A DNA stretch of 64,000 nucleotides from NCBI GenBank assembly GCA_964019165.1, contig OZ025273.1:16164714-16228713 (forward strand), in the 5' to 3' direction. This document shows, in pieces, positions 1 to 64,000 of the stretch (position 1 is the first letter of the stretch; every line of letters starts with the position of its first letter). The notes under the pieces are model-generated. The model made no database searches and was not told where the DNA came from. It was given only the letters and a program-made list of their open reading frames with translations. Made by a program: the position numbers and the translations under genes. This DNA comes from Mastigias papua. Lineage: Eukaryota > Cnidaria > Scyphozoa > Rhizostomeae > Mastigiidae.

Positions 1-274
1 TTGTATCTTGCTTTTTTATGGCTGGCTTTATGTAATTCAAAATAATATTAAACTTCTCTTCATCCAATCTAACATACTGGTGATAAGCCTCTTTATCTTC
101 ACTTGCCAGTTCCTGTACGAGATTATTGAACACTCCAAGCTCTTGTCTTTCACCTATCCAACCCTTTACCCATTTTCTTCTTTTCTTCGAACGGCGCCTT
201 TTAATGCATAGGGAAAGGACTACAGCAAGGCCAGCAAGTAGCTTTATTTTCTTCGAGTACGAGAGTGGAGCCAT
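1..274 (-). CDS. Harbinger nuclease, N-terminal exon (partial)
   Basis: This is the HARBI1-like transposase first exon, read on the minus strand from an ATG at 274-272. It shows a short hydrophobic N-terminal stretch, a basic run (KRRRSKKRRKW), then the conserved motifs LVQELASEDKEAYHQYVR and IKPAIKKQDT. The same segment occurs in elements B and C of this window (LIRELNAEDPEQF...LISKQDT in B). No stop is seen over 91 codons. The DDE domain should lie to the left of base 1. The frame was found by reading the reverse complement and comparing it with the other Harbinger genes here. Confidence 0.75.
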   Translation of the reverse strand, partial: MAPLSYSKKIKLLAGLAVVLSLCIKRRRSKKRRKWVKGWIGERQELGVFNNLVQELASEDKEAYHQYVRLDEEKFNIILNYIKPAIKKQDT

Positions 275-310
275 CTTGCTTCAACAGAACTCGCTCGTGT
301 GCGCCTGCTT

Positions 311-411
311 CAGAGACAATTGTGCTTGTGTCCGAAACACAGAAGTTGCCCGTGTGTGTGTCTGTCAAAGACAACTGTTGCTGTGTTCCAAACACAAAAG
401 GTGCTCGTGTG
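311..411. repeat. Subterminal tandem duplication in element O
   Basis: Two imperfect copies of a roughly 55-bp unit lie side by side. Both contain CA(G/A)AGACAA(T/C)TGT, a GTGT(C/T)C(G/C)AAACACA core and CCGTGTG or TCGTGTG. They sit directly inside the element terminus and upstream of the nuclease start, so they may be transposase-binding or promoter repeats. That role is an inference. Confidence 0.55.
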
Positions 412-462
412 CGGCAGCCTTTAGTAATGGCCGACTTTGATTACTAAAGTGATATTTACTGG

Positions 463-1780
463 GCAACTGTAAAATGCAGGTCACCAGATAATGTAAAATG
501 CAGTTGATACCACAAAACAGGACGTTACTCAGAACTGGTTACTTGGCTATGGCTGTGGGAACGGCTTGCAGCTGTCTACTGTATTTTTCCATTTTTCATT
601 TGTACACAGTTTGCAAGCAATAGCTGATTGCCAAGAGAGGGAATTAGAAAATGGACAAAATAATGTAAATCGGGATTTAAACAAATGGAGAGGGGAAATA
701 ATGGCACAGAGAAATTTACAGGCACACAAATGCATATAAACATCGATCATTGGGGGATACATGATTGTCTGTATAAGGAAAAGGTTTATAAGAAACCTAG
801 TACTAGGTACACTAAAATGTAAGAAACAGTTGTAACTACAAGGAAAGAGTTAAGAAATGTTAGAAATTTATGTGCTTTCTTTCAAAGTTTTTGAACCCCA
901 ACCCGCCCTTTTCTCTATAGATGTAGAAAAGTATCCACTACAGTATCTTTATGTCCTTAACCTCATGAGCAATACAAGAGTGTTTCCTGCTCTGCTTTTG
1001 TAGTCACTGAAACTTTTTCTATCGACTTACCAAGCCTGTAAGAAACTTTTAGAACAAAGACTGTGGATTAAAGTTAGGAATCCTATACTATTTCTTACAA
1101 AATAGAAAAGTGTATGGCGTACGAGGCGTGGAGAGTTTGGGTTAATCTAGATCACTGGTGTTAAACAATAAACATATGTTTTGTAGAGAACAATAGTGAA
1201 AGGTTGTCTTCACATTGATTGGAAATACTTTATTTTGAAGTGCATTATTCTACTGGTTTTGATAGAAGTATTCCATGACATTGGAGAGGACGAACGCACT
1301 TTCAGAGACTGCTAGTGAAAGTGCTATAAGCTTTACCTTTTACCCATGGTTTCTGGCACATGTGTAAAGTCTAGGGATGAATGAAATGCCTATAAAGAGA
1401 ATGTGCATCAAACATGGTGTAAATTGCTGTCAATTCCATAATGTGCTGTATCAAGGGGCAATGGTCAGAGTTCAACATACCTGATTTTCATTGCCATAAA
1501 ACAGTAACTGAGATGGTTCCTAGAAAAGTGTTGCAAACAAAAAGTGCCCAACCAGTTATAAAGTAACTACACGGCAATCTGATATTTGCATGAATGTGCA
1601 TCATCCCTGCCTGACAAGTAATAGATTTGTCTTCTGGGAACAATTTCAGATTCATTGATGGCCCCTAGCTTCATTTCCTTATGGGATAGATTGAACCACA
1701 TGGCCTCCTCAGAAAAATGCAAGTGGCTGCCAGTGTGACCTGCATTTTATGTGACCTGGTGACCTGCATTTTTCAGTTGC
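463..1780. mobile_element. Non-autonomous DNA element (MITE-like), about 1.3 kb
   Basis: The left end (GCAACTGTAAAATGCAGG) matches the reverse complement of the right end (GCAACTGAAAAATGCAGG). The inverted repeats extend for about 40 bp and each contains a second AAAATGCAG motif. No coding frame is visible between them. I found no clear target duplication, so the superfamily is unassigned. Confidence 0.6.
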
Positions 1781-1943
1781 TGATATGCACTTACTACAAG
1801 TAAGAATGATGAGTTATAAGGTAACTGTTGTGCAGTGCTGTGCCAATGTGTATGTGCACAATATACAGAAGGGAGTGTAAGTTTCATCAACTATTCACCT
1901 GCAATTAGCAGTTGGGGGTTTTAAGAGGAGATATCCCCAACTA

Positions 1944-2692
1944 TTGTCATCGTCGTCGATGTGTGCTATGTCAGATTCTGACATTGGTTGTCACTTTATG
2001 GTATTTGTCTTTGATGGTAGTGAGATGGATCAGCTCAACAGGTCTCAATTTCACCCTGTTTGCCAGTAGCCTGGTGTAGAGTAGCCGTTGACGTCCCCTT
2101 GCTTTTGTGCCTTCAAGTCTGCCAGTGATTGTCTGATGTTCTAATGTTTTCTTCCTCGTTACATGTCGAAAGACACCAAATTGTCTTGTGGATCGTTTTT
2201 ATTAATTTCAAACTCGTTTGTGCTTTCCATAGGATCTCCTCATTGCTAATTCTTTTTATCCATGGTACCATTAGAATGTGTCTCAGGAACCACATCTTTG
2301 TGGCAACTAATCTCTTTTCCATTGCTATGCTTATTGTCCAGGTTTCACACCCATAGAGGAGTGTGCTCCAGACATTGATGCCTTTAGAGGTTAAGATGCT
2401 TGCCATTGATTTAAAAGCTGCTTTAGCAATCCTGATTCCTCTGAGAATATCCTTATCTGATTTGCTGTTGGATGTTATCAAGCTACCAAGATAGATGAAG
2501 CTGTCCACTTGCTTTATGATTGCTCCATCCACCTATATAGAGCATTCTGGAATTTGGGATTCTTAGAGATTACTTGGGAGAAAGATTTTGTCTGATTGAT
2601 TTCCAGACCTGCTTTATTATTCTCTGTAGTAACTATATCCATGATCTTCTGGGGTTGATCTTCTGTCTCAGCAATGATAGCAGTGTCATCGG
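1944..2692 (-). pseudogene. LINE reverse transcriptase, C-terminal half and 3' tail
   Basis: On the minus strand this region encodes the end of a LINE RT. The frame starts at DDTAII (second half of the YADD active site), followed by the thumb region (YLGSLITSNS...RGIRIAKAAF), LLYGCETWT, and a basic C-terminus (GTKARGRQRLLYTRLL). A CGACGACGATGA microsatellite-like tail at about 1944-1957 marks the 3' end. The reading frame shifts near 2532. It resembles the intact LINE at 39086-42552 and is RTE-like. The first half of YADD lies at 11069-11124, on the far side of the Gypsy insertion. Confidence 0.85.
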
Positions 2693-2827
2693 TGTTATGT
2701 TATTTTAGTGTTATTTACATGAAGTACTTAAGGACATGTTTTCAGAGTTATAAGTTTGGTCATGAGAAACACGTTGTCATTTGTGTGTCTTCATCATACA
2801 CTGTCTGGGATTCTGTGGAGCATAACA
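2693..2827 (+). repeat. Gypsy 5' LTR
   Basis: The 135-bp LTR begins TGTTATG and ends CATAACA, a perfect 7-bp terminal inversion. It matches the 3' LTR at 10929-11063 along its full length with only scattered differences, which suggests a moderately young insertion. It should hold the promoter and the polyadenylation signal; I do not see a clear TATA box. Confidence 0.95.
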
Positions 2828-2845
2828 TGGTGTCAGTTGGGATTT
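2828..2845 (+). promoter_or_regulatory. Gypsy primer-binding site
   Basis: The bases directly after the 5' LTR read TGGTGTCAGTTGGGAT. They begin with TGG, the complement of a tRNA CCA tail, at the position expected for the minus-strand primer. The tRNA identity is not assigned. Confidence 0.6.
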
Positions 2846-2938
2846 ATCAAGACCCACATCTCTGGAAGGATAAGTAGACACTAATTCTCTCTTGCTGTAG
2901 TTAAATAGCACTTGACTGCTGATAGCTTTCTGTTCCTG

Positions 2939-3834
2939 ATGGATCTAGGCCTATATTTTTCGCCACTGCAACCTCTCAGTTTTGAGGGCAACCTTTCAAA
3001 CAACTGACAGATTTGGAAACAGGAATTGACCCTTTATTTAGATGCCACTGAGTTGTCCTCCAAGCCCAACCAAATCAAGTCGAGCATTTTCCGTACTGGC
3101 ATAGACAAAAAGGGGAGAGAAATGTATAATTCATTCATGTTTGAGTCGGACGCAGACAAAATAAAGTTAGCTAAAAGTATAGAGAAATTCGATGACTACT
3201 GTACCCCCGGAAAAATCATACATTCTTGAGGTACAACTTCTTGACATACCGGCAACAACATGGTGAAAGTTTTGATGAGTTCACAACTACTCTACAAAAA
3301 CTAGCTCAGGACTGTGACTTTGGTACCCTCAAGGACTCCTTGCTCAAGGACATTATCACTATCGGGACAAACGATGTAGCCCTACAAGAACGTTGGTTAG
3401 GGAGCCTGATATAGACCTAGACAAATCCATAAAACTAGGCAAGGCTGCCGAGGTATCTCGCCAGCAAGCTAAAATTCTTCAAGCCCATGGTGAGGAAAAA
3501 TCTACGTCAGCCATAACAAAGACATTTGAAAGACAAACCACCATCACATTATTCCAAAGAACAGGGTACCTTAAAAATTATCCAATGTAAGTTTTGCAGG
3601 TACACACATAGCAGAGGGAACTGTCCTGCCTATAATAAAACTTGCAATACTTGTGGTAGGAGAGGCCATTTTTCCACTTGCTGTAACCAGAAACGTGTCA
3701 GGGCTATACATAGACATATGCCCCAGGACCCCCCATCAGACATGGAGGCTGAAGAGAAAGATTACTTTGTTGGGGCAGTCCACCAAGCTCATGAAGTCAA
3801 GCCAGCCACCCATCCCACAGTTTGTGAGACTTAA
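2939..3834 (+). pseudogene. Gypsy gag polyprotein, broken
   Basis: The gag frame opens at ATG 2939 and spans at least three frames by 3834, with an early TGA where NNWQIWKQ is expected. Recognisable pieces are the N-terminal capsid-like part (WKQELTLYL), the motif GESFDEFTTTLQKLAQDC, LQERWL, a DLDKSIKL...SRQQAK helix, and two zinc knuckles (CKFC...CPA and CNTCGRRGHFSTCC). The layout is that of Metaviridae gag proteins. It is non-functional as written. Confidence 0.85.
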
Positions 3835-4724
3835 TCTGTGAACCCCCTAGCTGAAGATGAGTAGCTTGTTCCTATTGACACATATGGTTCCTTAATTCCC
3901 TACAAACTTGATACTGGTGCCCAAGTCAATATTCTCTCCGGGGCTAACTACCAACAGTTACAACAAAAATCTCAGCTCCACCCATCCATGGTGAAAGTAT
4001 CAGCATACAATGGCTCAGCCATACCAGTTGCTGGTAAATCTGTTCTAAATCTCCACTACAAAGGGAAACGTTAGTCAGTGATGGTCATCATTGTAGATAT
4101 TGATGCGACCCCCATTCTCGGCCTTGCCACATGCTCACTTTTGAACCTCATCAAGCACGTTATGCAGATTAATGATAGCATGCACACCCTCATGACAGAA
4201 AAGTCAAGACTTGCTTTGGAGAAGTCGGGAACTCCCTGGTGTGCACCATATCACCATAGATCCAGCTGTGCCCCCTGTTATCCATCCCCCTCACACCTTG
4301 CCCATTGCCTTGAAAGAGAAATTAGACCAGGAACTCAAACGGATGGTTAAGTTGGGCATCATCAAGCCAGTACATGAGCCTACAGACTGGGTCAACAGTT
4401 TAGTGGTTGTTGAAAAACCCAATGGAAAGCTACGAATATGCTTAGATCCCAAAGACCTTAAAAAGGCAATAAAGCGCCATCATTTTCATGTTCCAACAAC
4501 CGAAGAAATTCTTGCATCTATGAGTAATGCCCACCTCTTCACTACACTTGATGCCTCAAATGCCTATTGGCAGAGTGAAGTAGATGAGGAAAGCTCCAAA
4601 CTCCTGACCTTTAATACCCAATTTGGGCGTTTCTCTTTTAGATGACTCCCCTTCGGCATTCACTCAGCCAGTGAAATTTGTCAATTCAAAATCTCCCAAC
4701 TTTTGGAAGGCATTGACGGCGTGC
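3835..4724 (+). pseudogene. Gypsy pol, protease and RT N-terminal half
   Basis: An aspartic protease is visible (LDTGAQVNIL, then the flap and TPILGLATC), followed by the RT palm and fingers. Motifs include LGIIKPVHEPTDWVNS, LRICLDPKDLKKAI and FTTLDASNAYWQ, which carries the first catalytic Asp. Stops occur at the gag-pol boundary, in the protease (GKR*) and before LPFGIHSAS. The RT stops at EGIDGVL, where Harbinger A is inserted. The rest resumes at 8699. Confidence 0.9.
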
Positions 4725-4727
4725 TTA

Positions 4728-4818
4728 AGGCTGGTTTTCATATGTTGTAATTCATCGGCGATGGTCGCAGACCTGGATCTGCGACTGTCGCCGATGAATT
4801 ACAACATATGAAAACCAG
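4728..4818. repeat. Fold-back duplication of the A terminus
   Basis: The left terminus is followed at once by an inverted copy of itself. About 43 bp (ending ATGGTCGCAGACC) pair with the downstream arm ending GAATTACAACATATGAAAAC. The left end is therefore a near-perfect hairpin of about 90 bp; the right end has only one copy. Confidence 0.85.
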
Positions 4819-4830
4819 ATTTTACAACAG

Positions 4831-4890
4831 TCGCAGACCATCGCAGACCATCGCAGACCATCGCAGACCATCGCAGACCATCGCAGATCA
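4831..4890 (+). repeat. 10-bp tandem repeat, six copies
   Basis: Six tandem copies of TCGCAGACCA lie here, the last with one change. The same TCGCAGAC word recurs singly at both ends of element A, so these are likely subterminal transposase-binding sites. That role is inferred from position only. Confidence 0.9.
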
Positions 4891-5056
4891 CTGGAAGATT
4901 TCAACCACTTTTGAACTTTCCGATCATCGCAAATTGTCTGCGATGGTCTGCGATGGAAAAAGATAATGAAAACACTCAGTCGCCGACTGTCGCAGACAAT
5001 CTGCACAGGAAGTACAAAGTTTGCATCCATTTCCATTATTTTATTTGCAAAACAAA

Positions 5057-6048
5057 ATGGCCGACAAAGATGCACGAGACGACGATGCTTCGTTTGTGGA
5101 GATCATTAAGGAATATCCAGCAATATATGATCGTTCCAGCAAAGATTTCAAGGATAAAAGCAAGAAGTCGAACAGCTGGAAAGCAATATCAGAGCGACTA
5201 GACAAGTCAATTGATTTGGTGAAAAGGAGGTACGAAAGTATAAGAACCCAATTCAGTAGATATTTACGAGCGAGTAAAGGCTCGTCAGGCTGCGGCAGTA
5301 TGGATATCCCGCTCGACCCAAAGTTTGAGCACTTGCACTGGTTGAGACATTTCATAATCAGTAGGGCAAGTACAACAAACTTCAAAAAAAACAATAGTAT
5401 AATCCGAAAGGCAAGAAAGGGCTATAATGACCCCGATTTCGATCCTATGGATAAAAGTGAGGAGAGTGAGCCAACATCCGAACCAGAAATGGTGGGTGAT
5501 GAAGTTTTGGAAGTAGAAGAAACAAATACAAATGATGATGTTGCTCCCAATACCGATTTACAGGCCATATCTTCAATTTCAGATGGTGAAAGCAGAGCAG
5601 AAAGTTATGCCAGCTCAGCTTATTCACAAAAGCCAAAAACCTGGATGAAAAGAGAAAGTAGAAAAAGGCACTTGGAAAAACTGATCGCCAACTTTCTAAT
5701 GCCATGGAGAGTCTGAGCAAGAGATTAAGAATCTCACAGCAGAAGCAAGCACTGAACCAAGAGACAGCTAATTTCGATGAAGATCACTACTATGCAATGA
5801 GCATTGCCAGCCGACTCAGGAGCCTTGACAGAATGCAGAAAGCCCTTGCAAGGCATGCAATCGAGACATTATTCCTCGACATTGAGCTTGGGTACTATAG
5901 CAATCCTTTAATGCAACAAAATGTTCCATCACATACTCCCAAGACACCAGCCAATCATTACTGGCAAAACCAAGTATTGCGGTTTAACAATACTCCAACA
6001 TCACCGATGAATCATCAACCATTTAATTCTGGACCTTCAGGAGACTGA
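5057..6048 (+). pseudogene. MADF/Myb-like protein of element A (one frameshift)
   Basis: This is the Harbinger accessory DNA-binding protein. ATG 5057 lies in a good context (AAAATGG). A MADF domain covers about residues 12-95, including IIKEYPAIYDRSSKDFKDK, SNSWKAISERL, RRYESIRTQFSRYL and HLHWLRHF. An acidic linker follows (about 120-185), then a C-terminal BESS-like segment (YYAMSIASRLRSLDRMQKAL). The frame breaks in an A5 run at 5676-5680, where one A is missing relative to a continuous reading; downstream the frame runs to 6048. By family knowledge it would guide the nuclease to the ends. It lies tail to tail with the nuclease, 546 bp apart. Confidence 0.85.
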
Positions 6049-6423
6049 TTTAACATGTGGTAAAATTAGGGAGAGGTCAAGTACCTACCAGAAGGGGCTG
6101 GAGGAATGTCCAATGACTGAGCAAGTATTTTTGGCCTCTCGCCCTTTCAAGTCACGATTTTTTCTATCCCTGCCAGCCCCTGCCATAAGTATTTGATCAA
6201 TTTTCATACCCCAGTTATACATTGAAATTTTTTCAATATTTATGTTCATTCATAAGTTCATTTATACAATTTCTAACGGTATAAATCAGTTTTTGTATCA
6301 ATGAAATGCAATGTAGGCCAAAGGGACTAGGTAAACAGTAGCTCATTGGGAAACGACAATTCAGACAATACTTCTAATATTAGCTGTTATACTAGCCAGA
6401 ATAACATGCTAAGCCTACCGTAA

Positions 6424-6482
6424 ATAGTATAATAACAATAATAGTACCAATAATAATAGTAGTAATAATAAAAATAATAAAT
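6424..6482. repeat. AT-rich ATA/AAT microsatellite
   Basis: An imperfect run of ATAATA/AATAATAGT units lies in the non-coding space between the two convergent genes of element A (6049-6593). Nothing else is recognised in that gap. Confidence 0.7.
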
Positions 6483-6593
6483 GTCTGACCTTTTCCCTTT
6501 TAAAAGCAGTTCTTTACATGAAAAGTTCATAGTATAAGTCTCAAGCTATTACATCACAACTATTCATTGATCGTTTGTCCAATAAATTTTTCC

Positions 6594-8531
6594 TCATATT
6601 GGGCTCCCAATGCTGTTCATGTGGGCCTTCTGCCAACGGACTGCGCCATCTATGCTGTTGAAATATGCTTTGAAAGAATCACAAGTCATTTTTGCATGAA
6701 AAGTCGAAGTGTTGAATGCACGGCCAGTGGATATAGCCCTCATTGCTCCAGTTTCCCCTTCAACAATTGACCGGCAGTCTCCAGACACAACTTTGCCTGA
6801 GCAATCTTCTGAATCAATGAAACCTAATGGTGTATAGTGCACATTTTCTGTCAGCATTAAATAATTATATAGGCACAGGCAAGACTTTATTATGCTGTCA
6901 ACTAACTCTGGTTTGGCTTTGATTGGTCTTCGAAATATACGCCAGCGGGCTGCCAGAATCCCAAAAGAATTCTCTATAGTATGGCGAGCTCTGCTCAATC
7001 TGTAGTTAAAAATGGCTTGTTCCTCATTCAGACCCTTACCTGGAAACGGCTTCACTAACCATGGCTTTAGCCCAAAAATTTCATCTGCAATCAGCACATG
7101 AGGAAGGTTAAATCCCATTTACAGCAACAGGAGAAGGTATAGTAATCTCGGAGTTGATGCACGCTTTACCCATTTCAGAGGTGTTGAAGATATGAGCGTC
7201 ATTGTCCCTCCCATAATTTCCCACATCAAGTAACGTGAAGCAATACCGAGCATCGCAGATTGCCAAAAGAACAATACTAAAAAACCCTTTGTAGTTAAAA
7301 TAGTCAGAACCGCTCATACCAGGGCATTCAATGGCTACATGTTTGCCATCAAGTGCACCAAGGCAATTGGGGAAATCCCACGTATCAACAAATTTTTCAG
7401 ATATTGCACTCCATTCTTTTTCTGATTGTGGTTGCGATAGATAATCTTGATTCAGTGCATCTCATAAAGCATTGCATGTTTCATCTACGATGTTGCAAAC
7501 AGTTGTTCGTCCCAAATGACAGTTGAATGCCATAGACTGTTGGGAATCACCACTGGCCAAGTAGCGGATTGTCAATGCGAGTCTCTCAGCTGGTGTCACC
7601 GATTCACGAGATCGACACTTCTTTTTGGTAATGAGTGGAACAACACCTTTCAACAGATGCTCAAATCGCTCTGGGCCCATTCTTAAGAACCGTACTTAAT
7701 GGATAAAAAATTTTTATCAGAAAATTGACATAAGAACATATTTACGTGATTGATATGAACCAAGTAGGATTTGAACTCGTGACCTTGGCATATCTAGTAC
7801 AATTTTCTACGAACAGAGCCATGTGGAGGTATAGGGTCGTTTACCACACTAAGGATTGTACCGAGCAATCATATCATTTTGCACAGGGGGTTTTAGTAAA
7901 AATTAATTTACTACATACTTAAAAACAATTTGGAACAAGTGGTTGTACCAGATGACCTTTGTGATAAGATGGTAACAAAGAAAATTGGATAAACCTGGTG
8001 AACTTCTGCCAGATACACTAGATTTGTCCTGAAACTATTATATTTTAGCTCATATTTTAACTGCAATTGTCAATAAATACCAAATCATGTACCTTTGTGA
8101 TAAAATATATCGAATCACTTAGCGAATCACTTCATGAATATAGCACTGTTGTCATTTTTACAAATCTAATCAGGCTTCTGATAAAGAGGTGGCGAAACCC
8201 CATCAATTAAAAAGAACTGCAAAAATCCCAATAGAGATGGGGTTAAACAAAAGTAGCACACAAACAGTGCCATTTTTCAGATTAACAAAATGGTGGATAA
8301 TACTAATCTGAGAATACCTGAAAAATACTCTCTGTCATGTAAAATGAGCTCTTTTACCAATGTATGAAATTGCCCAACCCTTTGTCGCTGCTGCCATATC
8401 TTCCTTATCCAGATTCGTTTCTTTCGGTAGGGCTTTCTTCTTACTAGCCTCCTTTTCTTTAGTAATAGTGCTATTACTAGCAGCAATTTACCTTGCAAGA
8501 GCAGCTGCTGAATGTTGCTTTGGTCCACCAT
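6594..8531 (-). pseudogene. Harbinger A nuclease (HARBI1-like), two exons, broken
   Basis: Exon 1 is 8531-8319: a hydrophobic N-terminus, a basic stretch and QFHTLVKELILHDREYF, with donor GTATTC. Exon 2 runs from 7690 to 6594. It contains an HTH part (SPAERLALTIRYLASG...GRTTVCNIVDETCNAL), the first catalytic Asp in GALDGKH, the second in NYGRDNDAHIF, ADEIFGLKPW, and the Glu in ENSFGILAARW. Defects are a TGA replacing the expected Trp after CNAL (about 7462), a frameshift after SPVAVNGI (about 7110), and a poor acceptor (CG instead of AG) before exon 2. It cleaves and joins element ends when intact. Confidence 0.9.
7757..7830 (-). ncRNA. tRNA-like segment (SINE head or tRNA pseudogene)
   Basis: On the minus strand the sequence reads like a tRNA body: an A-box-like TGGCTCTGTTCGTAGA, then GGTCACGAGTTCAAATCC, which resembles the pol III B box. 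The acceptor ends do not pair, so this is not a working tRNA gene. It lies in the intron of the element A nuclease. No poly(A) tail is obvious. Confidence 0.3.
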
Positions 8532-8698
8532 CTTGCAATTAACATGTTAGTTTACACGCCAAACTGAGAGTTACAAACAAATACAGCATGCGATAATCGC
8601 AGACAGTCTGCAATGGTCGCAGACAATTGGCGATCATTTGGAATACATGTGTCTGCGGCTGTCGGCCATGAAGTACAACATATGAAAACCAGCCTTTA

Positions 8699-10919
8699 AC
8701 AGCCAAGACGACATCATAATATGGGGCTCTGACAAGGCTGAGTCCACTGAATCAGCAGGTCTGAAACTCAATAAAGATAAGTGCAAGTTTGACATTACAG
8801 CCACAAGATCTTGGCCATAAGATATCAGGAGAGGGGGTGGAAGCTGACCCCTCAAAACTTCAGGCACTCTTAAACATGCCAGAACCCACTTCCAAAAAGG
8901 AGCTCCAATGTTTCCTGGGGATGATAGCGTATCTGGGAAAATTCATACCCAACCTCTCTGATCTCACAGCCCCTCTTCGCAGCCTCCTTGAGGAAGTTGT
9001 CATTTACTCATTTGACAAAGGACAGAAAGAAGCATTCAAAACCCTCAAAACTGTCATCACATCCAGCCCAGTCCTCAAGTGTTTTGATCCAGCCCTACCA
9101 ATACGAATACAGGCAGATGCATCCAGTCACGGCCTAGGCGCACTACTAGAACAGCAGCATCCCCACGGTTGGCTTCCTATTGCATTTGCAAGTCGATCCA
9201 TGACACAATCTGAGAAAAAGTACTGTCAGCTAGAGAAAGAGACTCTAGCCATCGTTTTTGCATGTGAAAGATTTCAACAATACATCTATGGCCAAAAATT
9301 TGACATATAGATGACCACCAGCCACTCAAATCTATTTTAACAAGATGCTGACAAAGTGCCCCCCACGGATTCAACGCTTTCTGCTACGCCTACTGTAGTA
9401 TGACTATGAAATGCACTATATTAAAGGCAGTCAGCTCTGCATTCCTGATGCTCTTAGTCATGCCCCATTGAGTGACATCACTCCTGAAATACCTGAAACA
9501 GAAATCACCTGCCATGTGCAACTGATCATGTCCTGTCTACCAATCAGCATTGCAAAGCACCAACAAAGTGCTGCAGAAACACATGTTGATCCCACAATGC
9601 AACACTTAGTCCAGTATGTCAATCATGGTTGGCCCCACTCACGTCACGATATTCCTCTTGCAACACGGCCGTATGTCACCTTTCGAGATTAGATCACATA
9701 CCAAGAAGGACTCCTCCTCAATGGATAGCGCATTATTATTCCTGCTACATTACGAACTGAAATGAAAAATTCGGGCACGTGAGACCCTGTACTGGCCACT
9801 CATTAACGGAGAAATAGAAGACATGATTAAATCTTGCAGCACATGCCAAGTGCATCAAAACCAACAATCGGCAGAACCATTGATTCCTCATGATATTCCA
9901 GCAACCCCATGGCAGAAAGTAGCCACAGATCTATTTTCATTATGGAAAAAGGATTACATCATTGTCGCTGATTACACATCCAAATTCTTTGACCTCAGTC
10001 AACTAGCGATACCAATGCTTCACCCATTGTTATGCATACCAAATGCACCTTTTCAAAATTTGGTATTCCTAAGGAAGTCATTTCAGACAATGGGCCACAG
10101 TACATATCCCAAGAATATGCCACATCTGCACATGACTGGGACTTTCAACACATCACCAGTAGCACGGAATACCCTCACAGCAATGGTGTCATTGAGTGAA
10201 CCGTTCAAACTGTCAAAAAGACACTAAGAAAAGCACTTCACAGTGGTGATGACCCTTATTTGGCACTACTTGCTCTCCGCACCACTCCACTCTCTCATGA
10301 CAAGCCAGCTCCAGCCACCATTTTCATGAACCACCAGCTCCGCACCACCCTACCCACAGTTCACAACCCCACTCAGCCACCTAGCGACCCCAGCAAAATA
10401 AAGGTTTCAGAGAACCACCAAACAAACCAGCCTCATCGCAACCTGCAGCCTCTTGCAGCAGGAGACTCTGTTCGCTTTCGTGGCAAAGGAGCCTGGGATC
10501 GCAAAGGAGTGGTATTAGATAAATGCAAGCAGCTGCGTTCTTACCACATAGTTACCAACAGAGGAACCACTGTTTGCAGAAACAGAAGACATCAGCTACA
10601 CACCAAAGAAAGCATTAAACCATTTGAGCACTTTGAGTTAATGGACTTCGAACTGGAGGATGAGTCACAGCCACATCCACAAATGGCACCACAACCTCCT
10701 CCACAGGCAAATCGCCCAGCCCAACTCGACCAATATGGCTGCACACAAGGACATCCCACTACAACTAGATCTGGCCGCATTGTGCGAAGACCACATCACT
10801 TAACAGACTTTGCAGACCCAAACACAACATTTTACTATTATATAATCTTTACAAATGAACCTATATCAATTCGTTTTTTTGTGCTTCAAGCATTCATTAA
10901 TGTTCTGTTATTGTCTTAA
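8699..10919 (+). pseudogene. Gypsy pol: RT end, RNase H and integrase, broken
   Basis: The RT resumes with NSQDDIIIWG, where the second and third catalytic Asp residues follow Gln. RNase H shows QADASSHGLGALL and LEKETLAIVFACERF. Integrase follows: the zinc-binding part with CSTCQ, catalytic Asp residues in ATDLFSL and SDNGPQY, and Glu in NGVIE followed by a stop. A long C-terminal part runs to 10919 with GDSVRFRGKGAWDRKG. Stops or shifts occur near 8815, 9308, 9690, 9729, 9780 and 10198. The order fits Metaviridae of the K02A2.6-like type. Confidence 0.9.
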
Positions 10920-10928
10920 GGAGGGAGA
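10918..10928 (+). promoter_or_regulatory. Gypsy polypurine tract
   Basis: AAGGAGGGAGA lies directly before the 3' LTR. This is the expected plus-strand primer of reverse transcription. Confidence 0.85.
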
Positions 10929-11063
10929 TGTTATGTTATTTTTGTGGTATTTACATGAAGTACTCAACGACATGTTTTCAGAGTTATAAGTTTGATCATG
11001 AGAAACACGTTTTCATCTGTGTGTCTTCATCATACACTGTCTGGGATTCTGTGGAACATAACA
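10929..11063 (+). repeat. Gypsy 3' LTR
   Basis: This 135-bp copy matches the 5' LTR at 2693-2827, with the same TGTTATG start and CATAACA end, and is followed by the target duplication ATCGG. Confidence 0.95.
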
Positions 11064-11068
11064 ATCGG

Positions 11069-11124
11069 CATACCTCAAATCCTTAAATTATTTATATTGA
11101 TTCCTCCTATTTTAATACCTTCCA
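11069..11124 (-). pseudogene. LINE RT fragment, first half of the YADD motif
   Basis: The minus strand encodes LEGIKIGGINI followed by NNLRYAD. This is the segment just before the DDT codons found at 2692. Joined across the Gypsy insertion the frame is continuous. The LINE is cut short near 11125, where CAGGGGCGGATCCAG, a hAT-like terminus, begins. Confidence 0.85.
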
Positions 11125-11773
11125 GGGGCGGATCCAGAGCAAACCATTGACTGATTTACAGCTGTCGAGTCAGATGTTAGCGCCTTTGGCGCAAGAATTT
11201 ACCCATCTTTCTCAGAATGCTGTCTCATCACAGTGCTCTATTGGTCAATTCTTCTTTCTGGTCAAATTGAGATTTGTTTTTTTCATTGCTTTTACTATAG
11301 AGTTTATAACATAAATACTGCATGTAATTAGGTTAGATATGATTATTTTCTTTAGCAGGGCACATTGTAAAATAGGTTTCTTATATATTAACTGAATGTA
11401 TTACCCTGGATAAATAATTAAAAATACAAAATACAAAAATAATTTATTCATCATGTCTGGAATGCCTCAAAATATGCCTATTTGGGTGCCTTTGACTATT
11501 GTAACTGGTCTCCACACATTCTTCAAATCTGAATTTGTCATATGGTAACTTTTGTATGGTCAACAGTTGATTCAAAGCCACAGGAATAATCCAGCTTAGG
11601 AGGATTCTGAGTCTTGAGTGGGAAATAAATTCTTCATTGGTGACTCTCATCAGGAAACAGAGTTTCTCATAGCTTACTACTATCAGAAGTATTTCCAACC
11701 TGCTTTTTTACAATTTTATTACTGGATTTTAAAGGCTTTGCTCTCAAAACTGATATCATCTGTTGACCATACA
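11125..11773. other. Unassigned spacer with a hAT-like terminus
   Basis: The segment opens with CAGGGGCGGATCCAGAG, a motif common at hAT-type transposon ends. I cannot find a matching opposite end. No coding frame is supported by motifs, and short ORFs here look random. Confidence 0.35.
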
Positions 11774-12478
11774 GCCTGGTTCATACTTCGTAATTTTTCT
11801 CAAACTTATGTGCTTAACGCCAGGCCGGCACCAGATAGTCTACTCCATACTCCACTGTAAGTTCCTTAGCATGCTTACGCAAAAATTGTGGAGGCGTGAT
11901 GCAATTCCTTCGATCCGTACGCAATGAAAGTACGGAGTTGAAAATAGTTAAACTTTTTCCTTATCCTTAAGGGCCTTCACATACAAAATGCAGTGCCCAG
12001 CCACATAATACTCACTTTTTGCATTCCAATCCATATGAATCACGCACTTCCATATGCACTTCCTTTTCTGCATTCACTTTGCCTACCATGTTCTAATACG
12101 GACAATTTTGAAGCAAGGCTATAAGAAATGCAGAAATATCTGCATTTATATAACCATACACCTAAAGAATACCGGGACTCAATCAGAGTTCAAAACTCCT
12201 CGCGTGAACTTGGTGAAACATTAATGATCGATACAGAAACGACAAAAATATAGAAATGTATCAGGGAAGCATTAACTGTGTGAATGTATCGCCTTGGTTG
12301 TCGCCGTTTATATAATGCATACAATGCAAGAGATTTTCAAATCAAGTGTGCTTAAGGCCACATTATACGGAGGCGCAGTTTGCTCAAGGATACGAAAGTA
12401 TTTTGCTTATGCATTTACAGCAGATGTCTCCTTAGTCCGTTTCGCACTTAAGCATTAATTTTTAAGTATGAACCGGGC
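11774..12478. mobile_element. MITE, 705 bp
   Basis: The left end (GCCTGGTTCATACTT) pairs with the right end (complement GCCCGGTTCATACTT), and similarity continues to a GTGCTTAA/AAGTGCG region. There is no coding content. The terminal motif resembles the Harbinger ends in this window, but the flanks (ACA and TTA) do not form a duplication. Confidence 0.6.
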
Positions 12479-12869
12479 TTAACTGGTGTACCTTCAAAAA
12501 CATTTCCCCACATCAGACAAATCTTCAACAATGGAAAGAGGAACCATACGATTTGCTCTGAACAATGGGCTGAGATACTTTAAGGTACCACCATAAAGGG
12601 ACTAGAGAAGGCTTGTGGTTGATCTCACTGGCATAGAACTCCCATGGCTCCAGGAGCACAGTACCAAGACTGGAATAATTCCAGCCAGTCCCTTATTCAC
12701 TGATTTGAGGAAACTATGGTCTGACTGGAGCATCAAGGACACTTACCATTGCTTTCATGCAAATGAATTGCCTCCAACACCTGTCTTCAAAAGAACAAAA
12801 TCCTCCTCTCAATAGATTTTTATTCCATGTGCTCATTTCACGCAAGAACTTAGACTCAAGGTATTCAGG
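12479..12869. other. Unassigned spacer before the C MADF gene
   Basis: No motif-supported gene is visible. The left terminus of Harbinger C must be here or further left, but I could not recognise it. Confidence 0.4.
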
Positions 12870-14309
12870 ATGGATGCAGAAAATGTTGGTTTAACGAAGT
12901 TTGAGGGGACATCTGAGGCAGAATGCAGGCTTGTCAAAAACCTTGAAAGGTACCCATGCCTATATAATACAAACTCGGCTGAGTACAGGGACAGAAACAA
13001 ATGGCTGCGAGCCAGAAACGACCTAACTCAGCTTGTTGGCGCACCATGTACAGGTTAGATATAAACGAGTTTCATCTCTATCTCTTCATGTTTTTTCTTT
13101 TAATTTCTAGGCACTATTGTCAACCTAATAAATCTATTCCAAGCTGGTAATATCGTACTAGTTTGGTTCAGCATCGAAAAGTAAAATCATGGGATACCTA
13201 CACTGCCATTATCAGCACAACAGCTTATACTTCCCTTTTCAGAGAAAGATACAAATGAAAAAGTTAGAAGTCTATGGACAATACTTGGCCGAGAAAAGGC
13301 CAAAGAGGCAAAAGCACCAAAAAGTGGCAGTGGAGGTGAGGATGGAAAATACTCATCAAAGTGGAAGCACTTTTCAGCATTAAAGTTTTTAATGGAATTT
13401 ATATCACCTAAGAAGACACTATCCAATTTGATAAATGAAGGGGTATGTAGTCTCAAAAAAGCAATTATATCATCTTGATCTGCCATGGAACCTGGCCAGC
13501 ATCAGAAACAAAGTATTGAGCAAACATGTCACGACATTCTTTGGCATTGTAGCACTGCTTTCCATTGTGGACTTTCTCAGATGAGATCAGCCCTTGGGGT
13601 TCCTCATCGATAGGCCATTCACCATTAACTACCTCTTGGCTTTCAGAGTTCTCAGTATCCAGGCTTCCTGGTGGAGTGTATAGTCTCTTTGTACTGCTCT
13701 TTTTCCGCATCAGGTTGTGTAATGCACAAGATGCCAAAACAACTGATACTACCTTGGCAGGTTCTAAGCAAATGGGTGTCATAAAAACCCTAAAACGACT
13801 AGCCAAAATACCAAATGCATTTTCTGACAAACACCTTGCTCTGCTGAGCCTGTAGGTAAAAATGTGATTTTCTAGTGTGAGGCATTTTTGTGCAAACGGT
13901 TTCATTATGTAAGTCTTCAGAGGGAATGCATCATCAGCAACGATGCAGTGTGGGAGGCTGATCTGAGATCCTGGGAGACACGTTGAACCTGGCACTCCAA
14001 GTGCTTCTCTCTCTAAAGCCCGGCGCACACTAGAGCTTCCTGCTTAGCAAAATGTCATTCGCGGCCGCGTGCTTAGCAGGAAACTCCAGTGTGCGGTGAA
14101 CACTTTTGAGCTTTTGTGTCATTCGTGCCTGTTGACACCACTATTCAACATGTTGAAAAATTTCCGCCACGAATGATGATCTCCCTTGTGTGTGCGCTGA
14201 ACAAAAGGAGAAAGCTTACAGAAACTCGGCAAAGCGCATGCGTTCCAGGGAAAGTGAACAACTGCAAGTGTATTCAATGAAAACTAGAACTTGAACGTAT
14301 AAAAGGAAA

Positions 14310-16611
14310 ATGGAAGGGCAAAGTCAGTTGCTAGCCGATGTACTGTTAGAGGATAAAATCGCGGAAATATGGCCTGAATATCCTTGTCTATACGATGTAA
14401 GATTGCCTGATTTTAAAAACCGAGATACGAGAGAAAAGGCCTACCAAGAAATCGCAGAAAAATTAGAGAAATCAGGTAAGAAGGAATTTCTTGCAACCAA
14501 AATCTTCTAAGAATATATTGTTTATACTACTTTGTAAAATATATGAAAGTAATACTGTGATAGTTTCAACAGAGGTGTGGCTATTGGGGGTGTGGTGTGA
14601 ACCCCAAATAGTTCCATTCAGTAAAGGTATTCCTGAAAATTTTCAGACAAACCAATTCTTTAAATTAGAAACGTAGCTTGCAATTTGGATATTTCAGAAC
14701 TTACTAATCTGTGTGTATATAAAAAGTTGCATAAAGTTACTTTCAACTTGTTTTTGACCTCTTGAATCAAAAGTAAAGTTTATTTACATGTTGTTTATTC
14801 TTCATTAAGTACTTCCCTCATTATACATTTGAGAATTTTACGGAAAACCAGAAAATTAAGGTACAAAGTTTTCATACCCACCAATACTTGAAGTATCAAT
14901 ATCATTTTGATTTCCAGTGTGTGTACATGTTCGCTATTTTGTAGTCGATTGGGTGAAAGCTAAACTGAAGGCACTAAAAAATAGCTTTACAAAGGCAAAG
15001 AAGCCTGGACCAAGTGGAAGTGCCAGAAAAACTCTTACCAAGCGGGCTGCCTGGCTGCTAGAAAAGGTACAGTTTCTTTCTCCTCACGTTGCAACACACC
15101 CTTCACTTTCAAACATTGACATAGTAAGTTTATTTTGTAAATATATCTATGCTTCTAAAAAGTAAATTGTAATTAAGTTATTGCTTATGACAGATGTCCC
15201 TGTATACTGAAAAATATATGTTTCAAAACATGTCAGGTATGAATTCTCAAACAGCTGATTTGACATAACATTTCTTCATTTGTTATAAAATCATATTGCC
15301 CTGCCATGGGACAGATCCAGTACTATTAAAGTATGTAGTGAGCATTTCGCGCTGCTCTTTAGCATTTCTGGGTGGATTATGATTTAAGCTGCTTTGTAAA
15401 CCACAAAGTCTAGCATCATTTCTCCATGCGCCGTTAGAAATCGTGTGATCTGCATTCTCTAGATCAACAGCAGATGCATATGTTGGTTTATTTCTTTCCA
15501 CCAGGTAGTTGTGTAGGCAGCAAGCAGCAAAAATGACATATGTCAGTTTATCAGGGCACATTTCAATTGTTGTAAGAAAAACTCTCCATCTGTGGGCCAG
15601 TATTCCGAAAGCGTTCTCAACCACCCTCCTTGCACGTGACAATCTGTAGTTGAATATTCGCGTTTCTACTTCTAAATTGCGTTGAGGGTAGGGTTTCATT
15701 AGGTTCTCCGACATAGGGAAGGCATCATCACCAACTATATGGTAGTGAATTCTGAATCCTGGTATCTCTTGAAGAAGTGTAGGGCCTGGTAGATCAAGGG
15801 AATTAGACGCTATAGTCTTTTTTAATGTTGACTGGCCATAGACTCCAGCATCACTTGCACGTCCTGCTGCTCCAATATCCACATAGAGGAATTTATAATT
15901 CGCATCTACTAAAGCTACAAGTATGACACTGTAAAAGTGCTTATAATTAAAAAACTCTGACCCACTGTAGCTTGGTTGCTGTATGGCAATGTGCTTTCCC
16001 TCAATTGCACCGATGCAGCAGGGATAGTTCCATTTCTCTTCAAATTCTGCAGCAACTTTCCGCCATTGGTCAGCTGACGATGGGGTCTAAAATAACCATC
16101 TTACAGCCATATATTTTATGCTATGTAATTGTAGGACTTATGCTCAACACCAACTGCAGATGAAAGTGTAAATGAAGAGTTTGATGGGGATTGCGATACT
16201 CTGGAAACACCTAGCACAGTCATTGATAATGAAATGGAAGAAACGCCCAGAGGGACAAAAGAGCCGAATAGGTTAAAACCGAATAGGAGAAGGCAAGCTG
16301 AAGAGGAATTGAAGCTAATCAAAGGATTAGCACAGTCTATTTCTGAGAGAAGAGCGAAGGTGCAAAGGACAGATAAAGCAACAAATACCGCTATTGAACA
16401 TTTTTCTCAGTATGTTGCACACACGCTATATGACTTGGACCCTGGAGCTCGACATTTGGCTCAACATAAAATAAGCCAAGTCCTTTTCCAAGCACAAACT
16501 GGAACACTGACTGTAGACAATCCATATGGATTTATGGCTCCTACACAACCCCAGCCACAGTTTTTCCAACCCCCTACTTTGCAGTTTAGTTCTACATGTA
16601 TCAATAACTGA
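14310..16611 (+). CDS. MADF protein gene of element B, three exons, open
   Basis: Exon 1 (14310-14475) starts at ATG with EIWPEYPCLYDVRLPDFKNR, the MADF N-terminal half. Exon 2 (14945-15123) continues in phase with VDWVKAKLKALKNSFTKAK and AAWLLEKVQFLSPHV, and ends at a strong GTAAGT donor. Exon 3 (16135-16611) gives an acidic and then basic linker, a BESS-like segment (FSQYVAHTLYDLDPGARHL) and a Pro/Gln-rich tail. All three exons join in phase without a stop, about 274 codons. Nuclease exon 3 lies in its second intron on the opposite strand. Role: end-binding partner of the nuclease. Confidence 0.8.
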
Positions 16612-17504
16612 GCTGTAAGCACCCATTCACAATTCGAGAAACACCAACAATTTTCATCACCACAAAATGAATAAATGTCACATAATGAACACTAATCGAA
16701 GTATTTGGGACAGACAGCTAATATACTTTTTTTAATATTGTTCAGTAAAGGCTATGTTTCTTCTAATTTAGTAATGATAAATAAAAGAGGAATTCCTATA
16801 ACAAACCTTTAAGTATTGCTCTTTCATTCCTATATACAGTGCTTTGCAAGTTTCCTCTACAATTGATGAAATTGTTCTTTCTCCTATCCGAAATTGAAAT
16901 GACAGACTTCTGAAAGTCTCACCTTAAATTAAACCAAGCGATAAGTTGGTAATATTGCAATGAGATGGGCATTTTTCAATAGGAGAACTAGTCGAACTAG
17001 TTCCTTCGTATCTCTTTCAAATGCTAGTAAAATTTGAGCATTGAATACTGTATACCTAGTAATACAGTACTGGGTCTATAGCGAACAATTTTTTGTTTTA
17101 CAAATAGACAAAATCCCAAAAAAGAATGAAAACTACGGTAAAAAAAATTACAAACCTGTAGCAAGGAAACGCAAAGTAACCGATAGGTGTTCAGATGGTT
17201 TTATTGCCATTCATAAATGCGTATCTTGCTTTGAAATTAATGGACTGACCATTGCCAATATCTGATGGAATGATTCTTGACTTAAACGATGATATTGTCG
17301 AAATTGTTCAGGATCTTCAGCGTTTAGTTCGCGAATGAGATTTGCATGTGCTCCTTGAGTTCCTCTTCGCAGTATCCATTGCTTGGACCATGTCTGCCGA
17401 TGTGCAGCTCTTAAACGCCTACGTCGATGTCGCAGAAGCAATAGCAAAAGTAAAATTTCTTCTTCCTCGCATTGCCGTTCAAAATCTCCCATTAATTCTG
17501 CCAT
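15283..17504 (-). pseudogene. Harbinger B nuclease, three exons, one stop
   Basis: Exon 1 (17504-17156) has a Leu run, a basic stretch, HANLIRELNAEDPEQF and LISKQDT, then a TGA at 17213-17211 before KPSEHLSVTLRFLATG. Exon 2 (16922-16807) is the HTH (FRIGERTISSIVEETCKAL). Exon 3 (16086-15283) contains GAIEGKH, DIGAAGRASDAGVY, VGDDAFPMSENLMKPY, ENAFGILAHRWRVF and a C-terminal GSVPWQG. Phases agree. The first catalytic Asp is Glu here (GAG), unlike elements A, C, D, E and F. With the stop, activity is unlikely. Confidence 0.9.
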
Positions 17505-19702
17505 TTTCTTGCTTCGCTCGCTTTCCCTGAAACGCATGCGCTTTGCCGAGTTTCTGTAAGCTTTCTCCTTTTGTTCAGCGCACACACAAGGGAGATCGTC
17601 ATTCGTGGCGGAAAATTTCAACATGTTGACTATTGGTGTCAGCAGGCATGAATGACGCAAAAGCTCCAAAGTGTTCACCGCACACTGGAGTTTCCTGCTA
17701 AGCACGCGGCCGCGAATGACATTTTGCTAAGCAGGAAGCTCTAGTGTGCGCCGGGCTTAAGGCTGTGTACAAGGGTGAAGTCTTGAAGACCCTTCCATCA
17801 GATACTCTCCCACTGCATCCAACATCAATATATAAAAGCCCATAGTCAGCACCAACCAGTGCCAGCAAAACCAAACTGAATGTCCCCTTGTAAGTGAAAA
17901 AGACTGACCCTGAGTTGAAAGGTGACCTAATAACTACATGCTTCCCATCCAAGGCTCCTATGCAGTTGGGAAAATTCCAAAAGCTCCAAAACTCTCCTGC
18001 AATCTTTTTCCACTCTCCTAGTGCTGAAGGTACCTGAAAAATGAAAGACTTCTTTTATATATTTAAAGCCCACAGGATCTGATGGTGCAGATGATGTTGA
18101 TGAAAATGGTATGTCAGTACAGATTCAAGATGATAGCCAGGACATCCAAACAGATATCTCCAGTTGTAGTTTTGAATGTGAGCAGGAACTTCAAGCTCAG
18201 ATAATGCCACAAAATGCTTTCACAAAATGTCCAGTTAAGGAGTCAAAAAAGAGTAGATTTTCAAAAAGAAAGAAAGAAGACATGGAAGAGAATGCAATGC
18301 TTGAATCAGCATTCAACTACTTAGAGTCAATTAAGAGAAACAAAAGTGCTGTTGCTGAAGACAGTGACCATCACTTTGGCATGTATATTGCCAGTGAAGT
18401 GCGTTCTATTGAAGATGAACACATAAAAAACTATAAAATATAAGATGCAGTTAGATGCTGTTGCAGTTAGGCAAGCCAATTCATCTTTTCCCATGCAAAA
18501 TGTCATGCCAACACCTTCTGCTTCATCAATCAGGTCTTCTTTCCAAGCATCTTCATCATGTGATCTCAATCAAATACAACCTCCTTATATCACCTGTCTA
18601 AGTGCACTATCTTCCACTCCCTCTCCAAAAGCAAATGATTTGTCATCAGTATCAAACTGTAATCATACCTAGCTTTGACCTGCTGATGTTGAACTTGTTA
18701 GTAAAAATGCACAGAACAACAAACAACCATTATGTGAAAGAGTTATACCAGTAAACACAGCTTCAAAGATTCTTCTCTGATGACTGAATATATTGCTTGA
18801 CAAACCTCAGGAACAATCTTTGAGATTGTAGGTACTGGTATTCGGTACTCATACATTAGAGTTTTATAAGAGTCTACTATTTAATGTGCTACTATTGAAC
18901 AACAAACTAGTGAAATTCTTTATTATATCTGTGCTCATTCACTTTTTGCAGACATTAGGGACGATGTTTGTATCACAGGTATTTTGCTTGTGCTTCAGAT
19001 AACACATTCAGACTATTCTTATTAATTATGATGAAAAATACACAATGTGTTTCCACGTTATTAAGTTTGTAGGACTCATTCATATAAATGCCCCTTCCAA
19101 TATCTATGCAACACGTCCAGTAAAGCAAGAATCTGACCACAGTGAAAGTGGATGTATTTAACAGAATATCTTTGGGTTGGAATGGAAATCATACTTGCCT
19201 TTGTAAACTTGAGTCCTGTAATATGTTGCAATATCAGTAGCTATTTTATCTTTTGCTTTGTTTCTACTTGTAAAATCACTTATCATTTCTATTTATTTGT
19301 GTCTATTATAAGTACTACAGATTGGTTTGATTATCTGACTTGGATATGTGGACAAAAAGGTACGCTTTCAAGTACCTGTTGCGAGGAATCATAAAGTGAG
19401 TGCCAGTCTTTCTCCAACTGGTATAGAATCACGCATATGAGTGTCTTGCTTTACGATGATGGGTGCTACCCTCTGGAGCAGATCCTCAAGTGTGGCAGCA
19501 TCCATGCGCACATATTTTGGTAGGCACCTACATCCTCCACAGCCAACTCTATAAGAAGAGAACTATAAGCCCCTAGTTCGCTATGCCTGGAGATCTAGTG
19601 CTTCACCCAACATCTTTTTCTCCTTTGCCTTCTTCGCTTTCTCCTTCTGTCGATCAAAATGAGGAGCATCGACACTGCCGCACAACCTGCTTCTGTCTCC
19701 AT

Positions 19703-20141
19703 GTTCCCTGCTCCCGCCAAAAGCACTACAACTTTATGTGACTTGTTGCAGACAGATCACGTGGGAAGTCGCATCTACTTTTCATGTGTAAACATGACAG
19801 GCATGTTGCAACAAGTAGCAAGTTACAGCAACTTACAACCTCCTGCGACCTATCAGTTTGAACACTATCAATGGAGCAATTATGTAGCTATGAAAGTGTA
19901 ACATAAATTCCCAATATCCTGTTTTGTAAACGTTTGGCATTTGGCATCATAGCGAGTCTTTCCCTTCAAACATGCCACTTGAGCATCTTAGTCTTTTTTA
20001 AACATTTCACTGCATTCCCCACACTTCTGCTTCTCTGCCAATGTATACTTCTTCAACTGACAAACAGAGTTTCTTCTGCTTGACTCTGTGTTGTCTTCCG
20101 TCACGTATTAGAATATAACTAAATGGTTTCTGAACATGTCA
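19703..20141. other. Spacer between element C and element Z
   Basis: This should hold the 5' flank and perhaps the right terminus of element C. Several TTGCAAC-like words repeat at 19745-19840. On the minus strand near 20040-20070 a short frame has CGECSEMFKKD, but it has stops and no clear family. Confidence 0.35.
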
Positions 20142-20149
20142 AACTGACT

Positions 20150-20985
20150 CAATCATCTTCGGAGCGAGACCATACAAATAGGGGCTCTCCAAAGAGACAT
20201 ACAAATAGGGGCTGTCATACAAATGGGGGCGCTGCGGGTGGCCACTTGATGGATCGCAACAACATTCAAATCTAGCCCAAAAACTCACAGATTAACAACA
20301 AATGCAATATGACGGAGGTTAACTCAATGGACTACAACTATACAGTACATGGCCAGTGCACGTATCACAGATACCACACTATCGTCTCCTTATCCACTTC
20401 AGAGCAGCCCTCTAAGTAACCGACCGTTTTCTTTCAAAGTTTCTCTATCGATTTGTGAAGACAGTTTGCCGAAATCTCTTATAGTTTCGGAGAAGAGACA
20501 TACCATACATATAGGGGCATGTCTCATAGCAAATAGAAGTCGTGTCTCCTTACCCATTTCCGACCAAAATAATATGCAATCGAACATTCTCTATCAAACT
20601 GTGAAGAAATTTTGAACAAATCTCTCATAATCGCCGAGAAGAGACATACCATACTTATGGGGGCTCTTAGTCCAACTCCGCATAAATCACAGTATGCAGA
20701 GTGTACAACTGAATCTAGGGTATACTCGCGAAAAACATAAATCGCGTCTCCCCATCCATTTCAGATAAGAGTAATATGTAATCGAATTGTCTCTATCGAT
20801 TTGTGAAGAAAGTTTGCCGAAATCTCTTATAAATCGCGTCTCCCCATCCATACCATACATATAGATGCATGGTATATGAAAGAAAAATACACTAGCGTCA
20901 TATGTCAGGCCCTTTCCGGTTGGCTGAGTGGTTACTGAAAATAGGAGATGGAATAATACAATACACACATGGAATAAGTTGAAGC
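20150..20985. repeat. Z left subterminal repeat array
   Basis: Imperfect units containing GAGACATACCATACATATA and AGGGGC, linked to TTCACAAATCGATAGAGAA in inverse orientation, are repeated about four times. They are the inverted counterpart of the larger array at 35085-37120. GGGGC before a CAT or CTC word marks each unit. Probable transposase-binding region, by inference. Confidence 0.85.
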
Positions 20986-21931
20986 CAGTAGTAGGAGGGC
21001 ACTACTGCTCGATACATGACTGATTGTCATTCATATTAAGTACTTTCTTGTATTTAATATGAAGGTAGCCAGTTCAAATGTATGAATGCTGTATTGCATT
21101 GGTTAATTTTGACTGTAATATATATATAAACCATGAAAGGAGGGCGGTATAAGTCGTGTTGATAACATCTAGTATAGCTACTTAAAAAAGCTAGCCATAT
21201 GTAATGACTGAAGGGTGTATTAGATTGATGAACTTGACTGGAAAACATTCATGACCTAGTGTCAATCACATCAAGTACGTTCTTTAATTTACGTTTAAAT
21301 TAGTTCTCTTCAATGTATGGACGGTCTACTGCATGGGGCAAGGTGATTGGACGATATTTTTAGCAAGGGTCCATAAATGTTAATGAACTACGAGAAGACG
21401 CTCAGATCTTCAGAATTGATCCACTAGTACAAGTCAAGGTGAAGAATCGTGCAGAATGATGAAGGCCAGAGGAAAGAGCTCAAGCAATTTTCCATACCTG
21501 GGAACATTGCATGGAAGCGCAGCCAAAGTCTGGCTGCATAGAGGAGAGGACAGGATAGGTTGGGGGCAAAGGGGTCCAGCGAGGAAGTGGCCGATCGGCG
21601 AATCGGGAAAGCAGAACAACGTTCTGTTCCCAAGGTCCCGTGATGAGAATACGGTGGGTAGTGCTTTTAAAATCTCTTAGGTTCAATGGTATGCGTTCTG
21701 TGATTTATAAGGCAGACGAAGTACTGACTTATCTCGAGTACCTCATTAAACTGTATGTGTAAAGATATGTGATGAGACCACGATAACTACATAATTCTAT
21801 ACTACACCAATGTCATATAAGAACTGAAGCTTTGCCGTAAAAACAAATGAAAATGCTAAGTATACTAAGCTTCATTTGTGAAGTAGTTATACATTTCATA
21901 GAAAATAACTACTACTCTATCATTCCATCAG

Positions 21932-22204
21932 GTTGCAGTCTTCAGTGATTTGCAGCTACGGCCAGTGGTGGAGAAGGAGGTACCAGTTCCACACAACTGG
22001 TATGTTAACAGTACTCCAGGCGGCACATTTCTAGATGTGAGCATCGAAGTGGAAGTGGCTGCGAAAACGCTTCACAAAACGCCTACAAATGTTGTCCTTG
22101 CCATCGGCACAAACGATGCAGGGTGACATATGGTCATGGAGCGTGCCGAGAGGCATTTCAGGTTGTTGCTCTCGAGCGTTGCGGCACATGTCCCAATGGC
22201 AAAG
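21932..22204 (+). pseudogene. SGNH-hydrolase-like exon in element Z
   Basis: A 91-codon exon is bounded by an AG acceptor (CCATCAG) and a GT donor (AAAGGTTAG). It encodes VFSDLQLRP near the start, STPGGTFLDV, and VVLAIGTNDAG followed by a TGA at 22124-22126, then ERAERHFRLLLSSV. The S-D block, GGT and GTND motifs are those of SGNH/GDSL esterase-like folds. A later piece near 24200-24300 (LPRLDEFDHRLDMYN) may be the catalytic His end. The remaining exons are not resolved. Whether it is spliced to the transposase gene downstream is unknown. Confidence 0.6.
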
Positions 22205-22941
22205 GTTAGTTGTTATATGCTTGTTGTGTTCTGCTTTTAACGGAATTCTATGCTTTTAATCAGCTGTCAACAATGCTGTGGCGGAAAGGTGTAGGTACCT
22301 TTATCTGCATATATTCCTTTCACACTTTATTCCTTCTGCCATAGATATTCCTCAGTTTCAATAGAAGCCACATGCTCCAAAATTCTCTAAATTGTGAAAA
22401 TATGCAGTAAAACATTAGCAGATATGGAAAAGTCCTCAGCAAAAAGCTGGGGTCATAGCAGATCTTGTGTGATTTCCCCTAGACAGTAACATCTATAATC
22501 TATTTTGAGCTGCAATTTATTTCCTTTGTGTCAATTAGCTTGTATCTATAAGCATGTATACTTTTGTTGCCGACGTTTTAGAACTATTGCTACCCAACAT
22601 CACTAACTATAATAATGGTGCATTGTCTTTCCCGATGTTGTCTTCGTAGTTCTTCTGTGTCTAATTAAAGCTACGGCTAAAGCTAGACCTTTCTCTCGAC
22701 TTTTGCTACACATGTGTATTCCAAAAATGTGCAGATGTATACTGCTACGGCCAAACGGCTGTACATTTCACTCTACAACTTACTGTTAGATTCCAGACAA
22801 ACAGGCGACGGTTATTAATTTTTATTGTGTTTTTCAACCCCTTGGAGCTTAATAGCACAACCGTTTAGTACATGTCAAGAAATGGAAAGTGGTTTATAGG
22901 GGTTTTCTTTCAGACAAGAATATTCTTCTTACACCAAGTTA
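22205..22941. other. Intron-like spacer within element Z
   Basis: AT-rich sequence with no motif-supported frame. It follows the donor of the SGNH-like exon and is probably intronic. Confidence 0.4.
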
Positions 22942-23347
22942 TACACGCTTGTTTTTAATAAGGTACCTACCTCAAGGCCTAGTTCTAACAGTTCCTTATT
23001 TGTAGACCTCAAATCAGCAAATTGTAGTACCAAAAGTTCCTTAATAGTTCCTTAATTTTCACTACTCATCAAGTGCCGTAGAAATGGTAAAGAAAGGGAA
23101 AACATACAATTTTGAATTTTGCCTTTACTTTTGGCTTGAACTGAGAAGCTACGTGTGCGGAAACTACTGAATGAAGCACTTGAAAGGAACCGGCTTGTTT
23201 AGTTCTTGATGCTTGCAGTTATAAAAATCTTTCAAATCGAAAAGGTCCTTAGGGATTTCGTTTTTAGTAGTATAAGTTCTTTAAATATCTCTGCCTTCTA
23301 CATGTAGGTTCCTTATAAACCGGTTCCTTATAAAAGAAAAGCGTGTA
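22942..23347. mobile_element. MITE in element Z, about 406 bp
   Basis: TACACGCTT at the left pairs with AAGCGTGTA at the right, and an AATAAGG(T/A)ACCTAC block follows on both sides. Repeated GTTCCTTA words fill the interior. A related sequence with the same GGTTCCTTATAAA words and a GCCGTGTAG end lies at about 33318-33425. Confidence 0.55.
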
Positions 23348-25223
23348 GTGATTCTTTCACCAAGTGAATGTGTCCATTGATATTTGCTAGAAGTGAAATC
23401 GACAGCTTTATGACCATTACACTTAAAACATACAACGACCCCCATGTACTAAGGCCCCCTGTTTATTAGGTTCTTCACATATCTTACCGGTCCCCTGTTT
23501 ATCAAGCCCCAGTTTATCAAGCCCCTGTTTGTTAGGAACCTCTAAGAGTACCAGACTTTGAAGTGGGAACCTCTCTTTCACAGAAATATCAAAAATCACT
23601 TAATAAATCTCAGAAAAGCGATGAAGTAGGCATGCGTAAACTATATAAAAGTGGGAAGCCGGTGAAACAGCAGTACAACGCTATACAACTTATAAATCAC
23701 CTAGATTTTTTATTAAAATCAAAAACACCATAGCGTACATGTACGCTATAGAGCCGTATAGAAAGTGGCCAAATGGCTGGGTGTTTCACTACTGTTCTGT
23801 ATAGTGAAACATCGACAGAAAATCTAGTCGTTTGGGCACAGCGTAATAGTGTAACGATGAGAGTTTCTGTAGGGACTAATCAAAATAAGAAACTCGGGGC
23901 CCTGAGGACGTTACTATCAGGTATACAAATTGAACAAATATCATTGCATACCTGTTTTCGACCCCTCTCAGGCTCAAGGCCCGGAGAAATCTGCCCTACC
24001 AGCCCCTCTCAGCGGGCACGAACAGGAAGGTTAAATTCTGAACTCATGTAAAAGACGGAAAGTATAAATTCTGAAATATAGTATATATCCTACCTCCCTT
24101 CAGAATTAGAACCGTATCCAAGATCGCCCACTAGACACAATATTCTCTAGCTACATCTTGAATTCATACTACAGACTGCATTAACTCTTTGTAGATCATG
24201 GTTTCTTTCATTCTGCCAAGATTGGATGAGTTCGACCATCGGCTGGATATGTACAATTCCATGATGCTTAAAGTTGTGGAAGAGATTAGGGGGAGTTGGT
24301 AGACAATCGAAACAACTTCCCCTCAAAATAGTGACTTCTTTGGTCCTCCAAAGATAGTGTCCACCTCAGTACTGACTATGGCGTGCCACGTCTTCTGGAG
24401 GCCATTGCCAAATGCATCGCTCATTCTAACGCAAACGATGTTAGGACACATAACAGAAGCCGCAGCATACCATTTGAGGATGGTTTTGATACGTAAGCTG
24501 CAAACGTTGTTTGTTCCTTCCATCCTTACTTCGTTATTCGTTACTTTTGTTGCTCACTTCCTTATTTGGTATATGTAAAATAATGAGCAGCAAGCAGCAT
24601 GGAGGTTGCAGAATGCAAGTCGTCCTACATCAATGGCAGTGACGAATTCCCTTGCAGCTCTAAACCTATCGAGTACCCTTGTATCTCCATGCCCGTTAGG
24701 GTACTTTAACAACAGGTGTATTCTGCAACTTAGTCTATACTGCAATGCATGTCTTATAGTTCTCGCCTACTTAGACTAGGAGTGGATGAAGATAAAAACA
24801 GCTTGGTGTCATCGTTGGTGCATAAAATCGACGGTGCATAAACTCGACAGTGCACAAATGACAGGGAGTTGACAGCGGGAAATAACCCTTCTTTGCTCCT
24901 TCATAGCAGTATCCTGAGCAACCCTGCCGCTTTCCATGTTAGTTAGAAACTTCTCTATCTTCTTGCAGGGTATCCGATAGGCATTCAAAACGCAGTAGAA
25001 CAAAGGGCAAACCAATAACCGGTGGTCGCCAAATCGACACTTGTGTGCTTAAGCACAAATGCTTCGCTTATTCAGATAGGGTAATGTATACAGATAGTAT
25101 GTTCATATTTGTGTGGAATGTTTCCTGCTGAAAATTAATTTTGTTTTAAGTTCCGCTTCATATTTCTTTCAAGTTCTGTTATGTATCGTTAATTCACTGT
25201 CAGTTATCCTTCCCCCCTAACAG
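23348..25223. other. Non-coding or unresolved part of element Z
   Basis: At 23446-23540 a short imperfect tandem of CCCCTGTTTATCAAG-like units is visible. A frame at 23773-24051 has no recognised domain. Bases 24197-24300 may encode the end of the SGNH domain. Small exons of the Z gene could be missed here. Confidence 0.35.
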
Positions 25224-28200
25224 ACTGCAAGTAAATGCGCAGGAGAACTCTCCGAACATGGAATAGTTTGGAAGAGAAAGAAGGGTATGTTGGATTATAA
25301 GTGAAAATCTAGTTATTGAGACTAAATGCTTTTACTTTATCTAATTGGTAAATTTATTAGGTTTTGCTGTATTGTCCTTTTATGTGCAATACGTCTTTAG
25401 GGCTTATCCGTGGTGTTCTACCCAACAGGTACAAATTTTGTATGAAGCCTACCGTCTATTACAAGCAGGGACGTAGGAAGCATCTAAAGAGTGGGGGGGC
25501 AAATCCTAAAAGGGGCACATTACTACGTCCATTTTGGGCTTCAAAGGGGTACTTCTGCATAGTTTGCTAAAAAGTGGGGGCAATGGCCCTCCTGGCCCCG
25601 CAGCTCCTATGTCCCTGATTACAAGCTGGCACCACGGACGGTTTAGATGACTTACGGACCAATCCGTTAATAATGAGTTGTTAGTGGCACTTTCCATAAA
25701 ACTGTATTGCACCTTACGGCAGTTCTTTCATCCTTGCATGCAACAAACAGCCTCCTCAGCAGTATTGCAACATTTGCACTAGTTCCAAAAGTATATTCTC
25801 GCAGAGTACATTAGCTCATGTGTCTATTAACAGGTGCAGGTAAACGGAATAAGAGTAAAAAAGCAAAAGAAGTTGCAAAAGCTGCAAGGGCGAAGGTAAC
25901 TGTTTTTATTTTTTCTTATGATGAAGAAATACACAAGATCAAGTTTCCTGTTGGCACGCTAATGTCATTGCTATGGTAGAGTTTGTTAACGTATCTTTCC
26001 GTACTCTTCATGTGCAATAGTTACTTAAAGATCCATACATTTTCTCTTATTTAGGAGGATATTGATTTCTCGGATGTGATAACATATCCACCAGAAGATC
26101 ATATGTTCCCTAGTGTATTGCAGGTATAAAGCTTCAATTAAGAAATGCCTCAATCTAAGTCTAAGTCATCAAACTGATTACCTGCCATCTCAAAGTTGAA
26201 TCTGAACCCTTTTCATAAACTTTTGCAGTTAACTCATGCACTTTATTGTGACTTAAAGCAGCGTATTTACTTTTTATTTACTTATGTTGTTATGACTTCT
26301 CTTGTAAAAAGCTAACTGTCATATTTTATTTCCAAGGCAGGACAGGCGGGAGGCGGTAAGGGCGGTGAATCCCATCCTGAAGGCAAGAAAACACATGTCG
26401 CAGTGGAAGAACAAAGGCATGTACTTGCTGGCATGAGCTGTTCTCCTGTTGTGCGCTTTACTGAGAAGTATGTCGAGAATCGCCACAACACCATAAGCGA
26501 TGGGAGGACCCTTGACTTCATCCCGCCTTTGGAGCAGGTAAATCGAATGATCTCACGCCTGGAACAATTCAAAAATGTCCGTGGCCGTGAGTTTATTGTA
26601 GAAATTAATGGCTCGTATTTAGATGTAGTGGAGCTGAGAAAGTTGCGTTTGCTGCATGAGAAGAAAGATATTAAGTACGAAGTCACACAGGAAATTGAAT
26701 GGTTTCGTAAAATTAGCGACGGACTTAACCAGCCAACCGGTTCCCCAGTTGTAGACTCAACCCTAGCAGCAACGTTTTGTAGCATGCTGCAAGATACAAG
26801 TGAAGGGCATTTTTGGCCAAATATGCAATTGAAAACTTGCGAGATTAAGCGACTGGCTGTAAATCATTGGTTGTCAGATTTGGTAGTATATCGTATAGGG
26901 GAGCTTTTGAGTGATTCTGACCCGGACGTTTTCGTTTTTTATTATACTTTTGTCACTGACATAAGCTCTATTGGTGAAAGAATACGTGCGAAGCATCCAA
27001 ATGCGAAGCCCAACAAAATAATTTTTGCAATTAACTTAGGTAAGTTGAATGGTAAGACATATTTGGGAAATACAATGATTGGAAACAAACTAGTATCTGG
27101 TTGCCATTTTGCTATGGGGGTTTATTACGCGGAGCAAAATGAATGGTTTTACGGGGATTCCCAAGGCTGGCTATTGCCCGAAAATGTGGTTGGGGATTTG
27201 CAACAATTAATTTCTGTAGTTTATGGTAGTGAAACATCTCATAACACAGTTTTCTCCATGTGTCATACTCCCCAAAAAAACGAAATCTTTCACTCATGCA
27301 GCAAGGAATGTTGGAAACATTATCCACTTCAGACTTGTTCCCATATATGCGGTATCTCTGTCATAATTTCCATGTGCCTGGCTGCTTGTCCAGATGACTC
27401 CTTTCTTTCATTGAAAGGAGGACCTGAACAAGCCACTGAAGGTTTTGCATATATAAGGAGGATTTCAGATTATAATGAGTTCTTGTGCTTGGTTGTAATG
27501 CAATGGCTACTGACTGGGAAAGTTGACATCTCTTTAGTAAGATGCGCACACACATTTAATGGATCTACTAGCTTGCACTTAGGTGAGGAGGAAACAGCAG
27601 CACCAGTCACTAGCGAGGCGCAGAAGCAGGATAGTTCATGTAATGCAACACTATTTGAAGGAAAGCAAATGTCTGCTGAGGACTCTTTAGAAAAGTGTAC
27701 ACCTTGTAGCAGTGTACCACATGTTTGCAACATTCCTTTAAGCTCTAGAAATAATACTATTTGTAGCCTTGTAGATGAGTGTAGCACAGCCGACGGAAGG
27801 AAATGTAAGTATATATATAAACATCATCATTGCACCCTATGCCCCCCATGGAAACACTTCCAGTCATTATATCACATAACTCGCCATATTCAACAAGCTC
27901 GCGTGAATCCAAGCAGAACTTTTGATTTCAACGGTTATCGTATAGTACCATGTAAACAAGAACATCCAGATTGCAAGTACAGTGAATCAAGATACCATTA
28001 TCACTGCCCTCTGTGTAATAAGACAGTGTTGCATAAGAGCTTGTTTGAACAGCATTTGCAAGGTCATAGTTGTGATGTGAATGCTTCGAAATCTTTTCAG
28101 AACACAGCTACCAAAACTAAAAGTATTACTATTACAGAAGTGCCCAATCAGCAGCCTGGTAGTAAGATTATAAGCACTGAAGATGACAAGGAAGCACAAC

Positions 28201-28661
28201 TAGCAACAGCAACTACTGAAAAACAAGACGAGTTTACTTATGTCAGTCATGTAGCAGATAACATTTCAATGCCCTATGCATCTTAAGTTAGCAGGGCTAT
28301 TAATGTCCTTTCGACTTGTCATAAATGTGGGAAAGAAATGTTGAAAAAGAACTTGAAACGTCATTCTGCCACTGTTTATAACAGTATTGCCATAACAGCT
28401 GTCTGTTGTGATCAAGAGCGAGGGCTGTATATGGTTCGAAAAAATCAGAAGGGTGGTATTGGATATCCGGTTCATGTACAAAAAATTCTTCACTCTAGTA
28501 AGTCAACGTCAGTGGACTGTTGTGATCCTAAGTGCAAACTTGAAATGCAGCTGGCAGGGAGGGCAAAAATGACAGGTCGCGAATGCAGACACTTGCTACA
28601 AATAAATAACGCAAGCTACCCAGATCGATTACTCTCCTGGACACACAGGTTCATGAATTAG
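25224..28661 (+). pseudogene. Z transposase gene, C48 protease and C2H2 part
   Basis: Exons 25224-25284, 25834-25895 and 26055-26123 join in phase to a long exon from 26337, all with AG/GT borders. The first exons are Lys-rich. The long exon encodes a region (VDSTLAATFCSML...KRLAVNHWLSDLVV) leading into a C48/Ulp1-like protease: His in GCHFAMGVYY, Asp in YGDSQGW, and QTCSHICGISVI with the catalytic Cys. Three zinc fingers follow (HHCTLCPPWKHF; YHCPLCNKTVLHKSLFEQH; CHKCGKEMLKKNLKRH). A TAA at 28284-28286 breaks the frame, which then reads on to 28661. Ulp1-type domains cleave SUMO-like modifiers; the role in transposition is unknown. Confidence 0.8.
25466..25617. mobile_element. hAT-type MITE, 152 bp, TSD ATTACAAG
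   Basis: CAGGGACGTAGGA at the left pairs with the right end (complement CAGGGACATAGGA). The 8-bp duplication ATTACAAG is exact at 25458-25465 and 25618-25625. Length of the duplication and the CAGGG ends fit hAT. It lies in an intron of the Z gene. Confidence 0.9.
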
Positions 28662-30454
28662 GGCAAGATAATCATTTCAAAAGTTTTAAAACTGAGACTA
28701 TTTCGAAATGTATAGAAGTAAATCAGAAAGCTATTGAAATAAATGCTCCGACTGTTGTGTAGTGGCATGATGGCAATTATATACATTTGTCCGTTTTTGA
28801 CTGCAATCTGCAAAGTAGGCCAGTGCAAATGAGATGCATTGTTCCCTTTAACACTCAAAATGGGAACCTAGATTGTCAGTGCCTTCAACATAGTTTCTTT
28901 TGTATACATCGGGCGATGGGTGTGTGGTTCCTATGCCAAACTGACCAGTTGCAATCGACAATCAAGAACGCCTATATTGACACGGAAGGAACTGACGATT
29001 CTTCAGATGAACAGTGTAAAAGGTAAAGGTAAAGGTGAGTCCCCTGTATGATTCCATACGTTGGGGGAGTGCCCATTAGAGGGACACTTATCCTGAGCCG
29101 CTGGCATAGTGAGGTAGGGTGGCCAGTTCCTTTCCTCGCCGCCTTTAGCTTCCCCAGTGTTGCCACCAGGTACCCATTTACTGCTGGGTGGACAGTGAGC
29201 GAGCATCCCAACTATGATCCGAGGTTCAGATGAACAGATGAAGAGTGTACTGTTTAGATGATGATCCACTGTTCAGATGAACAGTGTACTGGTAGCAAAC
29301 CTCAAAACCCCCTGATGTTCGGACATTTTGTTTATCCTCCTGAAGAAGGCACTGCACTTGCAAGGATGTGTAAGTATCTGAAGACATGCAAGCAAATACC
29401 AACTAACCTCCCATCACACTTTACGTCAGTTTCGAATGAAAGAATACCTAAAGCATTTATACCAACTGAAAATCAGTGCCACAAGTGCAAAGGAAACCTC
29501 AAGGGCCCCTTGTTAGTTACGAAGAATGCAAAAGTCTTATCAATGAATGGCGTGCTTCATGGTCACGCAACTTTCATCAACATTTGCCCTGAATGCCAAA
29601 TGTGCTATAGATATCAAGAGGTAAATGATGGAGTCCATAATTTTGATGATCAGTTCCTTCTGACACTAGACATGTGTCTATTTATTAGAGAAAGCGTTAA
29701 ACAACATGTAGCTGTGGGAACTGTTTGTGAAATTCTTGAACACTATTTGCATATTAAGCTCAAGCAACAGATAGTTTTGAACACTTACCTACACTTTGAG
29801 GCCCTAACTGAGCACAGTTATGATTTTAATTGTGTAATGTGCGGCTTCCATCCCCCAGTTCTGATTGCAGATTTAAATAGGACAGTTGTTTTCAAGTGCC
29901 GCACAATTGACGATAGCATACCGGATAATGAAGATGACAGTAGTGACTACGTGGACTGTCAGGAGTTTTCGAATAAAGTTGAAACTAATATGATTATGAG
30001 GGGATTTTCTCTTAATATACCTTTGGACTTTCAGGTTAAGCCATCAATCTGTAACTGGTCACCTTATATAGGTAAATTTACAAGATCAAATATCTTAATG
30101 GTAAATACTGAGCACACAAAAATTCACAGGACCACTGGGGAGGTAGAAGCTGATTGCAGAGAATTATCTGAGGAACGTCTTATGGAATTTCTGCATAAAG
30201 GAAAGTTAGTCGAAATTAAAACAACAGCAAGAAAAGTGGGTGTCAGTGATAAAGGCTCAAAACTGGACATGATAAACAGAATTAAAGGAGCGCTTAATAG
30301 ACATAACGTTACATTTAATATAGTATTCAAGAAGCTTTGGGGCTGCTCTGGTGGTTGGCTTACAATGGCATGTGCCCATGCCATTATATACGGAGTCAAG
30401 TTTTTATTAAGATCTGGAAGTCCTAGAGACTATATTGACAAGCATGAAGCATAG
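28662..30454 (+). pseudogene. Z transposase gene: SWIM, Cys cluster, SAP, KDZ part 1
   Basis: After a frameshift near 28640 and a TAG near 28760 the frame encodes a SWIM finger (DCQCLQHSFFCIH: CxC...CxH). The SINE-like insert at 29019-29271 leaves the frame intact, and the text resumes with FGHFVYPPEEGTALARMC, CHKCKGNLKGP, CPECQMCYRYQE and a probable first catalytic Asp in VLIADLNRTVVF. A SAP-like DNA-binding helix pair follows (LMEFLHKGKLVEIKTTARKV...GSKLDMINRIK). GCSGGWLTMACAHAIIYGVK leads into the nuclease core. The layout resembles the Zisupton-derived part of HMGXB3. The frame breaks near 30440. Confidence 0.85.
29019..29271 (-). mobile_element. SINE-like insertion, 17-bp duplication
   Basis: The 17-bp TTCAGATGAACAGTGTA occurs on both sides (29002-29018 and 29272-29288). 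The left end carries an AAAGGTAAAGGTAAAGGT run, which on the minus strand is an ACCTTT-repeat tail. There is no coding content. The right side also has extra partial copies of the target (29224-29250), as if the 5' junction was locally duplicated. No A/B box was recognised, so the class is uncertain. Confidence 0.7.
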
Positions 30455-32555
30455 ACCTAACGTCCTAGTGTGCGATATGGCACACATGGTCGCTGTGCAA
30501 GGACACAGGTTCCATGATACTTTCTTCAGTCCATTTGAAGGTCGTGTTGCCGCTGGTACAGTGGAACATATTGAAAATGCGAAAGCCGGTACCCTAATAA
30601 TTTCATTCCCTTTCTTGGAAGATAACTTGCCAGCAGATCAACAAATTGTAGACTTTGAATCCCATCCTGTAACAGGCAGTAATGTCCGACTAGCACTTTT
30701 TGATATTTTTCACCAAGGCAACACAAACAATGATAATGAAGTGCTCCGTCGAATTGGCTGCATGAAAGAACTAAAGGGTACCTTAAATAGCCAAGCTGCA
30801 GAGCAGCTTCATCACTCGTTTAATAAAGACAAGCATGTTTTAAACCAGATGACCCCCGTTAATCACATCTTTCTATTTAGGTCTGTTATAGAGCTGCAGA
30901 ACGAAGCTAAAAATATAAAAGTAATGAATAAAATGAGGGAGCAAACCCATACAAGATTGTGTTCAGATCGATTTGGTAGAAGCTACCTGTCGGGCTTTGA
31001 GGAGCAGGCTTACCTCTTTGACAAGTCACTTGACAGAAGTAAGAACAGTGTGAATGATTCATCTAGCATGGATTCTGACCTATGTTCAAGCCCCTCGCTA
31101 TTTAGTAATGTCGACATTGATCATCCTCTGGAGGGAAATATGGATGGTACCAATGATGCATCTTCTATTAGGAGTAATGTTAAGTCAAGTCCTTTACTTT
31201 TTAATGACATAGAAACAGGCTGCATTGACATAAACTGTAATAATGAAGGATCTGAGATTGATTCTGAGTCTTTGCGTGGGGCAAGTCCTGCGAAAAGACA
31301 GTGACAAATCAATCAGAGTATCATCGATAATGATCATGACGTTGATCGTAGCAATATATGGATTGAAGAACTGGGCTTGACGATTGCGGATAAGCATTTA
31401 CTTCAGGATGGTGGTTATATGAATGTAGCAATACTAAACGCATCTTCCAAACTCATTAAGCAGGAGAATCCTGCATTAGCAGGTCTTCTGCCAATACTGG
31501 GAACAGGCACTTACATAGGCGATGGAAGACTATTTGTTCAAATTTTGAAAATCACTGACAGCCATTGGATAATGATGTCCAATGTACTAACAGAACAGTG
31601 TAATGTGTCCATGTATGACAGTGCCCAGAGGTTACATTATAAGAGGGAAAGTAAAGAAATAAGGTACAATGTATCCATCAAGGTAGATGCGTCCAGCTTG
31701 AGAGCTCGCCCTGAGAATGAACTGACAATTTTTGTTGAAGACACCCTACAAGTTAAAAAAGATTGAGACAGTGGTATAGCGGCTATCATGTTTGCTCTTG
31801 CCATTGCTAGACATCTAGATCCACAACAAATAAATTTCAACTATAAACTATTACGCAGAAAGCTACTACATTGCTTTGAGGAGTTGAGCTTCAATTCCAT
31901 AACGTTTGATGACAGTCCACGTAGACACTGGAAAAGGAAATTTGAATGTACTGTTCCCCTTTACTGTCATTGTAATAAGCCAGACTTAGGTGACCGCATG
32001 ATAAAGTGCGGAACTTGCGATAAATGGTATCACGTAAGTTGTGAGGATGGCGATTCTGAAAATAGTGACTGGAAGTGTAAGCTCTGTTCTAAGTCAGAAA
32101 GAGAGGTAGAAGGTCATGACACAATAAGTCATTCTACTCTATCTCACCGTGAACAAAACTATACAGAATTGTCGTGGAAAGAATTGGTAAATAGTATAGA
32201 AAGGGAATACAATGATGCGTGCCCTACTGTAAACTTAAATAGATTGACCAGGTTTATTGAATGTTCATTGAAGGAAACATGGCTTCGTAACTTACTTGAA
32301 ACTATAGATATAGATTTCCCTACTACCCCATCCTTGGGTGGCATGGAACATGCAAGTATCCAATTGATGGTCAAATATAGTTCAACCAGGTACGAAAACG
32401 CATCTAACCTAATACACAGGTTAATCATTACAAAGCATGCTTCAAAATTCCCCCTTGGGAAGAGAGGTGCTGACAAAGCATTGCCACTTAGTGCTAACGT
32501 CCTGGAGAGATATTTTCAACACATTGAGTCATCGTCAGCACCGAAAGAAATCTAA
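30435..32555 (+). pseudogene. Z transposase gene: KDZ part 2, C48-like domain, PHD
   Basis: One frame with two TGA stops (near 31302 and 31764). It starts with the second catalytic Asp (VLVCDMAHMVAVQG) and continues to AAEQLHHSF, which holds a likely catalytic Glu, and IFLFRSVIELQNEAK. A Ser/Asp-rich linker leads to a Ulp1-like domain: GYMNVAIL, His in DSHWIMMSN, Asp in SMYDSAQRL, then DSGIAAIMFALAIA where the family has D-C-G, so the catalytic Cys is Ser here. A PHD finger follows (CHCNKPDLG...CGTCDKWYHVSC...WKCKLC). PHD modules usually read histone tails, which could influence target choice. Confidence 0.85.
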
Positions 32556-33911
32556 GCTAGGTGACAATGGCATAAATAGAACTGAACTGTACTTTCAAGC
32601 GGTTGAGCCCCTATCATTATGCTAGTACTTTTATCGTTTTGCAGTTGAGTGTATTCCTTCCAATAGCTTTATGCAGGCGCGCAACTAGAAATTTGTGAGG
32701 GTAGGAGTCTGAAGTAACAAAAAAGGGCACTAAGCACTTTCTAAAGAGAATCTATGTTGCGGTAATGATTTAAAACAAAACAAATCGTAAAGCAAGTTTC
32801 ACAGTTAAACAAGTATCCAAGAAGAAGCATCCTTTTACTGTTGTTAGGAAAAAGGCAGGGGTCTAGACCCCCCAAGACCTACCCCGTAGTAGCGTGCCTT
32901 ATATTTTAGTATAACGGGTTAATTCTGTAAACTATATTATTTTATCTATGTGTTACTTTAACCCTTTAGCTTTGTTTCTTCGTTTAGATATATGTTAGCA
33001 TTTGTTAATATAGCCATTCAGCACTGTTATTTTTATTATCTATGAGTTAGTATGACGATTAAGTGTAGTACAATTTGAACAGGTATTATAGCTAGCCGTA
33101 TACATATATTCATTTTGTAAAGTACAGCATTATTGCAATGAAATGTTGAATTAGGACGGACGCATTACTTAGTTTAGGGGGCTGGATGGGGAATCTGCCA
33201 TTCTACAGCACAATAGCCTCCTGGCATATCACCTTACATCACAGTTACGCCTTTAATTTTGGCTATATTTTACAACCAATCAAACATGAAACCCTTGACT
33301 TGGAGAACCTTCCTTTAGTAGAATAAGTTCCTTAACTATTTTGTCATTCTACAAGTAGGTTCCTTATAAAGTGGTCCCTTATAACGTGTTTCCTTATAAA
33401 AAGCCGTGTAGACAAGGGCTTCAAACTCCAAGTAGGTGGAGGCCTCTGGGCCTGTTTCTTATCAAAGGAATGCGTGCATCTGCAAACACAAATCGATGAA
33501 CAGGAGGAAGTCTATGTTGGCTACACGATGATCCATGGTTACATTCATGGTTACCATAAAATGCCTCTCTTTCCAGACAAAGGCCCCTATGCATGCATAG
33601 TAGTAAGATGCTAAGGGAATAGATCTTACTGCCATATTAGCATTTATTGCTCTATTCCTCTAAATGCCAGAAGACCCCATAATGTGGCCGAAAGGCCGTT
33701 AGATTGAGAGCCAGTTAGATCAACGCCATAGTGGATATATGTACTATTCTATTGGCTATTGAATGCTACTAGTGACGTACGTACTTATGTATTTTCTTGT
33801 CTTTCTCCTATTCCACCATACCTTGCCATAATGTAGCTGGGGCTTATATGAGGTTGGGTTCATTGTAGGGGGAGGGGGTCTTACAGCTTTATTTGGTAAT
33901 TGCCTGACTAA
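32556..33911. other. Non-coding 3' part of element Z
   Basis: AT-rich. At 32672-32888 the ends CAGGCGCGCAACTAG and CTACCCCGTAGTAGCGTGCC suggest a decayed hAT-type MITE without a clear duplication. At 33318-33425 a partial relative of the MITE at 22942-23347 occurs. No gene is seen. Confidence 0.4.
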
Positions 33912-34900
33912 GGGAGTGGTCATAAAGTATCTACTATATGGGGGTGGATGATATCTGGCTGGGCCATGACACATTCTACCTTACCTTTATGGAGCTATAA
34001 AAACAGTCAGGCCCATCCTATGGGGCCATGGAGAATGTAATAAGGAACGTCATGTTTCAAAATCAAATAAATAGGCGGCTAATCAGCACTTGGCACTCCA
34101 ACAGATGTAGACAGACTACAGTACCACTGCACTGTCCAGAGCTGTAATCGTGTAAAAACCATCAGCCCAACACTGTTCACTACAACTGATTCATGGCAAT
34201 ACTAAACTTTTTTATACAAGAACAATGTTATATGAACACGAATTTCAAAACTTTTATGTTCATCTTCATCTCCAAAACTGTCAAAAAATCATTGTTCCAT
34301 CATAAAAGCAATAGCATTACAATGAGACTTTATTTTCACATTTTCTACATCTACAATCGATATGTCTTGAGCAGTCATCTTCTGGTACCGATTTTTTATT
34401 TCATAGAAACTGTATTAACAATGTTTTATGAGGTTCAGCCATAACTATGGGGTTGCATGGGGTGACAAATGCCACCCCTGGACAACAGGCTCCCAGCTGT
34501 TTGCTACCCTTGAAAATTTTTCTGCAGTTTTTCATTATTGCTTTATAGTAAGGACATATTTCCTAAAGTTTGGTTGATCTCAGTTTCGGCATGTACAATG
34601 CAGTTCATTCTTTCCTTTTCCACAAATTTATCCATACAATTTGACATTTACTTGGACAATTGTGATGATATAAAAGTCTGGAAATGCTCTCAGACCCCAT
34701 GACACATGATTTACCAAGACAGTTGTGCAACCCCTGAAACACAGGCCTGGCTACGGGGTTTATGGGGTCATGACAAATATCACGAGTTTGCTATTGGGCC
34801 ACAAAAAGTAAACGTAAATCTAGGATGGGCCACACATTTATTTGGTGACGTTTAGACAAATCATCCACCCCCATATAGCAGATACTTTATGACCACTCCC
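33912..34900. mobile_element. MITE in element Z, 989 bp, TSD TAA
   Basis: GGGAGTGGTCATAAAGTATC at the left is matched by its complement at the right, with about 42 bp of near identity. TAA at 33909-33911 and 34901-34903 is the duplication. A second inner inverted pair (GGCCCATCCTA and TAGGATGGGCC) lies near 34010 and 34822. No open gene; Harbinger-type by its target. Confidence 0.85.
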
Positions 34901-35084
34901 TAATATCAAAAGAACAGTCATGAGTTCAGCTCAGGCATGTATCACTGTTTTTATTATCCTCTGGTGAGCTGAAGGCCACTTTACGATAGACTGACCAATA
35001 TCACAGCTTATAACGAAACATACCCTACAAGCCCCTGCATGAATACCAAATCTCTTCTCATCAACAACCAGAAGGTTCTCCAGA

Positions 35085-37120
35085 TTTTCTTCCCGTATCG
35101 ATAGAGAAAATAAGCTTAGTCTCCTGAAATTGATTAAAGGTCACTAACTAAATTTTTCGCAAATATACCCTGTGTTTGTATTGTACTGTGTACATTACGG
35201 GCCCCTGTATGTATGGTCTCTTTGTCTCGAAAACGATGCCAGATTTTGTGAACCTTTCTTCACAGAGTGCATTACACTATACTGAAAAGTAACAAGATGT
35301 TACAGGAGGAAAATACACAATGACTCAATACAAATAAACAGGTTTCCTTGTAACGATAAAAGCAACCAATTCCAAAAACTGGCACCACGATACTCTCAAT
35401 ACGACAAACCACTTTGACTGAGCCTCTCTACAACAACCGCTAATGACGACTTCACATAATGACTGACTAACTACATCAGGCACACCGGAGCCGCACTATA
35501 TACATATTATTATGATGTAACTAAGGGGGCAATGCAATGGCATGGTGACGGAACACAAAAAACAACAGTATACTAAGATTAGACAATACGTCACCAACAA
35601 GGTAAGTGACATGATAACAGTAACTGTGGGAGATGATGATGATGCAAGACGACAAAAGACAGGCATACACGGCGTATAGCCTAAGAGCCGCTATATGTAT
35701 GGTGTGTCTCTTCTCGAAAACTATGAGAGATTTCGTCAAAATTTCTTAACAGTTTGATAGAGAATGTTTGATTACATATTATTTTGGTTGGAAATGGGTA
35801 AGGAGACACGACTTCTATCTGTTATGAGACATGCCCCTATATGTATGGTATGTCTCTTCTCCGAAACTATAAGAGATTTCGCTAAACTTTCTTCACAAAT
35901 CGATAGAGAAAATTCGATTACACATTATTCTCGTCTGAAATGGATGGGGAGACGCGATTTATGTTTTTTGCGAGTATACCCTAGAGTCAGTTGTACACTC
36001 TGCATACTGTGATTTGTGCGGAGTTGGACTAAGAGCCCCTATATGTATGGTATGTCTCTTCTCGGCGATTATGAGAGATTTATTCAAAATTTCTTCACAG
36101 TTTGATAGAGAATGTTTGATTGCAAATTATGTTGGTCGGAAATGGGTAAGGAGACACGAATTCTATTTGTTATGAGACATGCCCCTATATGTATGGTATG
36201 TCTCTTCTCCGAAACTATAAGAGATTTCGGCAAACTGTCTTCACAAATCGATAGAGAAAATTCGATTACATACTAGTCTTATCTGAAATTGATAGGGAGA
36301 CACGACTCGTATATTTCCCAAGTGCGCCCTATCGTCCTATACTACTGTGTTTACAGCGGTGCATACGGCATATGGCCTAAGGGCCCCTATATGTATGGTA
36401 TGTCTCTTCTCGAAAACTATGAAAGATTTCGTCAAAATGTCTTCACAGATCCATAGAGAAAGTCAGAAATGGGTAAGGAGACACGAATTCTATTTGTCAT
36501 GAGACATGCCCCTTATATGTATGGTATGTCTCTTCTCAAAAACTATAAGAGATTTCGTCAAAATGTCTTCACAGATCCATAGAGAAAGTCAGAAATGGGT
36601 AAGGAGACACGAATTCTATTTGTCATGAGACATGCCCCTTATATGTATGGTATGTCTCTTCTCAAAAACTATAAGAGATTTCGTCAAAATTTCTTCACAG
36701 ATCGATAGAGAAAATTCGAGTACATAATAGTCATATCTGAAAGTAATAGGGAGACACGACTCATATATTTCCCAAGTGCGCCCTATCTTCCTATACTACT
36801 GTGTTTACAGCGGTGTACACGGCGTATGGCCTAAGAGCCCCTATAGGTATGGTATGTCTCTTCTCGAAAACTATGAGAGATTTCGTCCAAATGTCTTCAC
36901 AGATCGATAGAGAAAAGTCGATTACATAATAGTCATATCTGAAATTAATAGGGAGACACGACTCATATATTTCCCAAGTGCGCCCTATCTTCCTATACTA
37001 CTGTGTTTACAGTGGTGCATACGGCGTATGGCCTAAGGGCCCCTATATGTATGGTATGTCTCTTCTCGAAAACTATGAAAGATTTCGTCAAAATTTCTCT
37101 ACAGTGTAATAGAAAACAGT
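35085..37120. repeat. Z right subterminal repeat array
   Basis: About ten imperfect units repeat at 120-480 bp spacing. Each has CCCCTATATGTATGGTATGT or a close variant, then CTCTTCTC, a GAAACTATGAGAGATTTCG block, TTCTTCACAG, GATAGAGAA and a GGGAGACACGA block. Two neighbouring units (about 36450-36580 and 36580-36710) are almost identical. This is the inverted counterpart of the left array, but more than twice as long. Confidence 0.9.
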
Positions 37121-37619
37121 CGGTTACCTAGAAGGTTCCTGTGAAATGGAAAAGGAGGCGATAGTTGTGAGTCTGTCATATGTACAGTACACTGGCCATG
37201 AAATGGTTCTTCACCCAAACTGTACAAGTCAATGCATGTAGTGAATACCACTGGGAGTAGTTGTATTGCTACAAGATAACCCCCATCATATCGCATTTGT
37301 TGTTATTCTCTGAGTTCTGTATCTAGAGCTGTGATGTTGTTGCGATCCATCAAACGGCCACCCGCAGCGCCCCTATTTGTATGACAGCCCCTATTTGTAT
37401 GCCTCTTTCAAGAGCCCTTATATGTATGGTCTCGCGCCTAACCACACTCAACTGACTGACGTTGTGCTATGCTTAGAAATGTCTCCTCCTTTGAAGATAC
37501 ATCTTTGTAGCATTATACGTTCTTAAGGATGCTATTTGTTGCAAAGTCTAATAGTCAAGTGACAACGCAAAATATGCTAAAACTAAGTGCCAAGGTTCTC
37601 CTAATAAAAACGGAAAGGG

Positions 37620-38245
37620 TGGAAAAATCAGTTTGGTTTTTTGTTTGACCATGTGGTCTCTTTCTTGTCCAGGAGTATTGTGGATACTTTGTGAACCATG
37701 TAGTCAAAATAACTTCATCGTTTTGTTTGCTCCATTCAATGAGTTGCTCACCCCTTTCATTTCTAGATCCTATGCTTTTGCCACCAGCTATTTTGTATGT
37801 TTTTCTATCCCTACCTTGGCATTAAAGTCACCCATGACTATAGTAATGTCCTGTGACCTACATTGTTTTAAGCAGTCATCGATGTTGTTGTCAAATTCTT
37901 CTAGTTCTTCATCAGAGCTGCTGCTAGTTTGTGCATACACTTTGATTACGTTATATTAAATGGTTTTGCTTTTAATTTGATAATCATAACTCTGTCTGTA
38001 GTTTCTCAAAATCCTATCACTGATTTATGTGCTTCTTTATTTAGAAGGATACCAATACCTCTTTCATGACAAGTGCCACCTGAATAGTACATAAAGTAAT
38101 CATCTGTTTTGAAACATCCTGCTCCAGTCCATCATATCTCACACATGCCAAAATTGTCAATATCTAATCATGACATTTCCAATTTTGCATTCTCAAGCTT
38201 TCCTTTTTAATAGAGGGATCTTACATTCCATGTGCTTATGTTCAT
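37620..38245 (-). pseudogene. LINE endonuclease fragment
   Basis: On the minus strand the AP-endonuclease start is visible (STWNVRSLY, with the KGKLENAKLEM helix), then YYSGGTCHERGIGILL, TIVMGDFNAKVG with the catalytic Asp, and TWTRKRPHGQTKNQ-like text in a shifted frame. Several stops and shifts are present. It ends near 37620, so only the 5' part of an RTE/CR1-like LINE remains. Confidence 0.8.
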
Positions 38246-39085
38246 CCTTTTTCATAAATTGTATATAGTAGCATGATGACGGTCCTGACTTCCCTGTGTA
38301 CTCAAAACATCGTTACCAAGCACAGAAACTGGCAATTTAATCATGCTCCTCTTAACACTGTTGTGTTGAATGTCTTTTGAGTTTGTTACCATTGTGGTTG
38401 ACCAGGAGATTATTACTGCAGTAAGGCCCCCAACTCTCTTCTGCAATGCAGTACAGGAGCCAAAATTAAGGCTCAGCCAAACTAGGATACATTGCCATAA
38501 GACATTATTGCACAAACAAAAACTTTGTTTTCATTTGTTTCTGTGACACGAAATGAGGGTGGCTAACCTTGTCTGACAAAGTCTGACAACATTTTGTTGT
38601 TGCTGCTAAGTTGATCATTGGCGGGAAAATCAAGACTAAACTGGAGGTGAGGCAAAAAGCAGTTGCCGCCATTTTGCTTTTAGAAGCCATGAATGACAAA
38701 GAGGAGAAAGAGAAGAGCTCTTACAAAGTAAGAAAATGGTTGCTGTTTTATTTGGTGAAGGAACTTGCCATAGAAGACACACAGGCCTTCATGCAAATGA
38801 TGAGGATGAAGCACAGACAGTTTAAAGAAATATTAAATTTAATCGAGCCATATATTTCAAAGCAGACATCAAAATGTGGAAACCCGATAAGCTCATCAGA
38901 GAGACTTGCCCTCACAATACGTTTCCTTGCCTCAGGAGAATCCTTTAGATCATTGCATCTTCAGTTTCGTATAAGCAGAGCAGCTGTTTCCTACATCATC
39001 AAAGATGTCTGTAGTGCTATACATTTAGTCATGAGACCCCTGTTCTTGCACTTGCCTGGAATTGCATCCGAGTGGTTAGTCTTGG

Positions 39086-42000
39086 TGGTGTAGTGTAGTT
39101 ACTGAGGAGTAGCACCTTTGTAGGCTTGTCAGCCGCACATCTGTGATGTGGACAAGAACACTGGTCTCCCAGGGCTGCATAACTCTCGCTTATGGCTCCT
39201 AGAAGTCAGTAGTGTACACTGACGGCCACACCACGGGATCTCGCCTCGGCTGGCGTGCTAAACTAAGTAGAGGGTAGCACCAGTCCCTTGGACTGGAGTG
39301 ATAGGGGACGTCACCCCTTAAGTGCACAAAGTCTGGAATGGCTGATGAAGCAGAGGAATTCATGTGGATCAATGGTTCAGAAGGCATGACAGCAAGATGT
39401 GTGACACATCTAGAGCACTATCTTGACGGAAGCGGATACATGGCCAGTCACCATGGAAGGGATTGGGCCCCCACCATGTATTACCGAAGTTAGTCATGGA
39501 TAGAAATAGTATTAGATTTAGAAGTATTGATGGTGAAGTTGAGACCCCTGCGACTGAGCCAGATAAAAACTACAGGGAAGAGGATAATGTTTCATTAGTA
39601 AATAAATTAGTGGATGATGAAGATGTCTTAAACCCTAGAAGGAGGACACCTTCTGATAGTGCTAAATTGAAAACTAGAAACAGATGCCTAAAACTGGGAA
39701 CTTGGAATGTAAGAACTTTATATCAAGCTGGAAAATTAGACAATTTGATACAAGAAATGGAAAGTATGAGATTAGATATTCTAGGAATTGCGGAGACACA
39801 TTGGGTTGAAGAAGGAAAAATTATTAAAGAAAATCACACAATGATATACTCAGGTGGAGAAATGCATAGGAAGGGGGTGGGTATCTTGATGAAAAACAAT
39901 ATAGCTAGGTCAATGCTGGGCTTTTGGGCTATATCAGAGAGAGTCATTATGCTGAAATTGCAAGCAAAGCCTTTCAATATTAACATTATTCAAGTGTATG
40001 CACCAACATTAGATTGTGAAGATGAAGAAGTTGAGAAGCTATATCAGGAAATAAACAATGGCATCAAACAAACAAAGTCAGGTTAACTGCTATGTGTAAT
40101 GGGAGATTTTAATGCGAAAGTTGGAAAAGAAAAATATGAGAAGATAGCAGGTTCACATGGATTAGGGAATAGAAATGAAAGAGGAGACAGGCTAATAGAA
40201 TTCTGTCAACAAAATAACTTAAGCGTTGTCACTACTTGGTTCCAACAGCCAACAAGAAGATTATGCACTTGGAAAAGCCCAGGAGGTACAACAAGAAATC
40301 AGATAGATTACATACTAAGTAATGAACGGTTTAGGAACAATGTGAAGCAAGTAAAAACATACCCTGGGGCAGATATAAACTCAGATCATATTCCAGTTGT
40401 AATGAAGCTAAATATTAAACTTAAGAAACTGGAAAAACCAAAAGTAAGAGATCAAATTGATTTAGAACTATTAAAAGAAGAGAGTTATAAAAAAAAGTAT
40501 AATGTCGAGATTAGAAATGCGTATTCAAGATTATCAAATCAAACACTTGAACAAACTCCTGAAGATCAAATTGAAGTGGAGAAGACATGGGGCATAATCA
40601 AAGAAAGCTTAAACACGTCGTTGAGAGCAGTACTGCCGAGTAAACGTGCAAAGAAAAAGAAACCCTGGATGACAGATGATATTCTTAGGAAGATGGAAGA
40701 ACGAAAGAAATTCAAGAATATAGATTCAGATAAATACAAACAACTAGATAAAGAAATTGAAACACTATGTAGACAAACAAAAGAAAAATGGCATGTAGAC
40801 CAATGTGAAGAAATTGAGCTATTGGAAAAGCAGCACCGAACAAGAGAAATGCACAAAAAAGTAAAAGATCTTACCAATAGAAATTCAAGGAAGACAGCTA
40901 GTGGTTGCATAAAGGATAGGAATGGAAAACTACTTTTCGATCAGGAAGACATAGCTAATAGATGGGCAGAACACATCACTGAGCTGTACAATGACGATAG
41001 AAGGGAAATGCCAAGTTTTGAGGTAACGAGTGGCGAGAATATCATGAAGGAGGAAGTTGAATTAGTTATAAAATCTATGAAAGATAAGAAAGCAGCTGGA
41101 CCTGATGGACTATCAACAGAAACTCTGAAAGCTCTAGATGATCAGAACATTGACATGATTACGGACCTATGTAATACTATATACAACAGTGGCATAATAC
41201 CAGCAGACTTGAAACACTCTGTATTTGTAACTCTACCTAAAAAACCAAAAGCACAAGATTGCTCATCATTCAGAACAATTAGCCTCATGAGCCATGTCAC
41301 AAAATTACTTCTCAAAGTCATCCAAAGAAGATTAACTGATAAAATAGATCAGGAAGTAAGCCGTCTACAGAGCGGATTTAGACCAGGTGTAGGAACAAGG
41401 GAAGGTATATTTACCTTAAGAACAATTTGTGAGAGAGCACTAGAAGTTCGAAAAGACATCTACATCTGTTTTATTGACTATGCAAAAGCATTTGACAAAG
41501 TTAAACACTCTATGATGATAGAATGCCTATCAGAAATTGGCATAAATGACAAAGATTTACAGATAATAACCAAACTATACTGGGAACAAACCGCGACAGT
41601 AAGAACTGAAAATGGCGTAACAAAAGAATTTCAAATAAAGCAAGGAGTCAGACAGGGGTGTGTACTATCCCCAAGTTTATTCAACTTATATACTGAGAAA
41701 ATATTCAGAGAAATAGAGGAGATGAATGGAGTAAATATAGGTGGAGTCAACATCAACAACTTAAGATATGCAGATGACACGGTGCTTCTCGCAGAAAACA
41801 ACACAGATTTACAAGACTTAGTAACAGCAATAAATAATAAAGGGAAGCGATATGGAATGGAGATAAACATCACAAAAACTAAGGGAATGATTGTTAGCAA
41901 GAAAGAGATGGTGCCTGAAATAAAGATCAGTATAGAAGGAAAGAATATTCAGCAAATGAAGGAAATGATATATCTAGGTTTTATGGTTACAGAAAATGGA

Positions 42001-42552
42001 AAATGTGAAAGAGAGATCAAACGAAGGATAGGTGTAGCGAAGTCATCTTTTGAAAAAATGCATAAGGTTTTAACATCTCGGATTATCAACATAAGTGGAA
42101 GGCTGTGCCTTGCCAAATGCTATATCTGGTCAACATTATTGTATGGAGCAGAGACTTGGACACTATCAAAAGCCACAGTTAAAAAATTGGAAGCGTTTGA
42201 AATGTGGACCTACAGGAGAATAATGAAAGTATCATGGAAAGAATATAAGAGTAACGAGGACGTTCTCAGCATGATAAATTCGAAAGGAATGCTAGTAGAA
42301 ATGATAAAAAGAAGAAAACTAGCTTATTTTGGACACTTAGTGAGGAGAGATGACATTCAAAGATTGCTACTAGATGGAAAGATTAATGGGAAACGAAGTA
42401 GAGGTAAACAACGACTCACATGGGCAGACAACATCACAGAATGGATAGGAATGAAGTACAACGAGTGTATCAGGGTGGCACAAGACCGAGGGAGATGGAG
42501 ATCCATGACAGCCAACCTGCTGGGAGCAGATGGCACCTGATGATGATGATGA
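39086..42552 (+). mobile_element. RTE-like LINE X, near full length
   Basis: A 3467-bp LINE is flanked by the 13-bp duplication TGGTTAGTCTTGG (39073-39085 and 42553-42565). A 5' UTR of about 380 bp precedes the ORF; the stop codon TGA is followed directly by a short GATGAT tail. The short 3' UTR, repeat tail and single EN-RT protein fit the RTE clade or a close relative. Confidence 0.93.
39463..42540 (+). pseudogene. LINE X endonuclease-reverse transcriptase (one stop)
   Basis: A single frame of about 1025 codons has one TAA at 40084-40086, just before CVMGDFNAKVG. AP endonuclease motifs: GTWNVRTLYQAGKL, GIAETHW, MGDFNAKVG, NQIDYILSN, NSDHIPVV. RT motifs: KKAAGPDGLSTE, LPKKPKAQDCSSFRTIS, LQSGFRP, IDYAKAFDKV, GVRQGCVLSPSLFN, YADDTVLL. 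A thumb and basic C-terminus follow (RGKQRLTWADNITEWIG). Elements of this kind are often annotated as craniofacial development protein 2-like. The start could lie at 39463 or a little upstream. Confidence 0.93.
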
Positions 42553-43540
42553 TGGTTAGTCTTGGCAAAGTCCTTTGACGATAGATGGAACTTTCCCCAT
42601 TGTATAGGGGCAATTGATGGAAAGCATGTAAATCTTAAATGCCCTTACAAATCAGGGTCTCATTTCTATAATTACAAAAAATTTCATTCAATTACTTTAC
42701 TGGTCATTGCTGGTCCTGGGTATGAAATTGGTTATGCAGATGTGGGAACAAATGGACAGATTTCTGATGGTGGTGTGTCTAACAAAACCAGCTTTCTGAA
42801 ATGGATGTGTGAAGGAACACTGAAAACACCTGCACCAAAATGTTTGCCAAATGAAGAATACCCAGACCCATATGTAGTTGTGGGAGATGATGCGTTTGCT
42901 CTTCGTCCCTTTCTCATGAAGCCATATGCACAACAAGCTGTAACTATCAAAAAGAGACTTTTCAATTACAGACCTTCTAGGGCCAGGTGCATATCTGAGA
43001 ATGTTTTTGGGATACTTTCAAACAGGTGGAGAGTATATCACTCAACATTGGGGGTGCAGCCAAAGACAGCTGAGAAAAGTATCCTTGCTACACTGGTCCT
43101 ACACAATTTTCTGCTAAAAGGAGCATCAAAGCATGTTTACAGTCAAACTAAACTAACTGACTATGTAAGCAAGGAAGATGGATCCATTATCAATGGGTCA
43201 TGGAGAGATGAGAACCCCACACTACCTCTGAGGGGTTAGGATGGACAAAATCTGGCCGTAGAGCCTCCAATAGTGTAAAAGATGTGCCTGATATTCTTAA
43301 GGACTACTTCTTCAATGAGGGTGCAGTTCCATGGCAGTGGAACATGTGAGGACATAACAGACGCAGGCAGTAAATTAGATGTCATAACAATGAACTAGAT
43401 ATAATGGAACAACAAGAATAAGTAAATTTTATCTGTGCAGCTTGAAAATAGTTTCCAAAAGAATATCCAGGGAAAACATCAAATTTTTGCATATCTTGAC
43501 AGAGTGATATTTGAAAGTCATTTATAACTGTTCAGGAAGC

Positions 43541-44557
43541 TCATATGATAACCATTACTAGCATATGTATTTTGACTTTGAGTGTTTGTTCTGTCATTAT
43601 AAGTGAAATGTGTCCCTTGTTCATACTTGTGTTCTTCAAATTCCACTTCAAATAGTACATCAGATATCCTTTTTCAGCAAAGGCCCTTCCATGGGATGAA
43701 AAGCCATCCAATTTCTGTGCTACATAACTCCCGAACCGATTCCCAGTAGTTTTTTCACTTGTTTCTTTATGATAACCTGGTGGAACTGATACAGCATTTA
43801 CAGCTTTCTGAAGAAGCTCTGTTTTCAGCTTTTGTTGTTCTTCAATCTGGTTTGCCTTAAGTTTACATTTCTTCGTGGGAGGCTGCTCTTCTGTAAGCAA
43901 GCTGCTGTTTGATATATTTTCTCCCTGGCTATTTTCTTCGCTGTCAAGATCTATTGTATCTACACTCTTGCCTGCCTGAATGCTACATGACAAGAATGTC
44001 AGCTGGTCAAACTACCTCCATGTACTTCTGTATCGTTCATCTGTCCCTTGTCCTGATTTCGTGCGGTTAACTTTATTCACTTCTCTTCCAAACTGCCCAC
44101 GAAGATTTCTCCATTTACTAAGTACTGCATTCTGATTAATACCCAGCTGATCTGCAATGTCTTCTAGGGCCTCTGACTTCTTACTTCTATCGTGATATTC
44201 CTTGTGAGTGGTGTCCCATAAGACATATCTTTCTTCGACCAAATCTATCAGCTTTTGGACATCTTGATCTGTCCACACAGATTTGGTAGTTTTTCCACAA
44301 AGTGCAGAATCCTTGGATGAGTTATGAGTCACAGTACTTACGCCCAAGCCTGTCTCCATCTTCTTAAGCTTCTTTGTCAACTGAGCAATCAATTGCATCG
44401 TAGTGTCATCTTCTACATCTGAGCTTGAAGGAGGAGATGAAATCTCCTCGCACTCTTGTTTCGCTGCCATCTTATCATGCCAGTCTTTAATCATCACTGC
44501 GCATACTACTGTGCATGGACATTTCCAGCATTGAAGTGAATTGTCTGACAACATCAT
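43541..44557 (-). pseudogene. MADF protein of element D (one stop)
   Basis: Minus-strand frame of about 338 codons. An N-terminal acidic region precedes a Myb/MADF domain at about 90-180 (LIDLVEERYVLWDTTHKEYH, EALEDIADQLG, SKWRNLRGQFGREV). A TAG at about 44009-44011 stands where RST-WR is followed by FDQLTFL; the frame reads on unchanged. A BESS-like tail (FGSYVAQKLDGFSSHGRAFA) follows. Convergent with the D nuclease. Confidence 0.85.
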
Positions 44558-44562
44558 GTCAA

Positions 44563-44746
44563 ACTAGGAAACATTGTCATACAACGCTAAATGTCACACA
44601 AAATGTTTGATGATTGTCAAACATTTGTGTGACAAATTTTTCGTCGATTTTGTCATATGACAAGGTGGCCAAACTAGGAAACAATTCGTGAAACATTTGT
44701 AAAACACGAATGTCATATGACAATGTTTCCTAGTTTGGCCGGGCCT
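44563..44746. repeat. Fold-back end of element D
   Basis: The right terminus contains direct and inverted copies of CCAAACTAGGAAACA (44566, 44673 and the end itself) and short palindromes such as AAACATTTGTGTGACA. Like the left end of element A, one terminus has duplicated part of its inverted repeat. Confidence 0.75.
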
Positions 44747-45056
44747 TTAGGATCACTAACCTGCCTCCCGTTATCCTGTAGTCACCATTGACCATTGGTT
44801 TGGCTCTTCAGCCAACTACAGGTACTATTGCCGCCGCCACCCAACACTAGGACTAGGCTTATTTTAGGCTGGTTCACATATAGCCGTAACTGCTGGCAAC
44901 TGCCGCAGGTACATGTGCTGCAGGCTACCGCAGACGATATGTTCACAAATGATATCTTTGCCAGTAGCCATGCTGGTAGTCAAGCAGTCATTATTGAATT
45001 GCTATTGTTGTTGTTCAAAATCTATTCACGAGGGACGCAAAAGCATGATAAAGGAA

Positions 45057-46467
45057 ATGGCTCCAGCTCTAAACAGGCAACTTCTGTTAGCAGCTCAATG
45101 TGGATTACTGTTGACCTACTACGCATATGAAAGATTAGAGTCATGAAAGGTCAAACGGAGAAGGAAAATGTGGGTTCGCGATATATTCCAGCAAAGGATG
45201 CAATATGGCCAATTTCATACTTTATTGCAAGAAGCTATATTGCACAACAGAGAGAGTTTCTACAGGTTAGTTACAGTAGTCTAAACCTAGTTGGTTTTAG
45301 TGTGAAATCATGGAAGTAGGAAATGGCTGGGAACAGGGGACATGTGCCCCCACTTTTCACAAATGTGTATGTAACTTCTGATTTTCCTTACTTCCCTGAT
45401 TTTTTGGCAGCCCTGAATTCTACTGCATCTGATTGTTCTAAAGTAGAAAAGAAAAAGAGCATGGACCCATATTGCTTTGCTTTGCATTTTGATTGTATAC
45501 AACAGATATCTGATAGTTTGATTGAAGTTGGAACAGGAACAATGCTTACCAAGTAAATGTCTGTTTTTTCTAGGTTCTTGAGAATGTCTCCAGAGAGACT
45601 AGAGCATCTCCTTTCTTTCGTTGGCCCCCTTGTTTCAAAGGGGAAATGCAGAAGTAGGGAAGCAATATCACCAGCTGAAAGACTGGTAATCACTTTGAGG
45701 TATTTGGCATCAGGGAATTCCCAGCAATCAGAATCTGTCACTTTTAGGGTGGGGAGGTCAACAGTTTGCATGATTATTCATGAAACTTGCAATGCTATCT
45801 GGAATGCTTTACATCAGCATTATTTGAGATTCCCTGCATCACAAGAGGAATGGAAATGCATTGCTAATGGGGTCAAAAATGAATGGAATTTCCAAACATG
45901 CATGGCACTTTAGATGGAAAACATATTGCAATCGAATACCCCAAAAATGAAGGTTCCAATTTCTACAATTATAAGGGATTCCACAGCATAGTTTTAATGG
46001 CTATTTGTGACTCAAACTATTGCTTTTCATATGTTCTCATTGGAGGGTATGGAAAAGATAATGATGCCTCTTTATTTGGAGACACAGATGTTTTTCAAGC
46101 ATTTGAGAAAACTGCCCTTCATTTGCCAGGTGAAGAGAAAGTCTTGACTCATTCTTTGCCTTATGTTTTGGTTGCAGATGAGATATTTCCTTTAAAACCA
46201 TGGCTTATGAAGCCATATCCTGTTAGAAACTTGACAGAGGAGAAAACAGTCTACATTTATAGACTATCAAGAGCAAGAAGAACAAAAGAAAATACTTTTG
46301 GAATTCTGTCTGTCAAATGGCACATATTTAGAAAGCCCATTAGAGCAGCTGTTGATACTGTTGAAGCTATAACTAAAGCATGAGTGTGTCTCCACAACTA
46401 TCTAAAACAAACTGATAATGCCAGTTACACCCCTGATGGTTTTGTTGATTCTGGGTTTCTCCATTAG
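45057..46467 (+). pseudogene. Harbinger E nuclease, two exons, broken
   Basis: Exon 1 (45057-45265): MAPALNRQLLLAAQ, a TGA after YERLES, basic KRRRKMWV and QFHTLLQEAILHNRESF; donor GTTAG. Exon 2 (45574-46467): FLRMSPERLEHLLSFV, SPAERLVITLRYLASG, HTH GRSTVCMIIHETCNAIW, then a one-base loss near 45890, TLDGKHIAIE, GGYGKDNDASLF, VADEIFPLKPWLMKPY, ENTFGILSVKW, a TGA after ITKA, and CLHNYL. Close to element A in sequence. Inactive as written. Confidence 0.9.
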
Positions 46468-47480
46468 TCTCATAGACAGGATTGAAACTGTGGTGGCGAG
46501 GTTGTTGAGGGTGCATTGATCTGCTTGTGACGAACCGTTTTCTTTGATACGTGGTATTGACATGCTGTGCATCAAAAGTCATGGTTCCCTGCCAGTGTGC
46601 ATCATGACTACTTTGCATTATTTTTATTTTGACCATTGACTTCACTCTGGTGTCCAAAGCTTACATTTGTTCAACAAGGCTGAGACAAAACAACTTATCT
46701 GCATCATTTGCATCAGTCACCATTTCTGAACAGCCAGAATTTGAATCAGTAGACTTTGAAATGGCTTCTTGAATTGAGGTCATAGTTTTACTCATTTGTT
46801 TCTGCATTTCACAGTCATTCAGTTTCTTCTTATTTTCTTTTGACCAGGGTCTTTTTCTGTCTCTTGGGGTGCTTGCTGATGCAAAGCATATATTATCCAA
46901 GCTTTTACCATCAATACTGGGCCTACTGGCATTTCAATTGAACTCATTATCCAATTCAACAGTATTGATGGACTCTTAGTTACTTGGACAGGAATTGCTC
47001 TCTTTTTCAAACTGTCCTGATTTATCTGCATCATCCTTACTCACCTCATCATGATCAGTTCCTTCATGTACTAGACCAGCTTCTTCATCAGAATCTGTGG
47101 TACCATGCTTCATTCTGTTTTGGAAAGACGTCTTGAAATTAGATGCACCCTCTCGATGTTTAATGTCTTAAATGGTAAATGTCAACCATCTTAAATGTTC
47201 GTAGTCTCCTTTTATTTCTGGCATATCATTGAGGCCCTCACCAGATCTTGTCGCATTATGAAGCTTTTTCACGTATTTTGTGAAATTGGGTCTGATACTG
47301 TTGTATCTAGTTTTCACTTCGTCCTCACTGATTCCCAGCTCTGCTGCAACTGCTTTCCAGGCATTCTTTTTCCGTAGCGGGATTTTATAGTTGGGGGATC
47401 GTTTATTGTATATTACAGGATAGTTCTGTATGCAATTCATCAGTGCTTCATTGTCAACATGATTTTGAAGTTCACTGTCT
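46373..47480 (-). pseudogene. MADF protein of element E, broken
   Basis: The frame enters near 47480. MADF domain: LMNCIQNYPVIYNKRSPNYK, KKNAWKAVAAELG, RYNSIRPNFTKYVKKL, YEHLRWLTF. Downstream the frame changes twice (near 47160 and 47000-46900). The BESS-like end FCLSLVEQM is followed by TAA and then ALDTRVKSMVKIKIM in the same frame. The tail overlaps the 3' end of the nuclease gene. Confidence 0.75.
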
Positions 47481-47837
47481 TCTAGTCTAGCAGCTGAAGC
47501 CGTTTTGTTGTTTAATGAGCGTGTAAAAGACGGTGTGATATGTGATAGTAAAATTGCTAAATAAGCATTTGTTAACCATTGTCACATGACAGTTTGCGAA
47601 CAATAGATGCCGCAGGCAGCTGCAGGCACGATGTTCACATTAGATTTTTATCTTGCTGGCAGTGCCATAATAGCTGGGAAAGTTGAACAAAGCTCAACTT
47701 TAGTCAAGGTACGGCAGGCTGCCACTGGTTGTCGGGGACAAAGTGTTCATATAAGGGATAACCTGCCTGCGGCATACCGTAGCAGCTGTGCCAGCGGCAC
47801 TCGCCGGCAGTTATGGCTATATGTGAACCAGCCTTTA

Positions 47838-48624
47838 AAGGCAGCCACTCTTGCCTTGTCACAGGTCCGTCATTGGGTTATGAGAGTTTTGATTACGTCA
47901 TCAGTGTCACCTGTTGGCTCCTCTCGCCTGTGTAGACCTACCTCTGTTGGTCCACAACTGCTTATTTGGTTAGGCCTTATTCGCAGCTAACCTCCATATA
48001 TGAAGGCCCTTCCACTATCCGCCACCTGTGGGTGCACCCTATACCACACAGCTCTGGTTCCCAACATGTACGAGGGGCCCCTAACTATAAAAATCATTGA
48101 ATCTGAAAGATACCTGAGTTTAGTATATGGGAACAGCAAGGTATCCTTGTCCTCTATGGACAAATAGAATCAATTTCTCTAAAAATAGATCATTCTTGCC
48201 ATGGAAACTACCACTATTGTCCTGGGATTGGTCAATTTGGTAACAAAGATATTGGGAGAATGATCAATCGTATCCGTATTTGAAATATGTCACCTTATTT
48301 ACCTTAAAAAGTACTATGTTTAAAGAGAAGATCTTTTTCTAAAATTTCTCTAGTAATACATTAGTTCAGTTTTAATGATGGAAGTATTATCAGTTTTAAT
48401 TTCTAGCTGATGGAAGTATTAATATGAACAATGCCCATATCCCTTCCATGATAGCTATCCAAAAATACTTCTGTGTAATGTAATAAGCTTTACCTACTTG
48501 TTGATCAAATTTCATAAGAATCGAACAAGAAACATACCCAGAATCCTGGTTTTCCCATGTGTACCCTTAAGAAATCTTATTTTCAGAAAATAACAAAAGA
48601 AGTCAATGATATACCAGGTTCACA
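47838..48624. other. Unassigned spacer
   Basis: No gene is recognised. Bases 47838-48080 have GC-rich text with short frames that may be LINE 5' UTR; the rest is AT-rich. Nothing else is visible. Confidence 0.4.
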
Positions 48625-50390
48625 TCAAAATGCACCATACTGATACATAATTCCTTCTTGGTTTAAATTTTCATCTTCCTCTGCATGTCTGTTTTTTCTC
48701 TTTGCTTTTTTGATCTTCTTTTGGCACTCAGATGATTTATATCCAGCCTTATAAATTCTTATGTTATCTGTCCTCTTCAACTCTATCAAAAACTTTGTTC
48801 CTACACAGATACCAAGTTCAGTAAGAATGTCACACAACTTACTGTGCCCATCATTGTACATAACAACAGCTAAAGCTAAACATACTTTCAGTGCAACTGA
48901 GCCTACAACTATAGTCTTTGGACATATATTCCATAAAAAAACTATTACAACTTTCCAATGAGGTTTGTGTATAGCCAACCAAGCACCGAACTATAAATTT
49001 ATTCTCTTTCAGCCTGTCAAAAATGGGCTTTACAAAACCAGCAACAGCTTTTGGAAGAGGCTGATTATGTATATACACAGAAGGGTCTTTATCGTATCCA
49101 TACCAAGAGGTAGGTCCATTAGGGCATTCACTATAGTTTGGCATTTCATCACTTGATAGTCTATCTCTCACAATTGCAGAATATCGTTTTTTCATGGCAT
49201 CTAAGTTACCAAAGTTTCTTCGAATAGCTAGTCCATAGTACAGCTGCACTTTATCTATTTCATTAAAAGCCAGCCTTCCTTTTCCACCAAGTTTTCCCAT
49301 CTTTTAAGATTCTGTTGCTACTTTTCCTTTTCAATTTCTAAGACTGGTCTCCATTCTCTTTTGGATGTGCCCAACACATTCCTTGTTTACTATTTCATAA
49401 ACTTCATAATCTGTAATATTTCATAATTTTCATACTACTGGCTTCTCATTTTTTATTGTTTCAAAACTCTTTCTGTCACCAACCCCTACATACCCAGTAA
49501 TTCGTAGCTTTCTCATTTTTACTGATCTCATAAAAATCTTTCTTACACCAGAAGCCTCCATTGCTGCTGGTGAACAAGCTTGGGCAGCCTTGCACTCATG
49601 GTCCAAACTCAGTTTTGTCTCCTTCTCCTTGGGCAACTGCAGCTTTTTTACTTCAAGGCATTCTTTGCAATACTTTTGCATGTCTTCAACATTAATAACT
49701 TTGTAGTTTGTGGTTGCAATGCAAGTAACCACACCTGAAAGGTAACTAAAGCCAGGTTTGTGCCATGTTCCATCAACGATACATGTGGCTTCCAGTGCCA
49801 TTTCTTCACCTTGGCCTTGCATTCCAACCTCTCTAGCTGCATCATCCATGCTGTTTCAGTGACTCTAGAACTAGCATCCAAAATATTTGCTAAAAGACTA
49901 CTATATGTCTTTTACCTCATGCTGGCAGGCAAGTTGATCACATCAAAGCAATCATAAACCATCAAACCCTCTCCCTAAAAGTCTCATTGCCAACACTGCT
50001 CTGTAATTTACTTGAAAGGGAGTAAGCCCACTTGACTCTGGCTTGTCTTTGGTAACTACCCATGGTGCACATCTCTTTGAAGAGTGAAAGCTCATCTGAC
50101 AGTTAGAATAATAATTCGAGCAACCAAGGAATAAAAGTGAAGCAAGGCCATATTTTCCACCACAACTCAGGGACAGTGTCCCATCTTTACACACCTTGAC
50201 CACACTTGACTCAGCAATTACTTGTTGACGAAGATCAATGTCTACAAGGGTAAAGCCCTCAAACCTATCATGATGTTCTCCTTGATGCGAATTAAATACT
50301 GCCTTTAGCTTTTCACTACTTCAGGATTTTGGTGGCAACAACAATGAATCATTTCCACTTGACAAAGAAGACGCTATTGAAGTTTTATCT
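48625..50390 (-). pseudogene. Mutator-like transposase remnant
   Basis: The minus strand encodes, in broken frames, the animal Mutator-like transposase domain. Order: VKVCKDGTLSLSCGGKYGLA, FQVNYRAVLAMRLLGRG; CIVDGTWHKPGFSYLSGVV (first Asp), MQKYCKECLE, GYVGVGDRKSFE (second Asp region), LYYGLAIRRN and MKKRYSAIVRDRLS; a Glu in TSLESCNSFF; then the ICPKTIVVGSVALKVCLA tail in another frame. Several shifts separate ORFs at 50203-49952, 49849-49430, 49300-48851 and 48978-48625. Inverted termini were not found. The family assignment rests on motif recall. Confidence 0.7.
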
Positions 50391-50400
50391 GGGATTTAAC

Positions 50401-50546
50401 TGTATATGATGTAATTAGTCACATACCCATATGTGTCATGTCCTCTATATTCTTAGTCTGTTCAAATTTCATTTTGTTCATGATGTATGCTTTATATTCA
50501 TATGTGATTTCTATTTTCCTATGCTCATTTACAAATGACTATAACA
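50401..50546 (+). repeat. Probable Copia 5' LTR
   Basis: The stretch begins TGTATATGATG and ends TATAACA directly before the primer-binding site. It fits the TG..CA rule. There is no 3' copy to confirm the boundary. Confidence 0.5.
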
Positions 50547-50566
50547 GGTTATGGGCCCAGGAAAGG
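50547..50566 (+). promoter_or_regulatory. Copia primer-binding site
   Basis: GGTTATGGGCCCAG matches the internal initiator-Met tRNA primer site well known from Copia-type elements. Confidence 0.8.
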
Positions 50567-51162
50567 AGAACAGATGAAGTATAGTAAGTAAGTGGAGCAG
50601 TGCAATAGGTTTCAGACAACCATTGTATTCATGACGGCTACAGCACCTGAGGGTGGAGCATCATTACACATCGGGAAATTTATGGCAGAGAATCTCTATC
50701 ACTGGAAATTTAAAATCCAGATGATATTGGAGGAATGAGATGTGTGAGGAATTGTAAGTGGTTAGGAAGTAGAACTGACAGGCGATGGAACTACACTGGC
50801 CACAGTTCAGAAATTCAATAAACGTGCCAGGACGGCATTTACCACAATGTGTTTATCAGAACAGCTTTCGCCTGTTTGCTCATCAAAGACAGCCAAAGAT
50901 GCTTGAGATAAGCTTGAAAGTCACTATCAGGTTAAGTCTTTAGCGAATAAGCTTCTCCTCTGAAATAAATATTTTACTGCAACTATGGCAGAGAGCGATG
51001 CAATGCTTGAGCATATAAACAGGATGACACTGATAGTGGGGCAGTTAGAATCAGTGCGAGCAACAGTCACTGAAGAAGACCAAGTTGCTGCATTATTATG
51101 TAGTCTTCCAGATTCATATAACAACCTGAGTATTGCTTTGCAGTCCAAAGCGGAAGACCTAA

Positions 51163-52388
51163 AGGCTGATTTCCATTCATTAAAACGTGAACGGGTGGGC
51201 AGAGATTTAGCAATGAGCAGAGTTTATGCGAGCAGGTACTACCATTTCCATTTACTGGCGGGCTTAAGCAAAGCAAGACGGCTGCTGGTTACAAACTATG
51301 GGTAGACAATTTCAAAGATTTCAAGATTCAAAGATTGGTACACGAGTTAAGACTATTTGATGAAGAATATATTTTCAAACACTTTCAAATGTCTTGCATG
51401 GAATTCAAGTAACTTCTGTCTTGGATCACCCCTTTTATTGTGAAGTCAACAAAGAGGCACCCAACAACATCCCCAGCTGAACGCCTCACGATTACATAGC
51501 ACTACTTGCCACAGGGATGCCCAGTTCACTATTGCGTCAAGCTATCAAGCAATTGCAACTGGGTTGCCAGATGGTCTGGAAACGAGCAGGCCAAACCAGC
51601 TTAAAAAAGTGGCCAAATTGGTCAAAAATAGGCCAAACTAAAATGACGTCATGAAGCATCGCTATGCGCATGCGTAGATATACATTAGGAAAACACATCA
51701 TGAACCTCGAGAGCTGAAAGCAACTGAACAATTATAAAAGATAAACAAGAACAAATTTAAAGGTAATAACAAACAAAGCATGAAGCAAAAATAATAAAGT
51801 TTCACACAAGCTATTCATCTTGCATCATCACATCATCATCATCATCTTCATTTATTCCTTCTGTTGCATACATGGACGAATTGAACAGCTCTACCATCCT
51901 TGGAATACACTGTTTGAATAAAACTGTTCAAAGGCCAGAAACAAAGTAAAAAACGTATTTCGATATATTCGAGAAAACAGGCCATAAAAGGCCAAATTTT
52001 AGTCTCAGGCCAAATGTTATTTTTTCAGGCAAATCAACATGAAAAAAGGCCACAAGTGAGAAATTTGGCCTTAAAAAGGCCAATATGGCAACTCTGAACT
52101 GCAAGTGTTATATGGACTGTACTATGCGAAAAGGGTTATGTATCTGCACCCAGCACTCAAGACAAATGGCTGGAAATAGCTCAAGACTTTATTAGGCTAT
52201 GGAATTTCCCTAATTGCTTGGGTGCACTTGAAGGGAAACATTTTACCATTCAAGCATACAGTAACCGTGTTTTTTCTGCTAGTGTCCACAAACACTTGGA
52301 TGCAGAGGGGACAATGCGTATGCTCTATTTCCAAGGATGTTCCTTTTTGCATCCACCCGCTCACTTTTCAATGAATGGAACTTGGCCT
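51163..52388 (+). mobile_element. PIF/Harbinger element G, decayed
   Basis: The left end AGGCTGATTTCCATTCATT pairs imperfectly with the right end (complement AGGCCAAGTTCCATTCATT). TAA precedes the left end (51160-51162) and TTA follows the right (52389-52391). It holds a nuclease remnant (51253-52270): LVHELRLFDEEYIFKHFQM, SPAERLTIT, then, beyond the hAT MITE, LWNFPNCLGALEGKHFTIQ. The first catalytic Asp is Glu. No MADF gene or DDE C-terminus remains. Confidence 0.8.
51559..52096. mobile_element. hAT-type MITE, 538 bp
   Basis: The ends CTGGGTTGCCAGAT and (complement) CAGAGTTGCCATAT are inverted; the flanks AATTGCAA (51551-51558) and AACTGCAA (52097-52104) form an 8-bp duplication with one mismatch. 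The inside is rich in AGGCCAAA words. It splits the nuclease remnant of element G. Confidence 0.8.
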
Positions 52389-53250
52389 TTACAATTGATA
52401 TTTTTTGTAGCTAGGTTATTGCACGAGAGAAATTAGTGGAAAGGCAAAATCACTGCAAGTAATGGAACTGAGAAAGCTATGGTATAATTTAGAGGAAAAC
52501 CAGGAAAAAAAGCTGAAAATAAGGTAGTAAAACCAGTATGAGGAAAAAGGGACAAGTGGCACAACTGTGGTGTACAGGGGCATTTTGCAACATATTGTCA
52601 TAAACCAAAACAAATGATAAGTCGCAAATGTAAAGAGAACAACCCAACACATCAGCATGCATACGCTTATGATGAAAAGGAACATGTGTTGTTTCCAATG
52701 TCATTTTATACTGGTAGTGCTTCTCAGTGGTACATGGATTCTGGTGCTTTGTAGAGCATGACTAACAGCAAAGCTTCAACGGTGAACTACCCATAATTGT
52801 CTTCACCAGAATTAGTTAGGATTGGAAATATTTGTTAGGTTAAACCTTAAGGAGAAGGGAATATATGGAATGAAGTAAAAGCAGCTGTGTACAAGCTAGC
52901 TGACTTAGTTGATGTATTATATGTACCTGAATTGGGAAAGAAGTTATATTTCATAAGTGCGGTCACAAAAAGAGGTAACACAGTATTGTTTGAAAAGGGG
53001 AACTGCGTGATGTTGAATTCTTCTGGAGTTGAGGTTGGTTCTGAAAAAGTGCAAGGAAAGTTAATCAGTTGTAATGCTAATGTACACCATACACGTTAAG
53101 GCTGATTTCCACGGGGCGACTATTTCGCCGCGAATTTGCAGAGAAATTAATTTGAGCATGCGCACTAGGCTTTCTGATTTCGTAGCGAAATCGCCGCGAT
53201 CTCTTTTCTGGATACAGCGAAATTCGTAGTTTTGGCGCGCAATATCGAAC

Positions 53251-54546
53251 ATGGTGTATGCACGAAGGTTGTTGTTAGTGAAAAAGAAAGTACTAATTTT
53301 GAAGCTAATAGAGCTAAAGAGGAAAAGAAAGAAAAGGTACTGGGTAAGGAAAGTGTATAGAGATTGGCAGGAAAAGGGAGAATTCCACATGTTGGTAAGA
53401 GACTTGAGGCTTCACGATCATGAATATTTTTTCACGTGCTTCCGTATGTTGCCTTCAACATTTGAAGAACTTCTTTCTTTCGTTGCTCCTATTATTGTAA
53501 AAAAGAGTACGGTAATGCGAGATCCACTTGGACCAAGTGAAATATTGGCTGTTACATTGAGGTATTTGGTGACAGGAGATGCCCAGTGCACAATTGCAGC
53601 CAGCTATAGGATAAGCCCGACAACAAGTGGCAGGGTATTATCAGAGACATGTGATGCACTGTGGGTCACTTTGTTGAATTTAAAATTTATTGACCCCCCT
53701 AGTACAGAAGCTCAATGGAGAGAGATTGCAGCCACGTTTCAAAACAGGTGGAACTTCCCACATGCACTGGGGGCAATAGATGGGAAACATGTTGTCATGC
53801 AAGCCCCACATAACAGTGGATCCGAGTACTTTAATTACAAAAAGACCCACAGTATCGTTTTGTTAGCCGTTTGTAATGCCAGATACGAATTTTTATTGGT
53901 AGATATCGGAGATTCTGGTAGACAGAGCGATGGGAGCGTCTATAATAATAGCCATTTAGGTCATGCTATCGAAAATAATTTATTAGATATTCCAAAACCT
54001 GAGAAAATAAATCCGGATTCGTCGAAACTATACCCATTTGTTTTCGTGGCTGATGATGCATTTGGTCTAAAGCCCCATATGATGAAGCCCTATCCAAATC
54101 AAAATCAATCAATAGAACAGAGGATATTCAACTATAGACTTTCGAGGGCAAGGAGAGTTATTGAAAATACATTTGGTATTGCAACGTCAAGGTTCAAAGT
54201 ATTTTGTAGACCAATTATAGCAAAGACAGAGAAGGTAAAATCGATAACAAAAGCAGTTGTTGCATTGCACAATTATTTGATGAAGAAACGTACGCAGAAT
54301 AATGAAAATAACTATAACTAGTGTCCAACATCGTACATTGATAGAGATACCAGACTCGGAATAACTCTTGGGGATTGGCGTAAGGAACAAGCAAATAGTG
54401 CTGGACTGCAACAAATATCGCAAATGGGTTCGAACAATTACTCTCGGGACGCCAAAGAAGTACGAGATGACTTCAGAAACTACTTCTGTTCCACAGCAGG
54501 ATCACTTGATTGGCAGCTACTGAGAGTAACTAGAGACAGGGCTTGA
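53251..54546 (+). pseudogene. Harbinger F nuclease, one stop
   Basis: This is an intronless HARBI1-like frame of 431 codons with a single TAG at 54319-54321. Parts: basic N-terminus (KRKRKKRYW), HMLVRDLRLHDHEYF, GPSEILAVTLRYLVTGDAQ, HTH YRISPTTSGRVLSETCDAL, first Asp in GAIDGKHVV, second in GDSGRQSDGSVY, VADDAFGLKPHMMKPY, Glu in ENTFGIATSRF, and ALHNYL. After the stop the same frame gives TRLGITLGDWRKEQ and FRNYFCSTAGSLDWQ, the family C-terminus. A truncated protein keeping the whole D-D-E core (356 aa) could still be made. It is the best preserved nuclease in the window. Confidence 0.92.
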
Positions 54547-54665
54547 AACTGACTTATGTCATTATCACGTGCAGGACAAATGGCATTTCAGGTATCTATT
54601 GATGAACATCTTGCTGTATAGTTATTGACTAGTCCACAGTATCTGGCACAGCATTTTGACAATAC

Positions 54666-54960
54666 ACCAATCAAAGCCTGAGAGCAATGAATATTTATGA
54701 AACCCTCTATATCATGAATAGGGTATCACTTTGATCTATTCTAGGTGTATTGATCTAGGTGTATTGAAAACATAACAACCAAAACCTTGGAATAATCAAT
54801 AGTCCTGAAACACTCTACAATATGAATAGGGTAGCAATTTAATCTATTTAGGTTTATTGAGAACATATCAACCAAAACCTTAGGGCAATGAACATTCATG
54901 AAACCCTCTAAGCTATGAACAGGGTATCAATTTGTTCTATTTAAGGTATGTTGAGCAATG
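54666..54960. repeat. Imperfect tandem repeat, about three copies
   Basis: Units of roughly 90-105 bp share GAAACCCTCTA, ATGAATAGGGTATCA and ATCAACCAAAACCTTAG blocks. They lie in the 54547-55382 spacer of element F between its convergent genes. The rest of the spacer is AT-rich and featureless. Confidence 0.8.
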
Positions 54961-55382
54961 ACCAGAAATGTGTGTTCCTTAAGTACCAAATGAAAAAGGA
55001 AGAAGTAATGTTTCACTCATCACATGCAACGAAATTAATGAACTATTGAACATTTCCATGATCACAATGCTGCCAGATTTCCATTTTAAACATTTATACT
55101 TAATTATTCAGTTAATAAATGGCTTTTAGTTTTGTAGTGATACTGATAGTGAGTAGTTTTGGGCACCATGGAGGATGACAATGTGAATATCTCTCACAAC
55201 TTTCTATAATGGTGTTTTAGTGGCAAATCAGTTGAAAGCATTCCATTATATATACTCTAATTAATCATCAAAATGAAAACTTATAATCAAATGTTTGTGC
55301 TGTAATTTCTCCAGCATGCCTTTAAATGCCTTGATTAATACCAATTTGAGAAACCAGCCAAGCACACACAATATGAAGATAA

Positions 55383-55822
55383 TCACTCATCTCCATATTG
55401 AATGTCATAAAGAAGTTGGCTAATTTTTATCTTAGCCAGCCTCTTTTGCTTCTTAGGCAGCTCTCTCATTATTGGGATTAAGCTGCGGCAATAAAGAGCA
55501 TCTTCATCATTGTCATCTTCCATGGATTTCTTCAGCATTGCATCACATTCTGCTAAAGACTGTGTCAATACTGAAGCCTGAGAATCCCTCTTCCTTTTCC
55601 TATTTGGTTGGGGTGGTAGCCTACTTGGAGTCTCTGTAATACCTCACCAATGCTACCTGGACTTGGTGGTGTAATCACAGAGTCCTCTGAAAAGGGACTA
55701 CCCAAAGGGTCAATTGTAGAGGGTAAATTGCTCTCAGTTGCCTTGTTGGCACTTGTCTCACAGAGAAATGCCATTTGCTCAAAGTACTGGCATTTTGGCA
55801 ATTCTTCAATGCAAGCAAAGAA
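55383..55822 (-). pseudogene. MADF protein of element F, C-terminal part
   Basis: Minus-strand text with NRKRKRDSQASVLTQSLAEC leading to the BESS-like end ALYCRSLIPIMRELPKKQKR and LLYDIQYGDE. One frame change near 55640. The MADF domain itself is absent because of the deletion at about 55820. Confidence 0.75.
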
Positions 55823-56024
55823 ACCAGATGTTTCTAACTTCAAAATCTTTGGATGTACGGCCTATTTACACATTTCAAATCAAGAAAGAAGACAGTGGGA
55901 TGCTATGTCAGTGAAAAGAAACTTTCATTGGATAATCCATAAACAAAGGGTATCATCTTTGGGATCCAAAAGCCAAATGTATACATATATCAAAAGATGT
56001 TGCATGTTTTGTAGAGGATTTTGA
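55815..56024 (+). pseudogene. Copia integrase C-terminal fragment
   Basis: KKPDVSNFKIFGCTAYLHIS matches the conserved linker after the Copia integrase core, followed by RRQWDAMSVKRNF and MYTYIKRCCMFCRGF. It is the last recognisable piece of the Copia element. Bases 56025-56300 contain nothing clear. Confidence 0.8.
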
Positions 56025-56480
56025 TGGATGTACCAGTGAGTCACAGAGGAAGTTCAAAATATGACATTACTTTGCCTTCTACTATCATTAGAGAGTTTAT
56101 GAAACACTATGCGGCGAGCTACTACGCCACAGGGGAGATTGAGCACTAGCCGAGCTGAGGTGTTGCCTTAGGGGGTGTTATTTCAACACATCAGATTTCT
56201 AAATGTGATATGAGGACATCATGTCTAACATCACACTCAAGGGTATCTTTACATTTTCAATGACTGCTGTCTTCTTCAATGTACGTCTGTCAATACTGAT
56301 AGTACAGTCCCACATGAGTCTGAGTCAAAAGTCAAGATGCTGTTGTGCAAACGGGCCCTCTGTTGCTTTGTTAGCCTTGCCAGGTGTGCTCTTTGGTGGA
56401 TTAGTCTACTTATTGAGAGTGTTCCTCTGAATTTCTCCCTCTATACAATTTAGTTTCTTTCTGTATTCATGTAGAGTATT

Positions 56481-56838
56481 TTACTTTCCTGTATTAATCT
56501 GCATTTTGAATTGTTTGTTTAGTTCTTCTCTCCTTCTCTTCCTCACCTTTTCTACTTCTGGACCTGGATTTTTCTCAATATCATTTTGAAGCTTTACTTT
56601 TACTCTACAGTCTATTTGTCTCCTGGATTCCCAGGATATTGCCAGCAATTTGATAATGGAACTCCTGGGGCTGGCTAGGCCCGCAGTAGCTCCCCACAGT
56701 GCTGCAGTCAGGTAGAACATGCTTAGCATTTCCTCCTTTACTCTTCGCACAATGGTTAGCATTGCATTTGTTTCAAACACGGATTTCCCATGATGGTTAT
56801 AGCTTGCCACCTCGGGGAGGTTGCAATGCTTCGGCTAG
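56481..56838 (-). pseudogene. LINE ORF 5' part with a 2A-like motif
   Basis: A minus-strand frame (from about 56810 to 56481) encodes LASPRSSIIKLLAISWESRR and then KLQNDIEKNPGPEVEKVRK. D-I-E-K-N-P-G-P (56582-56559) fits the 2A consensus D-x-E-x-N-P-G-P. 2A-like motifs near the N-terminus are known from several animal LINEs. The reading stops at 56481. It abuts the repeat tail of LINE K and may be an older element into which K inserted. Confidence 0.7.
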
Positions 56839-56862
56839 CATCATCATCATCGTCGTCGTCGT
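56839..56862 (-). repeat. LINE K 3' tail microsatellite
   Basis: On the minus strand ACGACGACGATGATGATGAT-type repeats end LINE K. The same kind of trinucleotide tail ends LINE X and the LINE at 1944. Confidence 0.85.
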
Positions 56863-58465
56863 AGGCTGTCATTCCCTATTAGGAATCCGCCATCCGATTT
56901 CCCATCTCGATGTTGGCCTCTTTCCCCTCACAGATTCTCCTATGCCTACTGATATTTGCTCTTGAATGTGGTTGACTACAAAGTTCGCAAATTATCATGT
57001 CCCCTTTTATCTCATTCTCTCTTTTATCTTTCTGTACCGCTCTTTCTTCTTCCGTTAACGTATATTGTCTTTTGTTTCTAAGTCTGCAGGATTTTCTATG
57101 ACGGGCCATGTTTGCTATGGATTTTGTCTCTGCACAATGTGGACAAATTCCTTTCGGGGCCTCAGTAGAAAATTTTTGGTGGCCACTTATCGATGTTTTC
57201 TCTGCTATTGCAGTATTACACCATTCACACTTTGTTTCTTGCTGCCTGTTCTTTCTATGTATCTTTTCATGATTCTTTCTTCCTGTGATTGATTTAAATG
57301 TTTTCCTACATTCAGCCCATTGACATACTAGTGATCTTTGCCGTTCCCTATTCCTTTCTGATCTTGACATCTGTGAATATTGGTTTCCATGAATTTTTTA
57401 TTTCTCTTCTTCCCACTCCTCTAAATGCTTTTTCCTCTTATGTATTATTTCCCTCCATTTTCACCTGTCACATACAAGATGTTCAATTAAATCTGCATCT
57501 AATCCAGCATCATAGAATATCTTCCTCCAATATTCTAACATTCCATGTCTTGGCTTTCTCTGTGGTGTCGGTGTCACTGGTGGTACATACCAGCCGAGTG
57601 TTATCAATTTCGTTGGATGATTGTTTTCCATCCTTAGCACATGGCCAATCCTTCTCAATACTCTTTCCTCGATCTTGTCTTCCATTGATCTGACTCCAAG
57701 ACTTCTTCTCACTCCCCACATGTTCACTTTATTCTCTTCCATTTGCTTAAGAGCTGGTCCCCTTTTCTTATTCATCCATACAAAACAATAACCCTACTAT
57801 TTTTTGCATCTCTTTTATCTCTTTCTTCCGCCATGCCCCTGTCCCACAATTGAATGTCATCATTGATTCAACTACGGCTTGAATAATCATTGCTTGTATT
57901 TTCTTAGCTACTTTGGAATTTTTCAATCTTTTCTTTATGGTCATAAGAGCATGTCTTCCCCTTTTTTTCCTTTGGTTTAAATCTTGTCTCCTACCTACCC
58001 ATGTCCCAAGCATTTGTGTTTCACCTCCAGCTGCTGTGCCTAGTGCTAGATGTTCTTCTTTGCCATCATGACACTTTTCTTCACAATTTCTCATGCTTAA
58101 TTTTACAATTTCCTTGCCTTGTCTCATTTCATCTTTTTCACCATATAGTGTCGTATCATCAGCAAATAAAGCTTCTGTGAGTCTAAAAGTTCCTCTTTCT
58201 GTGCTCTTTATCACCTGCTTTGTTGATTTCGGTGGTAGAGAATTCCCTGGGTGCCAACTAAACTCTATACCTATATTCAATCCTTTGTTCTGTGTACTTT
58301 TTTCGCGTTCTTCTGCTGCTTGCCTTATTGCTGCTGAATGATAAATATTAAAGTGTATAGGAGATGTAGCACATCCTTCTCGTAATCCTCATAATGGTCG
58401 CCATGAATTGCTGTTTTCTTCCCTCCCTCTTACTCTGTATTCAGTTTCCTCGTGCAGGACTTGTA
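56863..58465 (-). pseudogene. LINE K: RT C-terminal half with zinc fingers
   Basis: Minus strand, several frames. RT motifs: GLREGCATSPIHFNIYHSA, then ALFADDTTLYGEKDEM with the YADD-type site as FADD, RVLRRIGHVLRMENNHPTK and GMLEYWRKIFYDAGLD. At 57370-56879 an open frame of 163 codons has C2H2-like fingers (CQWAECRKTFKSITGRKNH; CEWCNTAI; CPHCAETKSIANMARH; CELCSQPHSRANISRH). These fingers follow the RT, so they are C-terminal. The endonuclease and the first half of the RT are missing beyond 58465. Confidence 0.8.
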
Positions 58466-58670
58466 GTGATCTAATAGCTTAGTACTAATAGCCCGCTACA
58501 CGCGGGCTTCCCTAGCCCCAGTTCAAAAGTTGCATATTAGCCTTGGAAAGACTAACTCTGTGCCCCCATGACAGTTGCTTGGTCTGGTCGCATAGGATCA
58601 CAAGAAGGTGACATCATGGGCCTCTGCGATGGAGCACATGACTTTCTGCCTTGCATTGTGCAAATCGAGG

Positions 58671-58816
58671 AAACTTGCGAGAAAAAATTGTGCAAAAAAT
58701 GCTCGGATACCTGCGCTAGGCTACGGGGCTTCTTGATTTTCTTCCTTTCCCTTTACTGCCCCGTAGCCTAGCGCAGGTATCCGAGCATTTTTTGCACAAT
58801 TGTTTCTCGCAAGTTT
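58671..58816. repeat. Hairpin, 58-bp arms
   Basis: The left arm (58671-58728) and right arm (58759-58816) are inverted copies with one mismatch, separated by a 30-bp pyrimidine-rich loop. The arms contain ATGCTCGGATACCTGCGC. It sits at the 5' edge of a Gypsy integrase fragment. Confidence 0.95.
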
Positions 58817-58820
58817 CTGT

Positions 58821-59175
58821 ATCAAGCCCAGCTAGACTGCCCATCGAAGTAGAGCTAGGAGTACCTTTTTGGAATCCTAGTAGCCAATCAGATAATGCTC
58901 ATACACTTAGAAAAGTAATACAGTTATCTAATCAGCTTGCCCAGAGAAAGCTGGTTGATGGTAGGGATAGACAGTCTAGTCAATATAACAAGAGCCAGCA
59001 GAACTGGAATCCCTTTGAGATTGGGCAAGCAGTTTGGTTACTCTGTCCCAAAAAGTGGAAGTTCAGCAAGAAGTGGGTTGGTCCCTACAGGGTTTGTAGT
59101 CAAAATGGGGTTAACTATCAACTAAGTTCCAAGAAAGGAAATAGGCTAGTTGCCCACTGTAATGTAGGACTGTAG
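58821..59175 (+). pseudogene. Gypsy integrase C-terminal fragment
   Basis: Open frame with PIEVELGVPF, PSSQSDNAHTLRKVIQ, FEIGQAVWLLCPKKWKFSKK, WVGPYRVCSQNGVNYQL and a stop at 59175. The WVGPYRV segment is the GPY/F module of some Gypsy integrases. No LTR is seen nearby. It is a different family from the element at 2693-11063. Confidence 0.75.
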
Positions 59176-59359
59176 GTACCCCTGGTATATTACCTTGTTT
59201 TGTTCAGTTCATATTCTTTTGTTCCCTTGTTGTTTATATGCTGTCCCTTACAAATTTGTTGTTCATTCTTAGATAGTCATCATATCTAAAACTCAATAGT
59301 AGTCTATCTATATCGAGTATCCTTTACACTACTATGTAATAAGTCAACATACAAAAAAG

Positions 59360-61275
59360 ATGAAGGTGTGGACATGGAATGTGCAGAAAACATCATTTGC
59401 AGCGAATAACAGAGGAAGATTGAAACGAATATTAGAATACGCCTGGATGAACAAAGTTGATATTTTGTTGCTAACAGAAATCACAGCTAGCAATAATGGT
59501 ATCTTTTGGATGGGGAGCAAGGGAAAGAGGACAGTTATCATACATAGCAGAAAAACAGTCATTGCATTTATTGGAATATGGACAGATTTGTGTCTTGAAA
59601 GCGGAAGTCAGCATTGGAGGACAGAGAGAACAACGACAGTACTTGTCAAGACCTACCGTCTAATGTCAGTTTATCAACCACTATGGCATTACGGACTGAA
59701 GGAAATCAATGAATATAGGCATGCAATTGAGGAACAGATAGCAATGACAAGACATGATGAATGGTTAATTATAGGAGGAGATCATAACGCGTCTGTAGGT
59801 AAACTTGAACAAAAGCCAAGCCCTACAAGAGCTAGGGGTATGTATGGTTGTGGACCCAATAACGAAGCAGGAAAGGACCTCATAGCATGGTGTGAATTGA
59901 ATGGTATGACTTGGGCAAATTCCTTTATGAGCCACCCTGATCGAGGGACGTGGTTTCACCAAGGCCATGGACGATGGTATGACTTTGATCGATTTTTAAT
60001 CAAACAAGAGCAACAGCATCGGATTGTGAAGAAAATGAGAACAGTGAAAGAGAACAGTTTCTCAGACCATTGGCCTAAAGAGCTACTTACAAGAACAGTG
60101 ACCAGACCAAGAATAGTGACAACAGGTAATAAAAGGTTATCCATCAATCATTTACTGTTAAAAACCCCAAAAAGTGTGAAGACTATAAAGGAAGGACAGA
60201 GAAGGCCATGGAAAAAATGATAGAAGATGGAAAAGAACCAAAGTGGGTTAATGTAAGTCAAATGATAACAAAGGAAGCCACAGATGTAGTGGGGAGGATG
60301 CCAAAGAGAAGGGATTCACCATGGCTTGAAGGGCACGAAGAAGAGGCACTGGGAGAACACAGGAAGATCACTGAGATTAGTAGCGAGTTATTTTCATTGA
60401 TTGAGGCATCAAAGCAATGCCTAACAGATGAAGAGAAAGAGCAGAAAGATCTTGCACTTAAAGAGAAGCTAGCAGACAGGAAACGTGGAAGGAAACTATT
60501 TAGGAACAAATTGAGAGGATGGGAAAGAACATGGTGGCAACATATCATAGACCAATGCCAAGAAGCTGAACAACAGAATAATGTAGGGAAGATGTATCAA
60601 CTATTAAAAAAGCTAGGACTGAGAGACTCACAAATGGCATCAGCAAGGGAATATTTTACTCCACAATAGTGCACATTACACTTCAAAAAGGTATCAAAAG
60701 ATAAAAATGAGGAGAGTGAGGAAACGAGGAACAAAGCAATAGAAAAGATTACAGATATGAGAGACAGTGAAGCAGCAAGAGTTGAGGCAGATAAGCTCAA
60801 CAGCCCAATAACACACACAGAAATACTTGAAGAATGGTCAAAAGTCAAAGATGGGGCCCCAGGATTAGATAATGTGAGGATAATGTATATAAAACATGCA
60901 AGTACAACCACCCAACAGGCAGTATGTACTGTTATACTAGATATGGCCAACAATCACCCGAATGAATGGGAATCAGTGGTAAAAACTGGTTTGGTAGTCC
61001 CTTTGTTCAAGAAGGGGCAACAAAATGATAGCAACAACTATAGAGGTGTTTGCCTCCTAAGTATGGCAAGTAGAATATTGGCAAGAATCATGGCGTCAAG
61101 ATTAAGAATATGGGCAGAGAAAATAGGAGTGATTGATGAACACCAAGACAGAATTCGAGTTGGTAGATCGACAGCAGATGTGGTACAAATATGTATGAGA
61201 CTACAGGAAGAAGCAGGACTATATGTAAATGAGAGTAATAGCGAGGAAGCCTGGACTCCTGTAGCAACACTTTTG
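59360..61275 (+). pseudogene. LINE M: endonuclease and RT first half
   Basis: AP endonuclease frame 59360-60220: WTWNVQKTSFAANNRGRL, LLTEITASNNG, IIGGDHNASVGKLEQ, GTWFHQGHGRWYDFDRF, FSDHWPKE. A frameshift at about 60200 leads to a second frame (60208 on) with KRRDSPWLEGHEEEAL and WERTWWQHII, a TAG at 60667-60669, then RT: KDGAPGLDNVRI, PLFKKGQQNDSNNYRGVCLL, RLRIWAEKIGVIDEHQ and VGRSTADVVQICMRL. It ends after VATLL near 61275, where the palm motif should begin. Possibly the same clade as LINE K. Confidence 0.85.
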
Positions 61276-61427
61276 GTTTCGCAAGTCACTGAAGAGCCCA
61301 GCGCTATCAACCTCTTTTTGGTGCTTGTTTGAGAAAAAGGTTTGTATTTCGCGCCATTTTCCTTCCTAGCAGCACGTTTGTCGGGGGACACGTTACTTCC
61401 TCTCTCTTCTCCAATCTGACCTTGACA

Positions 61428-62654
61428 ATGAAGAGAAAAGGGAATGATTCATGGCGCAACTTGGAGAAAACACTTGGACTGAAGAGGGTTGGGAATTTGT
61501 TTGGACCGAAGAAGACGTTTGGTAGAGTTCCCACTGACATTCTTGTTCAGCGGATGTCCGCAACCCCTTCGGGCCGTATGAAGAAGTTTGAACCAATGGA
61601 CACAAGGGATTTTATCCCATTTGCAGCCTTCTACGACGAACTGAATATCGAAAATATCAAGACTGCATGTGAGGAGTTCTACCACGAACTACCACATTCA
61701 TGTGACATACTGGCTTCTGATCGTGGCCCATCTTGCACAAACATGGATCAGCTCAAGGGCAGAAAGGTCTTTCTTGTGCGGTTTGTTCCAACAAACTCAG
61801 AATCTAGTTTAGGTAGAAGCAATAAAGATCTGGCTCAAGTCAGGCCGAAAGAACAATTTGACCCCAGTAAATCCACTTTTCCAAAGTCAGTCTCAATTGG
61901 TGATTTACTTAATGCTGGAAAGTTGATTAAACCAGTTCAACAACACCAAGAGCAGATCCAGCTGGAGGACTTTGACTTGGGTTCTGGATCATGGATAAAG
62001 AAAGAAAGCATAACCTTCACACTTGATTGTCAGAATTTTGCATCTGGCGGATTCCGTGAGGCATTTTATGCCTATTCCACTCATCCCAAACTCCCTTCTT
62101 CAAAATTGGTATTAAAGGAGTATAAGGCTGAAACAATCAAAACAATAGAGAGTTCCATGAACATGACTGCTGAAGAGCATACACGCAAGCAAGTACAGAT
62201 GCACACAGTAGCTAGGAATCTGGCTTATCAGTTTGGCAAGAGGTGTCCAAGAGAATTTGGTAAAACATTTCAGTACAACAAGATATACTATGGTGTAAAA
62301 CAAGGTATTCCTGTGACAATTGAGGAATTTGTCCCTGGATGTTTCAAAAAGTATGTCAACAATGATGGCACATGTCTGCTTCAAACACAAAGTGATAATA
62401 AAGACAAGGAGATTTTTTTGAAAGCAGAATGTCTCTCTCATTTCACATATGATCATTTGGGTAGAAAGTTGATGCTGTTGGACCTACAGGGTACAGAGTA
62501 TAACCTTTATGACCCTGAAATTGCAACTGCTGAGCTGAAAGATGGAGATGAAATTTACTTTTGTGCAGGGAACACAACTTTCTTGGGCATTCAAGATTTT
62601 CTTACTGAGCATATTTGCAATCACTTTTGCAATATGTTGACCTTAACCACTTAA
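61428..62654 (+). CDS. Alpha-kinase domain protein, intronless, intact
   Basis: 408 residues from ATG 61428 (ACAATGA). The frame is open upstream to 61329 but only a TTG lies there. The N-terminal half has DSWRNLEKTLGLKRVGNLFG and IENIKTACEEFY...CDILASDRGPSC, which I know only as a partner region of such kinases. The alpha-kinase domain covers about 195-405: FASGGFREAFYA, Lys in LVLKEYK (about 228), EEFVPGCFKKYVNNDG (about 297), SHFTYDHLGRKLMLLDLQG (about 340-354), GNTTFLGIQDFL (about 380) and the zinc site EHICNHFC (about 394). All key residues are present, so activity as a Ser/Thr kinase is plausible. The closest known members are eEF2K and VWKA-like kinases. It could be a host retrogene or part of a local gene expansion. 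Confidence 0.9.
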   Translation: MKRKGNDSWRNLEKTLGLKRVGNLFGPKKTFGRVPTDILVQRMSATPSGRMKKFEPMDTRDFIPFAAFYDELNIENIKTACEEFYHELPHSCDILASDRGPSCTNMDQLKGRKVFLVRFVPTNSESSLGRSNKDLAQVRPKEQFDPSKSTFPKSVSIGDLLNAGKLIKPVQQHQEQIQLEDFDLGSGSWIKKESITFTLDCQNFASGGFREAFYAYSTHPKLPSSKLVLKEYKAETIKTIESSMNMTAEEHTRKQVQMHTVARNLAYQFGKRCPREFGKTFQYNKIYYGVKQGIPVTIEEFVPGCFKKYVNNDGTCLLQTQSDNKDKEIFLKAECLSHFTYDHLGRKLMLLDLQGTEYNLYDPEIATAELKDGDEIYFCAGNTTFLGIQDFLTEHICNHFCNMLTLTT

Positions 62655-62696
62655 GCATCCAACATAAAATACTTTAGTATACATGTGTTCTATATA

Positions 62697-63087
62697 CAGG
62701 GTTCATATGGTCGGAAATAATCAGGGAAAACTGTATTTTTGAGGACAGTTGTGAGAAGTCAGGAAATTTTGAAGAAGCTTGCATTGAGTCAGGACAAAAC
62801 TGGATCTCTATCATCCATGTAAACAAGTTTTTTGGTGCCCAATAGAGAACTGTGCATATTGCATACTCACATCAAAACAATCAAGTCAGCTTTTATTTCC
62901 TTGCAATACTAATTAAGTACAGCATTGGCATCACTACTATACTTGGATTTGAAAGATTGGTTGGGGTGCACCATAACACTGGTTGGCCAAGAAAAATATG
63001 ATACATTTCTGAAATGCAGTCAGCAAAACACCTTCATTTTCAAAAGAAAATCAGGAAAAATATCATGTGGTATATGTATGAACCCTG
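62697..63087. mobile_element. MITE downstream of the kinase gene, 391 bp
   Basis: CAGGGTTCATATG at the left pairs with the complement of the right end (CAGGGTTCATACA). TATATA stands at both junctions. Internal TCAGGGAAAA and TCAGGAAA words are typical of hAT-type MITEs. The rest of 62655-63192 contains no gene. Confidence 0.65.
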
Positions 63088-63192
63088 TATATAATATGTA
63101 TGCTGTAGAAAACCAATGGAAATCTGTATTTATACTATTACTGATCAGTTTTTCATATCATCTATGACTTTTAGAAAACAAACTGAAATGTC

Positions 63193-64000
63193 TCACACTA
63201 TCTGTTGTGGAAGGTATTGCTGCTTAAGAAAACAGTACATGTGTTTTAGTCTATGAGGTGGTATTGTCTCTGGATTTGGGATAAGCTGCCTGCACTTCAG
63301 TTCCAATCTTTGATCAGTAATGTCTGGAGGAGCCTCTAAAATGCCTGAAAATTCAGCAACCTCTTTCAACTTATCAGCTGTTACACTTGTGCCACACTTT
63401 TGTCCTCCATAGCTTTCAGGAAATCCAAATAAATGATTAGGAATACCAGTTGGTAACTCACTTTTCTGCCTCCGAATTCTATGGCAGTTCCAGTTGTCTG
63501 CAAACTGCCCACATTCCTGTTGAATTACTGGCTTGAAAACATAGAATAGAAGCTGCCTTTCAACTTCATCATGAGGATCATACTCCTTGCTCTCAATCAA
63601 ATGAGATAGCTGGGCTTTAAAATATTTTTCTAAACGTTCATGAAGGTCTCTCCACCAACGTTCAATCTTATTTGATGTTGATGGACCAAAAAGAACAGAA
63701 TCTGTTGCATCCTCCATAACACCTAGTTTATCAGTTAAGTATGCATGAATGGTTGCCATCTTGCCGGTTTCTGTGCCCTTGTCTACTCGCAGGTAGTTGG
63801 GAAGAAGTCCAGCTTCATAAAGGAACTCCACATATTTCTTACCAATAGTAAGAGGGTTTGAATTAGAATAAGTTATGAAGATATAAAGCAGCTTCCTTGA
63901 AAATGTATCCAAACAGCCATACACCCCAAATGGGAAGATTGAATTCTGGTAGCCGCAAAGCTTATCATGACCATCCAAAGATACCATCCATAAGGGACCA
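63193..64000 (-). CDS. Integrase-core (rve-like) protein, C-terminal part
   Basis: A minus-strand frame open from the window edge to its stop at 63193, 264 codons from the first visible ATG (63987), which is probably internal. It starts with VSLDGHDKL (first Asp), then FGVYGCLDTFSRKLLYI, LRVDKGTETGKM (second Asp), SNKIERWWRDLHERLEKYF (Glu), and a C-terminal WNCHRIRRQKSELPTGIPNH. This is a D,D,E integrase fold of the kind found in many cnidarian and fish genomes, usually without retroviral gag or RT. It may belong to a DNA transposon (Ginger- or IS3EU-like) or a domesticated gene. No break is seen. Confidence 0.75.
   Translation of the reverse strand, partial: GPLWMVSLDGHDKLCGYQNSIFPFGVYGCLDTFSRKLLYIFITYSNSNPLTIGKKYVEFLYEAGLLPNYLRVDKGTETGKMATIHAYLTDKLGVMEDATDSVLFGPSTSNKIERWWRDLHERLEKYFKAQLSHLIESKEYDPHDEVERQLLFYVFKPVIQQECGQFADNWNCHRIRRQKSELPTGIPNHLFGFPESYGGQKCGTSVTADKLKEVAEFSGILEAPPDITDQRLELKCRQLIPNPETIPPHRLKHMYCFLKQQYLPQQIV

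Follow-up and report, generated by a model that had tools for sequence, protein, structure and literature searches.

A broken Zisupton-like DNA transposon in the jellyfish Mastigias papua, with a predicted SGNH hydrolase and a nuclease grouping with CxC4/HMGXB3

What kind of mobile element occupies 17.3 kb of the Mastigias papua genome, and does it belong with the Zisupton/KDZ transposons, as the original prediction had it? The window that we analysed is a stretch of 64,000 nucleotides of contig OZ025273.1, in which the element lies at 20150..37449 on the forward strand (17,300 bp), with ends common to 15 other insertions. It is flanked by the 8-bp target site duplication AACTGACT at 20142..20149 and 37450..37457. 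A pair of inverted repeats, 108 nt long and 91% complementary, is found at 20158..20265 (plus strand) and 37334..37441 (minus strand); each carries inward-pointing motifs, at 22, 49 and 67 bp as counted from its end of the element. Outside them, the comparison of ends among copies gave a left-specific terminus, CAATCATC (20150..20157, plus strand), unlike the right-specific one, GAGTGTGG when read inward (37442..37449, minus strand). As the terminal 8 bp differ and unbroken identity begins only about 15 bp inward, the repeats are subterminal, as had been predicted. Rfam and tRNA scans each gave 0 matches.

The claim of a transposon with these ends and an exact 8-bp duplication is borne out by other copies and by paralogous empty sites. 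We read 25 ends of 16 insertions, 9 of them (the window copy included) at both ends and 7 at a single end. The ends align from element base 1 or 2, and with a query starting 20 bp outside the left end, the matches mostly begin at or inside the element. The duplications are copy-specific: where both ends were read, 8 insertions out of 9 carry an exact 8-bp duplication, all 8 sequences being different, and that of copy C25b has one mismatch. The joined flanks of the window copy (120+120 bp; 40 of 175 candidates scored) match a dispersed host repeat; among the 40 matches listed, 2 come from the window itself, one for each half of the query, and the other 38 from other places. All 10 of the empty sites fetched from these 38 hold a single AACTGACT and no element. 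They are paralogous sites, and not another haplotype of the same locus, which had been the proposed comparison. Two unrelated repeats lying side by side are ruled out by these empty sites.

Copies with related ends are from 1.5 to 28.0 kb long, and element size is therefore not diagnostic. At 99.87% identity, the family has been mobile in recent time; the window holds a broken member of it. A 529-aa open reading frame of copy C3 was rejected as a captured transposon gene, as it resembles a nested element: its stretch has GGGGGTATTCTACCTTG near one end and the complement near the other, and was labelled Mutator-like by eye.

Copy C18a (28.0 kb) and a copy of a sister family, C25a, each have an intact gene, with predicted products of 2305 aa and 2256 aa, respectively. 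In both, the gene is predicted to be spliced from five exons, the splice phases are conserved at all four introns, and an open frame runs through all five exons; the sequences show purifying selection. The predicted protein consists, in order, of exon 1, an SGNH/GDSL hydrolase, an Ulp1 domain, C2H2 and SWIM zinc fingers, a CxC4 cysteine cluster, an RNase H-fold nuclease with an inserted SAP domain, a degenerate second Ulp1 domain and a PHD finger. All window exons are on the plus strand. Exon 1 (21377..21653; one gap relative to C18a) is a conserved region with no type assigned; exons 2 and 3 hold the hydrolase, exon 4 (24970..25080, its first base not aligned) is a short linker, and exon 5 (26337..32555) is the giant transposase exon, ending in a conserved C-terminal tail (32103..32552). 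The original prediction had counted introns among the extra length of the element, which does not hold for the coding blocks. In the intact copies these blocks form one exon of 5,958 bp, with all four predicted introns upstream of it, and the open frames of C18a and C25a exclude introns separating them. In the window, exon 5 is disrupted by stops, frameshifts and an insertion at 29019..29271 (253 bp by BLAST; 270 bp from 29002 by MAFFT) that is missing from C18a, C3 and C18b.

The domains of this exon, again all on the plus strand, fared unequally. The PHD finger (PF00628, 31950..32102) exceeds its Pfam cut-off in the window frames, as does CxC4, and profile comparison found two Ulp1-like regions. 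The N-terminal one (26883..27512) retains H, D and C, and its H, D, Q and C are invariant in 7 of 7 sequences; its profile matches yeast Ulp1 (1euv) with E 6.3e-7, limited to profile positions 14-78, whereas for the catalytic part the matches are to SENP chains, with E 0.26-0.77. The cysteine of the second (31404..31886) is replaced (DSG). The remaining assignments are softer: the C2H2 match (zf-met, PF12874; region 27828..28415) scores 20.4 bits, just below the cut-off of 21.2, the SAP domain (30167..30304, after the first core strand of the nuclease) 13.4 bits against 23.9, and the SWIM-like region (28413..28954, with a frame change inside) is based on a CxC..CxH pattern and a sub-cut-off PF04434 match in relative P0015. 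The nuclease has no match to the KDZ model of Pfam.

The nuclease is preceded by the CxC4 cluster (PF18717, 29447..29764, plus strand; 30.9 bits against 26.9), which exceeds the cut-off in 10 of 11 genome matches and is not listed by Pfam for the whole C18a protein. The core itself (29762..30926, plus strand) is predicted to have an RNase H fold of DDE type. Structure prediction from 8 sequences gave a model of low quality (pLDDT 48.6); in a predicted model of the core of relative P0003, the acidic residues fall on the expected strands and helix of an RNase H-like fold. The structure search listed no KDZ structure among its matches, an observation with a bearing neither way. The core profile matches HMGXB3 with 98.9% probability and E 2.5e-17 over 344 columns, comprising CxC4 and the nuclease-like region, and the nuclease groups with CxC4/HMGXB3. 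Vertebrate HMGXB3 (fish P0016) differs in its HMG-box domains and in its first acidic residue, which is replaced by Q; the alignment stops before the third acidic residue, and HMGXB3 is listed as a gene and not as an element. The ISCth4 transposase, of the IS256 family, is also among the closest known systems, at 11% identity; it is bacterial, short and without such accessory domains.

Fish Zisupton, described by Bohne et al. in 2012, reportedly has 24 exons and inverted repeats of about 99 bp in subterminal position. The element resembles Zisupton in its inverted repeats, which are likewise subterminal and about 100 bp long, its zinc fingers combined with Ulp1, its large size and its 8-bp duplication, a length also given for Zisupton in PMC12730594. 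Unlike the fish element, it has five predicted exons with one giant, an N-terminal Ulp1, SGNH, motif arrays and no PF18758 match. Pfam, moreover, names CxC4 as KDZ-associated, and in a non-significant alignment the EQ region that holds the third acidic residue falls opposite canonical KDZ. A strict, PF18758-sense member of Zisupton/KDZ that diverged past the reach of the model is, on this evidence, only a little short of an even proposition. Against it, the Pfam KDZ model PF18758 has no match in the nuclease at E up to 10, nor does it occur in the precomputed Pfam lists of the 53 proteins found, many of which list no domain. Against three proteins of this genome that carry PF18758, hhalign gave 0.05% and 0.3% (99.9% for a control pair), a weak test as the KDZ profile is thin. 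None of the 16 PF18758 matches elsewhere in the genome overlaps the 11 CxC4 loci. The profile check suggested for the coding blocks came out for HMGXB3 and not for KDZ, and as neither PF18758 nor hhalign recognised the nuclease, 'Zisupton/KDZ' describes a resemblance and falls short of established membership. Our literature search found nothing linking HMGXB3 with KDZ, and papers on HMGXB3 plus transposons look unrelated. The element is a Zisupton-like DNA transposon.

Most of its extra length over the fish element had been attributed to repeat arrays, MITEs and introns. Introns fall away between the coding blocks, and the arrays, which carry inward motif copies, appear to be more than filler. 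(A coral MITE paper, PMC2872659, has piggyBac-like elements as its subject, according to an excerpt.) The left repeat block (20434..20831, plus strand; motif at 20504) shares its unit, inverted, with the right array (35669..37157, minus strand), which is built of 126/146/202/348-bp units. Could such arrays be neutral, satellite-like expansions with no role in transposition? We regard this as a serious but somewhat doubtful reading. It is favoured by the left array, whose length lies anywhere between about 0.4 and about 10 kb in copies 96-98% identical elsewhere. It is opposed by the orientation of the 15-bp motif CATACAWATAGGGGC, 190 of 190 copies of which point inward in six elements, by its mostly 146/202-bp spacing in C18a, and by deletion derivatives of 1.5-3.8 kb, which keep the end motifs and at least one further motif per side. 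At nearly all of the ends that were read, the first three motifs lie about 22, 49 and 67 bp inward; the left end of C25b is without the motif at 49.

The SGNH/GDSL hydrolase, in the N-terminal part of the gene, was absent from the initial domain list. It is split between exon 2 (21932..22204) and exon 3 (24195..24492, one gap relative to C18a), as comparison with C18a and translation show. PF13472 matches of 42.3 and 53.4 bits, over the cut-off of 32.9, span the Asn and His blocks; the Ser block is placed by alignment to the closest solved structure, the L2 LINE ORF1 esterase 4c1b (E 3.3e-7), and Ser, Gly and Asn are invariant in 12 of 12 sequences. At the putative nucleophile, exon 2 of the window reads FSDLQL, and the putative serine is therefore lost in this copy.

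That the SGNH exons lie outside the transposase protein, as a neighbouring gene of their own or as a LINE ORF1 fragment that was captured, is in our judgement unlikely. The similarity to 4c1b speaks for it, as does fish texim, an SGNH gene separate from the Helitrons beside it (PMC4021074, in excerpt). A methionine aligned in both families, in exon 5 before Ulp1, is the start of model P0003, so that exon 5 could use its own start; the jellyfish model P0024 stops without including a transposase; and, with co-occurrence counted via CxC4 loci, 58 of 78 SGNH matches lie away from the nine CxC4 loci. These points have to be set against the open frame and conserved phases of the two families, the conservation between them of exon 4 and of the start of exon 5, and relative P0015 (29% identical overall), in which a single gene model contains both the transposase and the second half of the SGNH domain.

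Among known mobile elements, L2/CR1 LINEs carry an SGNH hydrolase, and CR1-like elements also a PHD (PMC3905857 for the esterase), but LINEs encode reverse transcriptase, which had no Pfam match in nine window frames or in P0001/P0002, and here the SGNH domain is predicted on a DNA transposase. Texim lies alongside a DNA transposon of the rolling-circle type, whereas here SGNH is predicted in the same protein; no HUH or helicase match was obtained in the window frames and P0001/P0002, and the 8-bp duplication differs from the Helitron hallmark of no target duplication. A protein joining SGNH, two Ulp1-like domains and a nuclease is a mix not described in the literature searched, and no SGNH-transposase fusion was among the papers listed.

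Taken together, the window very probably contains one broken member of a DNA transposon family that has been active recently and makes 8-bp target duplications, whose intact protein has about 2,250-2,300 aa. In such a family, the zinc-finger and SAP parts may bind the 15-bp motif at the element ends and in the arrays, and the DDE core would cut at the termini, which differ between left (CAATCAT) and right (GAGTGTG), the cut ends being joined to staggered target positions 8 bp apart, probably by cut-and-paste rather than by a copy mode. The N-terminal Ulp1 may act on SUMO or ubiquitin-like modifiers and the PHD may read chromatin, and one might speculate, as has been suggested for the L2-type LINE esterase, that the SGNH hydrolase has an accessory role on a membrane or acyl target. 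Only tentatively do we go further and propose that giant animal DNA transposons of this type form a superfamily in its own right, either the sister of KDZ or outside it and kin to the ancestor of vertebrate HMGXB3, with an active SGNH esterase integral to the transposase and ends that are expandable arrays of transposase-binding sites.

SGNH hydrolases are known in CR1/L2 LINEs and fish Helitrons; the family would add a third such context, apparently with the hydrolase as part of the transposase, and so a DNA transposon for testing the role of an esterase in mobile elements. The family also provides the vertebrate gene HMGXB3 with a mobile relative. The open genes and exact ends of recent copies permit a donor/helper assay, and the inward motif arrays would provide a test of how putative binding sites may grow into satellite-like DNA.

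The predicted ends of the element (20150-37449; 17,300 bp) proved exact, as the 8-bp duplication AACTGACT lies on both sides (20142-20149 and 37450-37457), with an inverted repeat of 108 nt, 91% complementary, directly inside the ends. When joined over one duplication copy, the flanks match a dispersed repeat; the two flanks in the window itself account for 2 of the 40 matches listed, and the other 38, at 77-88% identity, come from elsewhere. The original prediction had envisaged an empty site in another haplotype; all 10 empty sites fetched carry a single AACTGACT, lack the element and read straight through, so that the insertion point is fixed to the base, against paralogous repeat copies rather than the same locus in another haplotype. 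The host sequence around the element (20030-20149 and 37458-37577) thus has at least 38 further copies. The window is rich in transposons: by eye, a LINE-like open region lies right of the element (39427-42540; consecutive frames of 219 and 817 aa, endonuclease- and reverse-transcriptase-like), and Harbinger/PIF-like transposase frames occur at 13465-16086, 42553-43239 and 53230-54321. A 453-aa open frame at 61293-62654 is alpha-kinase-like, also by eye.

With 40 candidates scored, the 201-bp query from the left end gave at least 41 matches in the genome that holds the window (346.8 Mb, 172 contigs), the window's own 2 ends included. Among 25 ends from 16 insertions (9 sampled at both ends, 7 at a single end), the alignment always starts at element base 1 or 2, and two classes are seen, a left type CAATCATg... 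(n = 14) and a right type GAGTGTGG... (n = 11). Other copies do carry different duplications, as had been anticipated: in 8 of the 9 both-end insertions (the window element, C18a, C3, C18b, C25a, C5, C13d and C22) they are exact and all different from one another, and in C25b one base differs between the sides. The copies read at full length are C18a (28,002 bp), C3 (16,055), C18b (18,497), C25a (18,476; a sister family) and C5 (9,779), and there are shorter derivatives, C13d (3,797 bp), C22 (2,896) and C25b (1,504). Outside the end arrays, the window copy and C18a share 96.98% of 14,502 aligned bases. Over 10,259 bp, C3 differs from C18a by 13 mismatches and 0 gaps (99.87% identity), yet the two have different duplications, which indicates that the family moved recently. 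Within the left array of C3, at element positions 860-4140, sits another, nested element, which has GGGGGTATTCTACCTTG as its inverted ends and encloses a 529-aa frame.

The window holds 15 copies of a 15-bp motif, CATACAWATAGGGGC (scored as CATACAAATAGGGGC, at most 2 mismatches), every one of them within the element, against 0.0 per 17.3 kb in first-order Markov sequences (10 trials). The motif points inward in 190 of 190 copies from six elements, and, allowing up to 3 mismatches, it is found at 22 bp in 25/25 ends, at 49 in 24/25 and at 67 or 66 in 25/25, a regularity that partly reflects selection, since the copies were chosen by end similarity. The exact pattern occurs 135 times genome-wide, and the reversed control 0 times. 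These copies may be transposase-binding sites. The left array of C18a spans about 10 kb, mostly of alternating 146/202-bp units. At G000:C18:10605917-10634238, about 28 kb separate a left end from an SGNH (SGNH/GDSL hydrolase) exon match, and the first 10 kb are mostly array-like, which suggests an array still longer than the others.

The coding blocks form a single open frame, exon 5, of 1992 codons in C18a and 1961 in C25a. Upstream, both have four further conserved exons, separated by GT-AG introns whose phases (0, 0, 2, 0) agree between the two; with predicted splicing and start codons, the proteins would come to 2305 and 2256 aa. The two families share 61% protein identity, with a Nei-Gojobori dN/dS of 0.14 over the full length, where synonymous sites are close to saturated, and of 0.053 over the nuclease and the CxC4 cysteine cluster before it. 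A methionine in exon 5, ahead of the SUMO-protease-like Ulp1 domain, is aligned in both families and is the start of a relative's gene model, P0003; a second, shorter product starting there is thus possible.

Exons 2-3 encode an SGNH hydrolase (PF13472, E 1.5e-10 and 5.9e-14), and all 12 sequences aligned keep its Ser, Gly and Asn; pN/pS between the families is 0.30, with synonymous sites saturated. The nearest solved structure by sequence is the ORF1-encoded protein 4c1b, which we take to be the zebrafish L2 esterase of PMC3905857 (E 0.0018 for a single sequence; 3.3e-7 for the profile, with FSDSQLRP aligned to its GDS block). In the window copy, Leu replaces the SGNH Ser, an insertion occupies 29019-29271, exons 1 and 3 each show one gap, and exon 5 contains stops and frame changes; this copy is unlikely to yield a functional protein. 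An SGNH exon match lies upstream on the same strand at 9 of 11 genomic CxC4 matches, within about 10 kb at 8 loci and at 36-40 kb at one (C10:17139934-17144028 to C10:17103829); the two loci lacking it are those of C3 and C5, copies with internal deletions. This linkage, together with a distant relative (P0015) whose single gene model joins the second SGNH half to the transposase, makes it rather improbable that the SGNH exons are separate from the transposase protein, although the shorter exon 5 product would allow it, only 20 of the 78 genomic SGNH matches fall at the nine CxC4 loci (our own count), two of the other 58 lie close to a left end on C21 that has no CxC4 match, and a model from the jellyfish Rhopilema esculentum (P0024, 189 aa) runs from exon 1 through exon 2 into the beginning of exon 3 without the transposase. 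Some frames among the 58 look intronless (e.g., C13:3848297-3848941). The CxC4 match at G000:C14:11821173-11821463 lies within a 2089-aa open frame, has SGNH matches closely upstream, and is possibly from a third intact family.

The fish Zisupton element, 11 kb in the original prediction, has 24 exons and 99-bp repeats. Zisupton makes 8-bp and Kyakuja 7-bp duplications (PMC12730594), Zisupton of one nematode is multi-exonic with PF18758, no duplications being detectable there (PMC9297572), and SGNH hydrolases adjoin Helitrons (PMC4021074) and occur in non-LTR retrotransposons (PMC3905857). The predicted Zisupton/KDZ label holds as a likeness in element structure. The Pfam KDZ model (PF18758) gave no match to the nuclease core at E up to 10. 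PF18758 has 16 matches in this genome, 13 over the cut-off and 0 at CxC4 loci. With hhalign, the core reached probabilities of 0.05% and 0.3% against PF18758 proteins, versus 99.9% for a control pair of such proteins, a weak test given a KDZ profile of 3 sequences. The suggested HMGXB3 profile did align with the core (98.9%, E 2.5e-17). On these grounds we class the element as Zisupton-like by its structure and its transposase, by protein, in the CxC4/HMGXB3 group.
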